The notes under the pieces: model-generated | Told to the model about the DNA's origin: nothing | Databases searched by the model: none | What the model saw: the letters and a program-made list of their open reading frames with translations, nothing else | NCBI GenBank assembly: GCA_028281665.1 | Contig: JANQJK010000006.1 | Coordinates: 1-64,000, forward strand | Length of the DNA stretch: 64,000 nt | Direction of reading: 5' to 3' | From: Hyphococcus sp. | GTDB lineage: Bacteria; Pseudomonadota; Alphaproteobacteria; Caulobacterales; Parvularculaceae | Shown: positions 1-64,000 of the stretch, one piece after another | How positions within the stretch are numbered: position 1 is the first letter of the stretch | Layout of the letters: every line of letters begins with the position of its first letter | Translations under genes and position numbers: made by a program

Positions 1-1537
1 TAATGTTCATGTGGACGGTCCCTTCCTTGTTTTGCAGCTTCAACAGCCGCAATCCTGGCACGCTTCGATGCCGTCGGTCGGGGCCGTCCACACCATCAAG
101 AAACTGCTGCGCCGGTTCATTGCGCGGCCCCTGCGTGAAAGAAAACGAAGCCGCCATAACGGAGGCACGCGCGGCGAGCTGACCGATATGCGCCGCCATC
201 CGGTGTTCGACGCCGCGGCCTAAGGCGCGGCAGCTCAGCGAAAACAGCTCAACGGAGACCTGATCAATGCCGGCCTCCAGACCGATCACGCCGACGACGC
301 CGTAGTCCCCGAAACGATCCTTCGCGGAAACGGCGAAGAGTTGATGGTTCGGCTCCGCCGCCCAGGCGCAAAGCTCCGGCTCTGTGAAACGCCGCAGCGT
401 TGTGTTGAACTGGTTCGTCCGCTGGGTCAGTTGCGCAAGGCGCGCCATAACGTCTGCGCCGGCGCCTGTAATCCGGACTTCAAGAGCGAGGCTTTCAATA
501 AACACCGCCAGTGTCGGCGCCGATCGCGCCTCCTCCTTGCGAGCCGCATCGTCGCGATACATCCGGCGCCGGCGGCGGTCTTCTTCCGTTGTCGGAGCAG
601 GATCCAGTAACCAGAGATGCTCGGCGAAGTCGGCTGTTTCGCACACGCGTGTCGAAACCACGCCGGGCATGCGCGCCTGCATGGCGGCAATTTCCACGGG
701 ATTGTCGTCGAGAAACAGGATCGACTCTTCGGAGAATCCGAACTGCCGGGCAATGGCGGCGAGATTGTCCGGTTTTTCGCGCCAGTTCGCGCTGCGCGCC
801 AGAACATCGTCGAGGCCAAGGGGCATGTCGGTGCGTTGTTTGAAAACCGACGCCACGTCGTCATCATGGTTTTTGCTGAGGAGCGCAATTGCGACGCCGG
901 CCTCCGACAGCGTTTTCAGACGGCGCTGCAACGCCGCCGCAGCAGCATCCACGCGCACGCCGGCGGCGCCGTCCTCCCCGACAACGCCGCGCCACAGCGT
1001 ATTATCGCAATCAACCGCCGCCAGTTTAAGGGGCGTCCGCCGCGGCGCATGGGCGTGTCGAACGAGCTCCGCGGAGAACGCCGCAAACGCTTCCGGCGTG
1101 TAAGGCGCAGACGCCGTCTCATCGGCGTTCGCATCGAACGGATCGCTCACCGCGTAGCGCGCGAATATGTCGGCGCCGTCTACAATCGAGCAATCATCGC
1201 CGATTGTCTTCCGAAACCGGTCCTCCGCGATTGAATCGCCGCGCCCATGTCGATCCGGACAAAGAATAATGGTGAATGCCTGCCCGGCCGCGTTGATGGC
1301 GTTTGCAAGCTCATATGCGGCGTCCCCGCCAAGGTCGCGCCATCGGATCAGCACAAAGCGCGCAGCGGCGCGGTCGTTCAACGGGCTGCCCGGCGTCAGC
1401 AGCGATTGGTGGAGGCTGGCGGCAGGCGTAAACGAAAACTCCGCGGGCGCGCCCAATATCCGCGACCAAAAGGGCGCGAACGTCTCGAGCGCGTCAGCCG
1501 TAAAGCTCGCTCCAATCGCCAGTTTCAAACGGTCCAA
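1..1537 (-). CDS. FkbH-like HAD phosphatase/acyl-carrier protein-loading enzyme (C-terminus cut by window edge)
   Basis: The reading frame is open from about 1537 to the left edge (about 512 codons). It carries the FkbH signature set: HAD motif I DCDNTLWRG near residue 176, motif II LLSKN near 219-223, an acidic LDDN motif near 276-279, a TNQFN motif near 373-377, and an ELFSLSCRALGRG stretch near 429-441 typical of the C-terminal GNAT-like part. Family members dephosphorylate 1,3-bisphosphoglycerate and load a glyceryl or related unit on an acyl-carrier protein; others sit in surface-glycan loci. The start is uncertain: I chose TTG at 1537 because the protein then begins LDRLKLAIGASF, matching the usual N-terminus, but the GGAGG at about 1565 is rather far upstream. 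It lies 38 bases behind the phosphopantetheinyl transferase gene on the same strand, which supports a carrier-protein role. Substrate unknown. Confidence 0.85.
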   Translation of the reverse strand, partial: MDRLKLAIGASFTADALETFAPFWSRILGAPAEFSFTPAASLHQSLLTPGSPLNDRAAARFVLIRWRDLGGDAAYELANAINAAGQAFTIILCPDRHGRGDSIAEDRFRKTIGDDCSIVDGADIFARYAVSDPFDANADETASAPYTPEAFAAFSAELVRHAHAPRRTPLKLAAVDCDNTLWRGVVGEDGAAGVRVDAAAAALQRRLKTLSEAGVAIALLSKNHDDDVASVFKQRTDMPLGLDDVLARSANWREKPDNLAAIARQFGFSEESILFLDDNPVEIAAMQARMPGVVSTRVCETADFAEHLWLLDPAPTTEEDRRRRRMYRDDAARKEEARSAPTLAVFIESLALEVRITGAGADVMARLAQLTQRTNQFNTTLRRFTEPELCAWAAEPNHQLFAVSAKDRFGDYGVVGVIGLEAGIDQVSVELFSLSCRALGRGVEHRMAAHIGQLAARASVMAASFSFTQGPRNEPAQQFLDGVDGPDRRHRSVPGLRLLKLQNKEGTVHMNI

Positions 1538-1575
1538 GGCGGGGCCCCTGCTTGCACCCGGCCCCCTCCGATCGT

Positions 1576-2325
1576 CTAATAGCGGGAGCCGGTTTGCGGT
1601 TTTACGCGCAGAACGTGCAAGTTCGGGGCCGCCAGATCGGTCGCAATCGCAGCGCAGTAACCATCTAACGGGCTGAATGCGCGCAAGGCCCAGTCGCGCG
1701 CGACAGCGCCGTCCCCTTCTGCCCGTAAGATTTCGGGCCGGTCCCCCGGCGTAAGGGTGACATCGAAGCAGTCCAGCGGCGCCAGCAGTCCGACCCCCAT
1801 CGCCTTGACGACCGCCTCTTTGCGGGTCCAGCAATTATAGAACCCTGCGGTCCACGCATCGCCTGAAAGCGGATTGAGCGCGGCCTGCTCCGCTGGCGAA
1901 AACTGCCGGCGTGCAACATCAATGAGATCGTCACTCATGCGCACGGTCTCGATATCCGCGCCCAGGATCGCTGCATCAGAGACTGCAAGCAGTCCCCATT
2001 CTTCCGATCGCGAATAATTAAAGTTTACGCCGCCCCCTTTCAGCGTCGGCCGCCCCTGCGCCTCAACGTCGAATTCGAAATCGCCTGGCGCGACGTCAAG
2101 ATATCGGCTGAGAATGCGCCGGATTGAATCGTGCCCGGCGATGAAGCGGCGTCGGTCGCGATCAAAGTGGAAACGGCGCGCGCGATCGCGTTCCGCATCG
2201 TCAAGATGTTCGTGATCAGCGTCGCTTTCCAGAGAGAACAGCCAGCAATGAATATCGTCCGGCGCCAATGAGACCGGCGCGCCGTCAAGGCGCGCAATTT
2301 CTTCACTGATCGATTCGTTACTCAT
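1576..2325 (-). CDS. Sfp-type 4'-phosphopantetheinyl transferase
   Basis: This 249-residue cytoplasmic enzyme moves 4'-phosphopantetheine from coenzyme A to a serine of acyl- or peptidyl-carrier proteins. The Mg-binding GADIE motif is at 122-126 (D124, E126) and the second conserved block WTRKEAVVKA at 166-175 (K169, E170, K174), with an FNYSRS stretch at 102-107 where Sfp enzymes bind the CoA 3'-phosphate. The length and motif order fit the Sfp/Gsp class rather than the shorter AcpS class. The gene is read away from the cobalamin operon and is followed on the same strand by an FkbH-like gene, so it probably serves a polyketide, peptide or lipid carrier system lying left of the window. A general role in activating several carrier proteins of the cell is also possible. 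Confidence 0.93.
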   Translation of the reverse strand: MSNESISEEIARLDGAPVSLAPDDIHCWLFSLESDADHEHLDDAERDRARRFHFDRDRRRFIAGHDSIRRILSRYLDVAPGDFEFDVEAQGRPTLKGGGVNFNYSRSEEWGLLAVSDAAILGADIETVRMSDDLIDVARRQFSPAEQAALNPLSGDAWTAGFYNCWTRKEAVVKAMGVGLLAPLDCFDVTLTPGDRPEILRAEGDGAVARDWALRAFSPLDGYCAAIATDLAAPNLHVLRVKPQTGSRY

Positions 2326-2429
2326 GCGCCAAGACTAGCATGACGCGCGATAGACAGGAAAAACGCAATAATGTGCTTCTGTTCCATTGTTGACAGTTCC
2401 GCCCTCACCGTCGCAGAACTATGGGCAGA

Positions 2430-2585
2430 TGGTGCCCCGGGAGGGGCTTAATAGGGAATCCGGTGAGAATCCGGAACTGTACCCGCAACTGTCAGCGGCG
2501 AGCCGCCGGCCGACATATCCACTGGAGTATTACTCTGGGAAGGATGGCCGAACGGCACTGACCCGCAGAGTCAGGAGACCTGCCC
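2430..2585 (+). ncRNA. Cobalamin (AdoCbl-type) riboswitch
   Basis: The leader shows the conserved cobalamin aptamer blocks in order: GGTGCC at 2431, AATAGGGAATCCGGTGAGA at about 2450-2467, CTGTACCCGCAACTGT at 2477-2492, CACTGG at 2520-2525, a GGGAAGG stretch at 2537-2543, and the B12-box element GAGTCAGGAGACCTGCC at 2568-2584. It precedes a BtuB-like receptor and B12 ABC transporter genes, so bound cobalamin would lower their expression. A perfect -35 hexamer TTGACA sits at 2390-2395, with only a poor -10 match after it. Confidence 0.97.
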
Positions 2586-2699
2586 TCGCGTCGCTCGCCC
2601 TTTGGCCGGGAACAAGCCATCGGGGCAGGAGTCTTCCTTTGAAGCGACAATACTTGTTCGCGTTGGATGTGACGTCCTTCGCGGATTCTAATGTCGTTT

Positions 2700-2713
2700 G
2701 CCGCTTCGGCGGC
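2700..2713 (+). promoter_or_regulatory. UUCG-tetraloop hairpin directly before the btuB ribosome binding site
   Basis: GCCGC-TTCG-GCGGC forms a perfect five-pair stem closed by a cUUCGg tetraloop. The Shine-Dalgarno stretch GGGAAGG follows without a gap at 2714-2720 and the ATG is at 2726. It lies about 115 bases after the riboswitch aptamer, so it may belong to the expression platform that hides or frees the ribosome site; that link is inferred. Confidence 0.5.
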
Positions 2714-2725
2714 GGGAAGGAAAAC

Positions 2726-4537
2726 ATGAAACACCTATCGAAACTCTGCGCGGCGACGGCGTTCGTCGCATTTACAACGCCGGCATTCGCGGTCGATGAC
2801 GAAATCATCGTTGAAGGCCTGCGCCTGCCCACGCCCATTGGAGAGGCCGGATCGAGTGTCGACGTCATCACGGCGGAAGACATTGAGTTGCGCGCCTATC
2901 AGTTCGCGCTCGACGCCATCGCTACGGCGCCTGGCGTCACAATCAATCAAAACGGCGCCTTTGGCGGGCTCGCCTCCGTCCGCATTCGCGGCGCATCGAC
3001 GGACCAGACCCTTGTCCTCGTCGACGGCGTGCCATTTGGGGACCCGACGGCCGTTGGCGGCGGGTATGATTTCTCCATTCTCGATCCGGCCGATATCGAA
3101 CGGATCGAAATCCTGAAAGGCCCCCATTCAACACTGTGGGGATCGGACGCCATAGGGGGCGTCGTCAACATCATCACCAAACGCGCCGGCGAAGGATTTG
3201 GCGGGCGCGCCTTTCTGGAGGGCGGCTCCTTTGCAACCATACGCGGCGGCGGCGCCGTTTATGGCGGTGGAAGGGCCGGCGACTTTCGCCTGTCCGTATC
3301 CGGTTTAACGAGCAACGGCATTTCCAAGGCCGAGGAAGACGACGGCAATCCGGAACGGGACGGATATGACAGCTATGCAGTTGATGGCGGCGGCGGGGTC
3401 AATCTCGGCTGCGTCCGACTGGAAGCCAAGGCGCGGTATCAGACCGGCGAAACTCAAATCGACGGCTTCCCGCCGCCGACTTTTTCGCTCTCGGACTCCG
3501 ACGACAAGTCGTCGACGGATCAACTCTCCCTCCATGGGCGGGCGATCGCGCCGCTTTTCGGCGACCGGCTGAATAACGAAATCTCTGTCGGCTTCACGGA
3601 CATTACGCGCAACGGATCCTTCGGCGGTTTCGCAACGAAGGATGAAGGCGACCGGCTGGTGCTGCGATACCAGGGCACGGCAAAGCTGCTGGACAGACAT
3701 CGCATCGCCGTGGGCGCCGAACGGGAAGAAACCCAGGCCAACAGGGATGAAACGTCTATCAATGCGGTTTTCGGATTGCTTGAAATCAAGCCTCTCGAAC
3801 GGCTCACCGTCAGCGCCGGCGTGCGCTATGACGATCACTCAACCTTCGGCGATGAAGTAACGGCGCGCGCCGCAGCGGCGCTGGCGATCACCGAAACGGT
3901 GACGCTGCGCGGCAGTTGGGGCGAAGGCTTCAAGGCGCCGACCATTTTTCAATTAACGCAGAGCTTCGGGGTGTTACCGCCAAATGCAGACCTGCAACCC
4001 GAGACGAGCCAGGCATTTGACGTCGGCGTCGATTTCGCCGGATTTGACGGCCGCGCGAAACTCCACTTAACGTATTTTAATCGCGATACGGAAAATCTCA
4101 TCATCTTTGCGCCGAATTCCCGATACGAAAATCTTGCGCGAACAGAGGCGCAGGGGCTGGAGGCGTCCGCAGAACTCGCGCTGACCGATCGGGTCGCCCT
4201 TAACGCCGGTTACGCCTATATTGACGCCAAAGATGCAACCACCGGCGCGCGACAGATCCGGACACCGCGCCACTCGGGCGACGCCTCGCTTTCCTATCGC
4301 GATGAACGCCTGTCCGGCGCGTTAAGCGTTCGGTACAATGGCGACGAAACGGAAGGCCTGTTCGGCTCGGACGTTGACGCATGGGTCCGCGTTGATGTTT
4401 CAGCCGCCTACGCTATCTCCGAGACGATCGAACTATACGGACGCATCGAGAATCTCCTCGACGCCGACTATCAGCAGATATCCGGATACGGAACGCCGGG
4501 ACTGTCCGGCTACGGCGGCGTCAGGCTGACATTCTGA
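2726..4537 (+). CDS. btuB: TonB-dependent vitamin B12 outer-membrane receptor (BtuB-like)
   Basis: This 603-residue protein imports cobalamin across the outer membrane using TonB energy. A signal peptide (about 1-22, ending AFA) is followed by a short DDEIIVEG TonB-box-like segment, a plug domain (about 35-145, with VRIRGAS, LVLVDGVP and SDAIGGVVNI motifs) and a 22-strand barrel ending in the usual C-terminal phenylalanine. The ATG at 2726 was chosen because it begins a clear signal peptide and has GGGAAGG six bases before it; the longer in-frame extension upstream would run through the riboswitch. It is the first gene of a four-gene run (btuF follows after one base), and the riboswitch ahead makes cobalamin the likely ligand. 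Confidence 0.93.
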   Translation: MKHLSKLCAATAFVAFTTPAFAVDDEIIVEGLRLPTPIGEAGSSVDVITAEDIELRAYQFALDAIATAPGVTINQNGAFGGLASVRIRGASTDQTLVLVDGVPFGDPTAVGGGYDFSILDPADIERIEILKGPHSTLWGSDAIGGVVNIITKRAGEGFGGRAFLEGGSFATIRGGGAVYGGGRAGDFRLSVSGLTSNGISKAEEDDGNPERDGYDSYAVDGGGGVNLGCVRLEAKARYQTGETQIDGFPPPTFSLSDSDDKSSTDQLSLHGRAIAPLFGDRLNNEISVGFTDITRNGSFGGFATKDEGDRLVLRYQGTAKLLDRHRIAVGAEREETQANRDETSINAVFGLLEIKPLERLTVSAGVRYDDHSTFGDEVTARAAAALAITETVTLRGSWGEGFKAPTIFQLTQSFGVLPPNADLQPETSQAFDVGVDFAGFDGRAKLHLTYFNRDTENLIIFAPNSRYENLARTEAQGLEASAELALTDRVALNAGYAYIDAKDATTGARQIRTPRHSGDASLSYRDERLSGALSVRYNGDETEGLFGSDVDAWVRVDVSAAYAISETIELYGRIENLLDADYQQISGYGTPGLSGYGGVRLTF

Positions 4538-4538
4538 G

Positions 4539-5360
4539 ATGAAGGCGCGGCTCGTCATAATACTGCTCTGTGGGTTGTCGTTCAGCGCCTGCGCACGCGA
4601 CACCGGAGAGACGGAGACGGAGACGCAGCCGCGCCGCATCATCAGTCTTGATTTTTGTGCTGATCAATACCTTCTCATGCTTGCCGATCCGGGCGACATT
4701 CTCGGGCTGTCGACGGATTCCGACAAGCCGTTTTCGTATCTGCGAAATGAAGCCCCGGCCTTTCGGCAGATTCGACCGCGTGCGGAAGATATCCTGATCG
4801 AAAGGCCCAGCGCCGTTATTCGAACATATGGCGGCGGGCCGAATGTAACGGCGTTTCTTGAGCGGGTCGGCGTGGATGTGATTCAAATCGCATACGCCGA
4901 CGACCTCGCCGGGATTCGCAGCAACATCATCAACACGGCGGCGGCGCTCGGCGAGCCGGCGCGCGGCGAGGCAGTGGCCGCAGAAATGGACCGGCGCCTT
5001 GCCGCAATCGACGCCGACCCGAAGGGAGCGATCCTTTATCTGACATCGAAAGGCGCCGTCGCCGGCGGGGACACGCTTATTGACGAGCTGATGCGCCGCG
5101 CGGGCCGCGAGAACTTTGAGCGCCGCAAGGGCTGGGGTTTCGCGCCGCTGGAAAGACTGGCCTATGAAACGCCCGACGCCGTCGCCGCCGGCTTTTTTGA
5201 CGCCGCCGACGCAAGGACCGACCGCTGGTCGCCGGCGCGCCACCCGGTCGCGCAGCGGAGCCTGCACGGCAGCCAGGTTATCGACATTCCGGGCGCGTGG
5301 ACAGCCTGCGCAGCGTGGCAGGTCGTCGACGCCGCCGAAGCGATGGCGGCCGCGCGTTGA
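4539..5360 (+). CDS. btuF: Periplasmic B12-binding protein of an ABC transporter (BtuF-like)
   Basis: This 273-residue protein has a hydrophobic N-terminal segment ending SFSAC (C18), a slightly atypical lipobox, so it may be a lipoprotein or simply secreted. The body matches the BtuF/FecB type-III binding-protein fold: RRIISLDFCADQYLLML near 32-48, PRAEDILIERPSAVI in the first lobe, and a second lobe with the short helix-rich linker. It would carry cobalamin from BtuB to the BtuCD membrane complex. It starts one base after the btuB stop and overlaps btuC by four bases, so translation is probably coupled. A siderophore-binding role is possible for this fold, but the riboswitch argues for B12. 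Confidence 0.85.
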   Translation: MKARLVIILLCGLSFSACARDTGETETETQPRRIISLDFCADQYLLMLADPGDILGLSTDSDKPFSYLRNEAPAFRQIRPRAEDILIERPSAVIRTYGGGPNVTAFLERVGVDVIQIAYADDLAGIRSNIINTAAALGEPARGEAVAAEMDRRLAAIDADPKGAILYLTSKGAVAGGDTLIDELMRRAGRENFERRKGWGFAPLERLAYETPDAVAAGFFDAADARTDRWSPARHPVAQRSLHGSQVIDIPGAWTACAAWQVVDAAEAMAAAR

Positions 5361-6340
5361 TTTCCAGGCTGAATATTCTCCTTGCCCTCGGCGCGCTTTT
5401 CACCGTCGCCGCCGCCGCGGCCATTGGTTCAACGGCAATGCCGGCCGGGCGTTTCTTCGCCGCCCTCATCGGCGCCGGCGATATTGGCGACATCATTGTC
5501 GTCTGGGAAATCCGAATGCCGCGCGCACTCGCCGCGTTCGCTGTCGGCGCCGCCCTCGGCGCATCGGGCGCCGCCCTGCAAGGCCTGTTGCGAAACCCGC
5601 TCGCGGAGCCCGGCGTTCTCGGCGTTTCCGCCAGCGCCGCCCTTGGCGCGAGCCTTGTTCTTTTCTACGGCGGCGCCGTGGTTCCGGATATCGCCGTCCC
5701 CGTCGCCGCCATAGCCGGCGCTCTTGCCGCAACCACGCTCCTCACCATTGCCGCGATACGCGTCGGTTCCGTCGTCACCCTTATTCTCATAGGCGTGGGC
5801 ATTTCGAGTTTCGCCGGCGCGGTCGCGGCGCTTCTCCTTAATCTGGCGCCAAATCCGTTTTCCCTTGCGGATCTCCTTAACTGGACCCTTGGCACGGTCG
5901 CCAATCGCAGCTTCAACGACATCGCGCTGGCCGCGCCGTTTATGGCAGCGGGGTTTGTCTGTCTCGGATTGTCAGCACGCGCATTGTCAGCGCTCGGGCT
6001 CGGTGAAGAAACGGCCTTCAGCCTCGGCGTCGATCTGAAACGCACGCGAATCCTTGTCGTGCTCGGCGCCGGACTCGCAACCGGCGCCGCGGTCGCCATC
6101 GCCGGGGCGATTGGATTTGTCGGCATCGTCGCGCCCCATCTCCTGCGCCCTTTCGTTCGCCACGACCCTGCCCGCACGCTTCTTCCCGCAGCGCTTGCGG
6201 GCGGCGTCATACTGGTGCTCGCCGATATCGGCGTGCGCATTCTCCCGACGCCCGCTGAACTCAGACTGGGCGTTGTCGCCGCACTTATCGGCGCGCCGGT
6301 GTTCGTCTGGATCGCAGCCAGCAGAAACCGAACCCAATGA
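5357..6340 (+). CDS. btuC: FecCD-family ABC permease for B12 (BtuC-like)
   Basis: An inner-membrane permease of about 327 residues with roughly ten hydrophobic segments. It shows the FecCD landmarks: an RNPLAEPGVLGVS block near 78-90, a GAIGFVGIVAPHLLRP block near 254-269 for contact with the ATPase, and a C-terminal ELRLGVVAALIGAPVF segment. I chose the TTG at 5357 because it overlaps the btuF stop in TTGA and gives the usual BtuC length; a GTG at 5297 would add 20 arginine-rich residues that do not look like a BtuC N-terminus. It works with the neighbouring ATPase, which overlaps it by four bases. Confidence 0.9.
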   Translation: MISRLNILLALGALFTVAAAAAIGSTAMPAGRFFAALIGAGDIGDIIVVWEIRMPRALAAFAVGAALGASGAALQGLLRNPLAEPGVLGVSASAALGASLVLFYGGAVVPDIAVPVAAIAGALAATTLLTIAAIRVGSVVTLILIGVGISSFAGAVAALLLNLAPNPFSLADLLNWTLGTVANRSFNDIALAAPFMAAGFVCLGLSARALSALGLGEETAFSLGVDLKRTRILVVLGAGLATGAAVAIAGAIGFVGIVAPHLLRPFVRHDPARTLLPAALAGGVILVLADIGVRILPTPAELRLGVVAALIGAPVFVWIAASRNRTQ

Positions 6341-7125
6341 CCGCGATTACGTTGGAGAATGTAAGTCTGGAGGCGGATGGCGCCCGCATACTGTGCGACG
6401 TCAGTCTTGACCTGCGCATTGGCGAGCTGACGGCCCTCGTCGGGCCCAACGGCGCCGGAAAGTCGTCATTGATGAAGTGTGCGCTCGGCGCCATTGCGCC
6501 GACATCCGGCGCGGCGCGCATCGACAACGAAAACGCCGCCGCGATGGATGCGGGAAAGCGCGCGCGCCGCATCTCCTACCTGCCCCAGATCAGACCGGCC
6601 GCATGGCCCGTTATCGTCGAGGACATTGTCGCGCTGGGACGGTTTGCATATGGCGCGGCGACGCCCGCTGTGAAAGACAGCAACGACAAGGCCATCGCGG
6701 AAGCTATTTCCGCTTGCGGTCTCGATCGCCTGCGCAACCGCGGCAGCGACACACTGTCCGGCGGCGAGCTTGCGCGCGCCCATTGCGCTCGCGCATTTGC
6801 GGCGCAAACGCCGTTTCTGCTCGCAGACGAGCCAACCAATTCCCTCGACCCGGCAGGCCAGGTCGACATCATGAAACTCATTCAAAGTTATGTCGCAGGC
6901 GGCGCGGGCACGCTGGTTATCCTTCATGACATCAACCTGGCGGCCGCCTTCGCGGACCGGCTGGTCTGGATGCGCGACGGCGCCATTATCGCCGACGGCG
7001 CGCCATCGGAAACACTGTCCGAAGAAAATTTCAGCACCGTCTTTGGAATAGACGCGGATATCTCTGCGACCTTCCGGAACGGCCGGGTCGACTACTTTTC
7101 CATCGCAGCACGACAAGGCCCCTGA
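6337..7125 (+). CDS. btuD: ABC transporter ATP-binding protein for B12 (BtuD-like)
   Basis: The 262-residue cytoplasmic ATPase powers the BtuC permease. Walker A GPNGAGKSS is at 36-44, the ABC signature LSGGE at 140-144, Walker B LLADEP at 161-166, and the H-loop histidine in ILHDINLAAAF follows. The ATG overlaps the btuC stop (ATGA). This is the last gene of the riboswitch-controlled operon; no cobalamin synthesis or remodelling gene follows in the window, so the unit is for uptake only. Confidence 0.93.
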   Translation: MTAITLENVSLEADGARILCDVSLDLRIGELTALVGPNGAGKSSLMKCALGAIAPTSGAARIDNENAAAMDAGKRARRISYLPQIRPAAWPVIVEDIVALGRFAYGAATPAVKDSNDKAIAEAISACGLDRLRNRGSDTLSGGELARAHCARAFAAQTPFLLADEPTNSLDPAGQVDIMKLIQSYVAGGAGTLVILHDINLAAAFADRLVWMRDGAIIADGAPSETLSEENFSTVFGIDADISATFRNGRVDYFSIAARQGP

Positions 7126-7191
7126 AAGAGCGGCGCTGGCGTCAGCCCCGTTGGTTGATATACTCGCAGCCAAATATTCAGGAGCATGATT

Positions 7192-7746
7192 ATGAGAGTT
7201 GCCGCCGCCCTCGCCCCGTTCATCGTCGCCATCGCCGCCTCAACCCACGCGCAGGCCGACGGCGCCAGCGATATTGAAGCGTGCCGTACGAACAGCGCAT
7301 CGCCCGAGGACCGCATCGCCTGCCTCGAAGCCGCGCTTTTAAGACGCGACGAAAGCGCGACCGCGGAAGAGATGCTGACCGCCGATGCAAGCGCAGACGA
7401 TGACGCCGATATTGCGCCGGAGGCCAGCACGGCTCCCGAAGTTGAAGTAGCCGAACTCGGCGCCGAACAAGTGCGCACGGAAAAAGAAATCGAAGAGCGT
7501 CAAAAAAAGAAAAAGGCGCAGAAAGTCGTCGCATCGGTTACCGATCTCGCGCGGTCGCAGAACGGCCAATACATCTTTTTTTTGGACAACGGTCAGATCT
7601 GGCGCCAGAAGCGGTCGGACAGCAATACGATGACGATCTCCCGGCGCCCCTCCTATGATGCGGAAGTCTCGCGCGGCGCGATCAGCGGATATCGATTAAA
7701 GCTCTCCGGCATTCGCAGATCGTTTGCAGTTGAGCGGGTAAAATAA
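7192..7746 (+). CDS. Small secreted protein of unknown function
   Basis: The protein of about 184 residues starts with a signal peptide (about 1-22, ending AQA). The ATG at 7192 has GGAG seven bases upstream; the ATG at 7186 is too close to it. A segment with two cysteines in an ACRTNSASPEDRIACLE pattern follows. The middle is rich in acidic residues and alanine, then a charged helical stretch with a run of lysines (near 100-112). The C-terminal 70 residues form a compact domain with a YIFFLDNGQIW motif, a pattern I know only from uncharacterised alphaproteobacterial envelope proteins. It follows btuD by about 65 bases and precedes a strong terminator, so it could be read with the B12 genes or alone. 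No function can be assigned. Confidence 0.8.
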   Translation: MRVAAALAPFIVAIAASTHAQADGASDIEACRTNSASPEDRIACLEAALLRRDESATAEEMLTADASADDDADIAPEASTAPEVEVAELGAEQVRTEKEIEERQKKKKAQKVVASVTDLARSQNGQYIFFLDNGQIWRQKRSDSNTMTISRRPSYDAEVSRGAISGYRLKLSGIRRSFAVERVK

Positions 7747-7747
7747 A

Positions 7748-7774
7748 AAACGGCGGCCCGTCGGGCCGCCGTTT
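7748..7774. terminator. Two-way transcription terminator
   Basis: AAACGGCGGCCC (7748-7759) and GGGCCGCCGTTT (7763-7774) form a perfect 12-pair stem with a three-base loop. It has an A-run on the left and T-run on the right, so it can act on both strands. It lies between two convergent genes. Confidence 0.93.
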
Positions 7775-7796
7775 CCGTAGTTTTTCGCACCGGTTA

Positions 7797-10769
7797 TTAG
7801 AACCGGATGTTTGCGCCGACGAAGAACCGGCGTCCGATCACATCGTAGAGTGACGGATCGGTGTTGGCGTCCGCGCCGCCGCCGCGGCCGGTGAAGCCAA
7901 AACCGATGATCGGCGGCTCGTTATCGAAGACGTTGTCGATGCCGGCAAGGAGCCGAACGTTCTCGGTCACGTCATACGTCGTCGCGAGATCGAGATACGT
8001 TTCGATAGGCGTATCCGGCGCCGCCAGGTCAGGAATAGTCGAGACGAAAGCATTCGTCAGCCCACCGATTACACGCACCTGACCGCGGAACGACATCGGG
8101 CCCGCATTCAACGTAACGTTGTTGGTGAGACGCCATTCCGGCTGCGCGAAGTCGCCCAGACCCGTACAACCGCCGCCAAAGATGCCGTTACAATCGGTCG
8201 GCGGAGAATCCGGCGTCGACTGTGTGGTGTTGGTCAGCGTGTAGTTGCCGAGATGTGCGAAGTCGATATTCGCATTGGAGAGGAATCCGCGATCACCGAA
8301 AACATCGGCAAGATCAAGGTTATAACGGATTTCCCAGTCAATACCTTCACGTTCTTCGGCGCCAAGGTTGACCCGCGGCTGGTCCAGACGAATGATCTGG
8401 CCGTTGAACGGGTTCCGCGTGATGCCCTGACAGAAGAAGTTGTTCAGGTCTTGCGACTGTACGCAGAGGTTTGCAGTCGTCGTCGCGTTAACGTCGTCGA
8501 TCGCATCCGTCAGCGTGATGTTGTAGTAGTCTACAACAGCCGAGAAGTTCGGCATGGACGGCGGGTTGATAACCATCCCGACGGTCCAGGTATTGGCCTT
8601 CTCTTCGGTCAGGTTCGGGTTACCCGAAGTCGTACCGAGAACCTGCGCATCGCCCTGGAAGTTGGTCGGATCAGGCACGCCCTGCGCCATACAGAAGGCC
8701 TGGATTTGCGCAATGCTCAAACCCGTCGCCGCCGCAGTGCCGGCTTGTCCCGCCGTGTTACAGGGATCGGCGAATGTCGGCGAGTCGCCAACAAAGCCTT
8801 CGAACAGTTCAGCAACGTTCGGCGCCCGAACGGCGCGCTGGAACAGGCCGCGGATTTTAAATCCTTCGACCGGCGTCCAGGAACCGCCGCCGCCAAACGA
8901 CACGGCGGAACCAACCGTGCTGTAGTCGGCGAAACGGATCGCCGCTTCGAGTTCGACACGCTCAAAGAACGGCTGGCCTTCGACAATCGGCACGAGGGTT
9001 TCGCCGTAGACTTCCCAGACATTGAACGAACCGGAAGTCGGATCATTGTCGTTGCCCGGTCCAAGCTCACCGGTTTGCAGCAGGAGGTCCGGCCGGAAGT
9101 CAGCCGCTTCGCTGCGATACTCAAAACCGATTGCGGTCTGAACCGCGCCCGCCGGCACCTGGAACAATTCGCCATTCGCCGAGACGCTGGCGATGTGCTG
9201 TTCGGTTTCGGTGACCTGAATAGCGGTCGGCGAGATGTACGCCAACGCGGCGGCAGGAAGGCTGGATTCACCCTCACCGAAGAGACGGATCGGCACACAA
9301 CCGCCCGCGCGAGCGGCCGGATCGATACACTGCGCACCGCCAAGACCGTCTGGCTCCGCCTGCAATGCACGCTGAATACGAATATCCGACGTATAAGCAG
9401 CAAGGATCTCAGACGTATTTGTACGGGCATATGAATAATATGCGTCATACTGCCAGGGTGCCCCGTTTGTTTCGAACGGAAGATCGCCGCGACCGCCGAG
9501 CAAGATGCGGAACGCATCGGTTTCGCGATCGGTACGGCGCGGGCCGACTTCGACCATACGACGCGCCAGCGTAACCGGCAGGTTGGCAATGCCGTCGCCC
9601 GCCACATCGTCGATACCAGCCGCGCCGGTGTCGAAGTTCTGCGACAGGAACGTTACGAGATCCGCGTTCGCCGCGATAAGCGGGTTTGTCAGCGGAATCT
9701 GAAGGAACGGCGGCGCGTCGGTGATGTCATTCGCGTCCTGAGCGAGCTGCTGCTCGTTACGGTTGTTCGCGTATGAAACCTCCATATACGCATCAAGGTG
9801 CCGGCTCACTTCGTAGTGGCTTTGGCCGAAAATCAGGAAACGCTCTGACGGCGTCTGCAGGTAGTTTTCCGGTTGAAAGTTGAAGCTCTCGCCATCGACG
9901 TCGTTGGAGATCGGCGTGCCATCAGGCGTAAACTTAATCGTCGACGCCGTAGAGCTGTCAGGCAGGATACCGCCGGCCGCGCCAAGATTGAGCTGACCGC
10001 CGGGAATCCGTCCGGAACCGAGCGTGATGAAACCGTTCGGCGCGCCGATATCGTCCATGGCGAACTCGGAGAACGGACGTGCGCCAGCGCGAATTTCGCC
10101 GCGATTATAGTAGTCGGCGAAGACAACGGCGTTACCGCGACCGTCGGCGAAATCGCCGCCAATCGTCAGGTTGACGTTATAGGTGTCGCCATCGCTTTCA
10201 TCGGTGAAGCCGTAACGGCCGCCAAGTTCAACGCCTTCAAAATCATCTTTCAGGATGAAGTTGACGGCGCCGGCGATCGCATCAGAACCGTAGATGGAAG
10301 ATGCGCCGCCCGTAACGACTTCGACCCGCTGGATCAGCGCAGACGGGATGTTGTTAACGTCGATCCGGCCTTGCTCGTCGCTGGACATAAAGCGGCGGCC
10401 ATTGACGAGAATCAGCGTTCTCGGCGAGCCCGACAGCGCGTTCAACGCGCGCAAGTCAACCGTCGATGCGCCCGTGCCGCCATTGTTCGTGGTGCTTGTC
10501 AGTTCCGGCGCAATTTGCGGCAGCTCGTTCAGAAAGTCCTCAACAAGCACCGAGCCGGACAGGGTAATATCCTGCTGGTTGACGACGCTGATGGGGCTGG
10601 AAGCCTGCAAATCGGAGCGCGGAATACGCGAGCCGGTAACGATAATCGTGTCGTCAACGGCATCGCCATCGTCCTGCGCAATCGCAGGAAGCGAAAACGC
10701 GGTAGCGCTCGCAAGAGCGCTGGCCGCCAATAGGCCCTTTCGCATATGGGCCTTTGTTGGTTTTGACAT
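7797..10769 (-). CDS. Large TonB-dependent receptor (990 residues)
   Basis: An outer-membrane TonB-dependent transporter. It has a signal peptide (about 1-31, ending AIA), a TonB box in DDTIIVTGSR (about 39-48), a plug domain (about 58-180, with LVNGRRF and SIYGSDAIAGAVNF motifs) and a long barrel ending ANIRF. The ATG has GAGGGA a few bases upstream. The type belongs to the large receptor group common in Caulobacterales and Sphingomonadales, which often take up sugars, peptides or aromatic compounds. It shares the VE-V/L-GPR...R-TD landmark with the second large receptor at 12989. It has no STN domain, so it does not signal to the nearby sigma/anti-sigma pair through the usual route. No riboswitch or obvious Fur site was seen ahead of it, and the substrate cannot be told from sequence. 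Confidence 0.93.
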   Translation of the reverse strand: MSKPTKAHMRKGLLAASALASATAFSLPAIAQDDGDAVDDTIIVTGSRIPRSDLQASSPISVVNQQDITLSGSVLVEDFLNELPQIAPELTSTTNNGGTGASTVDLRALNALSGSPRTLILVNGRRFMSSDEQGRIDVNNIPSALIQRVEVVTGGASSIYGSDAIAGAVNFILKDDFEGVELGGRYGFTDESDGDTYNVNLTIGGDFADGRGNAVVFADYYNRGEIRAGARPFSEFAMDDIGAPNGFITLGSGRIPGGQLNLGAAGGILPDSSTASTIKFTPDGTPISNDVDGESFNFQPENYLQTPSERFLIFGQSHYEVSRHLDAYMEVSYANNRNEQQLAQDANDITDAPPFLQIPLTNPLIAANADLVTFLSQNFDTGAAGIDDVAGDGIANLPVTLARRMVEVGPRRTDRETDAFRILLGGRGDLPFETNGAPWQYDAYYSYARTNTSEILAAYTSDIRIQRALQAEPDGLGGAQCIDPAARAGGCVPIRLFGEGESSLPAAALAYISPTAIQVTETEQHIASVSANGELFQVPAGAVQTAIGFEYRSEAADFRPDLLLQTGELGPGNDNDPTSGSFNVWEVYGETLVPIVEGQPFFERVELEAAIRFADYSTVGSAVSFGGGGSWTPVEGFKIRGLFQRAVRAPNVAELFEGFVGDSPTFADPCNTAGQAGTAAATGLSIAQIQAFCMAQGVPDPTNFQGDAQVLGTTSGNPNLTEEKANTWTVGMVINPPSMPNFSAVVDYYNITLTDAIDDVNATTTANLCVQSQDLNNFFCQGITRNPFNGQIIRLDQPRVNLGAEEREGIDWEIRYNLDLADVFGDRGFLSNANIDFAHLGNYTLTNTTQSTPDSPPTDCNGIFGGGCTGLGDFAQPEWRLTNNVTLNAGPMSFRGQVRVIGGLTNAFVSTIPDLAAPDTPIETYLDLATTYDVTENVRLLAGIDNVFDNEPPIIGFGFTGRGGGADANTDPSLYDVIGRRFFVGANIRF

Positions 10770-11387
10770 TTATTCCCTCAATTTTACTTCGGTTTTTAAC
10801 GTTGTGTATTTGCGACGAAACCGCCTGAGCGTGTTCAACAATGCACACATTTTCCTGCGCTCGTCGTTGGGCGCATTGTGTACGGGTCGAATGTTGAGGC
10901 AAGCGGCGCTAGCTGTTCCGTGAACAGAAAACGCCAACGAATCTGTGATTGTGTCCCGTGCGCAACATGGTTAACGCCGCATGCCGCATAAATTAAGGCG
11001 TTGTTAATCTTCGTTCCACAGCCATTAACGCTTGCGGAACGGTAATAAAGAGAACTACAGTGTGCCCCGTGTGAGCCAGGAAGCAATTGGGCGTTACTCC
11101 CCAGCTCACGGGTACGTTGAACAACCGGCACCGGAGGGAGCCTGCTGTTCGATCAGTAGACAACCGGCAGACAAAACTCCTCAATAGTTTGGCGAGTTTT
11201 TTGCGACGCCGGGAGCCGCGAGAGCGGCGAACTGATCGAAACAGTGCGGGCAACGGCCTTCGCATCCAAAATTTGGGCATCCAAAATTTGGGGCGTGGCG
11301 GTCCTGCCAGGACGGGTCTGGAGACCCGTTTGACCGGAGGCGTATCGAGCTTGTGACCAAGCCAACCGACATATGCGGAGGCCGGCG
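10770..11387. other. Intergenic region between divergent receptor and sigma-factor genes
   Basis: These 618 bases hold no convincing gene. They contain a hairpin AAAACTC...GAGTTTT (11173-11200) followed by two more T bases, which could end a leader transcript, and a tandem 15-base palindromic repeat (11262-11291). Promoters for both flanking genes must lie here but no clear sigma-70 pair was seen. Confidence 0.6.
11262..11291 (+). repeat. Tandem 15-base palindromic repeat, possible operator
   Basis: GCATCCAAAATTTGG occurs twice head to tail (11262-11276 and 11277-11291). Each copy contains CCAAA-A-TTTGG, an inverted repeat with a one-base centre. The pair lies about 97 bases ahead of the sigma-factor start, so it may bind a regulator, one dimer per copy. 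Confidence 0.6.
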
Positions 11388-11933
11388 ATGACGCCGGACC
11401 AGACCGCCAGAATCGAGACCGCCATCCGTGAAAACGAAGGCATGCTCGTTAAGTGGCTGACGCGCCGACTCGGAGATCCTGACGCGGCCGGCGACGTGGC
11501 GCAGTCGGTGTATCTGCGTGTCTGGAGCTACGCGGCGACAGAGCTGGTTACAAATCCCAAAGCGTTGATTTTCAAGACCGCGGGCAATCTTGCGGTTAAT
11601 GAAATGAAGCGCCGGAACACATTCAACCGCAGACACATCATGCCCTCCGAGAATGACGACGACGACGCGATGTCCAATATCGCGGCTACCGGCCCGACAC
11701 CCGAAAAAGAGACCAGCCTGCGTCAGGACGTTCGCAAAACGCTTGATGCAATCGCGGCGCTGCCCGATCCGGCGCGCACCGCATTCACCATGAACCGCTT
11801 TGACGGGTTGAGTTATCGCGAGATCGCCAAGCGCATGAAAGTTTCCGAAAGCAGCGTCGAAAAATACATGATCGTTGCGCTGAAACGACTGCGTCAGGCG
11901 CTGCGCGACGACGATGCGACAGACAAGGATTAA
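11388..11933 (+). CDS. ECF-type RNA polymerase sigma factor (FecI-like)
   Basis: A protein of about 181 residues with sigma region 2 (about 20-85, including DVAQSVYLRVW and a NLAVNEMKRR segment) and region 4 (about 120-172, with FDGLSYREIAKRMKVSESSVEKYM as the -35-binding helix-turn-helix). The ATG at 11388 has GGAGG six bases ahead; an ATG 15 bases further up lacks a site. It is followed after 64 bases by a FecR-type regulator and then a receptor with an STN domain. This is the classic cell-surface signalling order: the loaded receptor signals through FecR, which frees the sigma factor to transcribe the receptor gene. Targets outside this unit are unknown. Confidence 0.93.
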   Translation: MTPDQTARIETAIRENEGMLVKWLTRRLGDPDAAGDVAQSVYLRVWSYAATELVTNPKALIFKTAGNLAVNEMKRRNTFNRRHIMPSENDDDDAMSNIAATGPTPEKETSLRQDVRKTLDAIAALPDPARTAFTMNRFDGLSYREIAKRMKVSESSVEKYMIVALKRLRQALRDDDATDKD

Positions 11934-11997
11934 GTAGCGCGGCCGCGCAAGGGGACTGCTTGCGGCCCATTAGTAGAAAGGAAATCGGGGCGCATCT

Positions 11998-12996
11998 ATG
12001 ACCGATTTACAACCCGGACGCGACGACCTTCGTCGCATCGACGATCAGGCTGCGGCCTGGGCGGCGAGGCGCTTATCCGGCGCCTTCGACAAAGACGACG
12101 AGTCGCGATTTCGAGCGTGGCTTGACGAGGACGCGCGCCACAAGGCTGCGCTGAATGAATATATGGCGATCGCGGAAACAAGCGCGCTGGCCGGGGCGGT
12201 CGGCGGGCTGAGCGCGCCCGCCAATGACGAGCCCGCGCGGAACAGTGTATCGCCGCGGCGCTGGTGGCGCGTCGGCGCGCCTGCAATCGCAGCATCATTG
12301 TTTGCGGCGTTTTTCTTTTTTACGGCGTCCTACGAGACGCCCGCGGACCCTGAACGGTTTGCTACCGTTCGGGGCGAAACACGCGACATCTCCCTGCCTG
12401 ACGGAACGACGGTCACGCTGAATACCGACACGGTTCTCACCTTTGATATGAAAGGGGACGAACGGCATGCGGTGCTGGAGCGCGGCGAAGCCTATTTCGA
12501 CGTGGCGCACGACAAGGCGCGCCCGTTTTCCGTAGACGCAGGCGACGCGCGCACGACCGTGCTCGGCACAAGCTTCACCGTTCGCATCGAAGACGGCGCC
12601 TCCTTTGTCGGCGTCCTGCGCGGCAAAGTCGCGGTCCATTCCATAACCGACGGCGCGCCAACGGACGGTTTGCAGCTTGAACCCGGCCAGCGGGTCGCCG
12701 TGACGTCAGCAGGCGCCGTTGGCGGGGTCGACACGTTCGACACCAGCACCGCCGCCACATGGCGATACGGCTATCTCTATTTTGACGAAACGCCCCTCAC
12801 CCATGTCGTCGCCGACCTGAACCGGTATTTTGACCGGCGTGTGGAACTGGCGGACGATGACCTCGGTTCGGCGCCCGTTTCCGGCAGAGTCGAGCTTGAC
12901 GATCAGGACGTGGCCGTTCGCGCCATCAGCGTGGCGCTCTCGCTGAAGGTCGAGCAGGCCAATGCCGACAAAATCATTCTGCGAGCGGATGATTGA
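11998..12996 (+). CDS. FecR-family anti-sigma regulator
   Basis: A 332-residue single-pass inner-membrane protein. The cytoplasmic N-terminal domain (about 15-60, AAAWAARRLSG then FRAWLDED) binds the sigma factor. A transmembrane helix lies at about 93-111. The periplasmic FecR domain (about 121-220) has TVRGETRDISLPDGT, LNTDT and RGEAYFDV motifs, and the C-terminal part ends in an STN-like fold (WRYGYLYFDETPL onward) that contacts the receptor signalling domain. It overlaps the receptor gene by eight bases. It should hold the sigma factor inactive, or modulate it, until the receptor at 12989 binds its ligand. Confidence 0.93.
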   Translation: MTDLQPGRDDLRRIDDQAAAWAARRLSGAFDKDDESRFRAWLDEDARHKAALNEYMAIAETSALAGAVGGLSAPANDEPARNSVSPRRWWRVGAPAIAASLFAAFFFFTASYETPADPERFATVRGETRDISLPDGTTVTLNTDTVLTFDMKGDERHAVLERGEAYFDVAHDKARPFSVDAGDARTTVLGTSFTVRIEDGASFVGVLRGKVAVHSITDGAPTDGLQLEPGQRVAVTSAGAVGGVDTFDTSTAATWRYGYLYFDETPLTHVVADLNRYFDRRVELADDDLGSAPVSGRVELDDQDVAVRAISVALSLKVEQANADKIILRADD

Positions 12997-15900
12997 TGCC
13001 CAACCTCATATGCATGCGCTGCGTCGGGCTCTGCTCGGCGCCGGCGTTGTTTTGCTGTGGCTTACCCAACCGCTAACGGCAAACGCCGCCGATGCCCCCG
13101 TGCACGCATTCTCAGTGCCCGGCGGAACGCTCGCCGATGCGCTGAAGCAGTTTTCCGATCAGTGCGGCGTTTCCCTCGTCTACGACCATCGCATCGTTTC
13201 GGGGCGTCAGGCGCCCCCGGTTTCCGGCATGTTGACGACACAGGACGCGCTCGGAGCGCTGCTAAGGGACTCACCGCTGGATTATCGCGAGATAGACGGC
13301 GACACACTGGCGATCGTCAAACGTCCGCCGTTGGTTGAGTTGATGCCCGAATTGCCGGCGCGCAAACACGTCATTGACGACGATCGCGGGCGCATTGACG
13401 AGGTTATCGTTACGGCGAGTTATCGCGCGCCCGACGTGAGTGGCGACATAAGGTTGGGCTATACCCTCGACAACGAGGCCTTGGACCTGTCCGGCGCACA
13501 GAACGTCGCCGAACCAATCCTTGAACTGCCGACGACGGTAGCCTCAATCTCGGCCGCGAACTCGCAACTGCTTGTCTCCGCCAGCGGCTTGAATCTCACC
13601 GACCTGCGGGGACTGGAACCGATGCGGTCCCTCGTTCTTATAAATGGACGCCGTTTTGTCAGAACAAGCGGCGGCAATGGCGGAGTTTACGGCGTAGACC
13701 TCACGTCGATTCCCACCGCACTGATAGACCGTGTGGAGATCATCAATCAGGGCGCCGGGCCGACGCTCGGCACGGATGCGGTTGCCGGCGCGGTCAACAT
13801 CATCATGCGCGATCATATCGACGGCGTTTCCATATCCGCTCATGGCGGCGTTTCGGAGCGCGGCGACGCCGGCGAGTACTCGTTCTCGGTGTTCGCCGGC
13901 GATGAGTTCGCCAGCGGGCGCGGCAGAATTTCCGGCGGTGTTGTTTACACTGCGGATCCATCGTTGTTTTTCTCCGACCGGGACTACCTTTCGCAACCTT
14001 ACGGTTTTGCGCTCGACGGACGGCGCACGCCTCACGGCGTCGGCGTTTACACGCCCGGTTTCGGCGGCAGCATTATTACGCCGGCGGGCGCCGTCGGCGG
14101 GGCGGTGGGCGCCGACGGCGATGTCGCCTTGTTCGCCAACCCATATGCGCAATACGCACTGACGCCAGGCGGGTTCGAACTCTTCGACGGAAGTCTGGAT
14201 CAGCTGTTTAACTGGGTGGACGGCTTCTCCGCGCTGCCGGAAGTTGACCGTTTGCACGGCTACGCGCGCTTTGACTTGGAGCTTTCGGCCAATGCCTCCT
14301 TTTACGGCGAGTTCTTTTACGCCGATGTAGAGACGACGAACCAGATCGCGCCGGCGCCGCTTGCGTTTTTTCGCGGCGCCGACACAGCCACCGGCGACGC
14401 CCTGCTCGTTCCAGCCGACCATCCGAGCGCGCCGGCCGGATTGCGCGCGTCCGTTGAAGCGGCCGTTGGCGGCCCGATTGACGGCTTTCTGGTCAACCGC
14501 CGCTTCGTCGAACTGGGCCCGCGCCGGCAAGACATTGACAGACGAACAACGGACTTTGTCACCGGCGCGGAAATCGATCTCGGGGACGGCTGGGCCCTCA
14601 ACGCGTCATACGGCTACGGTCGCAGCAGGACGGAAATCGAGGCGAACGGATTCGTCGATGCGACGCGCGTCGCCATTGCCGCCGACCCGGATCTTTGCGC
14701 AGCAACGCCGGGATGCGCGCCGCTGGATGTTTTTTCAGGACAGCCGGTCCCACAAGCCACGGCCGACTATTATCGTCTGCCCGCGCGAATACGGCGCATC
14801 ACAACGCAGGAGCACGTAGCGCGGATCGCCGCTTCGGGACCGCTCTACGAGCTGGACGACCGCCAGGGGTTCTTTTCCGCAGGCGCAGAGTATCGACGCG
14901 ACATCCTGGATGACAAAGGCGCGTCGGCGTTTTCGTCAGCCGTCGCACTGCCGGAACTCCAGGCGCCCGGCAGCAGCGGATCGGTCGGATACGGGGAAAT
15001 CTTCGCCGGGATCAACCTGCCGTTCGCGCCGGGCGACGCAGTCTTCGGTGTTTTCGTACTTGGTGCTGACGGACGCGCCACGCGATGGAGCGGGCGCGGT
15101 TTCGTGGGCAATATCAGCGGCGACCTGTCATGGACGCCCATAGCCGGACTGGAGCTTTATGCTTTCGCGCTCTATGGCGGGCGCGCGCCGAATGTCGTCG
15201 AACTCACATCCGCCGGCCTGAATTTCGCACGAACCTATATTGATCCGTGTGCGGCTCCGTTTAATCAAACCGTTGCGGACAATTGCGCATCCGGCGGGGC
15301 GCTGGGCGTGCCAGCCGGGTTTTCTCAGCAAAACGCTCTCATTCGTCACAGCGCCAGCGGCAATCCGCGCCTCGACAATGAAAAAGTTCGAACACGTCAT
15401 TTTGGCGCCGCCCTGGATATTCAGGAATTCGTTTATCTCGGCGAGGATGCGCTCCGGGTGACGGCGGACTGGCGCTATCACAGGGTGATGAACCAGATTG
15501 GCGGCACGGGCGCCATTGCGCTGCTCCTTGAATGTTACGAAAGCGCGGCTTTGTCGAGCCAGTTTTGCGGCGTGAACCCCGCGACTGGAAACCTGTTTTT
15601 GCAGCGCGACGCATCGAGCGGCGAACTTACCTTAATAGAAACAACGTATCTTAACGGCGGCGAGATTGAAACGAGCGGCCTGGATGCGACGTTAGCGTAT
15701 CGGGGCGAACTCCTCGGGGCGCCGCTAGCGCCGGCATTGTCGCTGGACGTCCTTTATTCATACGTGAACGAAGTAAATTTTCGCGGCATACACGATAAAG
15801 GCGTCGAGAGCGTTCTCGGCCTTTCAGACTTTCCGCGCCATCAGATTTATGCGACGGCCAGCCTTGAGACGGATCGCTGGAAGACGCTCTGGACCATACG

Positions 15901-16141
15901 CAGGCGCGGCGCAACGCGCGCCATTGACGTTGATCTACCGGAGGCGCGCCTTCCCGCGATCAACTATGTGGACGCAGGCCTCCAGTTTCGGCCGAGCGAA
16001 AACATGATTGTCTATGCGGGCGTCGAGAACCTCTTCGACAAGGAGATGCCCGTGGCGCTGTTTCGGGACCGCGGGTATTTCGCAGAGCTGTATGACCCGA
16101 TTGGCCGGCGTTACTTTGCCGGGCTAAAGGCGGAATTTTAG
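12989..16141 (+). CDS. TonB-dependent receptor with STN signalling domain
   Basis: An outer-membrane receptor of about 1050 residues. The signal peptide (about 1-33, ending ANA) is followed by an STN domain (about 37-111, FSVPGGTLADAL onward) that signals to FecR, then a DEVIVTASYR TonB-box region, a plug with RRFV and GTDAVAGAVNI motifs, and a large barrel ending GLKAEF. I took the ATG at 12989, which overlaps the FecR stop; an in-frame ATG at 12962 would add nine residues. It is the third gene of the sigma/FecR/receptor unit. The barrel type matches the large receptor at 7797 rather than classical siderophore receptors, so the ligand may be a sugar or peptide rather than iron chelate. Confidence 0.92.
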   Translation: MIDAQPHMHALRRALLGAGVVLLWLTQPLTANAADAPVHAFSVPGGTLADALKQFSDQCGVSLVYDHRIVSGRQAPPVSGMLTTQDALGALLRDSPLDYREIDGDTLAIVKRPPLVELMPELPARKHVIDDDRGRIDEVIVTASYRAPDVSGDIRLGYTLDNEALDLSGAQNVAEPILELPTTVASISAANSQLLVSASGLNLTDLRGLEPMRSLVLINGRRFVRTSGGNGGVYGVDLTSIPTALIDRVEIINQGAGPTLGTDAVAGAVNIIMRDHIDGVSISAHGGVSERGDAGEYSFSVFAGDEFASGRGRISGGVVYTADPSLFFSDRDYLSQPYGFALDGRRTPHGVGVYTPGFGGSIITPAGAVGGAVGADGDVALFANPYAQYALTPGGFELFDGSLDQLFNWVDGFSALPEVDRLHGYARFDLELSANASFYGEFFYADVETTNQIAPAPLAFFRGADTATGDALLVPADHPSAPAGLRASVEAAVGGPIDGFLVNRRFVELGPRRQDIDRRTTDFVTGAEIDLGDGWALNASYGYGRSRTEIEANGFVDATRVAIAADPDLCAATPGCAPLDVFSGQPVPQATADYYRLPARIRRITTQEHVARIAASGPLYELDDRQGFFSAGAEYRRDILDDKGASAFSSAVALPELQAPGSSGSVGYGEIFAGINLPFAPGDAVFGVFVLGADGRATRWSGRGFVGNISGDLSWTPIAGLELYAFALYGGRAPNVVELTSAGLNFARTYIDPCAAPFNQTVADNCASGGALGVPAGFSQQNALIRHSASGNPRLDNEKVRTRHFGAALDIQEFVYLGEDALRVTADWRYHRVMNQIGGTGAIALLLECYESAALSSQFCGVNPATGNLFLQRDASSGELTLIETTYLNGGEIETSGLDATLAYRGELLGAPLAPALSLDVLYSYVNEVNFRGIHDKGVESVLGLSDFPRHQIYATASLETDRWKTLWTIRRRGATRAIDVDLPEARLPAINYVDAGLQFRPSENMIVYAGVENLFDKEMPVALFRDRGYFAELYDPIGRRYFAGLKAEF

Positions 16142-16210
16142 CCGCGCCAGCCCATTAACTCACTGATATTAATATATAAATTATCTTCGCAGCCGCAGCT
16201 GTTGCAATTT

Positions 16211-16246
16211 CAGAATACCTGTTCTAAATTCAGAACCATCGTTCTG
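16211..16246 (+). promoter_or_regulatory. Two tandem operator palindromes before a TetR-type gene
   Basis: Two 16-base inverted repeats of the same build lie 20 bases apart: CAGAAT-ACCT-GTTCTA (16211-16226) and the perfect CAGAAC-CATC-GTTCTG (16231-16246). A further half-site ATTCTG lies at 16255-16260, touching the ATG of the regulator at 16261. The spacing of about two helical turns fits two dimers on one face of the DNA. Autoregulation is the likely use. Confidence 0.72.
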
Positions 16247-16260
16247 GAACGGCCATTCTG

Positions 16261-16863
16261 ATGATCACTGAGGCAGAGCACCAATCGACCGAGACGACGC
16301 GACAGCTGAAGGAATTGTTCTGGCGGCGCGGCTACGAAAACGCGTCGATCGAGGACGTCGTTCAGGCGACAGGCATGAACCGCTACGCGCTCTACAATGC
16401 GTTTGGCGGCAAGCGGGAACTCTTTCTCACCTCCCTTGACGACTATTACTACGAACGGAAAGCCGTGTTTCTGGCAAACCTGAACAACCCGGCGACGCCT
16501 CCGCTCGATGCGATCCGCCGCGTGATGGAATTCGCGATACATGAAATGGCCGACCGCGGCGCCGGCTGCCTGATATGCAATGTTGCAAATGAGATGGGGC
16601 CGAAGGATCCGATTATCGCAGCACGGGTCCAGGCCTATCTTCAGGAAATTGAATTTGCCTATGGCGAAGCGCTGTCCCGGGCGGCGCTTCGCGGCGAATT
16701 GAACGCCGCCATGACGCCGCAAGACGGCGCAAAGATGTTGATCGCCGTACAGCTCGGGCTTGGCGTGCGCGCGCAGGCCGGCGCAGACGGCCCGGAAATG
16801 CTCAATACCTTTGATGCGGCGATGCGCGCACTCGCGCGGTCACAAACAGAGGCGCAACAATGA
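16261..16863 (+). CDS. TetR/AcrR-family transcription regulator
   Basis: A 200-residue regulator. The N-terminal helix-turn-helix lies at about 12-56 (ENASIEDVVQATGMNRYALYNAF), and the ligand-binding half contains a GCLICNVANEMG stretch typical of the AefR/NemR-like branch. It has no clear ribosome site of its own because the operator palindromes occupy that stretch. It precedes the RND/LolA-like/outer-membrane-barrel genes by 95 bases on the same strand and probably represses them together with its own gene. The inducer may be a lipid or toxic small molecule handled by that exporter. Confidence 0.9.
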   Translation: MITEAEHQSTETTRQLKELFWRRGYENASIEDVVQATGMNRYALYNAFGGKRELFLTSLDDYYYERKAVFLANLNNPATPPLDAIRRVMEFAIHEMADRGAGCLICNVANEMGPKDPIIAARVQAYLQEIEFAYGEALSRAALRGELNAAMTPQDGAKMLIAVQLGLGVRAQAGADGPEMLNTFDAAMRALARSQTEAQQ

Positions 16864-16958
16864 GAGTGTCGAAATGGCGACCCGACATGCGTCCAAAAGG
16901 TATCCGCGTTCGTAAAAGCATTCAGCGCACTCGCTGACTGCGTCCCAAGGAGTTTGTA

Positions 16959-19334
16959 ATGTTTCGGAAGACGACGCCCCTCGACGGTTTTTCCATAGCG
17001 CTTGCCAAGATCGTCATTCGTCTGCGGTGGTTCGTGGTCTTCGCCGCCGTCGCGGCCGCAGCCTTCATCGCAACCGGCGCCGCCAATCTTGAGTACTCGA
17101 ACAATTACCGGACGTTTTTTTCGGCGGACAATCCGGAACTGAGAAACTTCGAGGACTTTCAGGCGACCTACATCAAGAGCGACAACTTTCTTTTTGTGTT
17201 CGAACCGACGGACGGATCGGAGATATTCACGAACGAAAACCTCGCGGCGATCGGCGAACTGACGGAGAAAGCCTGGCTGTTGCCCTATGCGACGCGCGTC
17301 GATTCCGTCACCAATTTTCAATACACCTACGCTGACGGCGACGAACTCATTGTCGAAGACCTCGTGCCGGCGCCCGGCGAAAGCAGTCCGGAAGAACTGT
17401 CGCAGCAAAAAGCAAACGCCCTTGCCGAGCCGCTGCTGAGGAACCAGTTGATTACGCCCGACGCAGGCGTCACCGCCATCAATGTGGTTCTGACCTACCC
17501 TGAAGAATCGCTGTCGGAAGTGCCCGAGGCGGTTGCCGCGGCGCGGGCGCTGCGCGCGGAAATCCTTGAGTCCCATCCGCAATTCAAAATTTATATTTCC
17601 GGCTCGTCGATGCTGAACAATGCCTTTGGCGAGGCCATCCAGAAGGACTTCTCAACGCTTATTCCGCTGATGATCGGCGTTATTATCGTAACGACCATTA
17701 CCGCGGTCCGGTCCGTCTCGGCGACATTTGCGACGCTCGGCGTCGTGATCCTGTCTACGATGGTCGCCATGGGTTGGGCCGGGTTTGTCGGGATCAAGCT
17801 TGCGGGGCCAAGCCCGAGCGCCACGATCGTGATCCTGACCCTGGCGGTAGCCGATGCGATTCACGTTCTCATGACAATGCGCGTTTCAATGCGCGCCGGC
17901 ATGGCGAAACGTGACGCGATCATCGAGTCGGTGCGCGTCAACTTTCTCGCAATTTCCATAACATCGCTGACGACCATTGTCGGGTTTATGGCGCTGAATT
18001 TTTCCGATGCGCCGCCATTCCGCGATTTCGGCAACATCTCCGCGGTCGGCATCCTCGCGGCCTGGATTCTCTCCCTCACCTTTCTGCCGGCGGTTCTGGC
18101 AATGATTCCGGTTCGCGTGCGAACGGTCGACCGGGAAAAGCAAGTCAGCGCGCTGCGCGGCTTCGCGAATTTCATTGTCGCGCATAACCGCGTCCTGCTG
18201 ATTGGCTCATCGCTCGCCACGCTCGCCCTCATCGCCATGATTCCACGCATCGAACTCAGCGACGAGTTTCGCAAATATTTCGACCAGTCGATGGAGTTCA
18301 GAACCGACAGCGACGCCGTTATCGAGCATTTCGGGTTCTACGCGACGGAATTCTCCATAAAATCGGGAGAAGCCGGCGGCGTTACGGATCCCGAATATCT
18401 GGAAAAACTGGAGTTGTTCGCGAACTGGCTGAGAGCCCGCGACGATGTCGCCCATGTCTATTCCATCGCCGACATCATGAAGCGCCTGAACAAGAATTTG
18501 AACGCGGACGATCCGGCGTTTTACCGGCTGCCCGAAGACCGCGAACTTGCCGCTCAATACCTGCTGCTTTTCGAGCTGTCGCTGCCCTACGGGCTCGATC
18601 TCAACGACCGGATCAACATCGACAAATCAGCGACGCGGGTGACGGCGACGCTGGACGGCGACGTAAATACAAAATCGATCCGGGCGTTTCTTAAAGAGAC
18701 CGACGCGTGGTTCGCCGCCAATGCGCCGGAACTCCAGGGGCCCGCGACAGGGCCTCAGATCATGTTTACGTTTATCGCCCAGCGCAATGTTGAAAGCATG
18801 ATCCTCGGCACATCGATCGCCATTGTCGCCATCGCTTTTATCATGATGGTCGCGCTCCGCAGCATTCCCATGGGACTGCTCAGCATGGCGCCCAACGGCC
18901 TGCCGATCCTCGCCGCCTTCGGCGCATGGGCGGCCCTCGTCGGCACCGTCGGGTTTTCAGTCGCCGCCGTCGCGTCGCTGGCCCTTGGCATCGTCATCGA
19001 CGACACGGTTCACTTCCTGACGAAATACATGCGCGCCCGCCGCGAGAAATCGCTGAGTGCGCCGGACGCGATTCGATACGCGTTTGAAACCGTTGGCGCG
19101 GCGCTGATCTTCAACACGGTAATTCTGATGGCCGGTTTCTTTGTGCTGACGTTCTCGGCGTTCCAGATCAACGCCGAACTCGGCCTCCTGACCACGCTGA
19201 CCATCGGCCTTGCGCTCACCATCGACTTCCTCTTGCTTCCCGGCCTTTTGCTCCTGTTTGCGAGAAACAAAGACCGCTCAAATTTGAACTCTGAAGGAGA
19301 ACCTGATGCTCAATATGCGCCTTCCGTTTCGTAG
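16959..19334 (+). CDS. MMPL-type RND exporter
   Basis: A 791-residue inner-membrane protein built as two repeats, each with one leading helix, a periplasmic loop and five more helices (12 in all). The first repeat begins RWFVVFAAVAAAAFI near 25-39; the helix blocks before and after residue 400 carry MMPL landmarks such as TLAVADAIHVLM and LGIVIDDTVHFLTKY, where acidic residues relay protons. The ATG has AAGGAG six bases before it. The family (HAE3/MMPL) moves hydrophobic molecules such as lipids or hopanoids. It overlaps the LolA-like gene by 29 bases. A related exporter lies at 60023 without these partners. Confidence 0.9.
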   Translation: MFRKTTPLDGFSIALAKIVIRLRWFVVFAAVAAAAFIATGAANLEYSNNYRTFFSADNPELRNFEDFQATYIKSDNFLFVFEPTDGSEIFTNENLAAIGELTEKAWLLPYATRVDSVTNFQYTYADGDELIVEDLVPAPGESSPEELSQQKANALAEPLLRNQLITPDAGVTAINVVLTYPEESLSEVPEAVAAARALRAEILESHPQFKIYISGSSMLNNAFGEAIQKDFSTLIPLMIGVIIVTTITAVRSVSATFATLGVVILSTMVAMGWAGFVGIKLAGPSPSATIVILTLAVADAIHVLMTMRVSMRAGMAKRDAIIESVRVNFLAISITSLTTIVGFMALNFSDAPPFRDFGNISAVGILAAWILSLTFLPAVLAMIPVRVRTVDREKQVSALRGFANFIVAHNRVLLIGSSLATLALIAMIPRIELSDEFRKYFDQSMEFRTDSDAVIEHFGFYATEFSIKSGEAGGVTDPEYLEKLELFANWLRARDDVAHVYSIADIMKRLNKNLNADDPAFYRLPEDRELAAQYLLLFELSLPYGLDLNDRINIDKSATRVTATLDGDVNTKSIRAFLKETDAWFAANAPELQGPATGPQIMFTFIAQRNVESMILGTSIAIVAIAFIMMVALRSIPMGLLSMAPNGLPILAAFGAWAALVGTVGFSVAAVASLALGIVIDDTVHFLTKYMRARREKSLSAPDAIRYAFETVGAALIFNTVILMAGFFVLTFSAFQINAELGLLTTLTIGLALTIDFLLLPGLLLLFARNKDRSNLNSEGEPDAQYAPSVS

Positions 19335-20136
19335 CGCGGCGTCCGCGCTTGGTATTTTCGTCCTGGCGAGCGCGCCGGCGTTCGCCGACGACCCGGCCGC
19401 CCGCGGCGATACGCCCGAGGCGCAGAAGGGATACGACGTCTCTGCGCGCTCCGACCGGACGGACACCGGTTTCGGCGACAGCCGCGTAGACGCGCGCATG
19501 GTGTTGACCAACCGCGCCGGACAACAGACGGTTCGCGAATTTTCCTTTCAGACGCTTGAAAAGGAAGACGAAAGCGTTGGCGACAAGTCGCTGGTTGTGT
19601 TCGATTCGCCCCGCGATGTTGAAGGCACCGCCCTTCTATCCCACGCGAAGATTCTGGACCCGGACGATCAGTGGCTTTATCTGCCGGCGTTAAAGCGCGT
19701 CAAACGCATATCGTCGAAAAACAAATCAGGCGCCTTTGTCGGGTCCGAATTTGCATTCGAGGACTTCACGATCTCGGAACTGAATAAATTTACGTACAGC
19801 TATGTCGGCGAAGAAGACGTTGACGGCATGGTGATGGACGTCGTCGAACGATTTCCACGCTACGAGAACTCCGGTTACACCAAGCAAAAGTCCTGGGTCG
19901 ATCAGGAGATTTTTCAGGTGCGCAAAGTGGAGTTTTACGATCGCAAGGGCGCCCTGTTGAAAACGCTCGTCCTGTCCGACTATCGCGACTATGACGGCGT
20001 TTGGCGCGCCCACAGCCTGAAAATGGTCAACGCGCAGAACGGCAAGGAAACCGAGCTCGTCTACAGCGAATTCAGCTTTAGAAACGGCCTGGACGGCAAC
20101 GACTTTGAACAGGGCGTGCTGACGCGGCTAAGATAA
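19306..20136 (+). CDS. LolA-like periplasmic outer-membrane lipoprotein-sorting protein
   Basis: A 276-residue secreted protein. The signal peptide (about 1-27, ending AFA) is followed by the domain found in proteins annotated as outer membrane lipoprotein-sorting, an open half-barrel that shields hydrophobic ligands. Landmarks include LVVFDSPRDVEGTALL, WLYLPALKRVKRI and SEFAFEDF, and a late DYRDYDGVW. The ATG at 19306 has AAGGAG seven bases ahead and lies inside the end of the exporter gene, a strong sign of coupling. It probably accepts cargo from the RND exporter and passes it across the periplasm to the barrel protein encoded next. Confidence 0.85.
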   Translation: MLNMRLPFRSAASALGIFVLASAPAFADDPAARGDTPEAQKGYDVSARSDRTDTGFGDSRVDARMVLTNRAGQQTVREFSFQTLEKEDESVGDKSLVVFDSPRDVEGTALLSHAKILDPDDQWLYLPALKRVKRISSKNKSGAFVGSEFAFEDFTISELNKFTYSYVGEEDVDGMVMDVVERFPRYENSGYTKQKSWVDQEIFQVRKVEFYDRKGALLKTLVLSDYRDYDGVWRAHSLKMVNAQNGKETELVYSEFSFRNGLDGNDFEQGVLTRLR

Positions 20137-20160
20137 GGGCGAGCGAGGGGAGAATCGGTT

Positions 20161-21390
20161 ATGCGCGTGTTTTTGGGACTGTGTGGCCTTGCCGCTGCGT
20201 TCGCGCCGACATTATCTGTTGCGGGCGAATGGGACGTGGGCGGCGAAGTCGCCGGCGAACTGCGCTATTTCCCCAACGATCCTCTGTATCCCGGACAGTT
20301 TGAGCATTTCCAGCCGTCCATATCCTTTCAGCCGGATATTCGGTGGGAAAGCGACGACAGGAAACACCAGGTCGTTCTGATCCCTTACGCCCGTATCGAC
20401 GCGCAGGACGACGAACGCACCCATATTGACTTGCGCGAGGGCTATTACCGCTACAATGCGGACGGCGGCTGGTCCCTGACTGTCGGCGCCGTCAAGGTGT
20501 TCTGGGGGCGGACGGAATCGCGCCATCTGGTTGACATTATCAATCAGACTGACGCCGTTGAAGATATCGACGAGGAGGACAAGCTCGGCCAGCCCATGGC
20601 AAACCTGACCCTGATCAATGATTGGGGCACGGTGGACCTTTATGTCATGTCCGGCTTTCGCACGCGCACCTTTCCCGGCGTTGACGGGCGACCGCGCTTT
20701 GCATTGCCGGTGGACACCGACGCCGAGATTATCAATCGCGACTGGGGTCGCGGCGCCGTGGATGTGGCCGCGCGGTACTCGCACTATATCGGAAACTGGG
20801 ATTTCGGCGTCTCGATCTTTCACGGCACATCGCGCGAACCGCGCTTTGCAATCGACGGGGCGAACCAGCGCATCCGCCCGGTCTACAATACCATCACGCA
20901 AGGCGGCGTAGACCTTCAGTACACGCAGGACGCCTGGTTGTGGAAGCTGGAAGCTATTGTGCGGGAAGGACACGGCGACACGTTCGCGGCCGCGGTCGGC
21001 GGTTTCGAGTACACGCTTTACCAGATATTCGGCTCAAACGCCGATCTCGGCCTCCTCGCGGAATATCAGTATGACGGGCGCGACGAGGATTTCGTGCTTG
21101 AATCCTTCGGGCCGGCCTTCGCGGCGCCGGTGACATTCGCTGACAATGACGTTTTTGCCGGCGCCCGCCTTGGGCTTAATGACACCCAAGATACGTCGCT
21201 GCTCGCCGGCGCGACCGTCGATACAAATGACGCATTTATAGGCATGTTCGTCGAGGCTCAGCGGCGTTTCGGCCAGAACTGGACCGCCGAGCTTGAGGCC
21301 CGTCTCTTTCTCAACGCCGATCCAGACAACGCCGCCTATCCGATCCGCGACGACGACTTCATCACCTTGCGGGTAACGCGTTTTTTCTGA
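20161..21390 (+). CDS. Outer-membrane beta-barrel partner of the RND exporter
   Basis: A 409-residue protein with a signal peptide (about 1-20, ending SVA) and alternating hydrophobic/polar strands throughout, ending in the barrel signature TRFF. It looks like the DUF1302/alginate-export type of porin often found with MMPL exporters. Conserved features include GAVKVFWGRTESRHLVDIIN near 115-134 and a WLWKLEAIVREG strand. GAGGGGA lies ahead of the ATG, 24 bases after the LolA-like gene. As third gene of the operon it should be the outer-membrane end of the transport path. Cargo and direction are not shown by sequence. Confidence 0.8.
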   Translation: MRVFLGLCGLAAAFAPTLSVAGEWDVGGEVAGELRYFPNDPLYPGQFEHFQPSISFQPDIRWESDDRKHQVVLIPYARIDAQDDERTHIDLREGYYRYNADGGWSLTVGAVKVFWGRTESRHLVDIINQTDAVEDIDEEDKLGQPMANLTLINDWGTVDLYVMSGFRTRTFPGVDGRPRFALPVDTDAEIINRDWGRGAVDVAARYSHYIGNWDFGVSIFHGTSREPRFAIDGANQRIRPVYNTITQGGVDLQYTQDAWLWKLEAIVREGHGDTFAAAVGGFEYTLYQIFGSNADLGLLAEYQYDGRDEDFVLESFGPAFAAPVTFADNDVFAGARLGLNDTQDTSLLAGATVDTNDAFIGMFVEAQRRFGQNWTAELEARLFLNADPDNAAYPIRDDDFITLRVTRFF

Positions 21391-21394
21391 AGCC

Positions 21395-22075
21395 CTATTC
21401 GTTCGCGGACTCTTGCAGATACGCGATAATGTCGGCGCGGTCCTGCGGCTTGCGGACGCCCGGAAAAATCATGCGCGTTCCCGGCATGTAGCCGCGCGGA
21501 TCTTCCATAAACGCGAACAGCGCGTCTTCGGTCCACACGACGCCGCTGTTGGCGTTGGCGTCTGAATATCTGAAGCCCTCGACCGTGCCCGCTTCACGCC
21601 CGACAATTTTGTACAGCGACGGCCCGACCAGGTTCCGGCCTTCAATAAGCGTGTGACAGGACTGACACTGGATATAGAGGCGCTTGCCCTTGGTCGCGTC
21701 GCCAACAAGTGCGCCGAACCCGCCAGCCGCATCCGAGGCTGCGTCGGAGGCGGCATTCAACGCTGCGTCGCCGGCGTCAGCAAGGCGCTTGGCGGAGGCT
21801 TTTGCGTCGTCGCCCGCGCTCATCGTGACATTGTCGACTTTGCCGCTCTCGGCGCCAATATCTGCGGCCGCTTCCCGGAACGCCGCCGAACCGGCGCCTG
21901 CGTCGCCGCCCGGCTCGACAGCGGTTTCCACATCCGCGTGCGACGGCGCCGGGGCCTCGGCGTATGGCGCTTCTGCATCAGGCGGCGTCGAGGTCTCGGC
22001 GGTCTCCGACTGTTGCCCGCAACCGGCCGTAATCAACACACTCGCAGCAAACGCGACGCCTAATTTCCCACGCAT
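21395..22075 (-). CDS. Membrane-anchored class I cytochrome c (c2-type) lipoprotein
   Basis: A protein of about 226 residues. A signal sequence ends in a lipobox-like TAGC (C19), then an alanine/proline/acid-rich linker (about 20-125), then one cytochrome c domain: haem-binding CQSCH at 137-141 and the axial methionine in PGTRMIFPG (about M202). The domain is of the mitochondrial-like c2 type with GPSLYKIVGREAG and RADIIAYLQ landmarks. The ATG at 22075 was preferred over a TTG 15 bases up because a GAAGAGG lies before it. It would carry electrons in the periplasm while tethered to a membrane. It is convergent with the exporter operon; no oxidase gene is adjacent. Confidence 0.92.
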   Translation of the reverse strand: MRGKLGVAFAASVLITAGCGQQSETAETSTPPDAEAPYAEAPAPSHADVETAVEPGGDAGAGSAAFREAAADIGAESGKVDNVTMSAGDDAKASAKRLADAGDAALNAASDAASDAAGGFGALVGDATKGKRLYIQCQSCHTLIEGRNLVGPSLYKIVGREAGTVEGFRYSDANANSGVVWTEDALFAFMEDPRGYMPGTRMIFPGVRKPQDRADIIAYLQESANE

Positions 22076-22216
22076 GACGACCCTCTTCAAATTCGCACCA
22101 TCAATGGCGGCGCTTTATCGTTTTTTCGCAAACCCGTCCAGCAGTCGACATGACCGGCGTCAATCTGCCCCGCTTTCAAGACTGGACCGTCAGAACCCAT
22201 CTACGCATCGAAGGCG

Positions 22217-23269
22217 CTACCGCCGCAACGCCAGGCAATCCTGACCGCGCTCCTTCAGGCCCTGACAATAAGACCGCGCGACCTCCGGTGACGCAAACGG
22301 GCCTATGCGCAGGCGGAAGAAAATCCCGCGCTCGCCGAGATCGGCCCGCTCAATCTGATAGGTCTTGCCGTCAAGATAAGAGCCGAGACGCCGTTCTATA
22401 CGCGCCCAGTCCGCCATCGCTTCGGCCTCCGACCGATAAGAGGCGAGCTGCACCACGTGGCTCCCGGACAATGGATCGACAACGACCGGCGCAGCTTCCG
22501 GTTCTGTTTGCGGTTGCGGTTCTTCATCGACAACTGCGGCTGGCGGATCTGGCGCGGCCTGCTCTGGGGGCGTCTGCTCAGGAGCGGCTTGCTGGAGGGG
22601 CGACGATTGCGCCAGCGCAGGTTCCTCATCGTCGACTACAGGCGCGGGCTCGGACGTTTCAGCGAGAGCCGGTTGGTCTGCGGTCGGCTGCTCCGTTTGC
22701 GCCGTCGCATCGTCAGCCGGCGGATTGTCGCCAAACAGTTCCTCCGGCGAGGCCGCACTGTAGGTAACCGTCGACGTGTTCTGCGTGTCGGCGCCGCTTG
22801 TACCATCGGTGTCAGGATCGTCCGGCGGCGCGCCGGCGACATCAGGTTGCTTGTCGGTTTCGACCGTCGCCTCATCATCGGATGTCGTTACGTCAGCGGG
22901 CGGCGCATCGTTTCGGTTCGGTTTAATCGACGGATCGGAAGTCGGACCGATCGGCGTCGTCGGCGGCGCATCATCGACAGCGCCGCCCCCGTCAGAAACG
23001 CCGGGAGACGGCTGCGCCGGGACCGACGGGCCATCCGGCGCCTGATCGTCGCCAGTCGCCGGCGCTGCGATCTCGCCGCTCCCCGCCGAAGATGCATCCG
23101 CAAAAACAATCGGGCCGCGCATCTGCTGAAAAGCAAGGAGCGCGACAATGGCAAAACCCGCGGCCAGCAGTAACAGAAAGGCGCCGGCCACGCCGCCGGA
23201 CACAACGACGTCGCCGACCTTCCCTTCGGGATCGCCTTCCTGATAGGTATTGCTTGGAACCATGCTCAT
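22217..23269 (-). CDS. Membrane protein with C-terminal SPOR (peptidoglycan-binding) domain
   Basis: A 350-residue bitopic protein: short cytoplasmic N-terminus, one transmembrane helix at about 23-48, a long disordered linker rich in proline, alanine, aspartate and glutamate (about 55-265), and a SPOR domain at about 268-350 (HVVQLASYRSEAEA, FFRLRIGPFASPEVARSYC). SPOR domains bind glycan strands stripped of stem peptides and usually place proteins at the division site. The linker is of very low complexity. It is read in the same direction as the polysaccharide genes upstream, about 40 bases downstream of the GH16 gene. Confidence 0.9.
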   Translation of the reverse strand: MSMVPSNTYQEGDPEGKVGDVVVSGGVAGAFLLLLAAGFAIVALLAFQQMRGPIVFADASSAGSGEIAAPATGDDQAPDGPSVPAQPSPGVSDGGGAVDDAPPTTPIGPTSDPSIKPNRNDAPPADVTTSDDEATVETDKQPDVAGAPPDDPDTDGTSGADTQNTSTVTYSAASPEELFGDNPPADDATAQTEQPTADQPALAETSEPAPVVDDEEPALAQSSPLQQAAPEQTPPEQAAPDPPAAVVDEEPQPQTEPEAAPVVVDPLSGSHVVQLASYRSEAEAMADWARIERRLGSYLDGKTYQIERADLGERGIFFRLRIGPFASPEVARSYCQGLKERGQDCLALRR

Positions 23270-23308
23270 GGGCGCAGCCGGAATCTCGGTTAAGTGCGCC
23301 GATGATGT

Positions 23309-24145
23309 TTACCGACGCTTGTAGACTCTCACATAGTCCACATACATGTATTCGGATTTGGGCGTATTTTCGGTGATTTCGCCGCCATCCATGGCCAAGT
23401 TTAGCAGAATATAGAATGGTTGGTGAAACTCAGGCAATGTGGGCGATCGCCAGACTTCCCGACGGTTCAGGTAAAACACCATCTCGTCCTCGCGAACGTC
23501 AACGCCGTAAGTATTGAATCGTTCCGATAGCGAACCGGGTTTGATTTTCTCGACATGCCAGTCCTGATAGTACTCGATCCCTTCGATCATTGCATGTTTA
23601 TGAACCGTCAGTTCGAGCTTGTGCGGCCGGTTCGTGTGGAATTCAAAGACATCGATCTCGGCGGCATGCACTTCGCGGTTAATGCCAAGCAGCCAGAACG
23701 CCGGCCAGAACCCTTCGCTCGCCGGCAGTTTCGTGCTGATTTCGAAGTAACCGTATTGTTGCGCGAATCCCTCATCGCATGTGTTCCAGGATGAGAGGAG
23801 GCCCGCCTGCCAGCCAAGGTCCGGCTCCTTGCGCGCCTCAATCCGCAGAATGCCGTCGCGCGTTACAAACGGAAAACCCCGCGACGGATCCGCAAAAGCG
23901 GCGGCGCCAAAATCGCCATTATACGGCGTATGCGCGATCCAGCGCGTATCGCATCGCCGGCCGGAGACGTCGAGCGTGTCGAACTCCTCGGAAAAGGTCA
24001 GTTCGTAATCGGCAAGGTCGATATCCGGCGGGCCGGGGTCGGCGTCGTCAGAGTTCGGGGCCGGAAACGTAACCCTCCCGCAACCGGCGGCCACCGCAAA
24101 AAACAACAGAACGATCGTCTTCGCCGTTATTGCGTTTCCAAACAT
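23309..24145 (-). CDS. Glycoside hydrolase family 16 lipoprotein (beta-glucanase-like)
   Basis: A 278-residue lipoprotein (VAAGC, C22 as the lipidated residue) with a GH16 jelly-roll domain. The catalytic motif EIDVFE is at 163-168: E163 the nucleophile, D165 the assisting acid, E168 the acid/base. LTFSEEFD near 49-56, GYFEISTKLPASEGFWPAFW before the site and a final YVDYVRVYK strand complete the fold. GH16 enzymes cut beta-1,3/1,4-glucans or galactans; in polysaccharide loci such glycanases (for example ExoK/ExsH of rhizobia) trim or release the polymer. It lies 67 bases downstream of the chain-length gene in the same direction, so it probably acts on the polymer of this locus. Confidence 0.93.
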   Translation of the reverse strand: MFGNAITAKTIVLLFFAVAAGCGRVTFPAPNSDDADPGPPDIDLADYELTFSEEFDTLDVSGRRCDTRWIAHTPYNGDFGAAAFADPSRGFPFVTRDGILRIEARKEPDLGWQAGLLSSWNTCDEGFAQQYGYFEISTKLPASEGFWPAFWLLGINREVHAAEIDVFEFHTNRPHKLELTVHKHAMIEGIEYYQDWHVEKIKPGSLSERFNTYGVDVREDEMVFYLNRREVWRSPTLPEFHQPFYILLNLAMDGGEITENTPKSEYMYVDYVRVYKRR

Positions 24146-24211
24146 GCTCGCCTGCCTCTCGCTGTCAGGATGTGAGTGATGACAGCGCGGCGGCGCTCAC
24201 CGCCGGGCCGT

Positions 24212-26689
24212 CTAATATGATCGACGGAAAAAGAACTGGCGATCTTCCGGCCGGAAGTAAAAACGCTGTTTCTCGTCGACCTTCGTTACAACAAAACTCA
24301 GGATCGTTGCGTGCATATCGACGAGGCGCTGGGTCGCCGCGCGCGCCGCGCCGCGGGACGTCGAACACCATTCCATGACGAGCACGGTCAGATCAGCAGC
24401 GGCGGCGATAACGCTGCCTTCGTTTTTCGCAAGCACGCTCGGCGCGTCGACAACGATGTAATCGAAATCATCCCGAATCTCGTCGATCATGGAGTCGAAG
24501 ACGGAGATCTCAAAATCCTCGAACGAGATATTGTCCGATTCCATTTCCATCACATCGACGCCGCAGACGGTCCGGTCCGCGACCATGCGATGTTCGGCAA
24601 CCTCAAGTTCGCGCCCTTCAGTAGCGACGACCTCGCGGCGCAGATCGCGCACGCGATCGCCCATGGTCTGCGTGGGGCCTTGCTCGCTGTCGTCGGTTTC
24701 CAGCCGTTCAGGCTCCGCCTCGTCCGTTTCCGCCTCGGGCCGCGTTAAGCGCAACGTCTGAGAGTTCGAATAACTCAGCCGCGCATCCGCCCGCTTGAAG
24801 ACGTGCGATGCGCGCGAGGGGTACTCGATATAGGCGACGTTCTTGCCCGCGGCGGCGAGCAGACTTGCAAATGCAAACGCCGTCGTCGTCGTGCCTTCGC
24901 CGCGGAACACGGACGTAAACGCAATCGTCGGCGCATGGCTCAACTCGCGCTCCGCCAGTTTCAAATGCATTCTCAGATCGCGCAGCGACTCCGCAAACAG
25001 GGAATCCGGCTCCTCCTGAATATACTGGCGCACGACGTCGTCGCAGCGACGGTGACGGAAAAGCAGGCGCGACTGAATACGCGGCACCAGCACCACCGGC
25101 GCGTTCGGCCCGAACTCCCGGCGAACGTCATGGGTGTTGCGAATGCGCGTATCCATGGATTCCGCCGTGAACGCCGACGCGCCCGCAACGAGCAGTCCCA
25201 GGAACAGCCCGCCGGCCAGGATGAGGGTCTTTTTCGGTTTCGACGGTATCTCCGGGGGAACGGCCTGCGCGATAATGCGCGCATTGGCGTTCGCCAGCTG
25301 ATCGCGCTCGTTCAATTCCTTTTGCCGGTTCAGGAGCGCCTCATAAACGCCCCGCGTCGCATCGATGTCGCGCTCCAGCTCCTTCAGCGTCACCAGCGCT
25401 TCATTGTTCGACGCCATGTCCGATTGGGCCCTGCTGAGATTTTCCTCAAGGGACCGGACCTGCGCCGTGGCGAAATCCACATCGGCGCTCAACGTCTCGA
25501 CGACGCGACGCTTCTCTCGCTGGATCTGCCCGTTCAGCGCAGCGTACTCTTCGCGCGTTTTCAGCACCTCGGGATGGCGCGAGCCGTATCGCACCCTCAA
25601 TTCCGCAAGCTTCCGGTCCAGCGTTACCTGCTGGGTGCGCAGTTCCGCGATAACCGGAGAAGAGATCACCTCGCTGATCGAATCAAAGGACAACCCCGCG
25701 GACGCCAGGCTTTGAACCGTGTTGTAACGGGCCTGAACGCTGGCGAGTTTCGTGCGCGCCTCGGAAAGTTCTGTGGCGATGCCCGTTACCGCCTTTTCGG
25801 AAAAGGACTCTCCGGTGACATCGACGAGCCCCTGCGCTGCGCGGTATTGCGCCGCCGCAGAATCCGCCTGACGCACTTCGTTGCGCAACGTCGCGAGCCG
25901 GGCGTCGATCCATTTATTGGCCTGACGCAATTCGGCGTATTGCGCCTCAAGTTGCTGCAAAATGTACTCTTCGGCGTAAGCGTTGGCGATGTCGGCCGCC
26001 ATTTCCGGGGACGGATGGCTGTGGCGAATCTTGATCAGGAACGTCGTGCTGACGCGCTGGATCTCAAGATTTTTCATCAACTTCAAAATCGCGCGGCTGT
26101 TTACCGCGCCGCGGCCGGCGAGCGTCGCAGCGTCGACCGGCTGGATGACCGCCGCCGTCAACTCGACCGGTTCGGTGGGCCCGGCGCCCTCCCCGTCCGC
26201 AGCAGCCGCATCAGCGCCGCCATTGTCGGATTGCGCGGGGATGACAGCTTTATCCTCCTGAAGGTCAGCGAGATCCGCCGCGATATCCGCAAGACGACGG
26301 CCAAAAAAGTCATCGCCCGCTTCGTTTCCGTCTCTATCGGCCCGACTCCCGCCGGCCTCTTCGTCGCGCATGCGGTCGTGAACGCGCATCGCCATGGCGC
26401 GACTGCGCAGGAGTTCGACCTCGGTATCAACCATGGTGGGATCGGCGGCGCTCTGGCCCATCACCTCCGCGCCGTAAGCGAAGACTTGCGTCTTCGGCTC
26501 AATCATAATTGACGTTTCGGCGGTGTAGAGTTCCGTTGACAACATCGCATAGGCGGCGACCGCTGCAAAAACCGTCGCGGTCACGCCGGCGAACAGCGCC
26601 GCACGGCGACGCAGCCCAAACCAGACCGATCGAAGATCGACAAGGTCCTCGACTTCGTCAAAGGCTTCAGCGTTGTTGACCGATGTCAT
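24212..26689 (-). CDS. Polysaccharide co-polymerase fused to a degenerate tyrosine-kinase domain
   Basis: An 825-residue inner-membrane protein of the Wzz/ExoP type. The N-terminal Wzz domain follows a helix at about 30-50, then a long periplasmic coiled-coil segment (about 190-480), and a second helix near 490 (LILAGGLFLGLLVAGASAF). The C-terminal domain has the BY-kinase fold with a Walker-B-like IVVDAPSV (D748). The Walker A, however, reads GEGTTTT at 597-603, with threonine 600 where the ATP-binding lysine belongs, and the A' motif (VAYIEYPSR) lacks the usual DxDxR; no tyrosine cluster ends the chain. It probably controls chain length and export with the Wza-type protein but may not phosphorylate. 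It is the third gene of the run that starts with that exporter. Confidence 0.92.
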   Translation of the reverse strand: MTSVNNAEAFDEVEDLVDLRSVWFGLRRRAALFAGVTATVFAAVAAYAMLSTELYTAETSIMIEPKTQVFAYGAEVMGQSAADPTMVDTEVELLRSRAMAMRVHDRMRDEEAGGSRADRDGNEAGDDFFGRRLADIAADLADLQEDKAVIPAQSDNGGADAAAADGEGAGPTEPVELTAAVIQPVDAATLAGRGAVNSRAILKLMKNLEIQRVSTTFLIKIRHSHPSPEMAADIANAYAEEYILQQLEAQYAELRQANKWIDARLATLRNEVRQADSAAAQYRAAQGLVDVTGESFSEKAVTGIATELSEARTKLASVQARYNTVQSLASAGLSFDSISEVISSPVIAELRTQQVTLDRKLAELRVRYGSRHPEVLKTREEYAALNGQIQREKRRVVETLSADVDFATAQVRSLEENLSRAQSDMASNNEALVTLKELERDIDATRGVYEALLNRQKELNERDQLANANARIIAQAVPPEIPSKPKKTLILAGGLFLGLLVAGASAFTAESMDTRIRNTHDVRREFGPNAPVVLVPRIQSRLLFRHRRCDDVVRQYIQEEPDSLFAESLRDLRMHLKLAERELSHAPTIAFTSVFRGEGTTTTAFAFASLLAAAGKNVAYIEYPSRASHVFKRADARLSYSNSQTLRLTRPEAETDEAEPERLETDDSEQGPTQTMGDRVRDLRREVVATEGRELEVAEHRMVADRTVCGVDVMEMESDNISFEDFEISVFDSMIDEIRDDFDYIVVDAPSVLAKNEGSVIAAAADLTVLVMEWCSTSRGAARAATQRLVDMHATILSFVVTKVDEKQRFYFRPEDRQFFFRRSY

Positions 26690-26716
26690 GACATCTCTCC
26701 GGAACGCGGGCGCGCG

Positions 26717-28048
26717 TTACCTGCGCAGCTCCACGCTGAATTGAATGATGTTCTCATTGAAACCCGATCGCGCCAGCGCGCCGCTCGAACTGACGTCGAT
26801 ATGGGTGTATCCGGTGCGGAACACGATGTTTCGGCGGAACGCGTATTCGACGCCGGCGGTAAATTCAAGAAACTTGTCTCTGCGGTCGACATCGACCCCA
26901 TTCACCGGACGGAAATCGTCGACCGTATATTGCGCGCCGCCATAGATCAGCAGCCGCCGCAGCAATTCGTGTTCAATACGCACTTCGCCGCCGGTGGAAT
27001 AAAAGCCGGCAAAACCCACAAGCGCCGTGTTCTGGATCGAGCGCTGCGCCGAAAGGGAAATCGTGGTCAGGTCCGACACGAAATAATCGAGCGCCGCATC
27101 GATGTTCAGGCCGGAAATATCGTCAAAGAGATCGCTGTCGAAATTTCGGGTTTCGTAACCGACGCCGATTTCGCCGCGCGCAACCTTGTTGATATCAAGC
27201 GCAATACCGGCAGACGCGCCGTAGAACTGGGAGTCCTGGTCAGCGTTTAGACCGGGCTGGTCGTTGTCGAATTCCTGTACCCCCCCATTGACCTGAGCAA
27301 ACAATGCAACCGTCGGCCGCACCCGGAAAGACTGCCTGTAAAAGACCTCATAGGCTTCGCGGTCGCGAAAATCCTGGTCGATTTCTATTGGATTGCCGTT
27401 GTTTGGATCAAAGGCGTCGCTGAAATTGTCCTTCACGAAGCTGACGCCGAATTGCTCGCGGAACCGGTTCTGACGCAGATCGACTTCAAACGCGGCGTCA
27501 AACACCGAGTACCGCACCGGGCGGGCGCCAAATGCGGTCTGAAGCGAGCGGCGCGGCTCGGTTAAACGGTTATAGCCAGCCGAGAGGGTGGCCGCCGAGC
27601 GCCGGCCGAGATCGAACCTGCCCTCGCCCTGAACGCCGTAATCCGTCGTCGATTCGTCCGTATTCTGAAAGTATTGAAGCCGGCGAACCGTGCCGGCGAT
27701 ATTCAGCGCGTGCGCGTCCCAGTCGGATTCAAGACCCAGTTCGGCGTTGATATCGGCAATGAAGTCGTCCGTTTCGTCGACAGGCACGCCGAAAATATTG
27801 TCGTCGTAAGTCTGCACATACCGGACGACGGGAAACAGGACGAAAGATCCGCTGCGAATACCGTCCGCGCCGAAATTCTGTGCAAAGCGCTCGGACACGC
27901 TGAAATTTGGCGTGACGTCCTGGTCGGCGTTTTCCTGTGCAAGCGCCGGCGCGTTCATGACGGCCATGAGCATGCAACCGCCGAGCGCCGCCGAACGGCA
28001 CGATGAGATCGCGGCCGCGCCGCGCGATGTGCGATTGGTCGTTGTCAT
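26717..28048 (-). CDS. Outer-membrane beta-barrel of the exopolysaccharide locus
   Basis: A protein of about 443 residues. After a signal peptide (about 1-36, ending ALA) a barrel follows that begins near SGSFVLFPVVRYVQTYDDNIF, a pattern of the putative beta-barrel porin-2 family seen beside Wza-type exporters. The chain ends in a strand QFSVELRR rather than in a phenylalanine. The ATG at 28048 was preferred over an upstream extension with no signal character; GGGGA precedes it. It lies between the Wza-type and co-polymerase genes with short gaps on both sides, so it probably helps release or anchor the polymer at the cell surface. Confidence 0.85.
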   Translation of the reverse strand: MTTTNRTSRGAAAISSCRSAALGGCMLMAVMNAPALAQENADQDVTPNFSVSERFAQNFGADGIRSGSFVLFPVVRYVQTYDDNIFGVPVDETDDFIADINAELGLESDWDAHALNIAGTVRRLQYFQNTDESTTDYGVQGEGRFDLGRRSAATLSAGYNRLTEPRRSLQTAFGARPVRYSVFDAAFEVDLRQNRFREQFGVSFVKDNFSDAFDPNNGNPIEIDQDFRDREAYEVFYRQSFRVRPTVALFAQVNGGVQEFDNDQPGLNADQDSQFYGASAGIALDINKVARGEIGVGYETRNFDSDLFDDISGLNIDAALDYFVSDLTTISLSAQRSIQNTALVGFAGFYSTGGEVRIEHELLRRLLIYGGAQYTVDDFRPVNGVDVDRRDKFLEFTAGVEYAFRRNIVFRTGYTHIDVSSSGALARSGFNENIIQFSVELRR

Positions 28049-28161
28049 AATTCCCCGAACCCCGGTTACGCTACTGATGCTACGCCGCTTGGGGCCGCCT
28101 CCCGATTGAACTGTGATGCGCATTCAAACGCCGCAACGATTGGATTGCAGCATCCGGCCCA

Positions 28162-28749
28162 TCAAAAGAACCGCTCGCCGATCCTGACGACGTCCCCCGG
28201 CAGCACGACAAGCTGCGGCGACAATTTATATTTAACTTCCTCTTCGCTGTTCGCACGCTTGATGAAAACAGCTGATTTGTTCGCTCGATAAGTGAACCCG
28301 CCGGCGGCGGCAACCGCCTTGATAACGCTCATGCCCGAACTGTAGGGATACTCGCCCGGCGTATCGACCTCGCCGAGAATGTAGTAGGGGCGAAACTCAA
28401 TCACTTCCGCTGCGACGCGCGCGCCGACGACGTAGCCCTCCGACAGCCCGCCGGCAATCTGGTTTCGAAGTTCGTCTACGGATAATCCAGCCGCGTCGAC
28501 CTCGCCCAACAGGGGAAGCGAAACCTGTCCGCGCGCATTGACCGCGAATTCTCCGGAAAGATCCGGTTCGCCGAAGACAATCACACGGACTTTGTCCGCG
28601 GGACCGAGCCGATACTCTTTCAGTTCTTCAGCAACATCGATCTGATCGACAAGCGACGACTGGTCGGAGACCGCGCCGCTGGCGCAGGCTGACAGCGCGA
28701 CCGCGCCCAGCAACGCCGACAATGACGGTATGAGCCGGAAAAACCCCAT
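28162..28749 (-). CDS. Wza-type polysaccharide export lipoprotein (short form)
   Basis: A protein of about 195 residues with lipobox LSAC (C22), a Poly_export domain (about 45-120, YRLGPADKVRVIVFGEPDLSG, GQVSLPLLGEV) and one SLBB-like segment (YYILGEVDTPGEYPY, then AVAAAGGF). It lacks the second SLBB domain and C-terminal helix of E. coli Wza, like the short exporters of many proteobacterial loci. ATG at 28749 with a G-rich stretch upstream; a TTG 18 bases before it is less likely. First gene of the minus-strand run; a dyad element (28769-28782) lies just ahead. Confidence 0.92.
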   Translation of the reverse strand: MGFFRLIPSLSALLGAVALSACASGAVSDQSSLVDQIDVAEELKEYRLGPADKVRVIVFGEPDLSGEFAVNARGQVSLPLLGEVDAAGLSVDELRNQIAGGLSEGYVVGARVAAEVIEFRPYYILGEVDTPGEYPYSSGMSVIKAVAAAGGFTYRANKSAVFIKRANSEEEVKYKLSPQLVVLPGDVVRIGERFF

Positions 28750-28768
28750 AAAACCACCCCCAATCAAA

Positions 28769-28782
28769 GATTAAGATTAATC
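28769..28782 (-). promoter_or_regulatory. Inverted repeat ahead of the polysaccharide export gene
   Basis: GATTAA-GA-TTAATC is a perfect six-base inverted repeat with a two-base centre, about 20 bases before the ATG of the Wza-type gene. Its 6-2-6 form is the same as in the repeats at 30267-30308 although the sequence differs. It is AT-rich in a GC-rich genome and could be an operator or part of a promoter. Confidence 0.4.
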
Positions 28783-29018
28783 AATATTGCGGATGATGAC
28801 AACGTTTATTGCGCCGCGGGGCATGTCGCTCGCGGCAAGAAGCCTCCCGATCGCGAACGGCCGCCGACTATTCTGACGCGAATTTCCGTTGCGACACACC
28901 TGACGGTTGCGGCGCCCGCCGTAACCGCGGCAAATACCCGGCGACGAACCGAGCATAAAATGCAACAAGAGCGCGCGCGGCCATTCGGCGCCGACCGGGT
29001 TGTGTAAGGGGGAGAGCA

Positions 29019-30146
29019 TTGCGGACAGCGATAATCCACTACTGGATTGTGGCGGAGCGTGGCGGGGAAAAGGTGCTTCGCGCGCTTTGCGATATGTTTC
29101 CGGGCGCCGTTATTTTTACTCATGTGGCGGATCGCGACCTCGCAGCCCGGCTCTTTCCCGGGCACGAAATCCGCACCACGTTCATCGCGCGCCTGCCGTT
29201 CGCGCGCCGGCGCTACCAGACCTATCTGCCGCTCATGCCGCTGGCGCTTGAGGAACTCGATCTTTCCGAATTCGATCTCATTTTGTCGAGCGAATCGGGG
29301 CCGGCGAAAGGGATCATCCCGCCGCCGACCGCGAAGCACATTTGCTATTGCCACTCCCCGATGCGCTACGTCTGGGATCACTACCACATCTATCGCCGAA
29401 ACGCCGGCGCGATAGCGCGCGCGCTCTTTCCCCTTATCGCGCACCGGTTGCGGCAATGGGACGTCACCACCGCGGCGCGCGTCGATCATTTTGTCGCCAA
29501 TTCGAGCTTCATCGCGTCGCGGATCGAGAAATATTACCGACGAAGCGCAGACGTCGCTTACCCGCCGGTCGATATCGAGCGGTTTCAACAGGGCGCAGGC
29601 CCGATCGAAGAAGCGTGGCGGGACGCCTATCTCTGGGTCGGACAGCTCACCGCCTATAAAAACCCGGCGGTCGCAATCGACGCTGCAAACGCTCTTGGAA
29701 AGAAGCTCATTGTCATCGGCGACGGCGATCTTACAGCCTCGCTGAAGGCCCGGGCGGGCAAGACAATTCAGTTCCTGGGCCGGGCTGACGACGAAACAGT
29801 CCGTCGCGCCTATGCTTCGTGCAGAGCATTGGTTTTCCCCGGCGAAGAAGATTTCGGCATGACCCCGATCGAAGCGATGGCCGCCGGCGCGCCGGTGATC
29901 GCGCTCAATCGCGGCGGCGCAACCGAAACGGTCGTCGCCGAAAAGACAGGGGTTTTGTATGACGACAATTCCGTCGACGGGTTGTCGGCTGCGATTGCAA
30001 AGTTTGAGTCTGTGGAAAAAGCGTTCGATCACGATGCAATCCGGCAACATGCGAAAAAATTCAGCGTGGATGCATTCAAGGACCGAATGCTTTCTCTCCT
30101 GAAAAGCTACGGCGTTACGATGACGGGCGCCCCGCGCACGCCCTGA
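29019..30146 (+). CDS. Glycosyltransferase family 4
   Basis: A 375-residue GT-B fold enzyme that adds a sugar from a nucleotide donor to the growing lipid-linked repeat unit at the inner face of the membrane. The N-terminal half has IIHYWIVAERGGEKVL and the GT4-typical ICYCHSPMRYVWDHY; the C-terminal half has LWVGQLTAYKNPAVAIDA and the E-x7-E region EEDFGMTPIEAMAAGAPVIA with a GG near 308. The start is a TTG at 29019 with GGGGAGAG five to ten bases upstream; no better start fits. It is divergent from the export genes and is followed after about 230 bases by the sugar-phosphate transferase gene. Confidence 0.9.
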   Translation: MRTAIIHYWIVAERGGEKVLRALCDMFPGAVIFTHVADRDLAARLFPGHEIRTTFIARLPFARRRYQTYLPLMPLALEELDLSEFDLILSSESGPAKGIIPPPTAKHICYCHSPMRYVWDHYHIYRRNAGAIARALFPLIAHRLRQWDVTTAARVDHFVANSSFIASRIEKYYRRSADVAYPPVDIERFQQGAGPIEEAWRDAYLWVGQLTAYKNPAVAIDAANALGKKLIVIGDGDLTASLKARAGKTIQFLGRADDETVRRAYASCRALVFPGEEDFGMTPIEAMAAGAPVIALNRGGATETVVAEKTGVLYDDNSVDGLSAAIAKFESVEKAFDHDAIRQHAKKFSVDAFKDRMLSLLKSYGVTMTGAPRTP

Positions 30147-30169
30147 CCGCGCGGAACCCACGAAAGAGA

Positions 30170-30200
30170 CGCAACCCGGAGTTGCGCGCGAAAGATTTTT
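30170..30200 (+). terminator. Possible weak terminator after the glycosyltransferase gene
   Basis: CGCAAC (30170-30175) and GTTGCG (30181-30186) can pair over a five-base loop, and a run of five T bases follows at 30196-30200. The stem is short and the T-run is ten bases away, so it is doubtful. Confidence 0.25.
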
Positions 30201-30266
30201 GCGCTTAATGCGTGAAACTGTCCGAAAACTTTTTTCCCGGCATTGCGCCAACGCGCATTACGCTAT

Positions 30267-30308
30267 TAACTAAAGTTAATATGCGTATAACTAAAGTTAA
30301 CATGCGTA
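30267..30308 (+). repeat. Tandem 21-base repeat with internal palindromes, probable operator
   Basis: Two head-to-tail copies of TAACTAAAGTTAAYATGCGTA (30267-30287 and 30288-30308) differ at one base. Each carries TTAACT-AA-AGTTAA or nearly so, an inverted repeat with 6-2-6 layout (the first copy is completed by T30266). The 21-base period, two helical turns, puts both dyads on one face of the DNA. The pair lies about 70 bases ahead of the sugar transferase ATG. Confidence 0.65.
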
Positions 30309-30377
30309 AATTTGGTTGCGTTGTTCGCAGTTTCGCTGACCGCTGAACTGGCGAGACTGTTTTATGGGGGGCCGGAG

Positions 30378-31154
30378 ATGAATGTTCCTATTGCCGCAAA
30401 TGCGGCTGTTTCAGACGACGGGGCCGTACCGCTTAGCCGGCCCCGCGACCTTGGCGTAACGGACTCACGAAACGACAACACGCCACAGTCTGAAACAGCG
30501 CCGCACATCGCCCGGCCCGAACCTGCGCCAGTGGCGGACGCGCCGGATCCCTCACTCAGCAAACGCTTGTTCGACATCGCCGGCGCGGCGGCGTTGCTCA
30601 TCTTCTTTGCACCACTCATGGTTGTGGTCTATCTGATTGTTCGCCTCGACGGCGGCCCCGGCATATACGCTCATGAACGCGTCGGCAAAAACGGCGTTCG
30701 TTTCATGTGTTACAAGTTTCGTTCGATGGTGCCGAACGCTGAAAGCATCCTCAAAAACATTCTCGTCTGCAACGAGCAGGCCCGGCAGGACTGGGAAGCC
30801 GACCACAAGCTCCGCAACGACCCCCGCATCACGAGCGTCGGTCGGTTTCTGCGCCAGAAAAGCCTCGATGAACTCCCCCAACTCTTCAATGTCCTGAAGG
30901 GCGACATGAGCCTCGTGGGCCCGCGGCCGATTACGATTGAAGAAGTCGAACGTTATGGCGGGGATATCTCCTACTACTACAAAACCCGTCCGGGACTGAC
31001 GGGCGCGTGGCAGGTATCCGGACGCAACGACGTTTCCTATGAGGAGCGCGTGGCGCTGGATGTCGACTACACAAAGAACTGGACGTTCCTTACGGATTTT
31101 TCGATCTTGCTCAAAACAGTTCGCGTCGTCTTGAGCGGACGCGGTGCGGTCTGA
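30378..31154 (+). CDS. Polyprenyl-phosphate sugar-1-phosphate transferase (initiating enzyme)
   Basis: The initiating enzyme of repeat-unit synthesis, about 258 residues. It moves a sugar-1-phosphate from UDP-sugar to undecaprenyl phosphate. After a disordered N-terminus (about 1-60) comes a KRLFDIAGAAALL membrane hairpin (about 64-90), then the catalytic domain with HERVGKNGVRFMCYKFRSM, the DELPQLFNVLKGDMSLVGPRP block and a GLTGAWQVSGRND block. It lacks the four extra N-terminal helices of WbaP/WcaJ, so it is the short PglC/HfsE-like form. ATG at 30378 has GGAG directly upstream; a TTG at 30312 would add 22 residues. The tandem repeat upstream suggests separate control. Confidence 0.92.
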   Translation: MNVPIAANAAVSDDGAVPLSRPRDLGVTDSRNDNTPQSETAPHIARPEPAPVADAPDPSLSKRLFDIAGAAALLIFFAPLMVVVYLIVRLDGGPGIYAHERVGKNGVRFMCYKFRSMVPNAESILKNILVCNEQARQDWEADHKLRNDPRITSVGRFLRQKSLDELPQLFNVLKGDMSLVGPRPITIEEVERYGGDISYYYKTRPGLTGAWQVSGRNDVSYEERVALDVDYTKNWTFLTDFSILLKTVRVVLSGRGAV

Positions 31155-31322
31155 TTAATCAAGTACTTTCAACCGCTTAAAGATACGCGCCAAAGTAACC
31201 AGGCGTTAACGGCGTTCCCTGCACATATAAACATATCGAGAATTTAAGCCTCAAGCGCATGGTGCCTGCCAGCGATATGGGCGACGATTCTGAGTTGTTT
31301 CGATTGGCGGCGGAGTCCCAGT
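31155..31322. other. Non-coding stretch with no recognised feature
   Basis: The part of the 31155-31654 gap before the small reading frame shows AT-rich bases just after the sugar transferase gene and no hairpin with a T-run. I see no gene in it. Confidence 0.5.
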
Positions 31323-31574
31323 TTGTCCATTCAGCGTCCGCAGGCAAACCACCTGGTTGAGCCCACGCTCGACGAAGCCGGCGCGCCGGCCGAAACGCCG
31401 GTTGGCGATACAGAATCTTTCCCCAAACTTCACGGCGGGCGGGCGGCGTCAAAAAGCGCTGCAAAGATTGGCGCCCCGCAGGCCGACAGAGGCAAATTCG
31501 ATATCGTATTTGCGGTCGGCGTTTCCGTCGCACTGTGGGCGGCGATCATTTTCCTGTTCGCTGTGTTGTTTTAG
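31323..31574 (+). CDS. Possible small C-tail-anchored membrane protein
   Basis: A frame of 83 codons starting with TTG. Its first 55 residues are polar, and the last 24 (FDIVFAVGVSVALWAAIIF then LFAVLF) form one strong transmembrane helix at the very C-terminus. The tail is a good sign of a real protein, but the start has no clear ribosome site and no homolog is recognised. It lies between the sugar transferase and the pyruvyl transferase genes, on the same strand. If real, it could be a small membrane factor of polymer assembly. Confidence 0.45.
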   Translation: MSIQRPQANHLVEPTLDEAGAPAETPVGDTESFPKLHGGRAASKSAAKIGAPQADRGKFDIVFAVGVSVALWAAIIFLFAVLF

Positions 31575-31654
31575 GGCGTTTTTTCGGCTTTATGGAGCGA
31601 CCCCTCTGATCGTTTCCGTCATCAGCGGGAACTGCGGTCGCTATCTGAAAGCCG

Positions 31655-32908
31655 TTGAGTCGAACGTTGAAAATCGTACTCGTCAATGCAAAGTTTGGTG
31701 CCGACCTTGAGGACGGCGTTGCCGCCGAATGCCTTGAATACGGGCTCCGGCAACGACTTCCGGAAATCGATATCGTCAATTGCGACCTCGCCGGCCGACA
31801 GAATTTCGGACGCAATACGGACGGGCTGCGATCGCTGGCCGGCAGACTGCCGACTGTAACGCCCGCCCTTAAAAATAACTCCGTATACATACATATTTTG
31901 GCGGCCCTGGTGCGCGCCAGACTGTTGCCGCATTACGACAAAACCATAAACGGCGCGGATATCGCGCTGTTCGGGGGCGGCCAGATTCTCGCCGACATCA
32001 ATCTGGACAATCCGATGAAGGTCGCCGCGGCCGCGTCCATTGTGCGCAACCGCAACGTGCCCATCGCCATTCACGCCGTCGGGGTCGGCGCCAACTGGTC
32101 CGAGGCCGGCGCCGCCCTCTACAAAGAAGCGTTTGCGGGCGCGGATATTATCTGGGCGAGCGTGCGAGACGCGCTGTCAGACAGGCGCTGGCGCCGGCAT
32201 TTCGACGCCAACGATTTGCCGCCGCCGCGGATCAGCCTGGATCCAGCAATGCTGGCGGTCAAAACATATGGCGAGACGAACACAGGCCCTGCGCCGCGCC
32301 GCAACCGGCCGATGATCGGGCTCAACGTGACGCGCCCCTCTGCACTGATCGCACAAGCCGACATCGGCGGCGCAGAACAGATCGCGCCGGACGCCGAGTT
32401 TTATCGCCGCTGCGCCGAGGCCATTCTGGCGAAGGATTGCGACGTTCTCCTTTTCACCAACGGTGCGCCGGGTGACGAATCCTATCTGCGCCGGTGCTTT
32501 CCGCAGCCTTATCTCGCGAGATTTTCAGATCAGCAGATACAGGTCGCCCCACAAAGCAGAACGCCGAAAGACCTGGTAGCGCTCATACGCAACTGCGACG
32601 GCGTCGTATCCCATCGCCTGAATGTCTGCATCATCGCGTATTCATGCAGAGTTCCTCATGTGGGATTGTCGCTCAACGCCGAGCTGGACTCATTCTTTGA
32701 GGTCATCGACCGACGCGATTTCGTTCTTGGACCAGATAACGTGCAACCGGACGATATCGCGTCCGCGATCGCCCGCGCCGGCGAAGCGTCAATAGACAAC
32801 AACGCACATGCCGCGATTGTGGCGCGCGTAGAGAGCGAATTCGACGCCCTTGCGACGCAACTTTCAAAAGTCGATCCGGGCCAGAAATACCGCGCCGCGT
32901 CGGCCTGA
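31655..32908 (+). CDS. Polysaccharide pyruvyl transferase family protein
   Basis: A 417-residue protein of the WcaK/CsaB/ExoV group, which adds a pyruvate ketal from phosphoenolpyruvate to a sugar. The GT-B-like fold shows KIVLVNAKFG(...)DLEDGVAAECLEYGL at the start, a NGADIALFGGGQIL block near 100-113, IAIHAVGVGANWS, a middle IGLNVTRPS and the late catalytic-region motif CDGVVSHRLNVCIIAYSCRVPHVGLS. The start is a TTG at 31655 (another TTG lies 12 bases on). Pyruvyl groups give the polymer negative charge. It follows the sugar transferase by 500 bases and faces the next gene end to end. Confidence 0.85.
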   Translation: MSRTLKIVLVNAKFGADLEDGVAAECLEYGLRQRLPEIDIVNCDLAGRQNFGRNTDGLRSLAGRLPTVTPALKNNSVYIHILAALVRARLLPHYDKTINGADIALFGGGQILADINLDNPMKVAAAASIVRNRNVPIAIHAVGVGANWSEAGAALYKEAFAGADIIWASVRDALSDRRWRRHFDANDLPPPRISLDPAMLAVKTYGETNTGPAPRRNRPMIGLNVTRPSALIAQADIGGAEQIAPDAEFYRRCAEAILAKDCDVLLFTNGAPGDESYLRRCFPQPYLARFSDQQIQVAPQSRTPKDLVALIRNCDGVVSHRLNVCIIAYSCRVPHVGLSLNAELDSFFEVIDRRDFVLGPDNVQPDDIASAIARAGEASIDNNAHAAIVARVESEFDALATQLSKVDPGQKYRAASA

Positions 32909-32927
32909 CGCGAACCCCGCGCGCGGC

Positions 32928-34466
32928 TCAGCCGCGACCGCCGAAGTCGCGCCGCACATCCATGACAAACATACCGCCTGCAAAGTCGGCGTGATGACAG
33001 CCGATGAGCCGGGGCTCAAAGTCCGGCGCAATGTACCGCGCCTTGTGCTCGTTATAGCCGCTCATATCGAGGCGCGTGATTTCCATCACGTTCAATCCGT
33101 AGCCGTATGTTCCATAGGCATTATCCTGCGACAGGCGGAAAAGCCGTCCGTCAACAGCGAAAACGCGCCCGGCGCCGCGCGCCGTTTGCGTATCGATCAC
33201 CACGGGATTGAGCGGATGCGGCTCAAGGCGCCGTAACATCGGCCCGTCGACGCGATAGAGATGAAGCTCCGCGCAATGATCGCCATAGGAATCGTTTGTG
33301 ATATTGGTGAACAGCCACCACGCGCCGTCATGGTGCAACAGCGCGCTGTCCGCCGCCGCCGTCCCTTCGAGGGCGGTCGCGCAAAGCTCCCAACCGCAGG
33401 GGAATTCGGAAGACCGCCAGATTTCGATCCGCTCCGACTGGCTCGTTTCGGGCAGCATGAACAACGCATCGTCATGCCGGAATACGAACGGATAGGACAA
33501 ATGGTAATCGGCCCGGAGGGCGGGTCCGATAAACGAAAACCCGCCATCGTCAATCTTGCCGACGCTTATGTGGCCGCGATCGTCCGCGTACCCGTAGTCT
33601 TCGAAGAAGAGAAAGGTTTCCCCGTCATTTTCAATCAGGAACGGATCGGCCCAGTAGCGGTTCCCCGGCGGGAAGATGTCGACCGCGGCAGCCGGGTCGA
33701 AATCGAGGGGGCCGCCTTTTCCATATTTCAGAAAGAACATGCCCGGCCGGAAACCAGCTTTCGCGGCGACACGTTCAAAACCCCGCTTGCCGAGACCGAG
33801 CCCCAGGCGCACGCCATAGGCCGCAATGTCGGCAACGCCCGGCGCGCGGCCGTTGCGTCGCTCACAGGGACCAAGGTCCTCCGGCGCGTCATTATCAGCG
33901 AGCCGCCTTAGTTCGCGAATAAGCAATTGCGCGGACTTCTCTCGGATAAAGGCCGCATTGCGAGCGGCGGTGATTTTGACATTGTAAGACGCCGTCCCGA
34001 CACGCCGCGCCAGCTCCGTCGCGTTCGGGATACGGAGCAAATCAACATTGGAGGCTGGCGATGCGATGTCGTCGAAGCCGGCGTTGCGGTCAAACGACGT
34101 CAGGCGCCACAGCCCGAACCGCGCGCTGTCCGCAAGCGCCGCCGGCGCCCCGGCCTCGGAGAAATCAAGGATGACATCGTATTCGATGCCGCCGGCGGTG
34201 ACGGCATCAAGGTGCTTTGTGGGTATCGCATCGACACTGGCCTCGAAGGCCGGCGCTTCGAATGCGCGGGGCCGCGCAAACAACTGCGCATCAATGCCCA
34301 TGACAAATGGAAAGACCCCGACCTTACGGGGCGCGGCGCCGGGGAGCGTGATGAAGGCCGTCAGCGCAAAACGTTCGTCGGTGCAGATCGTTTCAAATAC
34401 GCGGCGCGGCCCGATCGACAGCGCGGCGGGATCATCGGTGACAGCGGCGATACGGACAGGGCTCAT
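32928..34466 (-). CDS. Two-domain sugar transferase-like protein resembling glucosamine inositolphosphorylceramide transferase
   Basis: A protein of about 512 residues. The N-terminal half has a formyltransferase-like alpha/beta fold (IAAVTDDPAAL, ILDFSEAGAPAAL); the C-terminal half (about 235-512) is a five-bladed propeller-like domain with the landmark RYWADPFLIENDGETFLFFEDYGY and repeated strand patterns (FMLPETSQS, WWLFTN). This C-terminal domain is that of plant GINT1-related proteins; bacterial members lie in surface-glycan loci, where their reaction is not well known. ATG at 34466 chosen over a TTG nine bases up. It follows the flippase gene after 73 bases on the same strand. Confidence 0.75.
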   Translation of the reverse strand: MSPVRIAAVTDDPAALSIGPRRVFETICTDERFALTAFITLPGAAPRKVGVFPFVMGIDAQLFARPRAFEAPAFEASVDAIPTKHLDAVTAGGIEYDVILDFSEAGAPAALADSARFGLWRLTSFDRNAGFDDIASPASNVDLLRIPNATELARRVGTASYNVKITAARNAAFIREKSAQLLIRELRRLADNDAPEDLGPCERRNGRAPGVADIAAYGVRLGLGLGKRGFERVAAKAGFRPGMFFLKYGKGGPLDFDPAAAVDIFPPGNRYWADPFLIENDGETFLFFEDYGYADDRGHISVGKIDDGGFSFIGPALRADYHLSYPFVFRHDDALFMLPETSQSERIEIWRSSEFPCGWELCATALEGTAAADSALLHHDGAWWLFTNITNDSYGDHCAELHLYRVDGPMLRRLEPHPLNPVVIDTQTARGAGRVFAVDGRLFRLSQDNAYGTYGYGLNVMEITRLDMSGYNEHKARYIAPDFEPRLIGCHHADFAGGMFVMDVRRDFGGRG

Positions 34467-34539
34467 GGCGAACAAGGACCGCTACGAATATGCGCCCAAT
34501 GGACGCCTGACTGCGCGCACACCGCAGGTTGGTATGAAA

Positions 34540-36018
34540 TCAGGCCAGCGATAGCGTTGTACGCAGAAAAGACGGGCGAACGAGGAAGATCACGAAGAAA
34601 TAGGCGACGGCGCCGATAATCACTTCTACGCCGAGACGCGAGATGACGCTGAGATCCTGTTCCGCGAGCCATAGATTGGCGAACACCACGGAAAGGATGA
34701 GCGCGACCACGCCGGCGTAAACAGGCGCCGCCATCCTGGCCGCGCCCCACCACGCGGCGCCGGCATGCTTGCCCTGCATCCAGAACGACGTGAGCAGCAT
34801 GATGGCGCTCGAACCGAGACGGGCATACGCCGCCGCCATCAGTCCGAATTGCGTGAAGACAAGGAATATGGCGACGGTGGCGACGGCGTTGAACAGGGCG
34901 ACCGGCGGCAGGACCTTTATGTTCCCCGATATCGTCAGGAGCGGCTCATTGGCGATGGTCGGCGTGAAGAGAAGCCCCGCCAGCGCGAGCACCGTCACCA
35001 CCGGCGCCGCCGGCAGCCAGGTTTCGCCAAGGAGAACGCCGACAAGATCGTCTGAGATGATCGCGAGGCCGATAAAGACAGGCGCGGCGCACAAAATGAC
35101 CAGCGGGAAAAAGTACCGGCTTTCCTGAGCCAGCAATTCGCGCACTTCGCCGCGGGTGGCGCCGCCCTCGGCGGCCTGGCGGAACACCATCCACGCGATG
35201 AGCCGCATGGGCTCGAACAGCATTTCCGAAACGGCCAGAACGATCCGCTCCGCCGCGCGGTAATAGCCGACGCTCGCGACGCCGAGAAAAGCGCCGATCA
35301 GAAATGTCGACGCATTGCCCGATATGAAACTGATGACCCTGTTGGAAAGGATCGACCGCGAAATGTCGAAGATCTCCGCTGCGTAGCCGCCATTCAGAAC
35401 GAGCCTGATCGGCTGCCTCGCCACGATCATCACACAGGTGAAGTGAATAACCTGCATGGTGATCTTGACGACGCCAAGGGCGAGAATGTTCCAGCCGGCC
35501 ATCAGACCGGCAATGCCCGCGGCAAGACCCGTCAGTTCCGCAAAAATGAGAATGATCGAGAGGGTCAGGACTTGCCCCCGCCGCACCAGCAGAGCGCTGA
35601 GCGCATAGCTCAACGGGCCGAGCAGAAGCATACCCGAAAACATCAAGATCAGGAGCGAATAGGCCGGCGCCTTGAAGACGAGGACCGAAATGGCGGCGCA
35701 CCCGACGCCGACGGCGGCCAAGAGGTAACCGCCCATGGCCGCATAGGCGATCGCCTGGGACGTCGCCCGGTTGGCGCCGCGCCACCCGAGTATGAATTCA
35801 TTCCAGCCGGCGGCGCCGAAAATAAACAGAAAAGAGGAGATCGCGACGGTTATCGAAAAGACGCCGAAATCGGCAGGCATCAACACCCGGGCCGCCACCA
35901 GGAACAATGCGAGCTGGGCGCCCTGGGCGATAATTCGGGCGACAAGGGTTGATCCGCCGGCCGTGGCCATGGCGCCGGCGTCGCGCGCATTACCTTGCGA
36001 CGCATTCTGATCAACCAC
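34540..36018 (-). CDS. Wzx-type polysaccharide flippase
   Basis: A 492-residue inner-membrane protein with about 12-14 hydrophobic helices, of the MATE/MOP superfamily PST branch. It has the N-terminal GGSTLVARIIAQGAQLALFL and LMPADFGVFSITVA patterns and the mid-protein SNRVISFISGNASTFLIGAFLG and YYRAAERIVLAVSE landmarks. It flips the undecaprenyl-linked repeat unit to the periplasmic face. The start is a GTG at 36018 with AGGAGGG five bases before it. Together with the polymerase-like protein at 39776 it defines a Wzx/Wzy route. Confidence 0.92.
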   Translation of the reverse strand: MVDQNASQGNARDAGAMATAGGSTLVARIIAQGAQLALFLVAARVLMPADFGVFSITVAISSFLFIFGAAGWNEFILGWRGANRATSQAIAYAAMGGYLLAAVGVGCAAISVLVFKAPAYSLLILMFSGMLLLGPLSYALSALLVRRGQVLTLSIILIFAELTGLAAGIAGLMAGWNILALGVVKITMQVIHFTCVMIVARQPIRLVLNGGYAAEIFDISRSILSNRVISFISGNASTFLIGAFLGVASVGYYRAAERIVLAVSEMLFEPMRLIAWMVFRQAAEGGATRGEVRELLAQESRYFFPLVILCAAPVFIGLAIISDDLVGVLLGETWLPAAPVVTVLALAGLLFTPTIANEPLLTISGNIKVLPPVALFNAVATVAIFLVFTQFGLMAAAYARLGSSAIMLLTSFWMQGKHAGAAWWGAARMAAPVYAGVVALILSVVFANLWLAEQDLSVISRLGVEVIIGAVAYFFVIFLVRPSFLRTTLSLA

Positions 36019-36244
36019 GTGCGCCCTCCTGCTTGTATACGCAACTAACGGCTTGTATTAGCCGCAATAAACCGGAATGCCCATCTTTGTGAATTGGATT
36101 TGCCGTTGCAATTTCGATGTAAATATTTGACGGTCGTTACGGTACAAAAATGGAATTTGCGGTGTCACGCCTGGTCGTTAACCATAACGCCGGCAGCCTG
36201 ACAGCCGGACTTGCGGCGCATGCGCGGGCTCATCTGGGGGAAGC

Positions 36245-37120
36245 GTGAAAATGAATGTCGCCGTCATCATCGCCAGCCGGGGGCGACGGGAGTTTGTCCG
36301 CGAGTTGAACCGCCGCCTGGGGCGGCAAACGCGGCCGCCCGATCGCATATGCATATCCGTGTCGAGCCCGGAAGATGCGCCGGGACGCGATGACGCCGGC
36401 GCCGCGGAAGTGGTGCTGTCGCCGCTCGGCCTGTGCGCCCAGCGAAACACGGGCCTCAACCACATCGGAGACAGCGCCGATCTCATCGTCTTCTTCGATG
36501 ACGACTTTGTCCCCGCCGACAATCATCTTGAGCGGCTGGAAGCATTCTTTCTGAAGAACCCGGACATAGCCGGCGCGACGGGGCTGGTCCTGCGCGACGG
36601 CGTGACGGGCCCCGGGCTGACCTATGAAGACGCCGACCGGGCCATCGCCGCTCATCGTCCGAGCCCGCCGGAGGCGTGGTCCCGAAAGACCCGGTCGAGC
36701 CTTTATGGCTGCAACATGTCGTTTCGCCGACGAGCGATTGAAAGCCTTCGCTTCGACGAAGACCTGCCGCTTTACGGCTGGCTGGAAGACGTGGACTTCT
36801 CCTCGCAAGCCGGCCGTTGGGGGCCGATCGTGGAAACGAACGCCGTCGCCGGCGTCCATCTCGGCGTCAAGGGCGGGCGGCTGTCAGGCTTGCGCTTTGG
36901 ATATTCGCAGATCGTCAATCCGGTTTACCTGCGTCGCAAGGGGACCATCGGCCTCAAACAAGCCGCCGATAATGTGGGCGGCAATTTCATCGCCAACCAC
37001 CTTCGGGCCCTGGCGCCGGAACCCCATATCGACCGGTGGGGGCGCGTGAAGGGCAACTGGCTGGCGATACGGGACATTGCCCGCGGAAAAATAGACCCGA
37101 AAGCCATTCTTTCAATCTAG
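36245..37120 (+). CDS. Glycosyltransferase family 2
   Basis: A 291-residue GT-A fold enzyme with VAVIIASRGRREF at the start, the metal-binding FFDDDF near 89-94 and a late acidic pair in YGWLEDVDF near 179-187 that may act as the catalytic base region. An ancillary segment with NPVYLRRKG follows. The start is taken as GTG at 36245 with a GGGGGAAG stretch before it; an in-frame ATG two codons on is as good. It is divergent from the flippase gene over 226 bases and overlaps the end of the next, opposite gene by nine bases. Confidence 0.88.
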   Translation: MKMNVAVIIASRGRREFVRELNRRLGRQTRPPDRICISVSSPEDAPGRDDAGAAEVVLSPLGLCAQRNTGLNHIGDSADLIVFFDDDFVPADNHLERLEAFFLKNPDIAGATGLVLRDGVTGPGLTYEDADRAIAAHRPSPPEAWSRKTRSSLYGCNMSFRRRAIESLRFDEDLPLYGWLEDVDFSSQAGRWGPIVETNAVAGVHLGVKGGRLSGLRFGYSQIVNPVYLRRKGTIGLKQAADNVGGNFIANHLRALAPEPHIDRWGRVKGNWLAIRDIARGKIDPKAILSI

Positions 37121-38347
37121 CGCCGCGGCGGCAACCAGCCGGTCGTAAAACGCCAGATGACCGTCAACCCAGGCTGATTCCGTTTGTGCAATTTCGCTCG
37201 CCCGTTCGAAGGCCGCGGCGCTCATGGACTTGATCTTGCCGTCGTCGCGCATCCAGTCGGAGATCCGATCACGCAGCACCGCTGCATCGAAGATGTCGCA
37301 AACGTCGCCCATGCCTTTTTGTTTTACCTCCGCGCCGATCAGACAGGACGCAGACGTCAGAACCGGGAGACCGGCGCGCAACGCCTCCGCCGCCGCAAGT
37401 CCGAACGGTTCGGTGCATCTTGTGGGCATGACAAAGAACCGCGCGCGCCGGAAGGCCTCCGCGATTTCCGATTGCGTCGCCCAGCCTTGAAAAATCGCAT
37501 CGGGATAGGCCTGTCGGATTGTCGCTTCGTCACTGCCGGATCCGATGATGCGAAGCGGCGCCCCCGATGCGCGCGCGGCCTCGGCCAGGATATCTACGCC
37601 TTTCTCATGTTCGAGGCGCCCGACATAGAGAATTTCCCGATTGCGCTCGGCCGGAACGCGCGCCTCGACCATCTGGACCGCCGGGTTGGTTAGTATACTG
37701 ATCTGCTTTTCCGGCACGCCGCCCCGGCTCAGATACGGCGTCATGCCGGCCTGTATCGCCAATACGGAAAATGGCAAGCGTTTGAAATTGATCTGCGCGT
37801 TCAATACCGCCTGGCGCGCGACGCGCCATAATTTGTGCGCATAGCGCCGCTTGTCGCAGTGGGTCGCGATGCAACGGGCAGACATCGGGCGCAGCTCACA
37901 CTGGCGCGACTTCGGATAGATCGAGAAATTGCCGTTGGGACAGGCGAGGAAAAAATCATGGGCTGTTACGACCGACCGCTCGGCAACCGGCGCCAGTGCG
38001 GCAAAGACCGAGGGCGACAAAATCTGCGCCCATGCATGCACATGATAGACAACATCGGGACCGTCGATATCGGCGATCAGCGCTTTAAGACGCTGCGCCG
38101 CCTTTTGATTGTAAATACCGTCAATCGCGCCGCGTCGCGACGTGAGCAGCGGCTCGCCCCCGATAGAGACCACATCGACGCCAAGCGCGGCAAGTTCCTC
38201 GTTTTCACCGTCGTCGCCGGCGAAAAACATCACCTTCACGCCGCGCGCCACAAGGTTTCGCGTAAGCTGCATCGCCAGTTGCGCAGCGCCGCCGCGGGCA
38301 ACGGTTGTGTCATTGACAATGACGACGCGCGTGAACTTATGCGCCAT
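37112..38347 (-). CDS. Glycosyltransferase family 4
   Basis: A 411-residue GT-B enzyme. The N-terminal VVIVNDTTVARGGAAQLA glycine loop, a VVYHVHAW block and VVTAHDFFLACPNG are typical of capsule-type GT4 proteins; the C-terminal nucleotide-binding half has ILYVGRLEHEKGVDILAEA and the E-x7-E region CTEPFGLAAAEALRAGLPVL. A cysteine-rich patch CELRPMSARCIATHCDKRRYAHK (about 151-173) is common in this subgroup and may bind a metal. It is convergent with the family 2 gene and divergent from the acyltransferase gene. Confidence 0.9.
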   Translation of the reverse strand: MAHKFTRVVIVNDTTVARGGAAQLAMQLTRNLVARGVKVMFFAGDDGENEELAALGVDVVSIGGEPLLTSRRGAIDGIYNQKAAQRLKALIADIDGPDVVYHVHAWAQILSPSVFAALAPVAERSVVTAHDFFLACPNGNFSIYPKSRQCELRPMSARCIATHCDKRRYAHKLWRVARQAVLNAQINFKRLPFSVLAIQAGMTPYLSRGGVPEKQISILTNPAVQMVEARVPAERNREILYVGRLEHEKGVDILAEAARASGAPLRIIGSGSDEATIRQAYPDAIFQGWATQSEIAEAFRRARFFVMPTRCTEPFGLAAAEALRAGLPVLTSASCLIGAEVKQKGMGDVCDIFDAAVLRDRISDWMRDDGKIKSMSAAAFERASEIAQTESAWVDGHLAFYDRLVAAAALD

Positions 38348-38660
38348 GGGTCACTCGATGATTGGTACAGGCGGCGCGACGAAAGCCGCGGCGACGGCAG
38401 GGATGAAACTGGCGTTTAATCGGCGATAACGGGCCGCCCGGATTGCCGATGACATGTTCTGCTCGCCTGCCGCTTCAGACGGTTCTCATAACCGCCGCAA
38501 GCGTGAATGCAAAGCAGCGGCGGCAATCTGCACCCCGCGAATTTCCATCGCGAGCGCACCCTCCGGGTTGTGGACGAATATTTCCCGCTCGCATAGTAAA
38601 GACGGATCGGCGGCGCGCCCGCCCATGACGGAACAATCGCCAACCGGTTCGGGAGCAAGT
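38348..38660. other. Divergent intergenic region without recognised signals
   Basis: These 313 bases separate a minus-strand glycosyltransferase gene from a plus-strand acyltransferase gene. I see no small gene, operator-like repeat or clear sigma-70 promoter. The last 36 bases may be coding if the acyltransferase starts at the ATG at 38625. Confidence 0.5.
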
Positions 38661-39749
38661 GTGAAAGCGCACGTCATCAGACCGCAGGATCTCGACGCCG
38701 GTCATCTGACGCAATGGCGGGCGATCATCGACCGCGAAAAGACATATCGCAGCCCGTTTTATTCGCCGGAGTTCACATGCGCCGTCGCCGCCGCGCGCAG
38801 CGACGCATATGTGGCGATCATCGAAGACGCAGGCCATGCGGTGGGATTTTTTCCGTTCCACCGACTGCGCGGAGGCGTCGCAAAGCCAATTGGCGGGCCG
38901 ATCTCCGACTATCAGGGGCCGGTCTTTTCGCGGGAACGCGCCGTCGACCCGCAAGCGCTCCTCGCTCTGTGCGGTCTGGCGTCCTATGACTTCAATCACC
39001 TGCCGCTCGCCATCGACAAATTTTCGGCCCTCTCCTATTCGCGCTCGCGCTCGCCTCTTGTCGATTTATCGGGCGGATACGAGGCTTACGCCGCCAGCCA
39101 GGGCAAAAGCTGGAAGAGTGCAATGAAAGCGATGCGCCGGCGATGGCGCAAAACGGAGCGGGAAATCGGGCCGATCCGCGTCACCTATCACGATGCATCG
39201 GACGACATGTATGCGCGCCACAAAGCGATGAAAAACGCGCTCTACGACAAGCTCCGCGTCCGATCCGTGTTGGACGTTCCATGGGTCTCTGACGCGCTCG
39301 ACACGATTCGCAAGACACAGACCCCGGAATTCGCCGGCGTCATGACGACGGTGCATGCGGGCGACAGGCTGATGGCCGCGCATTTCGGCATGCGCTCAAA
39401 GACCGTGTGGCACTGGTGGTTTTCGTCCTACGATCTCGCCATGGCGAATTACGGGTCGGGAATCATTTTGATAAACGAAGCCCTGCGCATCGCCCATGAG
39501 CACGGGCTCCATATTATCGATTTCGGTCGCGGCGAGGCCGAGTACAAAACCACCTTCAGCAATGACGCAACGCCCTTATGCGAAGGATCGGCCGAGCGCA
39601 CAGGCACGCTTGCGGGCGCATTGCGAACGGGACAGAAGGCGTTGCTGTCAGCGGCGCGCCCGCTGCCGCTCGGAAAATTCGAGAGCTATCCGCGACGGGC
39701 GCTGGCGCGATTGATTTCCGGCATGCAACTCCCGGCGCAGACCAACTGA
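38661..39749 (+). CDS. FemAB/BioF2-like GNAT acyltransferase
   Basis: A protein of about 362 residues with a double GNAT fold of the acetyltransferase-6 family. The second half carries the conserved block ending MTTVHAGDRLMAAHFGMRSKTVWHWWFSSYD and ALRIAHEHGLHIIDFGRGEAEYKTTF. Such proteins acylate sugars of surface polymers; HfsK of Caulobacter, which modifies the holdfast, is of this kind. I prefer the GTG at 38661 because GGGAG lies before it; an ATG at 38625 would add 12 residues but has no ribosome site. It lies between two minus-strand genes of the same locus. Confidence 0.82.
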   Translation: MKAHVIRPQDLDAGHLTQWRAIIDREKTYRSPFYSPEFTCAVAAARSDAYVAIIEDAGHAVGFFPFHRLRGGVAKPIGGPISDYQGPVFSRERAVDPQALLALCGLASYDFNHLPLAIDKFSALSYSRSRSPLVDLSGGYEAYAASQGKSWKSAMKAMRRRWRKTEREIGPIRVTYHDASDDMYARHKAMKNALYDKLRVRSVLDVPWVSDALDTIRKTQTPEFAGVMTTVHAGDRLMAAHFGMRSKTVWHWWFSSYDLAMANYGSGIILINEALRIAHEHGLHIIDFGRGEAEYKTTFSNDATPLCEGSAERTGTLAGALRTGQKALLSAARPLPLGKFESYPRRALARLISGMQLPAQTN

Positions 39750-39775
39750 CCGGCCGTCGCCGGAATTCACGTCCG

Positions 39776-41284
39776 TCACGTTGTCGAGTCCTGTTCGCGG
39801 CGGCCGGCGGCGTAGCTCGATCCGAAAACCCTCGGGCGTTTGGGAAAAGAAAATTTCGGACGCAGGTTCGCCGCCTCGACGTCAAGAACGGTTTTCGGTC
39901 GGCGTATGGATGCATAAGCCGCCGTCGCCGCCGCAACGAACATCATATACATCAAGCCGCCGTCAATCGTCGTGCCGGCGATTAAATGCGTCAGAATGAG
40001 CGCAAGCGCTGCGGCGCGGGACGCGGTGAATATGCGCCGCGCATATCTTGTTTCGGGATCCATGGCGGCGTTGCGGTCCTGCGCCCAGGGACGCATGAAG
40101 GACCGATTGAGAAACGCGATGTAAACGCCGGCGCCGATGAATCCGACATTGCCTATGAGCACGGCGAAAAGGCTTGATGCGCGCGCGCTGCCGAGACCGA
40201 CGCCGAACCCCTTCGTGTCGACAAAGTTTTGCAGGCTTTGCACATTCCATGCGGCCCGCTCCACGCCGGAGTCCGATTGCAATTTGACGCCGAACAGGCG
40301 TTCATAGACCTGCACCGCAAACTCACGGAAAGGCTCAAGAAAAAACAGCAGCAGAAAACACGAGGCAATGACGGCGCCGAAAACCAGCGCCGTAATCTGA
40401 TCTGACGAGATGCCCGGCCGCACCAGGTAATAGACGGAATGAAGCCCCCAGAGACCGACGAGCAATATCAACGCCGCGTAGGCCGTGGTCGAGAGGGAAA
40501 ACGCAACGCACGCCAGCAGCAATGTCGAAGCGCAAAAATGCCAGAGACCGCGCGTCTGCATGAAGCGGGTGAAATTCCATGCGAACAACCCCATGCTCGC
40601 CGAACCGAATGCCGCAGGTTCCGTATAGGATCCGATGATGCGCGGCGCACCGGCGAGGGTATGGTGGGCGTGGATGGAATAATTTGCTGTACGGATGAAT
40701 TCGAAAATTGCATCGACCGGGGGAAACCCAGGAAAAACGCTGACCACCGCAAAGGCCAGGTGAACAATGGTCGTGGCGTTAAAGGCGTGGGTGATGCGCG
40801 AAAGGCCGCCAGCTCGCGACGTCATATACGCCACCGCCGCGAGGACAAGAAAACTGATCGTCAAATACATGGACTGGGTGAAGTTGCCGGTCGTTGGGTG
40901 CAACGGCGACAGGGCGATGTAATAGTTGCTGGTGCGCTCGTGGGAGTAAACGGAAACTTCGCCCTCAAACAGCCGTGGCATCAAAAACGCCGACAAGACC
41001 GCGTATGCGGTAAAGGCGCCGAACAACAGGATCGCCCAGTTGCGCGCGCTGTATTGAAACGCTCCTGCAAACATGCGCGGGCGCAGGGCAATGCCGGCGA
41101 TCAGCGCGCCGGCGAGGAAATGCACGCAAACGATGCTTACATTTCCGACGGCAGGAAGATTGGCGATGGCCGCCGCCTGAAGCGGCACAAAGGCCGCGAT
41201 GACGGGCAGACCCAGCGCCACCGGCCGCGCCACAACAAGCACGGCGGCGACGAGCGCCAATATGCCGATTGGCGTAAACTCCAC
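39776..41284 (-). CDS. O-antigen ligase/polymerase-like membrane protein (Wzy type)
   Basis: A protein of about 502 residues with roughly 12 transmembrane helices and a large periplasmic loop containing RTANYSIHAHHTLAGAPRIIGSYTEPAAFGSASM (read about 222-255 in pieces), where Wzy/WaaL proteins hold their catalytic arginines and histidine. The last 40 residues are polar and basic. The GTG at 41284 with a GGGGG stretch before it is preferred to a longer N-terminus. It should join repeat units in the periplasm, with chain length set by the protein at 24212. The product fits polymerase better than ligase because no lipid-A core gene is near. Confidence 0.8.
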   Translation of the reverse strand: MEFTPIGILALVAAVLVVARPVALGLPVIAAFVPLQAAAIANLPAVGNVSIVCVHFLAGALIAGIALRPRMFAGAFQYSARNWAILLFGAFTAYAVLSAFLMPRLFEGEVSVYSHERTSNYYIALSPLHPTTGNFTQSMYLTISFLVLAAVAYMTSRAGGLSRITHAFNATTIVHLAFAVVSVFPGFPPVDAIFEFIRTANYSIHAHHTLAGAPRIIGSYTEPAAFGSASMGLFAWNFTRFMQTRGLWHFCASTLLLACVAFSLSTTAYAALILLVGLWGLHSVYYLVRPGISSDQITALVFGAVIASCFLLLFFLEPFREFAVQVYERLFGVKLQSDSGVERAAWNVQSLQNFVDTKGFGVGLGSARASSLFAVLIGNVGFIGAGVYIAFLNRSFMRPWAQDRNAAMDPETRYARRIFTASRAAALALILTHLIAGTTIDGGLMYMMFVAAATAAYASIRRPKTVLDVEAANLRPKFSFPKRPRVFGSSYAAGRREQDSTT

Positions 41285-41477
41285 AAATACCCCCGAAGGC
41301 CTCCACCAGCCGCAAAGCGGCAAGGGGCCACATTACACGAGCCGGCGACGAATTCCCATAGCCTCCGCGCGGCGTAATATAACGACGCCTCGCGGTCGCT
41401 CACGCAATATGTGATTGGGCTCCAATCGCGACAGGGCGTAGGGATAGCCGAATGCAACGCTCGCCGATCCCGTTTTC

Positions 41478-42704
41478 ATGATCACGGAACCGCTTGTCGT
41501 CATTGCCCTGTGCATTGTCGCCTATGGCGTCTTTTCAGCGCGATTGTCCGGAAGCTTCGTATCGGCGCCAATGGTGTTCACCCTTGCGGGGCTTGCGGTT
41601 GGCGGCGCGGGGCTCGGCATTGTCGACATCAATATCGACAATCGCGTGCTCGAAGGATTTGGCGAACTGACCCTCGGCTTTTTGCTGTTCGCTGACGCCG
41701 CCTCAACCAACAGCCGCAAGCTGGCGCATAACACACGCATTCCGCGGCGGCTCCTGCTGGTTTCCCTGCCCCTGACGATCCTTGCGGGAACCCTGTTCGC
41801 GATATTGATTTTTCCGGATCTCAGCTGGCAGGAAGCGGCGCTGATCGCCGCGATCCTGGCGCCCACCGACGCGGCGCTCGGCCTTGCGGTTGTCACCAGC
41901 AAGCATGTGCCGGAGCGCATCCGCCAGGCGATCCTCGTTGAATCGGGCCTCAATGACGGGCTGGCGCTCCCCGCGGTTCTGTTGTTCGCCGCGCTCTCGT
42001 TCTCGGTTATGGAAACAGGGGATCAGGGCGTCGGCTATTGGCTTCAGTTCGCCGGCCAGCAAATTGTCGTTGGCGCGTTCGTGGGCGCTGCCATCGGCGC
42101 AGTGCTCGGCAAGCTTGTCCACTATGCCGACGGCAAGGAATGGATCTCGCATTCATTCCGCAATCTCACATGCATCGGCGTCGCCGTGCTGACACTTTTC
42201 TGCGCCCACCTCGCCGGCGGCAACGGGTTTATCGCGGCCTTTGTGGGCGGGCTCGCCTTCGGCAGTTTCTGCTCGCGGCGGGCGGGATCCCTGACGAATT
42301 TCGTCGAAGAAGAAGGCCAGCTTTTCAGCCTGATCATTTTCTTTTTCTTCGGCGCGGTTCTGCTGCCCGCGGCGTTTCCTTATGTCACCGCCCTTTGCTT
42401 CGTATACGCACTGTTGAGCCTCACGGTTATACGCATGGCGCCGACAGCGGTTTCTGTCGTCGGTTTGAACCTTAAATGGCCAACGACCGGCTTCATCGGC
42501 TGGTTCGGCCCACGAGGGCTTGCATCAATTCTGTTTCTCCTGATTGCAGTTGAACACGATGAGGTGGGGCGTCTGACGGATATTGAGCGCGTCGTTTACA
42601 TCACTGTGTTTTTGAGCATCCTGATGCATGGCGCGACGGCAGCGCCATTGTCAAAATGGTTCGGGGGCTCGGCGGCGGCAAAGGCGGACAGTACAGGCGG
42701 CTAG
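41478..42704 (+). CDS. CPA1-family cation/proton antiporter (NhaP-like)
   Basis: A 408-residue protein with about 12 helices and the CPA1 landmarks: ILAPTDAALG near 133-142 and ESGLNDGLALP near 160-170, whose aspartates bind the cation and proton, then FFFFGAVLLP and WFGPRGLASILF near 340-351. It exchanges Na+ or K+ for H+ across the inner membrane. The long cytoplasmic tail of eukaryotic-type members is absent. It ends with a four-base overlap against the convergent redox operon. Whether it works with that operon or only sits beside it cannot be told. Confidence 0.9.
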   Translation: MITEPLVVIALCIVAYGVFSARLSGSFVSAPMVFTLAGLAVGGAGLGIVDINIDNRVLEGFGELTLGFLLFADAASTNSRKLAHNTRIPRRLLLVSLPLTILAGTLFAILIFPDLSWQEAALIAAILAPTDAALGLAVVTSKHVPERIRQAILVESGLNDGLALPAVLLFAALSFSVMETGDQGVGYWLQFAGQQIVVGAFVGAAIGAVLGKLVHYADGKEWISHSFRNLTCIGVAVLTLFCAHLAGGNGFIAAFVGGLAFGSFCSRRAGSLTNFVEEEGQLFSLIIFFFFGAVLLPAAFPYVTALCFVYALLSLTVIRMAPTAVSVVGLNLKWPTTGFIGWFGPRGLASILFLLIAVEHDEVGRLTDIERVVYITVFLSILMHGATAAPLSKWFGGSAAAKADSTGG

Positions 42705-43498
42705 ATGCGGCGGTATGCGCCCGCATCGGCGCGGAACTGCAACAGGTCGCCCACACGAACGATCTCGCCCTCCGCCTCGACGGCGTCCGCGACGAGCGGC
42801 AGGATGTCCATGGGCATCGCCCCGCCTTCCGCGTCGGTCATCAGCAGAACGGATTCGCGACCGTCTTTCGTCCGCACCCAGAAGCTCGGGGGGATGCCGC
42901 CGCGGATACACAGGCTCGCGCAAGCCTTGTGAGTCTTGCCGCGGCCGGGGCGCATGACGCCGAAGAAGCATTTTGAATCCATGATCGTTCCGGCTAGGCG
43001 GGCCGACCCGAGCGACACCGGTTCCAGCGCCGCCACGGCGCCGGGCATGTCGATAAAGGCCGGATTCAACCAATCGTCCAGGAACGGCGGCACCTCCAGC
43101 ATGCGCCGATCCTTGCGTTCGATCAGAACGCCCGACGCCTCGACGGGCAAGCCTTCCTTGTCCGCAAGTTTCAGGGACGACGTGCATTTTCCCTGGGCAA
43201 CAACCAGAACCGTCCGCATGCCGAATGGCGCCGGCGGATCGCTCACCCGCAACATCGGATACGGCGCGCTCACCAGGGCGCCCGTAACCTTGTGCGTGGC
43301 ATTGGTCAGCCAGGCGCCGGCGCCCGGATCGTCAAGCTCCGATGCGATCAGCCAGCTCGCGCCGCCGCCGGCGATCAACCCCAGCGGCAAGGCGCCGAGC
43401 AAGAAACGCCGGTCGACCGCCGGCGCCTTCGCCCAGCCGATGAACATTTCCTGTGCGTCGATTTTCGCCGGATCAATGACGCCTTTGCGCACGCTCAT
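42701..43498 (-). CDS. Membrane-anchored protein with a C/M/H/C/C motif, unknown function
   Basis: A 265-residue protein. After a polar N-terminus comes a DRRFLLGALPLG segment (about 29-40) that looks like a twin-arginine signal and one helix (about 32-52), so the rest should be periplasmic. The notable part is near 169-204: AGTIMDSKCFFGVM, then PGRGKTHKACASLCIRGGIPP, with C177, M182, H190, C193 and C197 spaced as if to bind a metal or haem; C105 is a further cysteine. I recall similar blocks only in uncharacterised proteins. It is the last gene of the Rieske operon and starts inside the stop of the gene before (ATGA), so it is probably a redox partner or copper/iron-binding subunit. Confidence 0.85.
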   Translation of the reverse strand: MSVRKGVIDPAKIDAQEMFIGWAKAPAVDRRFLLGALPLGLIAGGGASWLIASELDDPGAGAWLTNATHKVTGALVSAPYPMLRVSDPPAPFGMRTVLVVAQGKCTSSLKLADKEGLPVEASGVLIERKDRRMLEVPPFLDDWLNPAFIDMPGAVAALEPVSLGSARLAGTIMDSKCFFGVMRPGRGKTHKACASLCIRGGIPPSFWVRTKDGRESVLLMTDAEGGAMPMDILPLVADAVEAEGEIVRVGDLLQFRADAGAYRRI

Positions 43499-44559
43499 GA
43501 CGCACCTCCAGCGACAGGAATGAGCGCGGGCTCAACCCGGGTTCCCGGCTTGTTGGGTTTCGGGTCCAGCATCACCCGGCCGGCCTCGATCCGCACATTG
43601 TAGGTCGATATCTTTTCGGTGAAGGGCGGCGGCGAAACCCCGTCATCGGGCCGATACTGCCAGCCATGCCAAGGGCAGGTGATGCAGCCGTCGACGACGC
43701 GGCCCTCGCCCAGCGGTCCGTTCTGGTGCCGGCAGGCATTGGTGACCGCGGAAATCCTGCCGTCATACCGAAAGATCGCAACCCGGTCGCCTTTCGGCAG
43801 CGGCGTGATGACGGCGCGATTTTCTGCAATATCGTCCGGCGCACAAACATCGATCCAGCCTTTCGCTTTCAAGGCTTTCATACCGCTGTCCGCGCCCCAT
43901 TCGCGCAACCCGGCGATCAGATGCAAACCGGAAACGCCGATGAATGCGACAGCCGTCATGATTGGATAAACCATGGACTTTTCGGTCATCAGCGCGCCGA
44001 GGACGATGTGCATGACGAGCAGCGCATAGGCCGGATAGATGAGCATATGCAGCGCTTTCCACACCGGCGCAGACAAATTGTTGAGCCAGAAATCATGGCT
44101 CGTCGCCGCCATCGCCATCATGATGAGGAAGGCGGCGAAGCCGAGGGTTTCGAAAGGAAAACCGGGGATCGAATCGTAAAGCGGATTTGAAACGAACAGC
44201 GATACGAAGGGGTTGAGCGGCCCGCCGCCATGATACCAGAGCAAGGCCAGCCCGAAATGCGCCGACGCCACAAGAAACGTTGCAACGCCAAGGTGCCGGC
44301 GATTGTAAAGCAAGGTGAGAAAGCGCTTGTTCATGCGCGCAAGGGGCCCAATGGCGAGGACGACCGTCAGGAGTGCAAACGCCGCCGTTCCCAATGCGCG
44401 GATCGCAAGCACCACCGGGTCCGCAGTGTGTCCGCTATCATGGGGCCGCAATCCGACGACCATGAACACGCCCACAAAAAGCGCAACAAAGGCAAAAAGA
44501 TAAAGATCGTATACGACCTTGTTCCCGTTCCACTGGATGGCCTTGTATTGATGCCCCAT
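43495..44559 (-). CDS. Ferric reductase-like haem membrane protein fused to a Rieske domain
   Basis: A 354-residue protein. Residues about 15-215 form six or so helices of the ferric-reductase/YedZ-MsrQ type with two histidine pairs suited to b-haems: H89 and H101 on one side, H171 and H184 on the other. The C-terminal third is a Rieske domain with CRH at 276-278 and CPWH at 295-298 (C-x-H-x16-C-x2-H), so a [2Fe-2S] cluster is expected, most likely on the cytoplasmic face. The fusion would pass electrons between a soluble donor and membrane haem. The start is the ATG at 44559, which shares one base with the stop of the small gene before. Confidence 0.9.
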   Translation of the reverse strand: MGHQYKAIQWNGNKVVYDLYLFAFVALFVGVFMVVGLRPHDSGHTADPVVLAIRALGTAAFALLTVVLAIGPLARMNKRFLTLLYNRRHLGVATFLVASAHFGLALLWYHGGGPLNPFVSLFVSNPLYDSIPGFPFETLGFAAFLIMMAMAATSHDFWLNNLSAPVWKALHMLIYPAYALLVMHIVLGALMTEKSMVYPIMTAVAFIGVSGLHLIAGLREWGADSGMKALKAKGWIDVCAPDDIAENRAVITPLPKGDRVAIFRYDGRISAVTNACRHQNGPLGEGRVVDGCITCPWHGWQYRPDDGVSPPPFTEKISTYNVRIEAGRVMLDPKPNKPGTRVEPALIPVAGGAS

Positions 44560-44717
44560 CACTGACTCCGAGTATCGTCGATGGTTTCGATGGCGTCCGG
44601 CATCTCCGCGAACGGCGTCTGCGGCCGCTGCATCCATGCGAATACGCCCGCGATGAGCGTCGCCGGCGCAAGGACCAGCCATATGAGGAGATGCGTTCTG
44701 CGGTGCGGGCGTTTCAT
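44559..44717 (-). CDS. 52-residue single-helix membrane protein
   Basis: A small gene between two others. It has an ATG at 44717 with GAGGAGG six bases ahead, codes for a basic N-terminus (KRPHRRTH), one helix LLIWLVLAPATLIAGVFAW (about 10-28) and a short acidic tail, and stops at 44559. Its start overlaps the stop of the 77-residue gene (ATGA) and its stop overlaps the next ATG (TGATG). This exact packing and the good ribosome site make it real despite its size. It may be a small subunit that holds the haem protein and its partners together. Confidence 0.85.
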   Translation of the reverse strand: MKRPHRRTHLLIWLVLAPATLIAGVFAWMQRPQTPFAEMPDAIETIDDTRSQ

Positions 44718-44947
44718 GACGCCTCCTCATCGGGCTTGTTGATTTTCACGCCCGATAGCCAGCGGATCACGACTGCCGGCCACAGCGTGACACAGCCAAG
44801 AAAGATCATGGGCCGGAAGAAAAGGCTTGCGCCTTTCGCCGCAGCGTCGATGCGGTTGACGCCGAATACAAGGAACAAGGTCGCAACAATCACACCGACG
44901 CCGAACCAGGCGCCGAGCAGCGACACAATCAGGTTTGCCAGATCCAT
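44714..44947 (-). CDS. 77-residue two-helix membrane protein
   Basis: A small protein with helices at about 3-28 (LIVSLLGAWFGVGVIVATLF) and 43-63 (FFRPMIFLGCVTLWPAVVI), then a charged tail. AGGAGGG precedes the ATG at 44947, which shares one base with the stop of the Rieske-glutamate synthase gene. It contains one cysteine in the second helix. Its place in the middle of a tightly coupled redox operon suggests a membrane subunit, perhaps docking the soluble flavoprotein. No homologous family of known role is recognised. Confidence 0.85.
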   Translation of the reverse strand: MDLANLIVSLLGAWFGVGVIVATLFLVFGVNRIDAAAKGASLFFRPMIFLGCVTLWPAVVIRWLSGVKINKPDEEAS

Positions 44948-46566
44948 CACCGCCCTCCTGCGCCGCCAAAGGCGACGCCCGAAAGCTCGGCCATGTCGCG
45001 CTTGAACGTCGTCAGATCGTCGATGTTGAAATCCGACAGACGCGAATGACCGCAGGCCCGCGCGAGAATGGACATGAGTTCCGTCGCCGCTTCGAAAAAG
45101 TTGGCAAGCCGCTTTGCGGCGATCTGGATTTCGAGACGCGCGCGCAAATGTTCTTTCTGGGTTGCAATCCCGACCGGGCAATTATTGGTGTGGCAGGCGC
45201 GCATGCCGAGACAACCGATGGCCTGCATCGGCGCATTGGAGAGCGCCACGGCGTCCGCGCCGAGAGCAAGCGCCTTCACATAGTCGGCGGGCTTGCGCAA
45301 TCCGCCGGTTGCAATGAGCGACACATTCGCCGCGCCGCTCCGGTCAAGGTGGCGCCGGGCGCGCGCAAGCGCCGGAATTGTCGGCACCGAGATGTTGTCG
45401 CGAAAGATGATCGGCGCCGCGCCGGTGCCGCCGCCCCGTCCGTCGATAATGATATAGTCGACGCCGGCTTCGAGCGCAGCGTCGATATCCTTCTCGATAT
45501 GCTGCGCGGACATTTTATAACCGACGGGAATGCCGCCGGTCTGTTCGCGCACTTCAATGGCAAAGTCGCGAAACTGCGAAACGTCTGTCCAGTCGGGAAA
45601 ACGCGACGGCGAGATCGCATCCTCGCCGGGATTCAACCCGCGCACCTTGGCGATTTCGTCTTTGACTTTGGCGCCGGGCAGGTGGCCGCCGGTGCCGGTC
45701 TTTGCGCCCTGCCCGCCTTTGAAATGGAAAGCCGCGGACTCGCGCACCTTGTCCCACGAAAACCCGAATCGCGCCGAGGCGAGTTCGTAAAAATATCGCG
45801 TGTTGGACTGGCGCTCTTCATCCAGCGACCCGCCCTCGCCGGAACAAATGCCAGTGCCCGCCATTTCCGCGCCTTTAGAGAGCGCAATCTTCGCCTCCCG
45901 CGAAAGGGCGCCGAAACTCATATCCGAAACGAAAAGCGGAATTTTCAGCTTCAGCGGTTTTTGCGCGCCGGGACCGATCGTCACTGATGCGTCCACCGGC
46001 TCGTCATCCAGCAATGGCGGGCGATGAAGCTGCGCCGTCAAAACCTGAATGTCGTCCCATTTCGGCAGGTCGTCCCGCGGCACGCCCATGGCCGCCACGA
46101 CGCCGTGATGGCCGGTTTTGGAAAGGCCGTCTTTGGCGTAACCCTGGATGAGGCCGACAAACGGTTCCTCCGCTTCCGGGTGGGTGTCCGCATACAGACC
46201 TTGATATGCGTCGCGCTGAAACGGTTGCGGGTGATCGACGGCCCATTCATTGACCGCATCGCGGTCCACAAAGACCTTGCCGCCTTTTACCTGCGACGGG
46301 AATTTCTGGAGCGCTTCTGCATTGTTGTACGCGCTGACGCCGGTATCCAGTCGGTAATCCCAGTCATGGAGCCCGCAGATCAGGTTCTCGCCGTCCACAT
46401 GTCCGTCCGCCAGCAAGGCGCCGCGATGGAGACAGCGCCCGTAAAGAACGGACACGTTTTTGTCGTATCGTATGACGACGAGATCGACCTCGCCGACAAT
46501 CGCATATGCCGGTTTGCGGTCTTCAAGATCCGACCATTTCGCAATGGCCTCCCAGTTCTTCCCCAT
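44947..46566 (-). CDS. Rieske domain fused to glutamate-synthase-type FMN domain
   Basis: A 539-residue soluble protein. The N-terminal Rieske domain (about 5-105) has CLH at 45-47 and CGLH at 64-67. The rest (about 130-520) is the FMN/[3Fe-4S] domain of the glutamate synthase large subunit: MSFGALSREAKIALSKGA, GICSGEGGSLDEER, GGQGAKTGTGGHLPG, YIIIDGRGGGTGAAP and the cluster cysteines C452, C458 and C463 in MRACHTNNCP. It has no glutaminase domain, so it need not make glutamate; stand-alone proteins of this kind are often annotated FMN-binding glutamate synthase family. It is the first gene of the operon and should link an FMN reaction to the Rieske chain. The substrate is unknown. Confidence 0.92.
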   Translation of the reverse strand: MGKNWEAIAKWSDLEDRKPAYAIVGEVDLVVIRYDKNVSVLYGRCLHRGALLADGHVDGENLICGLHDWDYRLDTGVSAYNNAEALQKFPSQVKGGKVFVDRDAVNEWAVDHPQPFQRDAYQGLYADTHPEAEEPFVGLIQGYAKDGLSKTGHHGVVAAMGVPRDDLPKWDDIQVLTAQLHRPPLLDDEPVDASVTIGPGAQKPLKLKIPLFVSDMSFGALSREAKIALSKGAEMAGTGICSGEGGSLDEERQSNTRYFYELASARFGFSWDKVRESAAFHFKGGQGAKTGTGGHLPGAKVKDEIAKVRGLNPGEDAISPSRFPDWTDVSQFRDFAIEVREQTGGIPVGYKMSAQHIEKDIDAALEAGVDYIIIDGRGGGTGAAPIIFRDNISVPTIPALARARRHLDRSGAANVSLIATGGLRKPADYVKALALGADAVALSNAPMQAIGCLGMRACHTNNCPVGIATQKEHLRARLEIQIAAKRLANFFEAATELMSILARACGHSRLSDFNIDDLTTFKRDMAELSGVAFGGAGGR

Positions 46567-46698
46567 GGATTTTTCGCCCGCGCCCGTTTCACAGAAGTTT
46601 TGTCAATCGTGATTTGCGCAATCCTATGGAGCCCGCCCAGAATTGCAAAACACAATTCATCACGGCCGCGCGGGGTAGCCGTGCAGGCGAAGGTCGGT

Positions 46699-48780
46699 AT
46701 GCTTTCATTCCTGAAGCGTCTTATGGGAACAAAGCCGGCGCCGCCCGGTAACGCTGGCGCCGCGCCGCAGCAAAGGGACTCTATGGCTTCCGAACAGCAC
46801 GATGTTGAATGGCACAAGGTCGCGGAAAAAGGCGGGTTACCCGAGGGGCGCGTCACCACCGTCACCGCCGGTCGCAAGACGCTGGCGCTTGTTCATTTCG
46901 ACGGCCAGTACGCGGCGATGGACAATCGCTGTCCCCATCAGGGCGGCCCTCTTGGCGAAGGCTCCATCGAAAAAGGCATTGACGACAAATGCTGGCTGCG
47001 CTGCCCCTGGCATGGCTGGGACTTCGATCCGCTGACCGGCAAGCCGCCGGGCGGTCACGAAGATGCCGGTCAGGAAATGTTTCCGGTCGAGGAGCGGGCG
47101 GACGGACTTTATGTGGGCCTGCCGCCGGAGCCGGACCATGTGCGCACGTCGACGGATGTCATCGCGGAGACCATGGTCAATTGGGGGCTCAAGCGCGTTT
47201 TCGGCATGGTCGGCCATTCCAATCTCGGACTGGCCGACGCCTTCCGCCTTCAGGAGGACGCCGGCAACCTGACCTATGTGGGCATTCGCCATGAAGGCGC
47301 CGCGTCGTTCGCCGCGTCTGGCTACGCCAAGCTGACGGGCAAGCCCGCCGCCTGTATGTCCATTGCCGGGCCCGGCGCCACCAATATGATGACCGGGCTT
47401 TGGGACGCCAAGGTCGATCGCGCGCCGATCGTCGCCTGCGCCGGGCAGGTGCAGGTTCAGGTGTTTTCGCCTTTCGCCTTTCAGGACATCGACCTTCATG
47501 GCGCTTTCGCGCCGGTCGGCGAATTCAACCAGCTTGTCCTCCATGCATCGAACTACGCGGAAGTCGCCAATCTCGCCATGAAGTCGGCGATTGTGGAACG
47601 GGATGTTTCCGTACTGATCTTTCCCGACGACGCACAGACATTGCCCGCGCCGGACATGAAAGCCGGCAGGCCCGAGGGACGTCTCGCCGCGCCGCGCATG
47701 GCGCCGGCAAGCGATGTCGTCAACGCCGCTGCGGATCGCATACATGCAGCAAAGCGCCCGGTGATCATCGTCGGCTACGGCGCCCGCGAGGCCATGGACG
47801 AAGTGACGAGCTTCGCCGAGCAGCTTTCCTGTCCGGTAGTGACGACGTTCAAAGCCAAGGGACAGATTCCCGACACGCATCCGCTCGCCGGCGGCGTTCT
47901 CGGCCGGTCGGGCACACCCATCGCGTCATGGTTCATGAATGAATGCGATCTCATCATCGCGGTCGGCGCATCGTTCTCCCACCACACCGGGATCGAGCCG
48001 AAGAAGCCGATTGTGCAGATCGACTTCGACCGCATGCATCTCGGCAAAGGTCACGCCGTCGACGTGCCTGTCTGGGGCGAAATCGGGCTTACGCTGCCGC
48101 TTATTCGCGACCGGCTGACGGCGCGAGGATCCGGCGGATCGGCGGCGCAGGACCAGCGCAAGGAGATCGCCGACCGCTGGGCGATCTGGCGGCGGGAGAA
48201 AGAACGCCGTCTCAGCGACAATCGCGGGAAAGGGATCAACGCCGCCTCGCTCTTCGCGGCAATGACAAAAATTGTCCCCGCTGACGCGGTCATGCCCGTG
48301 GATGTGGGCAACAACACGTATTCATTCGGGCGCTATTTTGAACCCTGCGGGCAGCGCATTTTGATGTCCGGCTATCTCGGGTCTATCGGGTTCGGGTTCC
48401 CCGCGGCCATGGGCGCATGGGCGGCGACTCAGGACTTCCCGGAATATTCCGGCCGCAAGGTCGTATCGGTCTCCGGCGACGGCGGGTTTGGTCAGTATGC
48501 GATGGAATTCACGACCGCCGTTCACTACGATATGGATATCACCCATATTCTGATGAACAATTCAGAGCTCGGCAAAATCTCCAAGGAGCAGCGTTCCGGC
48601 GAGTGGCCGGTCTGGCAGACGGGGCTGACCAATCCGAACTTCGCCGACTTCGCCCGCTCCTGCGGGGGCAAAGGACTTCGAGTTGAAAGCGCCGATCAGC
48701 TTGAAGCGGCGCTGAAAGAGGCCATCGCCCATCCGGGGCCGGCGCTCGTCGAAGTCATCACCGACGCGGAACTGGTCTGA
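46699..48780 (+). CDS. Rieske domain fused to a thiamine-diphosphate enzyme
   Basis: A protein of about 693 residues. The N-terminal Rieske domain (about 36-140) has CPH at 78-80 and CPWH at 102-105. The remainder is a full TPP enzyme of the acetolactate-synthase/pyruvate-oxidase group: catalytic glutamate E199 in IRHEGAAS, the central FAD/nucleotide-like domain with VIIVGYGAR, and the TPP motif starting GDG at 593 and ending NN at 620-621. The start is the ATG at 46699; a GTG at 46681 or an ATG at 46783 are options. It is divergent from the Rieske operon over 132 bases. It may oxidise a 2-oxo acid and give electrons to the iron-sulfur cluster. Confidence 0.9.
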   Translation: MLSFLKRLMGTKPAPPGNAGAAPQQRDSMASEQHDVEWHKVAEKGGLPEGRVTTVTAGRKTLALVHFDGQYAAMDNRCPHQGGPLGEGSIEKGIDDKCWLRCPWHGWDFDPLTGKPPGGHEDAGQEMFPVEERADGLYVGLPPEPDHVRTSTDVIAETMVNWGLKRVFGMVGHSNLGLADAFRLQEDAGNLTYVGIRHEGAASFAASGYAKLTGKPAACMSIAGPGATNMMTGLWDAKVDRAPIVACAGQVQVQVFSPFAFQDIDLHGAFAPVGEFNQLVLHASNYAEVANLAMKSAIVERDVSVLIFPDDAQTLPAPDMKAGRPEGRLAAPRMAPASDVVNAAADRIHAAKRPVIIVGYGAREAMDEVTSFAEQLSCPVVTTFKAKGQIPDTHPLAGGVLGRSGTPIASWFMNECDLIIAVGASFSHHTGIEPKKPIVQIDFDRMHLGKGHAVDVPVWGEIGLTLPLIRDRLTARGSGGSAAQDQRKEIADRWAIWRREKERRLSDNRGKGINAASLFAAMTKIVPADAVMPVDVGNNTYSFGRYFEPCGQRILMSGYLGSIGFGFPAAMGAWAATQDFPEYSGRKVVSVSGDGGFGQYAMEFTTAVHYDMDITHILMNNSELGKISKEQRSGEWPVWQTGLTNPNFADFARSCGGKGLRVESADQLEAALKEAIAHPGPALVEVITDAELV

Positions 48781-48783
48781 CCG

Positions 48784-49476
48784 TCAGGCGTTTTCGTCAA
48801 ACCCGCGAAAAGTCGTGAAATCCTCAACGGGTGCGCGATCGGTGCGCAACCGGTTAAGCGGGTGGTCGGGGTCGCGGCACCCCATCGCCATGCCGGAAAA
48901 CAAAATTGCGTCGTCGGGAAGGCCGCAAAAAGAACTTACCGTTTCAGGAAATCGAGCCCACGCTTCCTGCGCACACGTATCAAGGCCGCGTTCGACGGCA
49001 AGCAACATGATTGTCTGCATGAGCATGCCGACGTCGGACCATTGGGGCGGACCGAACTTGCGATTGAACGAAAAGAACAACCCAACGGGCGCGTCGAAGA
49101 GTTTGAAGTTCTCGGCAAGCTGGGCCAGCCGGCCGAGCTTGTCATCGCGCGCCACATCGATCAGCGCGTAAAGGTCTTCGCCGCATTTGTAGCGATAGGA
49201 ACGATGCGGCTCCCACAATTTCTGTGGATAAACCTCATATTGCGTGGCCTCGGTTTCGCCGGCTTTCAGCTTTGCATCGACGATGGCTTTAAATTCTTCG
49301 AGCGCGGCGCCCGCCAGCACATCGACCTTCCATGGCTGCACATTGCCGCCGGACGGCGCGCGCCTCGCAATATCGAGAATCTCGTAGACAGTCTCGTAAG
49401 GAACAGGCGTTGGGAGAAACTTCCGCACCGACATGCGGCGCTCGACGGCCTGCGAAACGCTGATCTTTTCTGTCAC
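48784..49476 (-). CDS. Nitroreductase family flavoprotein
   Basis: A 230-residue FMN-dependent NAD(P)H oxidoreductase. It has the RRMSVRKFLPTPVP start near 13-26, the RRAPSGGNVQPWKV block near 38-51 that grips FMN, a central LFFSFNRKFGPPQWSDVGM and the late GMAMGCRDPDHPLN. This is the PnbA/NfnB-like branch that reduces nitroaromatics or quinones. The start is a GTG with AAGGAG seven bases upstream. It lies 11 bases after prfC on the same strand and ends 3 bases from the TPP-enzyme gene end to end. Confidence 0.92.
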   Translation of the reverse strand: MTEKISVSQAVERRMSVRKFLPTPVPYETVYEILDIARRAPSGGNVQPWKVDVLAGAALEEFKAIVDAKLKAGETEATQYEVYPQKLWEPHRSYRYKCGEDLYALIDVARDDKLGRLAQLAENFKLFDAPVGLFFSFNRKFGPPQWSDVGMLMQTIMLLAVERGLDTCAQEAWARFPETVSSFCGLPDDAILFSGMAMGCRDPDHPLNRLRTDRAPVEDFTTFRGFDENA

Positions 49477-49487
49477 GACAGGGCTCC

Positions 49488-51062
49488 TTACGCGCGTTCC
49501 CGGGTCTTCAGGAATTTCACCGTTGGGTTTTTCTCCTCAGCGTAGCCCGCCTCCCAGGCCGACCGCGCGAGGAACACCGGCGAGCCGTAGCGGTCATGGG
49601 CGACCGCGCCCTGATTCTTTGAAACAAAACTGGCGACCGCCTCCCCATCGCCGCCGACCCAGCGAACCGTTTCGAACCCGCATGGCTCCAGCCCCGCAGC
49701 AACGCCATATTCGGCTTTCAGCCGCTCCTGAATGACATCGAGCTGCAACGCGCCCACGACGCCCACGTAAAAATCCGCCCCAAGGGCCGGCGTGAACACC
49801 TGGCTTGCGCCTTCTTCGGCAAGGGCGATCATCGCGCGCTTCATCTGTTTCGATTTCATCGGGTCATCGAGGCGCACGCGGCGGATAATCTCCGGGGCGA
49901 AATCGGGAAGGCCCGAGAACTGCAACCCCTCGGTTTCGCTGAGCGTATCGCCGACCCCAAGTGCGCCATGATTGGGAATGCCGACGATGTCGCCGGCGAC
50001 CGCTTCCTCCGCAAGCTGACGGTCCTGCGCAAGAAAGAAGATCGGATTGTTCACCGCGAGCGCCTTTCCCGTGCGCGTCACTTTCAGTTTCATACCGCGA
50101 TTGAACTTGCCTGAGCACATCCGAACGAACGCAATGCGGTCCCGGTGGTTCGGGTCCATATTCGCCTGCACCTTGAAAACGAAACCGGAAACGGCGTCCT
50201 CATCCGGCATGATTTCCTTGTCGCCGGCCTCCTGCGCACGGGGCGGCGGCGCGTATTCGCCAACGCCGCGCAGCAGCTCGGCCACGGTGAACTCCTTCAA
50301 GGCCGAACCGAAGTAAACCGGCGTCAGCGTTCCGTCGCGAAAAGCCTGGGCGTCGAACGACGCATAGCCTTCCCGCGCCAGCTCCATCTGTTCGCGCGCT
50401 TCGTCCGCCAGCTCCGCGCCCGCCGCGTCGTCAAGCTGCGCGTCGTCGAACCCGGAAAGCTGCACCGCCCGTTCATAGTGAGCGGCGTCGTCCGATGACG
50501 GAAGCAACAGGCGATGATTATCCATGTCATAGCAGCCGCGAAAACGTCCGCCTGTCCCCACGGGCCATACCTTGGGCGAGACATCGAGGGCGAGCTGGTC
50601 GGCGACTTCGTCGATGATCTCGAAGGGATCGCGCCCCTCGCGATCGACCTTGTTGACGAAGGTAACGATTGGAATGTCGCGCAGGCGGCAGACCTCAAAG
50701 AGTTTGCGGGTCTGCGTCTCGATGCCCTTTGCGGCGTCGATGACCATGATCGCCGAATCGACGGCGGTGAGCGTGCGATAGGTGTCCTCGGAAAAGTCCT
50801 CGTGGCCCGGCGTATCCAGCAGGTTGAAGACATTGCCGTCGAACTCGAAGGTCATCGCCGACGTGGTCACCGAGATGCCGCGTTTCTGTTCGATCGCCAG
50901 CCAGTCGGAGCGGGCGCGGCGGCGCTCGCCCTTGGCCTTCACCTCGCCGGCGAGGCGAATGGCGCCGGAAGCAAGCAGGAGCTTCTCCGTCAGCGTCGTC
51001 TTGCCGGCGTCCGGGTGGGAAATGATCGCGAAGGTGCGGCGATTGAGATAGGCGTCTGTCAT
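49488..51062 (-). CDS. prfC: Peptide chain release factor 3
   Basis: A 524-residue translational GTPase that removes RF1/RF2 from the ribosome after peptide release. G1 SHPDAGKTT is at 15-23, the switch region has EQKRGISVTTSAM, G3 is DTPGHEDF, G4 NKVDREGRDPFEI; domains II and III follow (GIPNHGALGVGDTL, GVVGALQLDVIQERLKAEY). Length and the EIID insertion after NKVD separate it from EF-G. The gene is a housekeeping one with no functional tie to its neighbours. Confidence 0.96.
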   Translation of the reverse strand: MTDAYLNRRTFAIISHPDAGKTTLTEKLLLASGAIRLAGEVKAKGERRRARSDWLAIEQKRGISVTTSAMTFEFDGNVFNLLDTPGHEDFSEDTYRTLTAVDSAIMVIDAAKGIETQTRKLFEVCRLRDIPIVTFVNKVDREGRDPFEIIDEVADQLALDVSPKVWPVGTGGRFRGCYDMDNHRLLLPSSDDAAHYERAVQLSGFDDAQLDDAAGAELADEAREQMELAREGYASFDAQAFRDGTLTPVYFGSALKEFTVAELLRGVGEYAPPPRAQEAGDKEIMPDEDAVSGFVFKVQANMDPNHRDRIAFVRMCSGKFNRGMKLKVTRTGKALAVNNPIFFLAQDRQLAEEAVAGDIVGIPNHGALGVGDTLSETEGLQFSGLPDFAPEIIRRVRLDDPMKSKQMKRAMIALAEEGASQVFTPALGADFYVGVVGALQLDVIQERLKAEYGVAAGLEPCGFETVRWVGGDGEAVASFVSKNQGAVAHDRYGSPVFLARSAWEAGYAEEKNPTVKFLKTRERA

Positions 51063-51255
51063 TGCGGGGGATTTCTGTTGTGGGCCGACGCTTCATCGTC
51101 GCGAAGCGGCGCCGCGTCAATGATTCTGGCGAACAATCTGCTCGGCGTCTGCCCGATAAATAGGTCGGCAGGGCGCAGGCTTCAAGCGATGAACGGGTCA
51201 GACAGCTGCGCATTCCATGATAGGCTGCACAAGCGCAACCGGGAGGCCCGACGCC

Positions 51256-52749
51256 ATGGATCACCGAAAACATGACCGCGATCCGGAGGGCGAACGCCTT
51301 CCCATTAAGATCGACACGACGTCGAATGGCGAGTTCGAGCCCGTTCCTCTTGAGCCACGGAACGAGTTTGCAAATGCGCTGGCGCGGGAATGGGCCGGCG
51401 AAAACGCGAAGCGCGCCGGCCGATCGCGACGGGAGTTTATGATCTCGGGCTGCGGCGCGGCGACGACCCTGCTCGCCGTCAACCACGCCAACGCCCATGC
51501 TGCAATGGGTGAGAAGCCGAAGAAGGGCGGCAAATTCGACATCGCGCCGGAGGCCGCGCTCGATGAAGGCGCCGCGCTCGAAGCGCTGGGCGGCGATGAG
51601 TTCATTTTCGACGTTCAGGGGCACTATGTGAATCCGACGGGCGCATGGCTGCGAAATGTTCCCGCCGGCGCCAACCCGTTCTCCGGCATGCAGAACGCAT
51701 GCGTTCAGAACGCCGACAAGACCGACCGCGCTTATCTCGACTGTCTCGGCGCCGAGCAGTTCGTGAAGGACGTCTTTCTCGATTCCGACACCGACATTAT
51801 GGTCCTGTCGTTTGTGCCCTCGGCGCGCGAAAACGAGCCGGTCACCATCGAGGAAGCAGACGAAACGCGCCGCATCGTCGACTCGATGGAGGGCGATCAC
51901 CGTCTGATGCTGCACGGGCGGGTCAACCCGAACCAGCCGGGCGATCTTGAAGACATGGACCGGCTTGCGTCGGAGTTCCCGATCGCCGCCTGGAAAACCT
52001 ATACGCAATGGGCGCCCGAAGGCGGCTCCGGCTTTTACATGACGGACGAGCCCGGCGAAAAAATGATCGAAAAGGCGCGCGCCCTCGGCGTAAAAAACAT
52101 CGCCATTCACAAAGGTCTCGCATTCGGCCCGAAATCCTATGAGCACTCATTGTGCTCCGATATCGGCGAAGCAGCGAAACGCCACCCGGATATCAATTTT
52201 ATTCTTTACCATTCCGGTTTCGACACACAGGTCTCGGAGGGCGCGTTTACGCCCGGTGAAGGCAAGCCCGCCGGCATGGACGTCTTGTGCCAGTCGCTGA
52301 TCGACGCCGGCGTCGCGCCCAACTCCAATGTCTATGCGGAGCTTGGGAGCACCTGGCGGTTCCTGATGCGCGATCCGGATCAGGCCGCGCACGCCCTTGG
52401 CAAGCTTGTGAAATATTGCGGGCCAGACAATGTTCTGTGGGGGACCGATTCGATCTGGTACGGCTCGCCCCAGGACCAGATCCAGGCCTTCCGCGCTTTT
52501 CAGATTTCCCCGGAGTTTCAGGACCGCTATGGCTACGCCGCAATGACCAGGGAGCTGAAGGCGAAGATTTTCGGCCTCAATGCAACGAAGCCCTATGGGA
52601 TTTCCATGGACGAGGTCCGGAAGCGCGCGGCGAATGACGGCGTCGCCAGGCGCAAGCACGCCTATCTCGAAAATCCGGACCCCTCGTTTGCAACCTACGG
52701 ACCGAAGACGCGCCGGGAATTCCTGAATTTCAAGGCCCTCGGCGGCTGA
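51256..52749 (+). CDS. Amidohydrolase-2 family metal-dependent hydrolase/decarboxylase
   Basis: A 497-residue TIM-barrel protein. The N-terminus is unusual: about 55 polar residues precede a twin-arginine segment SRREFMISGCGAAT (about 57-70), so it may be exported folded despite the long lead, or the segment may be a remnant. The barrel has FDVQGHYVN in place of the usual DxHxH strand-1 motif (the first histidine is glutamine), LHGRVNPNQ, YHSGFDTQ with a histidine and WGTDSIWYG with the late aspartate. The family includes decarboxylases such as those for aminocarboxymuconate. ATG at 51256 with GGGAGG upstream. No partner gene shows its substrate. Confidence 0.88.
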   Translation: MDHRKHDRDPEGERLPIKIDTTSNGEFEPVPLEPRNEFANALAREWAGENAKRAGRSRREFMISGCGAATTLLAVNHANAHAAMGEKPKKGGKFDIAPEAALDEGAALEALGGDEFIFDVQGHYVNPTGAWLRNVPAGANPFSGMQNACVQNADKTDRAYLDCLGAEQFVKDVFLDSDTDIMVLSFVPSARENEPVTIEEADETRRIVDSMEGDHRLMLHGRVNPNQPGDLEDMDRLASEFPIAAWKTYTQWAPEGGSGFYMTDEPGEKMIEKARALGVKNIAIHKGLAFGPKSYEHSLCSDIGEAAKRHPDINFILYHSGFDTQVSEGAFTPGEGKPAGMDVLCQSLIDAGVAPNSNVYAELGSTWRFLMRDPDQAAHALGKLVKYCGPDNVLWGTDSIWYGSPQDQIQAFRAFQISPEFQDRYGYAAMTRELKAKIFGLNATKPYGISMDEVRKRAANDGVARRKHAYLENPDPSFATYGPKTRREFLNFKALGG

Positions 52750-52843
52750 CGCAAAGCTGTCCAAAGGGCGCCGGTCTTTTAAGGATTTGGCGCCAGTCTG
52801 CGTTTGCGGTTAAACCGCGACGTATGACCATGGCAGGCGGCGC

Positions 52844-53680
52844 ATGAAAAAGTACAAGTCAGGCGATCCGATCGCGGTGCTCGGCATGTCCGGCGTCGGC
52901 AAGACGCGGATCGCCGCCATGATGCGCCACGAGGCGGACTGGTTCCACTATTCCGTCGATTACCGCATCGGCACGCGCTACATGGACGAGGCGATTGTCG
53001 ACAATTTCAAGCGCGAAGCGATGAAGGCGCCGTTTCTGCGCGATCTCCTAAAGTCGGACTCGATCTACATTTCATCGAACATTACGTTTGAGAATCTTGA
53101 GCCGCTTTCAACCTATCTGGGCAAGCCGGGCGATCCGGCAAAAGGCGGCATCCCGTTTGAGGAATATCTCCGCCGCCAGCGACAGCATCGCGACGCCGAA
53201 GTCGCCGCATTACTGGATACGCCCCTCTTCGTTAACAAGGCGCGCGACATTTACGGCTACAGCCACTTCATTTGCGACACGGGCGGATCGATCTGCGAAG
53301 TTGTCGATCCGGGCGACAAAGATGATCCGGTTCTGAACGCGCTCAGCGAAACGTGTCTCATCGTCTACATCGAAGGCGACGCTGCGCATGCCGACGCGTT
53401 AAAGGCGCGCTTCGATAAATCGCCGAAGCCCATGTACTACAATGAAGAGTTTCTGAAACGATGCTGGTCGGATTATCTGGGCGAGACCGGCTTGACCGAA
53501 GACAAGGTCGATCCCGACGTTTTTGTCCGGTGGGGTTTTGCGCGGCTCATTGAATGGCGGGCGCCCAGATACAAGGCGATCGCGGATCACTGGGGCGTCT
53601 CGGTATCTGCGCGGGAGATCGAAGAAATCCGGGATCCGGCGGCGTTTCTGTCACTGGTCGAAAACGCGGCGGCCGGCTAG
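52844..53680 (+). CDS. P-loop ATPase/kinase-like protein of unknown function
   Basis: A 278-residue soluble protein with Walker A GMSGVGKT at about 14-21 and an acidic FICDTGGS near 145-152 that could act as Walker B. The middle has many charged residues and an IVYIEGD strand. It resembles small conserved alphaproteobacterial proteins called only ATPase. The ATG is preceded by AGGCGG. It stands alone between the amidohydrolase and a convergent ABC transporter gene (four-base overlap). A nucleotide or sugar kinase role is possible; nothing in the sequence decides it. Confidence 0.8.
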   Translation: MKKYKSGDPIAVLGMSGVGKTRIAAMMRHEADWFHYSVDYRIGTRYMDEAIVDNFKREAMKAPFLRDLLKSDSIYISSNITFENLEPLSTYLGKPGDPAKGGIPFEEYLRRQRQHRDAEVAALLDTPLFVNKARDIYGYSHFICDTGGSICEVVDPGDKDDPVLNALSETCLIVYIEGDAAHADALKARFDKSPKPMYYNEEFLKRCWSDYLGETGLTEDKVDPDVFVRWGFARLIEWRAPRYKAIADHWGVSVSAREIEEIRDPAAFLSLVENAAAG

Positions 53681-54807
53681 TCGAGCGTGCTGCGATACTG
53701 GAGCAGCGCCACCGCGATCGCGGCGCCGGCAAACAGCGTCATCGCGACAAAGTCGAACTGAAGATCGGCGAAATTCGCGTCCTTCAGCATCACGCCGCGC
53801 ACCACGCGAAGAAAATGCGTCAGCGGCAACGCTTCGCCGATAATCTGCGCCCAACCCGGCATGCCCCGAAACGGAAACATAAAGCCCGACAACAACAGCG
53901 ACGGCAGGAAGAAGAAAAACGTCAGCTGCATTGCCTGCATCTGCGACTGCGCCATCGTGGAGAATGTGAAGCCAAGAGCCAGATTGGCCAGCACAAAAAT
54001 CAGAACGCCCAACAAGAGGATCCACATGGCCCCGGCGAACGGCACGGCAAAAACATATTTCGCCGCGAGAAGGACGACGCCGGTCTGGACGGCGCCGACG
54101 AGCACATAAGGCGTGATTTTGCCGACCATGACTTCAGTCGGCTTGGCCGGCATGGCCAGCAGGTTTTCCATGGTGCCGCGCTCCGCCTCCCGCGTCATCG
54201 CCATAGAGGTGATCATGACAAGCGTCATGGTCAGAATGACGCCAAGGAGGCCCGGCACGATATTGTACTGCGTGACGCCTTCCGGATTGTAGCGCCGATG
54301 GACGACCAGCTCGAACGGGCCGGGCTGCGCCGCGAGCCGATGAAGCGGGCCGGTCAGATCATGACGCAGGGCGCGCTCGAAAATGGTCTGCGCCTGCGCC
54401 ACCGCGTTTGTCGACGCAGCCGGGTCGGAGGCGTCCGCCTCGATCAGGATCTTCGGCCGTTCACCACGGACAAGCCGCTCTGTAAAACCGGCGGGGAAAG
54501 AAACGACAAACGCAACCTTACCGCTTGCAAGCAGGCGGTCGCTCTCGCGGGGGTCATCAGTCTGCAACACAAGATCGTAGTATCTCGACGTTTCCAACGC
54601 GCGCAGCAGCGTGCGCACAATCGGCGTCTGCTCTTCAACATGAACAGCGGTCGGCAGGCGCTTCGGGTCCATGTTGATCGCGAAACCGAACAGAATGAGC
54701 TGCACCACCGGCAGCATCAGCATCATACCGAAGGTCAGCCGGTCCCGGCGCATCTGCACCAGTTCCTTTGAGAAGATGGCGCCGATGCGGCGCAGGCGCG
54801 CGCTCAT
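53677..54807 (-). CDS. ABC-2 type transporter permease
   Basis: A 376-residue inner-membrane protein: one N-terminal helix (LTFGMMLMLPVVQLILFGFA, about 24-43), a large periplasmic domain (about 50-175), then five C-terminal helices (VPGLLGVILTMTLVMITSMAM onward) ending in a short tail. This is the YbhR/YhhJ layout of drug or polymer exporters. MTREAERGTMENLLAMP between helices is the usual coupling stretch to the ATPase. The ATG overlaps the ATPase gene (ATGA). It works with the ATPase and the HlyD-type lipoprotein encoded upstream. Confidence 0.92.
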   Translation of the reverse strand: MSARLRRIGAIFSKELVQMRRDRLTFGMMLMLPVVQLILFGFAINMDPKRLPTAVHVEEQTPIVRTLLRALETSRYYDLVLQTDDPRESDRLLASGKVAFVVSFPAGFTERLVRGERPKILIEADASDPAASTNAVAQAQTIFERALRHDLTGPLHRLAAQPGPFELVVHRRYNPEGVTQYNIVPGLLGVILTMTLVMITSMAMTREAERGTMENLLAMPAKPTEVMVGKITPYVLVGAVQTGVVLLAAKYVFAVPFAGAMWILLLGVLIFVLANLALGFTFSTMAQSQMQAMQLTFFFFLPSLLLSGFMFPFRGMPGWAQIIGEALPLTHFLRVVRGVMLKDANFADLQFDFVAMTLFAGAAIAVALLQYRSTLD

Positions 54808-55733
54808 GCGTGCACCCGTTGGTCCGCGCCGGCCTCGGCCATCAGTGCAATGAATGCGTCTTCGAGACTCGGACGCACTTCGCGCCAGATAACGCCGTTG
54901 CGGCCGGCGCCCGCGACCGCGCGCTCAACGCTCTCGCGGTCGGTTCCGCTTACGTGCAACGCAGAGCCGAAGTAAGCCACATGCTCAACGCCCGGCCGGG
55001 ATTTCATCCGCTCCGCCAGCGCGCGCACGCCCTCGCCCTCGGCGCGGAACGTTACTAACGCCGAACGCTCGATGATTTTCTCAACGCGGCCTTCGGTGAC
55101 GATTTTGCCGTTGGCGAGATATACAATCCGGTCGCAGCGTTCGGCCTCATCCATGTAATGGGTCGAAACAAGAACGGTCATACCGTCCGTAGACAGACGG
55201 TGTATTTCATCCCAGAAATCGCGCCGCGCCTGTGGATCGACGCCGGCCGTCGGCTCGTCCAGCAGCAGAAGCTCTGGGCTGTGCATGGAGACAGCGGCAA
55301 GCGCCATGCGCTGTTTCCAGCCGCCGGACAGCGCGCCCGCGGCCTGATCCTGCCGGCGCGTAAGCCCGAGGCTTTCGAGCGTTTCGTCGACGACGCGTTT
55401 CAGGGGGCGCATCTGATAAAGCCGGGCGACGAATTCCAGATTTTCGCGGATCGTCAAATCTTCCCAGAATGAAAATTTCTGGGTCATGTAGCCGGTCTCG
55501 GCTTTTATCAGCGCTGCCTGTTTTGCAATGTCGTAGCCGAGGCAGGTTCCCTCCCCTTCGGTCGCGCGCAGGAGGCCGCAGATCATCCGGATCGTCGTCG
55601 TCTTGCCCGACCCGTTCGGACCGAGGAAACCCCAGACCGCCCCGCGCGGCATCTTAATATCAACGCCGTCGACAGCGGTCTTGTCGCCAAAGCGCTTCAC
55701 GAGACCGCGGACGTCGATTGCGTAATCGGTCAT
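54804..55733 (-). CDS. ABC transporter ATP-binding protein
   Basis: A 309-residue ATPase with Walker A GPNGSGKTT at 38-46, signature LSGGW at 135-139 (tryptophan where glutamine is usual), Walker B LLLLDEP at 155-161 and the H-loop VSTHYMDEAERC. The C-terminal 70 residues form the extra domain common in ABC-2 exporters of the DrrA/CcmA/YbhF type. It overlaps both neighbours by four bases, so the three export genes and the TetR gene are one coupled operon. Confidence 0.93.
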   Translation of the reverse strand: MTDYAIDVRGLVKRFGDKTAVDGVDIKMPRGAVWGFLGPNGSGKTTTIRMICGLLRATEGEGTCLGYDIAKQAALIKAETGYMTQKFSFWEDLTIRENLEFVARLYQMRPLKRVVDETLESLGLTRRQDQAAGALSGGWKQRMALAAVSMHSPELLLLDEPTAGVDPQARRDFWDEIHRLSTDGMTVLVSTHYMDEAERCDRIVYLANGKIVTEGRVEKIIERSALVTFRAEGEGVRALAERMKSRPGVEHVAYFGSALHVSGTDRESVERAVAGAGRNGVIWREVRPSLEDAFIALMAEAGADQRVHA

Positions 55734-56680
55734 TGCGCAATGACGTCCACAGGCAGGCCGGCGTTGAGACCCTCGGCGTCTCCCAGCCGCGCTTCAATGA
55801 GAAAGACCAGCTTGTCGCGGGATGCGGCGCTGTAGATGACGGGCGGCGTAAACTCCGCCTCCCGGGCGATAAAGGATATCGTTGCGTCAACCGGCGCGTC
55901 GGCGCTATCGGCGTAGATCTGCACGATATCGCCAACCGAAAAACCCGGAAGATCCGCCTGCGGAACAAAGAACCGGACCTTTAGCGCATCGGCGGGCAAC
56001 AGCGACAGAACCGGCGCCGCCGCGCTCACATATTCGCCCTCGCGGTGATAGATCGCTTCAACCGTGCCGGCCGCTTCGGCCCGAACCTCTCGCTGTTCCA
56101 GACGCCAACGCGCCTCGGCGACGGCGGCGAGGGCGGCATCAGCAGCAGCGCCGGCGGCGGACCGACGCCCCGAGCGCCCGCCCAGTTTGGCGACCGCAAT
56201 TGCGTCTTCCGCCGCCGAAACGCGGGCCAGCGCCGCCCGGTAATTCGCCTCCACCTCGTCGCCGCGCGCCGCCGATGCGTTGCCTTCGCGCACCAGCGGC
56301 ATCCAACGGTCATATTCCGACTTCGCCGCGACGAGGCGCGCACGCGCTTCTTCAAACTGGGCCTCAAGCTCCTCAACTTCTTCGGGGCGGGCGCCGGTTG
56401 CGATGTCCTCGGCCATGGCGCCGGCTTCTTTTGCCCGCGCAAGCGCCGCGTCAAGTTGGGCGGCCTGCTGGGTCTTGTCGAGTTCGAACAGCACATCGCC
56501 TTCAACGACACTGGCGCCTTCGCGCACGGACAAGCCCAAGAGCCAGCCGGGCTGCGGCGGCGCCACATAGACATACTCCGCTTCCACATAGCCGACGTAA
56601 GGCGCGCCCTCTTCGCCGGCGCAGGCCGCAAGAGAAAAGGCGGCGCCCGCCAGCGCCGCAAGGCGCGCATCGACCGTCAC
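55730..56680 (-). CDS. HlyD-family periplasmic adaptor lipoprotein
   Basis: A 316-residue membrane-fusion protein. Lipobox LAAC puts the lipid on C20. A first half-lipoyl segment (YVAPPQPGWLLGLSV...GDVLFELD), a long alanine/glutamate coiled-coil hairpin (about 70-190) and the second half-lipoyl and beta-barrel (VRAEAAGTVEAIYHREGEYV, VRFFVPQADLPGFSVGD) follow. This is the YbhG/EmrA-like adaptor, here with an unusually alanine-rich hairpin. It should bridge the ABC permease to an outer-membrane channel; no TolC-type gene is in the window. Confidence 0.9.
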   Translation of the reverse strand: MTVDARLAALAGAAFSLAACAGEEGAPYVGYVEAEYVYVAPPQPGWLLGLSVREGASVVEGDVLFELDKTQQAAQLDAALARAKEAGAMAEDIATGARPEEVEELEAQFEEARARLVAAKSEYDRWMPLVREGNASAARGDEVEANYRAALARVSAAEDAIAVAKLGGRSGRRSAAGAAADAALAAVAEARWRLEQREVRAEAAGTVEAIYHREGEYVSAAAPVLSLLPADALKVRFFVPQADLPGFSVGDIVQIYADSADAPVDATISFIAREAEFTPPVIYSAASRDKLVFLIEARLGDAEGLNAGLPVDVIAQ

Positions 56681-57303
56681 GCGCCCGCATCCATTTTGAA
56701 TGCACGTTTCAACATCATGCCATGCTGCGAAAACAACGCGTCAAGATCGACGCGCGCGTCATCATCATGCTCGAAAACGATACGCCAGAAAGCCGAGAGG
56801 ATCATCGGCGCCGCGATCAATCGCGCAGCGAGCACCGGATCGCCGATATCGATTTCTCCCGCATTTTTTGCATTATTCAGTACACGGGATATTGCAGCGA
56901 GAACGCGATCAATCACTTTTTTTCGATATGCCGTCGCCACGCCGGGAAACGCCGGCGCGTCGCCGATCAGCACTTTCGCGATCTTCGGAACGCGCCCCTC
57001 GCGGATAATTGCCGGCGCGACGCCCGTCACGGCGTCAATGAGCGCGCCGGCGCCGCCGGACTGGTCTGCGACCGCCTCCAGACGGGCGACATTCGGCATC
57101 GCGAAGGTATCGACCACCGCTTCGAACAGCGCCTCTTTGGAATCGAAGTAGAGATACAGCGCGCCCTTCGAAAGGCCGGCGCGACGGGCAATGTCCTCCA
57201 TGCGCGCCGCGGCAAACCCTTTTTCGTAAAACTCATCGAGCGCCGCCGCCGCGAAAGCGGCGCGTCGACCCTGCTTGGCTTCCTGTGTTCTTGCCCGTTG
57301 CAT
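56677..57303 (-). CDS. TetR-family regulator of the ABC export operon
   Basis: A 208-residue repressor. The helix-turn-helix is at about 33-58 (ARMEDIARRAGLSKGALYLYFDSKEALF). The C-terminal part matches the TetR_C domain seen in CecR/YbiH-like regulators, which control YbhFSR-type exporters. It is first in a four-gene operon with ATGA overlaps. The 13-base inverted repeat at 57311-57338 just ahead of its start is the likely operator, giving autorepression and repression of the exporter until an inducer binds. Confidence 0.93.
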   Translation of the reverse strand: MQRARTQEAKQGRRAAFAAAALDEFYEKGFAAARMEDIARRAGLSKGALYLYFDSKEALFEAVVDTFAMPNVARLEAVADQSGGAGALIDAVTGVAPAIIREGRVPKIAKVLIGDAPAFPGVATAYRKKVIDRVLAAISRVLNNAKNAGEIDIGDPVLAARLIAAPMILSAFWRIVFEHDDDARVDLDALFSQHGMMLKRAFKMDAGA

Positions 57304-57310
57304 CGCTATC

Positions 57311-57338
57311 TTATATAACTGACCAGTCAGTTATATAA
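57311..57338. promoter_or_regulatory. TetR operator palindrome
   Basis: TTATATAACTGAC (57311-57323) and GTCAGTTATATAA (57326-57338) form a perfect 13-base inverted repeat around CA. The core ACTGAC-CA-GTCAGT is like known TetR-family operators, for example those of the CecR/AcrR type. It lies eight bases ahead of the TetR gene and also has TATA-like flanks that may be a -10 box. Confidence 0.85.
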
Positions 57339-57433
57339 AGAGCATGCCCAATTTGCAATGCCGAATCGGAATGTTTCTTTTATGGGCTCGGCACCGAAAC
57401 AAACTGCTTGTACCTGCATGCGCGTTATAATAG

Positions 57434-57449
57434 TTAGTTTTCGAACTAA
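57434..57449. promoter_or_regulatory. MarR-type operator palindrome
   Basis: TTAGTT-TTCG-AACTAA is an inverted repeat with a four-base centre, and flanks ATAATAG/TTATATT extend the symmetry loosely. It lies 17 bases before the ATG of the Acg-like nitroreductase gene, whose operon includes a MarR regulator. Binding there would block translation start or transcription. Confidence 0.7.
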
Positions 57450-57466
57450 TTATATTAGAGGCGGCC

Positions 57467-58624
57467 ATGCCGACGCGTCGAATGTTACTCACCACCGCAG
57501 GCGCCGCCGCCGTCGTGACAACCGCCGGCGTAGCGGGTCTCGCCTGGGCGCCGGGCACGGCAGAAGCCCGCGCGCCGTGGCGCGTCGCCGGCGAAACCTT
57601 CGGCGACGCCCGCGTCGATGCGCTCGCCTATGCGATCCTCGCGCCCAACCCGCACAACCGCCAGCCATGGCTGTTCCAGCTCGTCGGCGATAACGGGATC
57701 GACGTCACTTGCGATCTCGACCGGCGCCTGCCCCATACCGATCCGCCCGACCGCCAGACCACGATCGGCTTTGGCGCCATGCTGGAACTTCTGACGATGG
57801 CGGCGGCGGAGAAGGGCTACGCGGTCGACATAGACTACTTCCCCGACGGCGAACCGCAGCCGCTGCTCGATAGCCGGCGCATCGCCGCCGTTACGTTCCG
57901 CACCGACCCAGGGCTTGCGAAAGATCCGCTGTTTCAGGACGCGCTTGCGCGCCGCACCAGCCGCGCGCCCTTCGATGCAGAACGACCCGTCGATAAAGCG
58001 GTGCTGAATACGATTATGGCGTCCGTCGCCGATCAATCATCCGTTGGCGGAACAGTTGACGCCGATCGGCGCGCGCGCCTGATCGACCTCGCCCGGCGCG
58101 GCTGGATTGCAGAATACGAAAACGACGCAACCCGTCGCGAGAGCATAGAGCTTATGCGCATCGGCAATCGTGCGGTTGCGCAGAACCCTGACGGCATCTC
58201 TCTTGACGGAACCGCCATGGGCCTTTTCAAGATGGCCGGCGTCATCACCCCGAAAAAGCTCGATACGCCCGGAACGACCGCCTACGAACAGGGCCTTTCG
58301 ACATACAACGCGCTTATTGAATCCGCACAAGGGTTCGTCTGGCTGACAAGCGAAACCAATACGCGCAGTGAGCAGCTGAACGCCGGCCGGGACTGGGTTC
58401 GCCTTCACCTCGCAGCACAAAAGGCCGGCGTCTCCGTCCAGCCCCTGAGCCAGGTGTTGCAGGAGTTTCCGGCAATGTCGGCGCTTTATGCAGAGGCGCA
58501 GGAGGAATTCGGCGTTGCCGCGCCCGGCGTCGTGCAGATGTTCGGCCGCATCGGTTATGCGAAGTTTTCGCCGCCCTCGCCGCGCTGGCCTCTCTCCTCC
58601 CGCCTGATCGACGCGGTCGCGTGA
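57467..58624 (+). CDS. Acg-like nitroreductase with twin-arginine signal
   Basis: A 385-residue flavoprotein-like protein. A TRRMLLTTAGAAAV twin-arginine signal (about 3-16, hydrophobic to about 28) suggests export folded with cofactor to the periplasm. The body has the NPHNRQPWLF FMN-type block near 61-70, LDRRLPHTDPPDR and late FVWLTSETNTR and RDWVRLHLAAQKAGVSVQPL, all marks of the Acg family (close to the mycobacterial Acg/Rv2032 group). Members bind FMN but act poorly as nitroreductases and may store flavin. It precedes a MarR gene with which it overlaps (GTGA) and is divergent from the ABC export operon. Confidence 0.88.
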   Translation: MPTRRMLLTTAGAAAVVTTAGVAGLAWAPGTAEARAPWRVAGETFGDARVDALAYAILAPNPHNRQPWLFQLVGDNGIDVTCDLDRRLPHTDPPDRQTTIGFGAMLELLTMAAAEKGYAVDIDYFPDGEPQPLLDSRRIAAVTFRTDPGLAKDPLFQDALARRTSRAPFDAERPVDKAVLNTIMASVADQSSVGGTVDADRRARLIDLARRGWIAEYENDATRRESIELMRIGNRAVAQNPDGISLDGTAMGLFKMAGVITPKKLDTPGTTAYEQGLSTYNALIESAQGFVWLTSETNTRSEQLNAGRDWVRLHLAAQKAGVSVQPLSQVLQEFPAMSALYAEAQEEFGVAAPGVVQMFGRIGYAKFSPPSPRWPLSSRLIDAVA

Positions 58625-59091
58625 CCGTCATATCGGAGGAAACAACCGACGCCGTCTTCCGGTTTTTCACCGAGATCGGCATTCTCGATCAGCTTGCGAA
58701 GGCTGAGCTTGTCCGCGCGCTGTGGCCGGACCTCAGCCCGTCGGAGTTCGGCGTACTCACCCATTTCATCCGCCTCGATCACGCCATAACGCCGACTTAC
58801 CTCGCCAGGGCGTTTCAAATGGCGAAGCCGTCAATGACCGCAATCCTGTCGAAGCTGGAACGAAAGGGCCTTGTCGCAATCCGCGCCAGCGCCAAGGACC
58901 GGCGGCGCAAATTTGTGGCGCTGACCGGCGCCGGGCGCGCGGCCCACGCAGAGGCGCTTGCGCGCGTCGCGCCGCTGATGACGGAGCGCCTGTCCGGCTT
59001 CGACGTGGAGGCGCTCGCTGCGGTGCTGCCCGTGTTGAGTGCGTTGCGCGAACATATGGACGCCGCGCGCAACGAGGCGGACGGGCTTTAG
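58621..59091 (+). CDS. MarR-family transcription regulator
   Basis: A 156-residue winged-helix regulator. The start is a GTG in the stop of the previous gene. The recognition region (about 58-95) reads TPTYLARAFQMAKPSMTAILSKLERKGLVAIRASAKDRRRKF, with the wing at the end. It very likely binds the palindrome at 57434-57449 and represses itself and the Acg-like gene. MarR proteins often sense phenols, oxidants or drugs. It overlaps the alpha/beta hydrolase gene end to end by four bases. Confidence 0.93.
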   Translation: MTVISEETTDAVFRFFTEIGILDQLAKAELVRALWPDLSPSEFGVLTHFIRLDHAITPTYLARAFQMAKPSMTAILSKLERKGLVAIRASAKDRRRKFVALTGAGRAAHAEALARVAPLMTERLSGFDVEALAAVLPVLSALREHMDAARNEADGL

Positions 59092-59957
59092 CCTTCGAGG
59101 AAGGCTTTCAGGTCTGCGATAAACCCATCGAAGCTGTCATGATGCAGCCAGTGTCCGGCGCCGGGATACTCAGTCAACGTCGCATTGCGCAGATAGGCAA
59201 TGCGGCCGTCCTTTTCCGGATTGGACGCCCAGCTTTTCTCGCCATAGGCAAGCCAGACCGGGCATTCGATGCAGCCGAGAAGCATCTTGAAATCATCATG
59301 CGAAAGATCTGACGGCGACCGCCCCATGGCGGCGGGGTCATAAGCCCAGCGCACGGTTCCGTCCTTTGCGCGTTTGACGCCGGTGCGCGTCAGATGGTCA
59401 AGCTGGTCCGGTCGCAGATGGGAATGGGCCCTGGTCATCCGCGCCAGCGCCTCGTCGAAGTCCTTCATGGAGCGAGAGCTGCGCGCAGACTTCGACCGGC
59501 GATCATCGATCCACTTCCGCAACCGCTCCGACACCGACATGGCGTTGCGCTCTGCAAGCATTTTCGGAGACGGGCCCAGCCCTTCGATCGCTGCAAGCTT
59601 CTCGACCCGTTCGGGAAAGAGACCCGCATAGCGCAGGACAATGTTGCCGCCCAGCGAATGGCCGACGAGACGGCAACGGTCGACGCCGAGATGGTCGACA
59701 AGAGACGCAAGGTCGAACACATGATCCATGACCCCATAATCGCCGTCGTTGACCCAGTCGCTGCCGCCGTGCCCGCGCAGATCACAGGCGACGACGTAAT
59801 AGCGGTCGGACAGCGCCGACGCAGTCCAGTCCCAGCTGCGTTTCTGGTCGAGCCCCCCATGGACGAGAATGACGAGGGGCTTCGCCGCATCGCCCCAGGC
59901 GCAGGCGGAAAGCGTCAATCGTTGAGACGAAAACGAGAAGCTGTTCGATGGATCCAT
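59088..59957 (-). CDS. Alpha/beta hydrolase
   Basis: A 289-residue enzyme with oxyanion segment HGG at 33-35, nucleophile elbow GHSLGG at 99-104 (S101), an acid in the expected strand (YGEKSWASN region) and the catalytic histidine H269 in GAGHWLHHD. RGHGGSDW near 61-68 is typical of epoxide/ester hydrolase-like members. No signal peptide, so cytoplasmic. It lies 65 bases downstream of the second MMPL-type exporter on the same strand and could be co-transcribed. Substrate unknown; the middle lid (about 140-190) is rich in serine and arginine. Confidence 0.9.
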   Translation of the reverse strand: MDPSNSFSFSSQRLTLSACAWGDAAKPLVILVHGGLDQKRSWDWTASALSDRYYVVACDLRGHGGSDWVNDGDYGVMDHVFDLASLVDHLGVDRCRLVGHSLGGNIVLRYAGLFPERVEKLAAIEGLGPSPKMLAERNAMSVSERLRKWIDDRRSKSARSSRSMKDFDEALARMTRAHSHLRPDQLDHLTRTGVKRAKDGTVRWAYDPAAMGRSPSDLSHDDFKMLLGCIECPVWLAYGEKSWASNPEKDGRIAYLRNATLTEYPGAGHWLHHDSFDGFIADLKAFLEG

Positions 59958-60022
59958 GGGAATCCAGTTAAATCGCCCGGAAGAGAAAAGCGAGCATCCA
60001 ACGCAGCGCAGCGCCGATGCGG

Positions 60023-62389
60023 CTATTCGCCCACCGCGCGCTTTTTACCCTCACGCTCGCGCTCGCCGTCCTTGTTCACATAGAGTTTGAACGCGGGCTT
60101 CGCCGCGACGCCTGCGATGGGCTCGACGCCGGAGGGCGCCCAAGCCGCAAACAGCCGGTCTATGGAAACGAGCAGCGGCGCGAGGACGAACCAGTCGAGC
60201 AGCCAGGCAAAGGCAATTGTCGCCGCAACCAGAATGCCGGTGCTGCTCGTGATGTGAAACCCGGAAACGGCCATCAGCGTAAAGCCGGAGATGAGGACGA
60301 TGGAACTGATCAGCATCGGCTCGCCAACTTTCGCAAACATTTTGCGGGCGGCCGTTTCCGGATCGTCTCCCGCCAGCCGCGCTTCGCGATATCGCCATAT
60401 GAGGTGGATCGTGTCGTCGACAATGATGCCGAGCGTCATGGCGCCGACAACCGAAACGGCGACGCCGACCTCGCCGACCGTATAGCCCCAAAGGCCGATC
60501 GCCATGGCGCCGGGCAACAGGTTTGGCGCAAGGCTCAGCGCCCCGTAGCGAAAATTGCGAAAGGCAAAAATGAGAATCGCTGAAATAGCGATCAGCGCCA
60601 TCGCCGTGCCGCCGATCATCGATTCGACATTGACCGACGACAGATAGGCGAACATCACCGCGAGCCCCGTGGCGGCGCCGTTGATCGCCGTCGCCTGATC
60701 GCCGGCCAGCCAGGCTTCGGCGCGTTCTTTCAGGTCGCGCACATCGGCTGTCGAGGCGCCGCGCATGATCGCGGTGACGCGCGAGCGCGATTTGTCGACC
60801 GTAATCGCATTGGTGAGATCCTGCCCCATGGGCAGCGACATCTCATATAGGAGGATATACTGTGCAAGCGCTGCGCGGTCGTCCGGCACCCGATATCGAT
60901 CCGGCGCGCCGTCATTGAGATGCTGATTGAGGCGACGATAGATCTCAAGGATCGAGGCCGTGTGCTCGACCTTCGGCTGTTCGCGCAGCCATTCCTCGAA
61001 CGTCGCCAGCTTTTCGACATATTGCGGATCGTAGATCGCGTCCGCGCCGGCGCCGCCAATGTCGAACTCCAGCACTTCGAGACCGGTCAGGTGGCGTTCG
61101 ATAAGGTCGGCGTGACGGCGAAACTCAAAGCGCTCGTCAAAATACTCGGGAAACGTATCGTCGATGACGATTTTCGTCAGGCCGTAGCCGACGCCGATGC
61201 AAACCAGCGGCGCGATCGCCAGCAACGCCCGTCGCCGCGCGATCGTAAACGCCGACGCCGCGGTAACGACGCGCGCAAGGCTTTCCGACCGTTTCAGCGC
61301 CCCCGGCTTTGCAAGAGACAACAGCGCCGGAAACATAACGAGGCCGAAGAACATGCATAAAAGCGAACCGGCCGATACGAGCGACCCGAACTGGCGAAAG
61401 GGCGGCGAGTCTGCGGCGTTCATGGTCATGAAACCGATGGCCGTCGTACCGAGGGTGAGCGCGATCGGTTTGCGGTCAAGCATGAAGGCGCGCAACGCGG
61501 CGGCGGGCGGCGCGAGACCTTCAACGATGAAATTGCGATAGCTGATCGCGAGATGGGAAAGGCTGGCGACGCCAAGGGCGAGAATCACCGTGGGGGCGAA
61601 GGCGGTGCCGGCGTTGATCTGCAACCCCGCCCAGCCCGCAAGCCCCATGGTCGACAGCGCCGCCGCGAACCCGGACGCGAACAGCATGCCGGCAATCTGC
61701 GCCGACCGCATCAGAACGATCAGCACCGTGAGAAAGACGACGAAGGTCAACGGTATCAGCGTTATGAGATCTTTTTTGCTCGCCGTCGAAAAGGCAAAGC
61801 TCGACGCGACGCGGCCGCCATACCAGACGTCGAGGCCCGCACTCTCAACGTCAAGGTCGGCGACCATGGATTTGGCTGCGTCAAGGATCTCGCCCGTGGC
61901 GGCGGAGGACTGCATGGGGTAATCGACGAGCACGTTCACGGCAGTAGTCTTGCCGTCCGCCGCAATCGACCGCGCCACCAGCAGATTGTCCGTCATGACC
62001 CGCGCATGGGCGCCGGCCGGGCCGCCGGCCTCGTCGAGGGCGCCGGCGTTGCTGATCACGATGCCCTCCGCATCGGACCCGATATGCGAAGCGTTGGTGA
62101 TGCTCTCGACACGGATGGAATACGGCAATCGCCAGGAGGCTTCCGTCAGCGCTTCAATGGCGCGCAGCCGTTCTTCGGTGAAGAGATCGCCGTCCTCTGC
62201 GTGAACAACGATCAGCAGGTTCACGCCGGGGGCGTAGCGCGCCTCGAACACGTCAAGCGCGCGCCGGTTTTCATTGTCCTTGGCAAAAAAGACGCGCGTA
62301 TCGGCGTTTATGCTGAGCCGCGGCAGGCCGGCGGCGCAGACAAGCATGACAAAAAAAGACAGCAAAAATGCGTTGCGTCGCGAAACCAC
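60023..62389 (-). CDS. MMPL-type RND exporter (second copy)
   Basis: A 788-residue inner-membrane protein of the same family and layout as the exporter at 16959: N-terminal helix (FLLSFFVMLVCAAGL), a periplasmic loop, five helices with VILALGVASLSHLAI, then the second repeat with MTLGIIVDDTIHLIWRY. Its start is a GTG. It has an extra soluble tail of about 30 basic residues. Unlike the first copy it has no LolA-like or barrel partner next to it, only an alpha/beta hydrolase, so it may share partners or act alone. Cargo unknown. Confidence 0.88.
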   Translation of the reverse strand: MVSRRNAFLLSFFVMLVCAAGLPRLSINADTRVFFAKDNENRRALDVFEARYAPGVNLLIVVHAEDGDLFTEERLRAIEALTEASWRLPYSIRVESITNASHIGSDAEGIVISNAGALDEAGGPAGAHARVMTDNLLVARSIAADGKTTAVNVLVDYPMQSSAATGEILDAAKSMVADLDVESAGLDVWYGGRVASSFAFSTASKKDLITLIPLTFVVFLTVLIVLMRSAQIAGMLFASGFAAALSTMGLAGWAGLQINAGTAFAPTVILALGVASLSHLAISYRNFIVEGLAPPAAALRAFMLDRKPIALTLGTTAIGFMTMNAADSPPFRQFGSLVSAGSLLCMFFGLVMFPALLSLAKPGALKRSESLARVVTAASAFTIARRRALLAIAPLVCIGVGYGLTKIVIDDTFPEYFDERFEFRRHADLIERHLTGLEVLEFDIGGAGADAIYDPQYVEKLATFEEWLREQPKVEHTASILEIYRRLNQHLNDGAPDRYRVPDDRAALAQYILLYEMSLPMGQDLTNAITVDKSRSRVTAIMRGASTADVRDLKERAEAWLAGDQATAINGAATGLAVMFAYLSSVNVESMIGGTAMALIAISAILIFAFRNFRYGALSLAPNLLPGAMAIGLWGYTVGEVGVAVSVVGAMTLGIIVDDTIHLIWRYREARLAGDDPETAARKMFAKVGEPMLISSIVLISGFTLMAVSGFHITSSTGILVAATIAFAWLLDWFVLAPLLVSIDRLFAAWAPSGVEPIAGVAAKPAFKLYVNKDGEREREGKKRAVGE

Positions 62390-62742
62390 AAGCGAACCCG
62401 TTCATCGTCTTACCTGGAACGGGCCGCGCAACTTCGCGCGTCTCCCCCCGTTTACGCAACGGAGGACACGTTAAGGCGTTCTTCGGGAAACTCAAGAGTG
62501 TACGGAACCGAAGCGATCGCAAAATTTCCTACTCGTTATTTTATCACGGGAAGGGATGCGCCATCTGCATTGCTCTTTTCGAATGCGCCGCGCCCCGGCG
62601 CCGATCTGTCGGACCGCTCATGCGCTATTGCGGAGGAGGATATCGAAACGCGCATCTTCCGCCGGCAATCGTCCATGCAGTTATTTCCAAGGCGCGTTCT
62701 TGCTGACATAAAACGCGGGGCAACAAATAATGCGGGAGTGAA
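62390..62742. other. Divergent intergenic region without recognised signals
   Basis: These 353 bases lie between the exporter gene and the aminotransferase gene, which are transcribed apart. Only a GCGGGAG ribosome-site-like stretch before the ATG at 62743 stands out. No operator-like repeat, RNA element or small gene was recognised. Confidence 0.5.
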
Positions 62743-63918
62743 ATGGCGAAGTTAGGTTTCAGTGAGTGGATCGCAGTGGGTCAGGTGATCGCCAGCGGAC
62801 GCACTGTTCGGTACGGCGAAATGAAAGGACCGTTTACCGATCGGTTTGAACGCCGTCTTGCAGAAAAGTGCGGCGTAGACTTCGCACACACCGTCAACAG
62901 CGGCACGTCGGCCCTCATCTGCGCCCTTGTGGGCGCCGGCGTCGGTCCCGGCGACGAGGTTCTCGTGCCCGCCTACACCTGGGTCGCGACGGCGGCCGCG
63001 GTTGCGTCGGTCGGCGCCGTGCCTGTCCTGGTTGAAATCAACGAAACGATGACAATGGATCCCGAAGATCTTGAGTCCAGGATCAACGAGAACACCCGGG
63101 CGATCATTCCGGTACACATGATCAACCTTGTCTGCGACATGGACGCGATTATGGAAATCGCGCGCCGGCGAGACCTGATCGTGATCGAGGACGCATGCCA
63201 GGCGGTCGGCGTCACCTACAAGGGACGGCGCGTCGGCTCCATCGGCCATGTGGGCGCGTTCAGTTTCAACCTGTACAAGAACATGAATATCGGCGAAGGC
63301 GGCGCGATTATCACAAACGACGAGCGCATCTATGCGCGCGCTCGCATGTATCATGACGTCGGCTCATATACGCGCGGGCATGACGATTTCGACGAACCCG
63401 TGTTTGTCGGCCAGAACTTCAAGGCGACGGAATTCGACGGCGCCATGCTGGGCGCGCAGCTTAGTAAACTCGATCCCCTGCTGAAGCGCATGAAAAAACG
63501 CCGCAAGAAAATTGCGGAGATTCTCGCGGCCAGCGACGCTTTCGACATCAGCCCCCACAACGATCCCGAAAACGCCGTCGGGCTTACCGTCCGTTTTTCA
63601 TCGCAGGAACAGGCGGCGGCATTTGCAAACCGGCGCGGGGTTTTTCATTTGTTCGACCGCAGCCGGCACATCTACACGAACTGGGAGCCGATCGTGGCGC
63701 GCCGCGCCTGGCATCCGATGCTCAATCCCTGGTCGCATGCAAAGCGCGATATTTCCTACTCGGCGCAAACCTGTCCGAAGACGCTCGACCTATTGTCCCG
63801 CGTCTGTCAGGTTTCCGTTGGCGCTCAATACCCCTCGCCGCTTATGAGTTATCTCGCACGCACCTATGTGGCGGCCTCAAAAGACATCGTCGGTGAAACT
63901 ATTTCAGCGCGTGCTTGA
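62743..63918 (+). CDS. DegT/DnrJ/EryC1/StrS-family PLP aminotransferase
   Basis: A 391-residue sugar aminotransferase. SGTSAL near 53-58 binds the PLP phosphate, IEDACQAVG at 148-156 holds the aspartate (D150) that pairs with the ring nitrogen, and K179 in SFNLYKNMNIGEGG is the PLP lysine. This set makes amino-sugars such as perosamine- or bacillosamine-type units from keto-sugars for surface polymers or antibiotics. The family also includes scyllo-inosamine makers. GGGAG lies before the ATG. It is about 21 kb from the polysaccharide locus, but a surface-glycan role is still the best guess. It overlaps the next gene end to end by 20 bases. Confidence 0.9.
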   Translation: MAKLGFSEWIAVGQVIASGRTVRYGEMKGPFTDRFERRLAEKCGVDFAHTVNSGTSALICALVGAGVGPGDEVLVPAYTWVATAAAVASVGAVPVLVEINETMTMDPEDLESRINENTRAIIPVHMINLVCDMDAIMEIARRRDLIVIEDACQAVGVTYKGRRVGSIGHVGAFSFNLYKNMNIGEGGAIITNDERIYARARMYHDVGSYTRGHDDFDEPVFVGQNFKATEFDGAMLGAQLSKLDPLLKRMKKRRKKIAEILAASDAFDISPHNDPENAVGLTVRFSSQEQAAAFANRRGVFHLFDRSRHIYTNWEPIVARRAWHPMLNPWSHAKRDISYSAQTCPKTLDLLSRVCQVSVGAQYPSPLMSYLARTYVAASKDIVGETISARA

Positions 63919-64000
63919 GGTGATCGGCGAGCCGCGTCGCCAGAGCGACGATTGTGAGCGTCGGATTTACGTGGCTGCTTGTGGGAAATACGGAACTGCC
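63899..64000 (-). CDS. GMC-type oxidoreductase (C-terminal end only)
   Basis: The last 33 codons before a TAG whose complement lies at 63899-63901. They read GSSVFPTSSHVNPTLTIVAL and on to an ADHLKHALK end, the usual C-terminal block of glucose-methanol-choline oxidoreductases (FAD-binding, with the NPTLT stretch beside the flavin). The gene begins right of the window. It overlaps the aminotransferase gene by 20 bases, end to end. Confidence 0.88.
   Translation of the reverse strand, partial: GSSVFPTSSHVNPTLTIVALATRLADHLKHALK

Follow-up and report, generated by a model that had tools for sequence, protein, structure and literature searches.

Introduction

Do six adjoining genes, three of which encode different Rieske fusions, form one system, and if so, what does it do? 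The question is raised by a locus in the window, by which we mean the whole stretch of 64,000 nucleotides of Hyphococcus sp. DNA that was analyzed. In this study, the genes (named A to F) were re-annotated, their proteins were compared with known families and structures, and their co-occurrence was followed in other genomes. Taken together, the six genes look like an undescribed device that moves electrons from interior metabolism across the membrane to an outside protein.

Organization of the locus

Genes A (44947..46566, 539 aa), B (44714..44947, 77 aa), C (44559..44717, 52 aa), D (43495..44559, 354 aa) and E (42701..43498, 265 aa) follow one another on the reverse strand with overlaps of 1 (A/B), 4 (B/C), 1 (C/D) and 4 (D/E) bases, and gene F (46699..48780, alternative start at 46783) lies divergently on the forward strand. 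All coordinates were re-checked, and the layout given in an earlier, sequence-only reading, with five genes coupled by overlaps of 1-4 bases and the thiamine-diphosphate enzyme gene divergent, holds. Convergent with E, with a 4-base overlap, is gene H (41478..42704, forward strand), which encodes a CPA1-type cation/proton antiporter. H was near E in 12 of 20 mapped loci, collinear with A and F in L039 and after E in L073; a link between H and the set is suggestive, and H was kept outside the core count.

An alignment of 11 intergenic regions revealed a conserved element between the divergent genes A and F (46609..46653, no strand assigned). Within it, TGATTTGC is present in 11/11 genus-level loci and faces a less conserved half-site, GCAAAACAC; the element is a candidate shared operator or promoter. 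Over 41400-49600, sigma-70 promoters were as frequent as expected (2 vs 2.0), and terminator-like sites (16 vs 9.9 expected, sd 3.1) were given no weight.

Domains and cofactor ligands of the encoded proteins

The Rieske ligand set C-x-H...C-x2-H is complete in window A, D and F. The sequence-only reading had described the Rieske, haem-histidine and [3Fe-4S] ligands as intact, which was confirmed residue by residue; its "haem-histidine pair" is correct in that the haem histidines are intact, but D has two canonical pairs of them.

Protein A is soluble, with no membrane helix predicted by hydropathy, and joins a Rieske [2Fe-2S] domain (residues 4-90; Pfam Rieske, 1.6e-13) to a glutamate synthase FMN/[3Fe-4S] domain (residues 201-506; Pfam Glu_synthase, 6e-92, 309 bits). 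Its Rieske ligands are C45-x-H47...C64-x2-H67, and the pattern occurs in 18 of 21 A sequences, the exceptions being L049, which ends at a contig edge, L059, a partial frame, and L102, whose first half-motif is disrupted in the frame read. The [3Fe-4S] cysteines, CX5CX4C at 452, 458 and 463, are present in 21/21. Over approximately 260-290 residues A aligns with glutamate synthase (7mfm, 9.5e-41; 1llw, 3.1e-36), with which it shares the FMN domain and these cysteines. In contrast, glutamate synthase has approximately 1500 aa, and A has an N-terminal Rieske domain and no amidotransferase match in Pfam.

Protein F carries a Rieske domain (residues 37-116; 1.8e-17) before a pyruvate-oxidase/PoxB-like thiamine-diphosphate enzyme (residues 149-690; Pfam TPP_enzyme N/M/C, 1e-29 to 2e-37). 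The Rieske ligands, C78-x-H80...C102-x2-H105, follow a pattern found in 11 of 15 sequences, with a shorter spacing seen by eye in L073 and L083; L101 and L104 were dropped as F members, being weak matches to another enzyme. The best solved-structure match was 3eya, "Pyruvate dehydrogenase [cytochrome]" (258.8 bits), which we take to be PoxB. Conservation of E199 and of GDGGF...NN places F in the thiamine-diphosphate fold. The whole enzyme part aligns with PoxB/pyruvate oxidases, and the Glu and the Phe-Gln pair, which we assume to be catalytic in those enzymes, are kept. F differs from them in its N-terminal Rieske domain, in the absence of the PoxB C-terminal tail (3eya residues after 529 have no counterpart) and in its invariant K626 and K629, which stand opposite F and M of 3eya in the alignment; against NCBIfam PRK08611 it scored 379.6 bits, under the equivalog cut-off of 742.

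Protein D is a six-helix ferric-reductase-type b-haem protein (Pfam Ferric_reduct, 5.6e-14) with a C-terminal Rieske domain (residues 235-320; 8e-16) that is cytoplasmic in the predicted topology. Its score against PF01794 (52.7 bits, cut-off 28) places it in the FRD superfamily (NOX/FRE/MsrQ). Haem histidines 89, 101, 171 and 184 lie in TM3 and TM5 with spacings of x11 and x12, and these four residues and the four Rieske ligands (C276-x-H278...C295-x2-H298) are invariant in 80 aligned sequences, the Rieske pattern matching 80/80 and a stricter one-line haem pattern with fixed spacings 72/80. Hydropathy gave six hydrophobic segments and a basic loop at 76-89 (loop bounds set by hand) on the same side as the C-terminal Rieske domain, which agrees with the earlier supposition that the Rieske domain of D is cytoplasmic and the motif of E outside. 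No FAD/NAD match was found in D with Pfam, and its C-terminus is Rieske rather than that of NADPH oxidase/FRE. NCBIfam MsrQ matched D at 6e-11, below its cut-off; an MsrQ-like fold is common to both.

Window B, C and E had no Pfam match, and NCBIfam matched only C (15.1 bits vs a cut-off of 92). B has two hydrophobic segments and invariant G18, D34 and W56 (24 sequences aligned). C has a single helix and conserved R, H and W residues; its HMM matched over half of the model in 46/80 loci, a count that partly overlaps the longer C forms of other phyla (family 12, 8 loci; family 40, 3 loci). E consists of one N-terminal hydrophobic segment, a membrane anchor by hydropathy, followed by two OB-type domains. 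K176, C177, M182, H190, C193 and C197 are invariant in 67 aligned E sequences, and the C-M-H-C-C set persists in members that share as little as 23% identity with the window protein. The structure model of E (mean pLDDT 89.7) was used in Foldseek with a second E model, and both retrieved OB-fold proteins such as bacterial SSB with TM from approximately 0.2 (by query) to 0.5 (by target); this is a likeness of fold class, from which DNA binding was not concluded. A profile search of solved structures with E returned a single match at chance level. DUF5818 (PF19135) matched 9/67 E members weakly (best 1.6e-4), but window E had no match to it in Pfam, and no publication under that name was found in the open-access PMC literature.

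Recurrence of the core

D is full-length in 15 of 23 other same-genus genomes. Among 20 mapped D loci, which come from 16 genomes, one of them from another family, all six genes are present at 10, and at three more A-B-C-D-E run up to the contig end; the contig of L014 ends before B, and A is not beside D at six (L029, L031-L034 and L036). In 80 loci fetched by D, which span approximately 8 phyla, HMMs found B in 76 and E in 78. Three Rhizobium plasmids have genes at the B, C, D and E positions, all four being HMM-confirmed for L121. B-C-D-E is the core of the set, and A and F are an accessory pair. A chance neighbourhood was rejected, since the core is conserved within the genus and across phyla; the gene orders "C B D" and "B D C" were discarded as a sorting artefact of open-frame starts.

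Singlet-oxygen control of the core by an ECF sigma factor and ChrR came from the single locus L032 (Pfam Sigma70_r2/r4 and Cupin_7), whose sigma and ChrR proteins had no tblastn match in the other 99 loci, and it was therefore not used. One Rhizobium plasmid (L122) carries a different ECF sigma gene close to the core. In some phyla, lipid-related genes neighbour the core.

Co-occurrence of A, D and F

Presence and absence were counted in several samples, the counts being affected by MAG incompleteness, and A-like matches without a Rieske part were tallied separately. In 41 D-bearing genomes, restricted to those not titled Alphaproteobacteria, A and F were both present in 16, both absent in 23 and found singly in 2 (hypergeometric 2.7e-9; 2/17 A matches and 1/17 F matches were partial). 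In 85 evenly drawn Acidobacteriota genomes, F occurred in 5, each with D and A; in the 84 besides the centre, D occurred in 5, F in 4, A with its Rieske part in 5 and all three in 4 (D-F p 2.6e-6). The 298 Pseudomonadota genomes besides our own had D in 6 and F in 4, with D and A in 4/4 F genomes (D-F p 5e-8), and the 239 Alphaproteobacteria besides our own had D in 12, F in 11, A with its Rieske part in 6 and all three in 5 (D-F p 5e-5; 6e-3 when collapsed by genus). The raw p-values overstate independence, as a tree-aware A-F test had 5 supported independent pairs, of which 4.4 agreed on average and 0 were against (p 0.125), a number of pairs that is insufficient for significance. In the Alphaproteobacteria, Pseudomonadota and Acidobacteriota samples, A, D and F were found together more often than by chance, with varying gene orders, so the set recurs as a unit elsewhere and the objection that it is rarely found together fails.

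The three genes also separate. D lacks both A and F in 7/13 Alphaproteobacteria, 2/7 Pseudomonadota and 1/6 Acidobacteriota genomes; A, Rieske part included, is found in the absence of D and F in one family (f169; five full and two partial matches), G112 and G606; and F lacks D in 6/12 genomes of the Alphaproteobacteria sample. Neither A nor F therefore requires D everywhere, and the island of three Rieske fusions on which the sequence-only reading was built is real in the window but is one layout among several of a modular unit. A and D stand with F divergent in the window and G134, A-D-F share one strand in G315, G362, G441 and G466, and an A-F pair is divergent from D in G568, G624 and G672; in G161 (three contigs) and G559 all three occur together in the genome though apart.

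Proposed model and alternatives

In view of the gene set and its recurrence, of domains whose cofactor ligands are preserved, of the topology predicted for D and E, and of the pairing between A and F, we propose, with a probability of roughly 0.55, that B-C-D-E relays electrons across the membrane and that A and F feed it from the cytoplasm. The substrates, the direction of electron flow and the acceptor are what we infer. F would oxidatively decarboxylate a 2-oxo acid, which probably bears an additional negative charge, at thiamine diphosphate and probably with FAD. A would oxidize a substrate of the amino-acid type at FMN/[3Fe-4S] and may thereby yield the 2-oxo acid for F. Each would pass single electrons to the Rieske cluster at its own N-terminus, and this cluster would dock on D's cytoplasmic Rieske domain, which stands where NADPH oxidases have their FAD/NAD(P) domain. 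The two b haems of D would carry the electrons outward to membrane-anchored E, whose C-M-H-C-C site may hold a metal (copper is a guess) or a redox-active cysteine pair serving a periplasmic acceptor. B and C may be small subunits that stabilize or assemble D-E, and in genomes without A and F another donor would have to feed D.

A further-reaching version is possible but rather doubtful: a hitherto unrecognized and widespread type of transmembrane electron export whose cytoplasmic coupling runs through Rieske clusters instead of NAD(P)H/flavin. A, a deaminating FMN enzyme, and F, an oxidative 2-oxo-acid decarboxylase, would act in turn on one substrate and both deliver electrons to D by Rieske-Rieske contacts, from where they would reach a new periplasmic C-M-H-C-C metal centre in E. 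In this version the oxidation of organic acids would be tied to the periplasm directly, bypassing NADH and quinone.

The many D genomes without A and F (23/41 and 7/13), together with the MsrQ-like fold of D, could instead mean that B-C-D-E acts alone in the manner of MsrPQ, with D fed by the quinone pool or a flavin reductase, E a periplasmic reductase for thiol, methionine or metal repair, and A and F a separate metabolic pair sharing ecology or regulation. An SDR gene in place of A directly before B, on the three Rhizobium plasmids and in L058, L061, L063 and L075, points the same way. We consider this explanation unlikely, as A and F adjoin D in three layouts and accompany it even when apart, and the presence of a Rieske tag on each of three unrelated proteins in the set demands explanation.

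In glutamate synthase, electrons flow into the FMN domain, and A could thus be a reductase. The flow would then be reversed or directed into A: D or another donor would reduce the Rieske cluster of A for a glutamate-synthase-like reductive amination, F would be the electron source, and the relay would balance or sense the redox state. The domain with which A aligns is reduced by an iron-sulphur protein in ferredoxin-dependent glutamate synthase, and Q286, K289 and R309 of A align with Q969, K972 and R992 of 1llw, residues that presumably have a role with 2-oxoglutarate. This reading nevertheless seems distinctly unlikely, since it gives D and the invariant site of E no obvious function, no amidotransferase match that could account for an ammonia supply was found in A, and oxidative action also occurs in related FMN domains.

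An NADPH-oxidase-like generator of reactive oxygen species or a ferric/cupric reductase, with Rieske replacing the flavin domain and E handling copper or iron, would suit the superfamily of D, the CopD-family genes near the core on two Rhizobium plasmids and an RND-pump-like family (by eye) in 9/80 loci, but it is highly improbable given that CopD had no tblastn match across 100 loci and that no ApbE or iron-transporter family was noticed by eye, with partial Pfam testing, among the 30 most recurrent neighbour families.

If the feeder-and-relay model is true, Rieske-tagged metabolic enzymes delivering electrons to the periplasm would connect metabolism with extracytoplasmic chemistry in a new way. 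Rieske ferredoxin domains are best known as oxygenase partners, and this would be a new role for them. No function was found for the four-gene core, which extends over approximately 8 phyla and the Rhizobium plasmids and includes an orphan periplasmic protein as well as an invariant site of metal type.

Comparison with known systems

The set had been put forward as one with no described counterpart, and no description of the six genes together was found in the open-access PMC literature; the novelty does not extend to the haem-Rieske architecture, which was in print in 2013. To our knowledge, MsrQ has no Rieske domain. MsrPQ (YedYZ), presented in the accessible part of its source as a small FRD-type haem membrane protein that feeds a separately encoded extracytoplasmic partner (PMC5676040), resembles D with E in these two components. 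However, E is a tethered double-OB protein with no molybdenum-enzyme match, no molybdenum oxidoreductase was found among the eight window genes scanned, and neither of the donors, A or F, is related to Fre. The 2013 survey of the FRD superfamily gives, in the portion available, a ferric-reductase domain plus Rieske architecture ("M4") with FMN named in the same model (PMC3591440); this is the architecture of D, and none of the partners B, C, E, A and F appears in that portion. In flavinylation-linked systems a further difference is ApbE, a gene not noticed by eye among the recurrent neighbours of D. In NADPH oxidases, SpNOX and flavinylation-linked MsrQ-like systems, as far as the consulted portions of the sources go, haem pairs relay electrons outward from a cytoplasmic redox domain (PMC5676040, PMC8238504); D would share this outward relay, with a Rieske domain in place of the FAD/NAD(P) domain.

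Gene Arrangement and Conserved Ligands

The six-gene redox set that the sequence-only reading had observed at window 42701-48780 was confirmed in its coordinates, domains, ligands and recurrence. On the window sequence, its layout was borne out as a minus-strand operon A-B-C-D-E, whose genes overlap in turn by 1, 4, 1 and 4 bases, with gene F divergent from it at a distance of 132 bases; the host genome comprises 3.35 Mb in 28 contigs. Pfam assigned a Rieske domain and a glutamate-synthase FMN domain to A, a ferric-reductase membrane domain and a Rieske domain to D, and a Rieske domain and three domains of a thiamine-diphosphate enzyme to F. No Pfam family matched the small membrane proteins B and C or the membrane-anchored protein E, for which NCBIfam returned a single match, to C and below threshold.

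Homologue alignments upheld the claim that the Rieske, haem-histidine and [3Fe-4S] ligands are intact. In D, residues H89, H101, H171 and H184, at the positions expected for two haems on helices 3 and 5, were invariant in 80 homologues, as was C276-x-H278/C295-x2-H298. CX5CX4C was kept in 21/21 homologues of A; 18/21 also retain the Rieske set, and in the remaining three the frame is truncated or disrupted. The Rieske set of F was present in 13/13 full homologues, 11 by pattern and two with shorter spacing (L073 and L083) by eye. Two candidate F homologues (L101 and L104, about 105 bits) were dropped, as they represent a different thiamine enzyme without a Rieske domain. An alignment of 67 E sequences, the most distant of which share 23% identity with the window protein, showed K176, C177, M182, H190, C193 and C197 to be invariant. 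The model built from it (mean pLDDT 89.7) shows a helix at the N-terminus and, after it, beta domains that match OB-fold proteins in Foldseek. Hydropathy gave D six hydrophobic segments, with the basic loop 76-89 on the same side as the Rieske C-terminus; on this basis, the Rieske domain of D should be cytoplasmic and the globular part of E outside.

Between A and F, TGATTTGC was kept in 11/11 aligned genus-level loci and faces the less conserved half-site GCAAAACAC (window 46609-46653), a pair that would fit shared regulation of the two divergent arms. Gene H (window 41478-42704), encoding a CPA1-type antiporter, is convergent with E, the 3' ends overlapping by 4 bases. Such a gene accompanies the set elsewhere and lies near E in 12 of 20 mapped loci; it is in line with A-F in L039 (7333-8625) and follows E in L073, a Pyrinomonadaceae contig (11170-12417). 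Elsewhere in the window, a polysaccharide-type region encodes at 32928-34475 a protein with a match to GINT1_N (2.6e-36), a domain named for glucosamine inositolphosphorylceramide transferase.

Distribution and Linkage

A pattern scan with D against a one-genome-per-species collection gave at least 567 confirmed relatives, of which the best 80 were kept. Among the matches listed, the closest named relative was a Marinicaulis MAG (92% identity), followed by further Parvularculaceae MAGs. With D as query (80/80), HMMs matched B in 76, C in 46 and E in 78 of these best 80 loci, and C also occurs as a longer protein (families 12 and 40). By title, the best 80 covered Alphaproteobacteria, a Chromatiaceae MAG, Acidobacteria, Planctomycetes, Bacteroidetes groups, Gemmatimonadetes, Verrucomicrobia, Calditrichia and KSB1. 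D was also found in five Rhizobium plasmid records, in one of them at 77% coverage in two pieces. Three inspected plasmids carry annotations of hypothetical proteins or "Rieske 2Fe-2S domain-containing protein" at the B, C, D and E positions, and all four genes were HMM-confirmed in the single plasmid so checked.

The gene set proposed as a unit recurs across genomes, and its order varies. The window-type layout, with A in line with B-C-D-E and F divergent, was found outright in 8 of the best 80 loci and in one more (L046) once frame sorting was allowed for; that of G134 appears identical. In G315, G362, G441 and G466, A, D and F share a strand in a stretch of about 6 kb; in G568, G624 and G672, A adjoins F and D is divergent; A and F are adjacent with D about 11 kb away in G599 and distant in G559; and in G161 the three occupy three contigs. 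This linkage by different routes in different genomes is the strongest sign of a joint function of A and F with the core, B-C-D-E.

With thresholds of 1e-40 for D and 1e-150 for A and F, 240 alphaproteobacterial genomes yielded D in 13, F in 12 and a Rieske-bearing A in 7 (three further A matches had no Rieske part), all three occurring together in 6, counting the window's genome. In 299 Pseudomonadota genomes, a sample partly overlapping the former, D was present in 7 and F in 5, all five F genomes also having D and A. Among 85 Acidobacteriota genomes, the counts were D 6, F 5 and A with its Rieske part 6, with all three in 5. Hypergeometric p-values for D and F, leaving out the window's genome or sampling centre, were 5e-5, 5e-8 and 3e-6, respectively, and 6e-3 for Alphaproteobacteria collapsed by genus. 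Outside the class, the Pseudomonadota sample held five full and two partial matches to A with its Rieske part in family f169, without D or F. A sister family of A without the Rieske part, whose matches begin near position 127-131, is common there and also occurs in Acidobacteriota.

Among 41 D-bearing genomes (loci from the best 80 with no alphaproteobacterium in the title; matches were partial for A in two genomes and for F in one), 16 had both A and F, 23 neither, one A alone and one F alone. On the D tree, at least 11 changes of state are needed among these 41, a count in which genes missing from MAGs inflate the losses. In a strict test on supported branches, 4.4 of 5 independent pairs agreed and 0 disagreed (p 0.125); with only five pairs, it is unable to reach significance.

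The main rival to joint function is that B-C-D-E alone serves in an MsrPQ-like role. It is favoured by the frequency of D without A and F, namely 23/41 genomes in this set, 7/13 in Alphaproteobacteria, 2/7 in Pseudomonadota and 1/6 in Acidobacteriota; the recurrent linkage of A and F to the core speaks for joint function. Since D is frequent without the pair, it must take electrons from other donors.

Alternative Neighbours of the Core

In the three inspected Rhizobium plasmids and in L058, L061, L063 and L075, the gene immediately ahead of B encodes an SDR. The Rhizobium plasmids also have, close to the core, a Rieske-free thiamine enzyme and a class III CoA-transferase (with core and SDR at L121:1725-8609; same genes in L122 and L123). 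This thiamine enzyme, the CoA-transferase and a TPR gene recur in L101 and L104 (about 4300-8600). In L122 (Rhizobium WSM1689 plasmid), ECF-type sigma, DUF1109 and chlorite-dismutase-family genes (11906-13656) follow about 1 kb after the core. A second core copy in L032 (G023:C5:1029000-1044000, at 6383-12477) comes immediately after genes for an ECF sigma factor and a ChrR-cupin protein and adjoins an amine-oxidase-type flavoprotein and DUF1365; this cluster, seen in one locus only, is of the kind known from singlet-oxygen responses.

In Acidobacteria, Planctomycetes and Verrucomicrobia (L063, L072, L074, L075, L083, L087, L095, L098, L110, L115, L119), recurring neighbour families, each named from one Pfam-tested representative, were VTT domain (13 loci), GNAT Acetyltransf_5 (10), TANGO2 (9), which is linked to haem handling, and DinB (7). 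Related proteins stand beside F in L032 (694-1551), L039 (2809-3684) and L096 (1-747), with a relative near the core in L120 (13387-14199); the L120 protein matches DUF5996 well (3.9e-13) and the L032 protein does so below the cut-off, and the L039 and L096 proteins are tied to these relatives by tblastn only.

Proposed Mechanism and Comparison With Known Systems

F resembles PoxB (3eya), which we take to be a flavin thiamine enzyme handing pyruvate electrons to the membrane, but has no counterpart of the PoxB C-terminal tail and carries its Rieske domain at the opposite, N-terminal end. Both the Glu (E199) and the Phe-Gln pair of PoxB are retained. Lysines K626 and K629, kept in 13/13 homologues, stand where the aligned 3eya has Phe and Met; these invariant lysines suggest an acidic substrate. 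Residues of A align with Q969, K972 and R992 of 1llw, presumably the 2-oxoglutarate contacts. The probable substrates are therefore an amino acid/2-oxo acid couple for A and a 2-oxo acid for F. The 2-oxo acids of F and A may be identical.

Beyond the level of genes and domains, we infer that A would process the amino acid/2-oxo acid couple and F the 2-oxo acid, that D would take up electrons through its own Rieske domain, and that its two haems would carry them outward to E. The electron relay suggested by the sequence-only reading is partly supported: the gene set, domains, ligands and predicted topology stand, with the correction that the unit is modular.

An architecture joining a ferric-reductase domain (FRD) to a Rieske domain was already listed in 2013 (PMC3591440). 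Related haem systems are covered in PMC5676040 and PMC8238504; "Rieske" occurs once in PMC5676040, as an author name, and is absent from the main text of PMC8238504 and PMC11334425. No description of the gene set was found in searches of an open-access library. We conclude that the six-gene set is a real, widespread and modular redox system, undescribed as far as searched. Relative to known transmembrane haem electron transfer, what is new is the proposed feeders, A and F, and the proposed outer partner, E.
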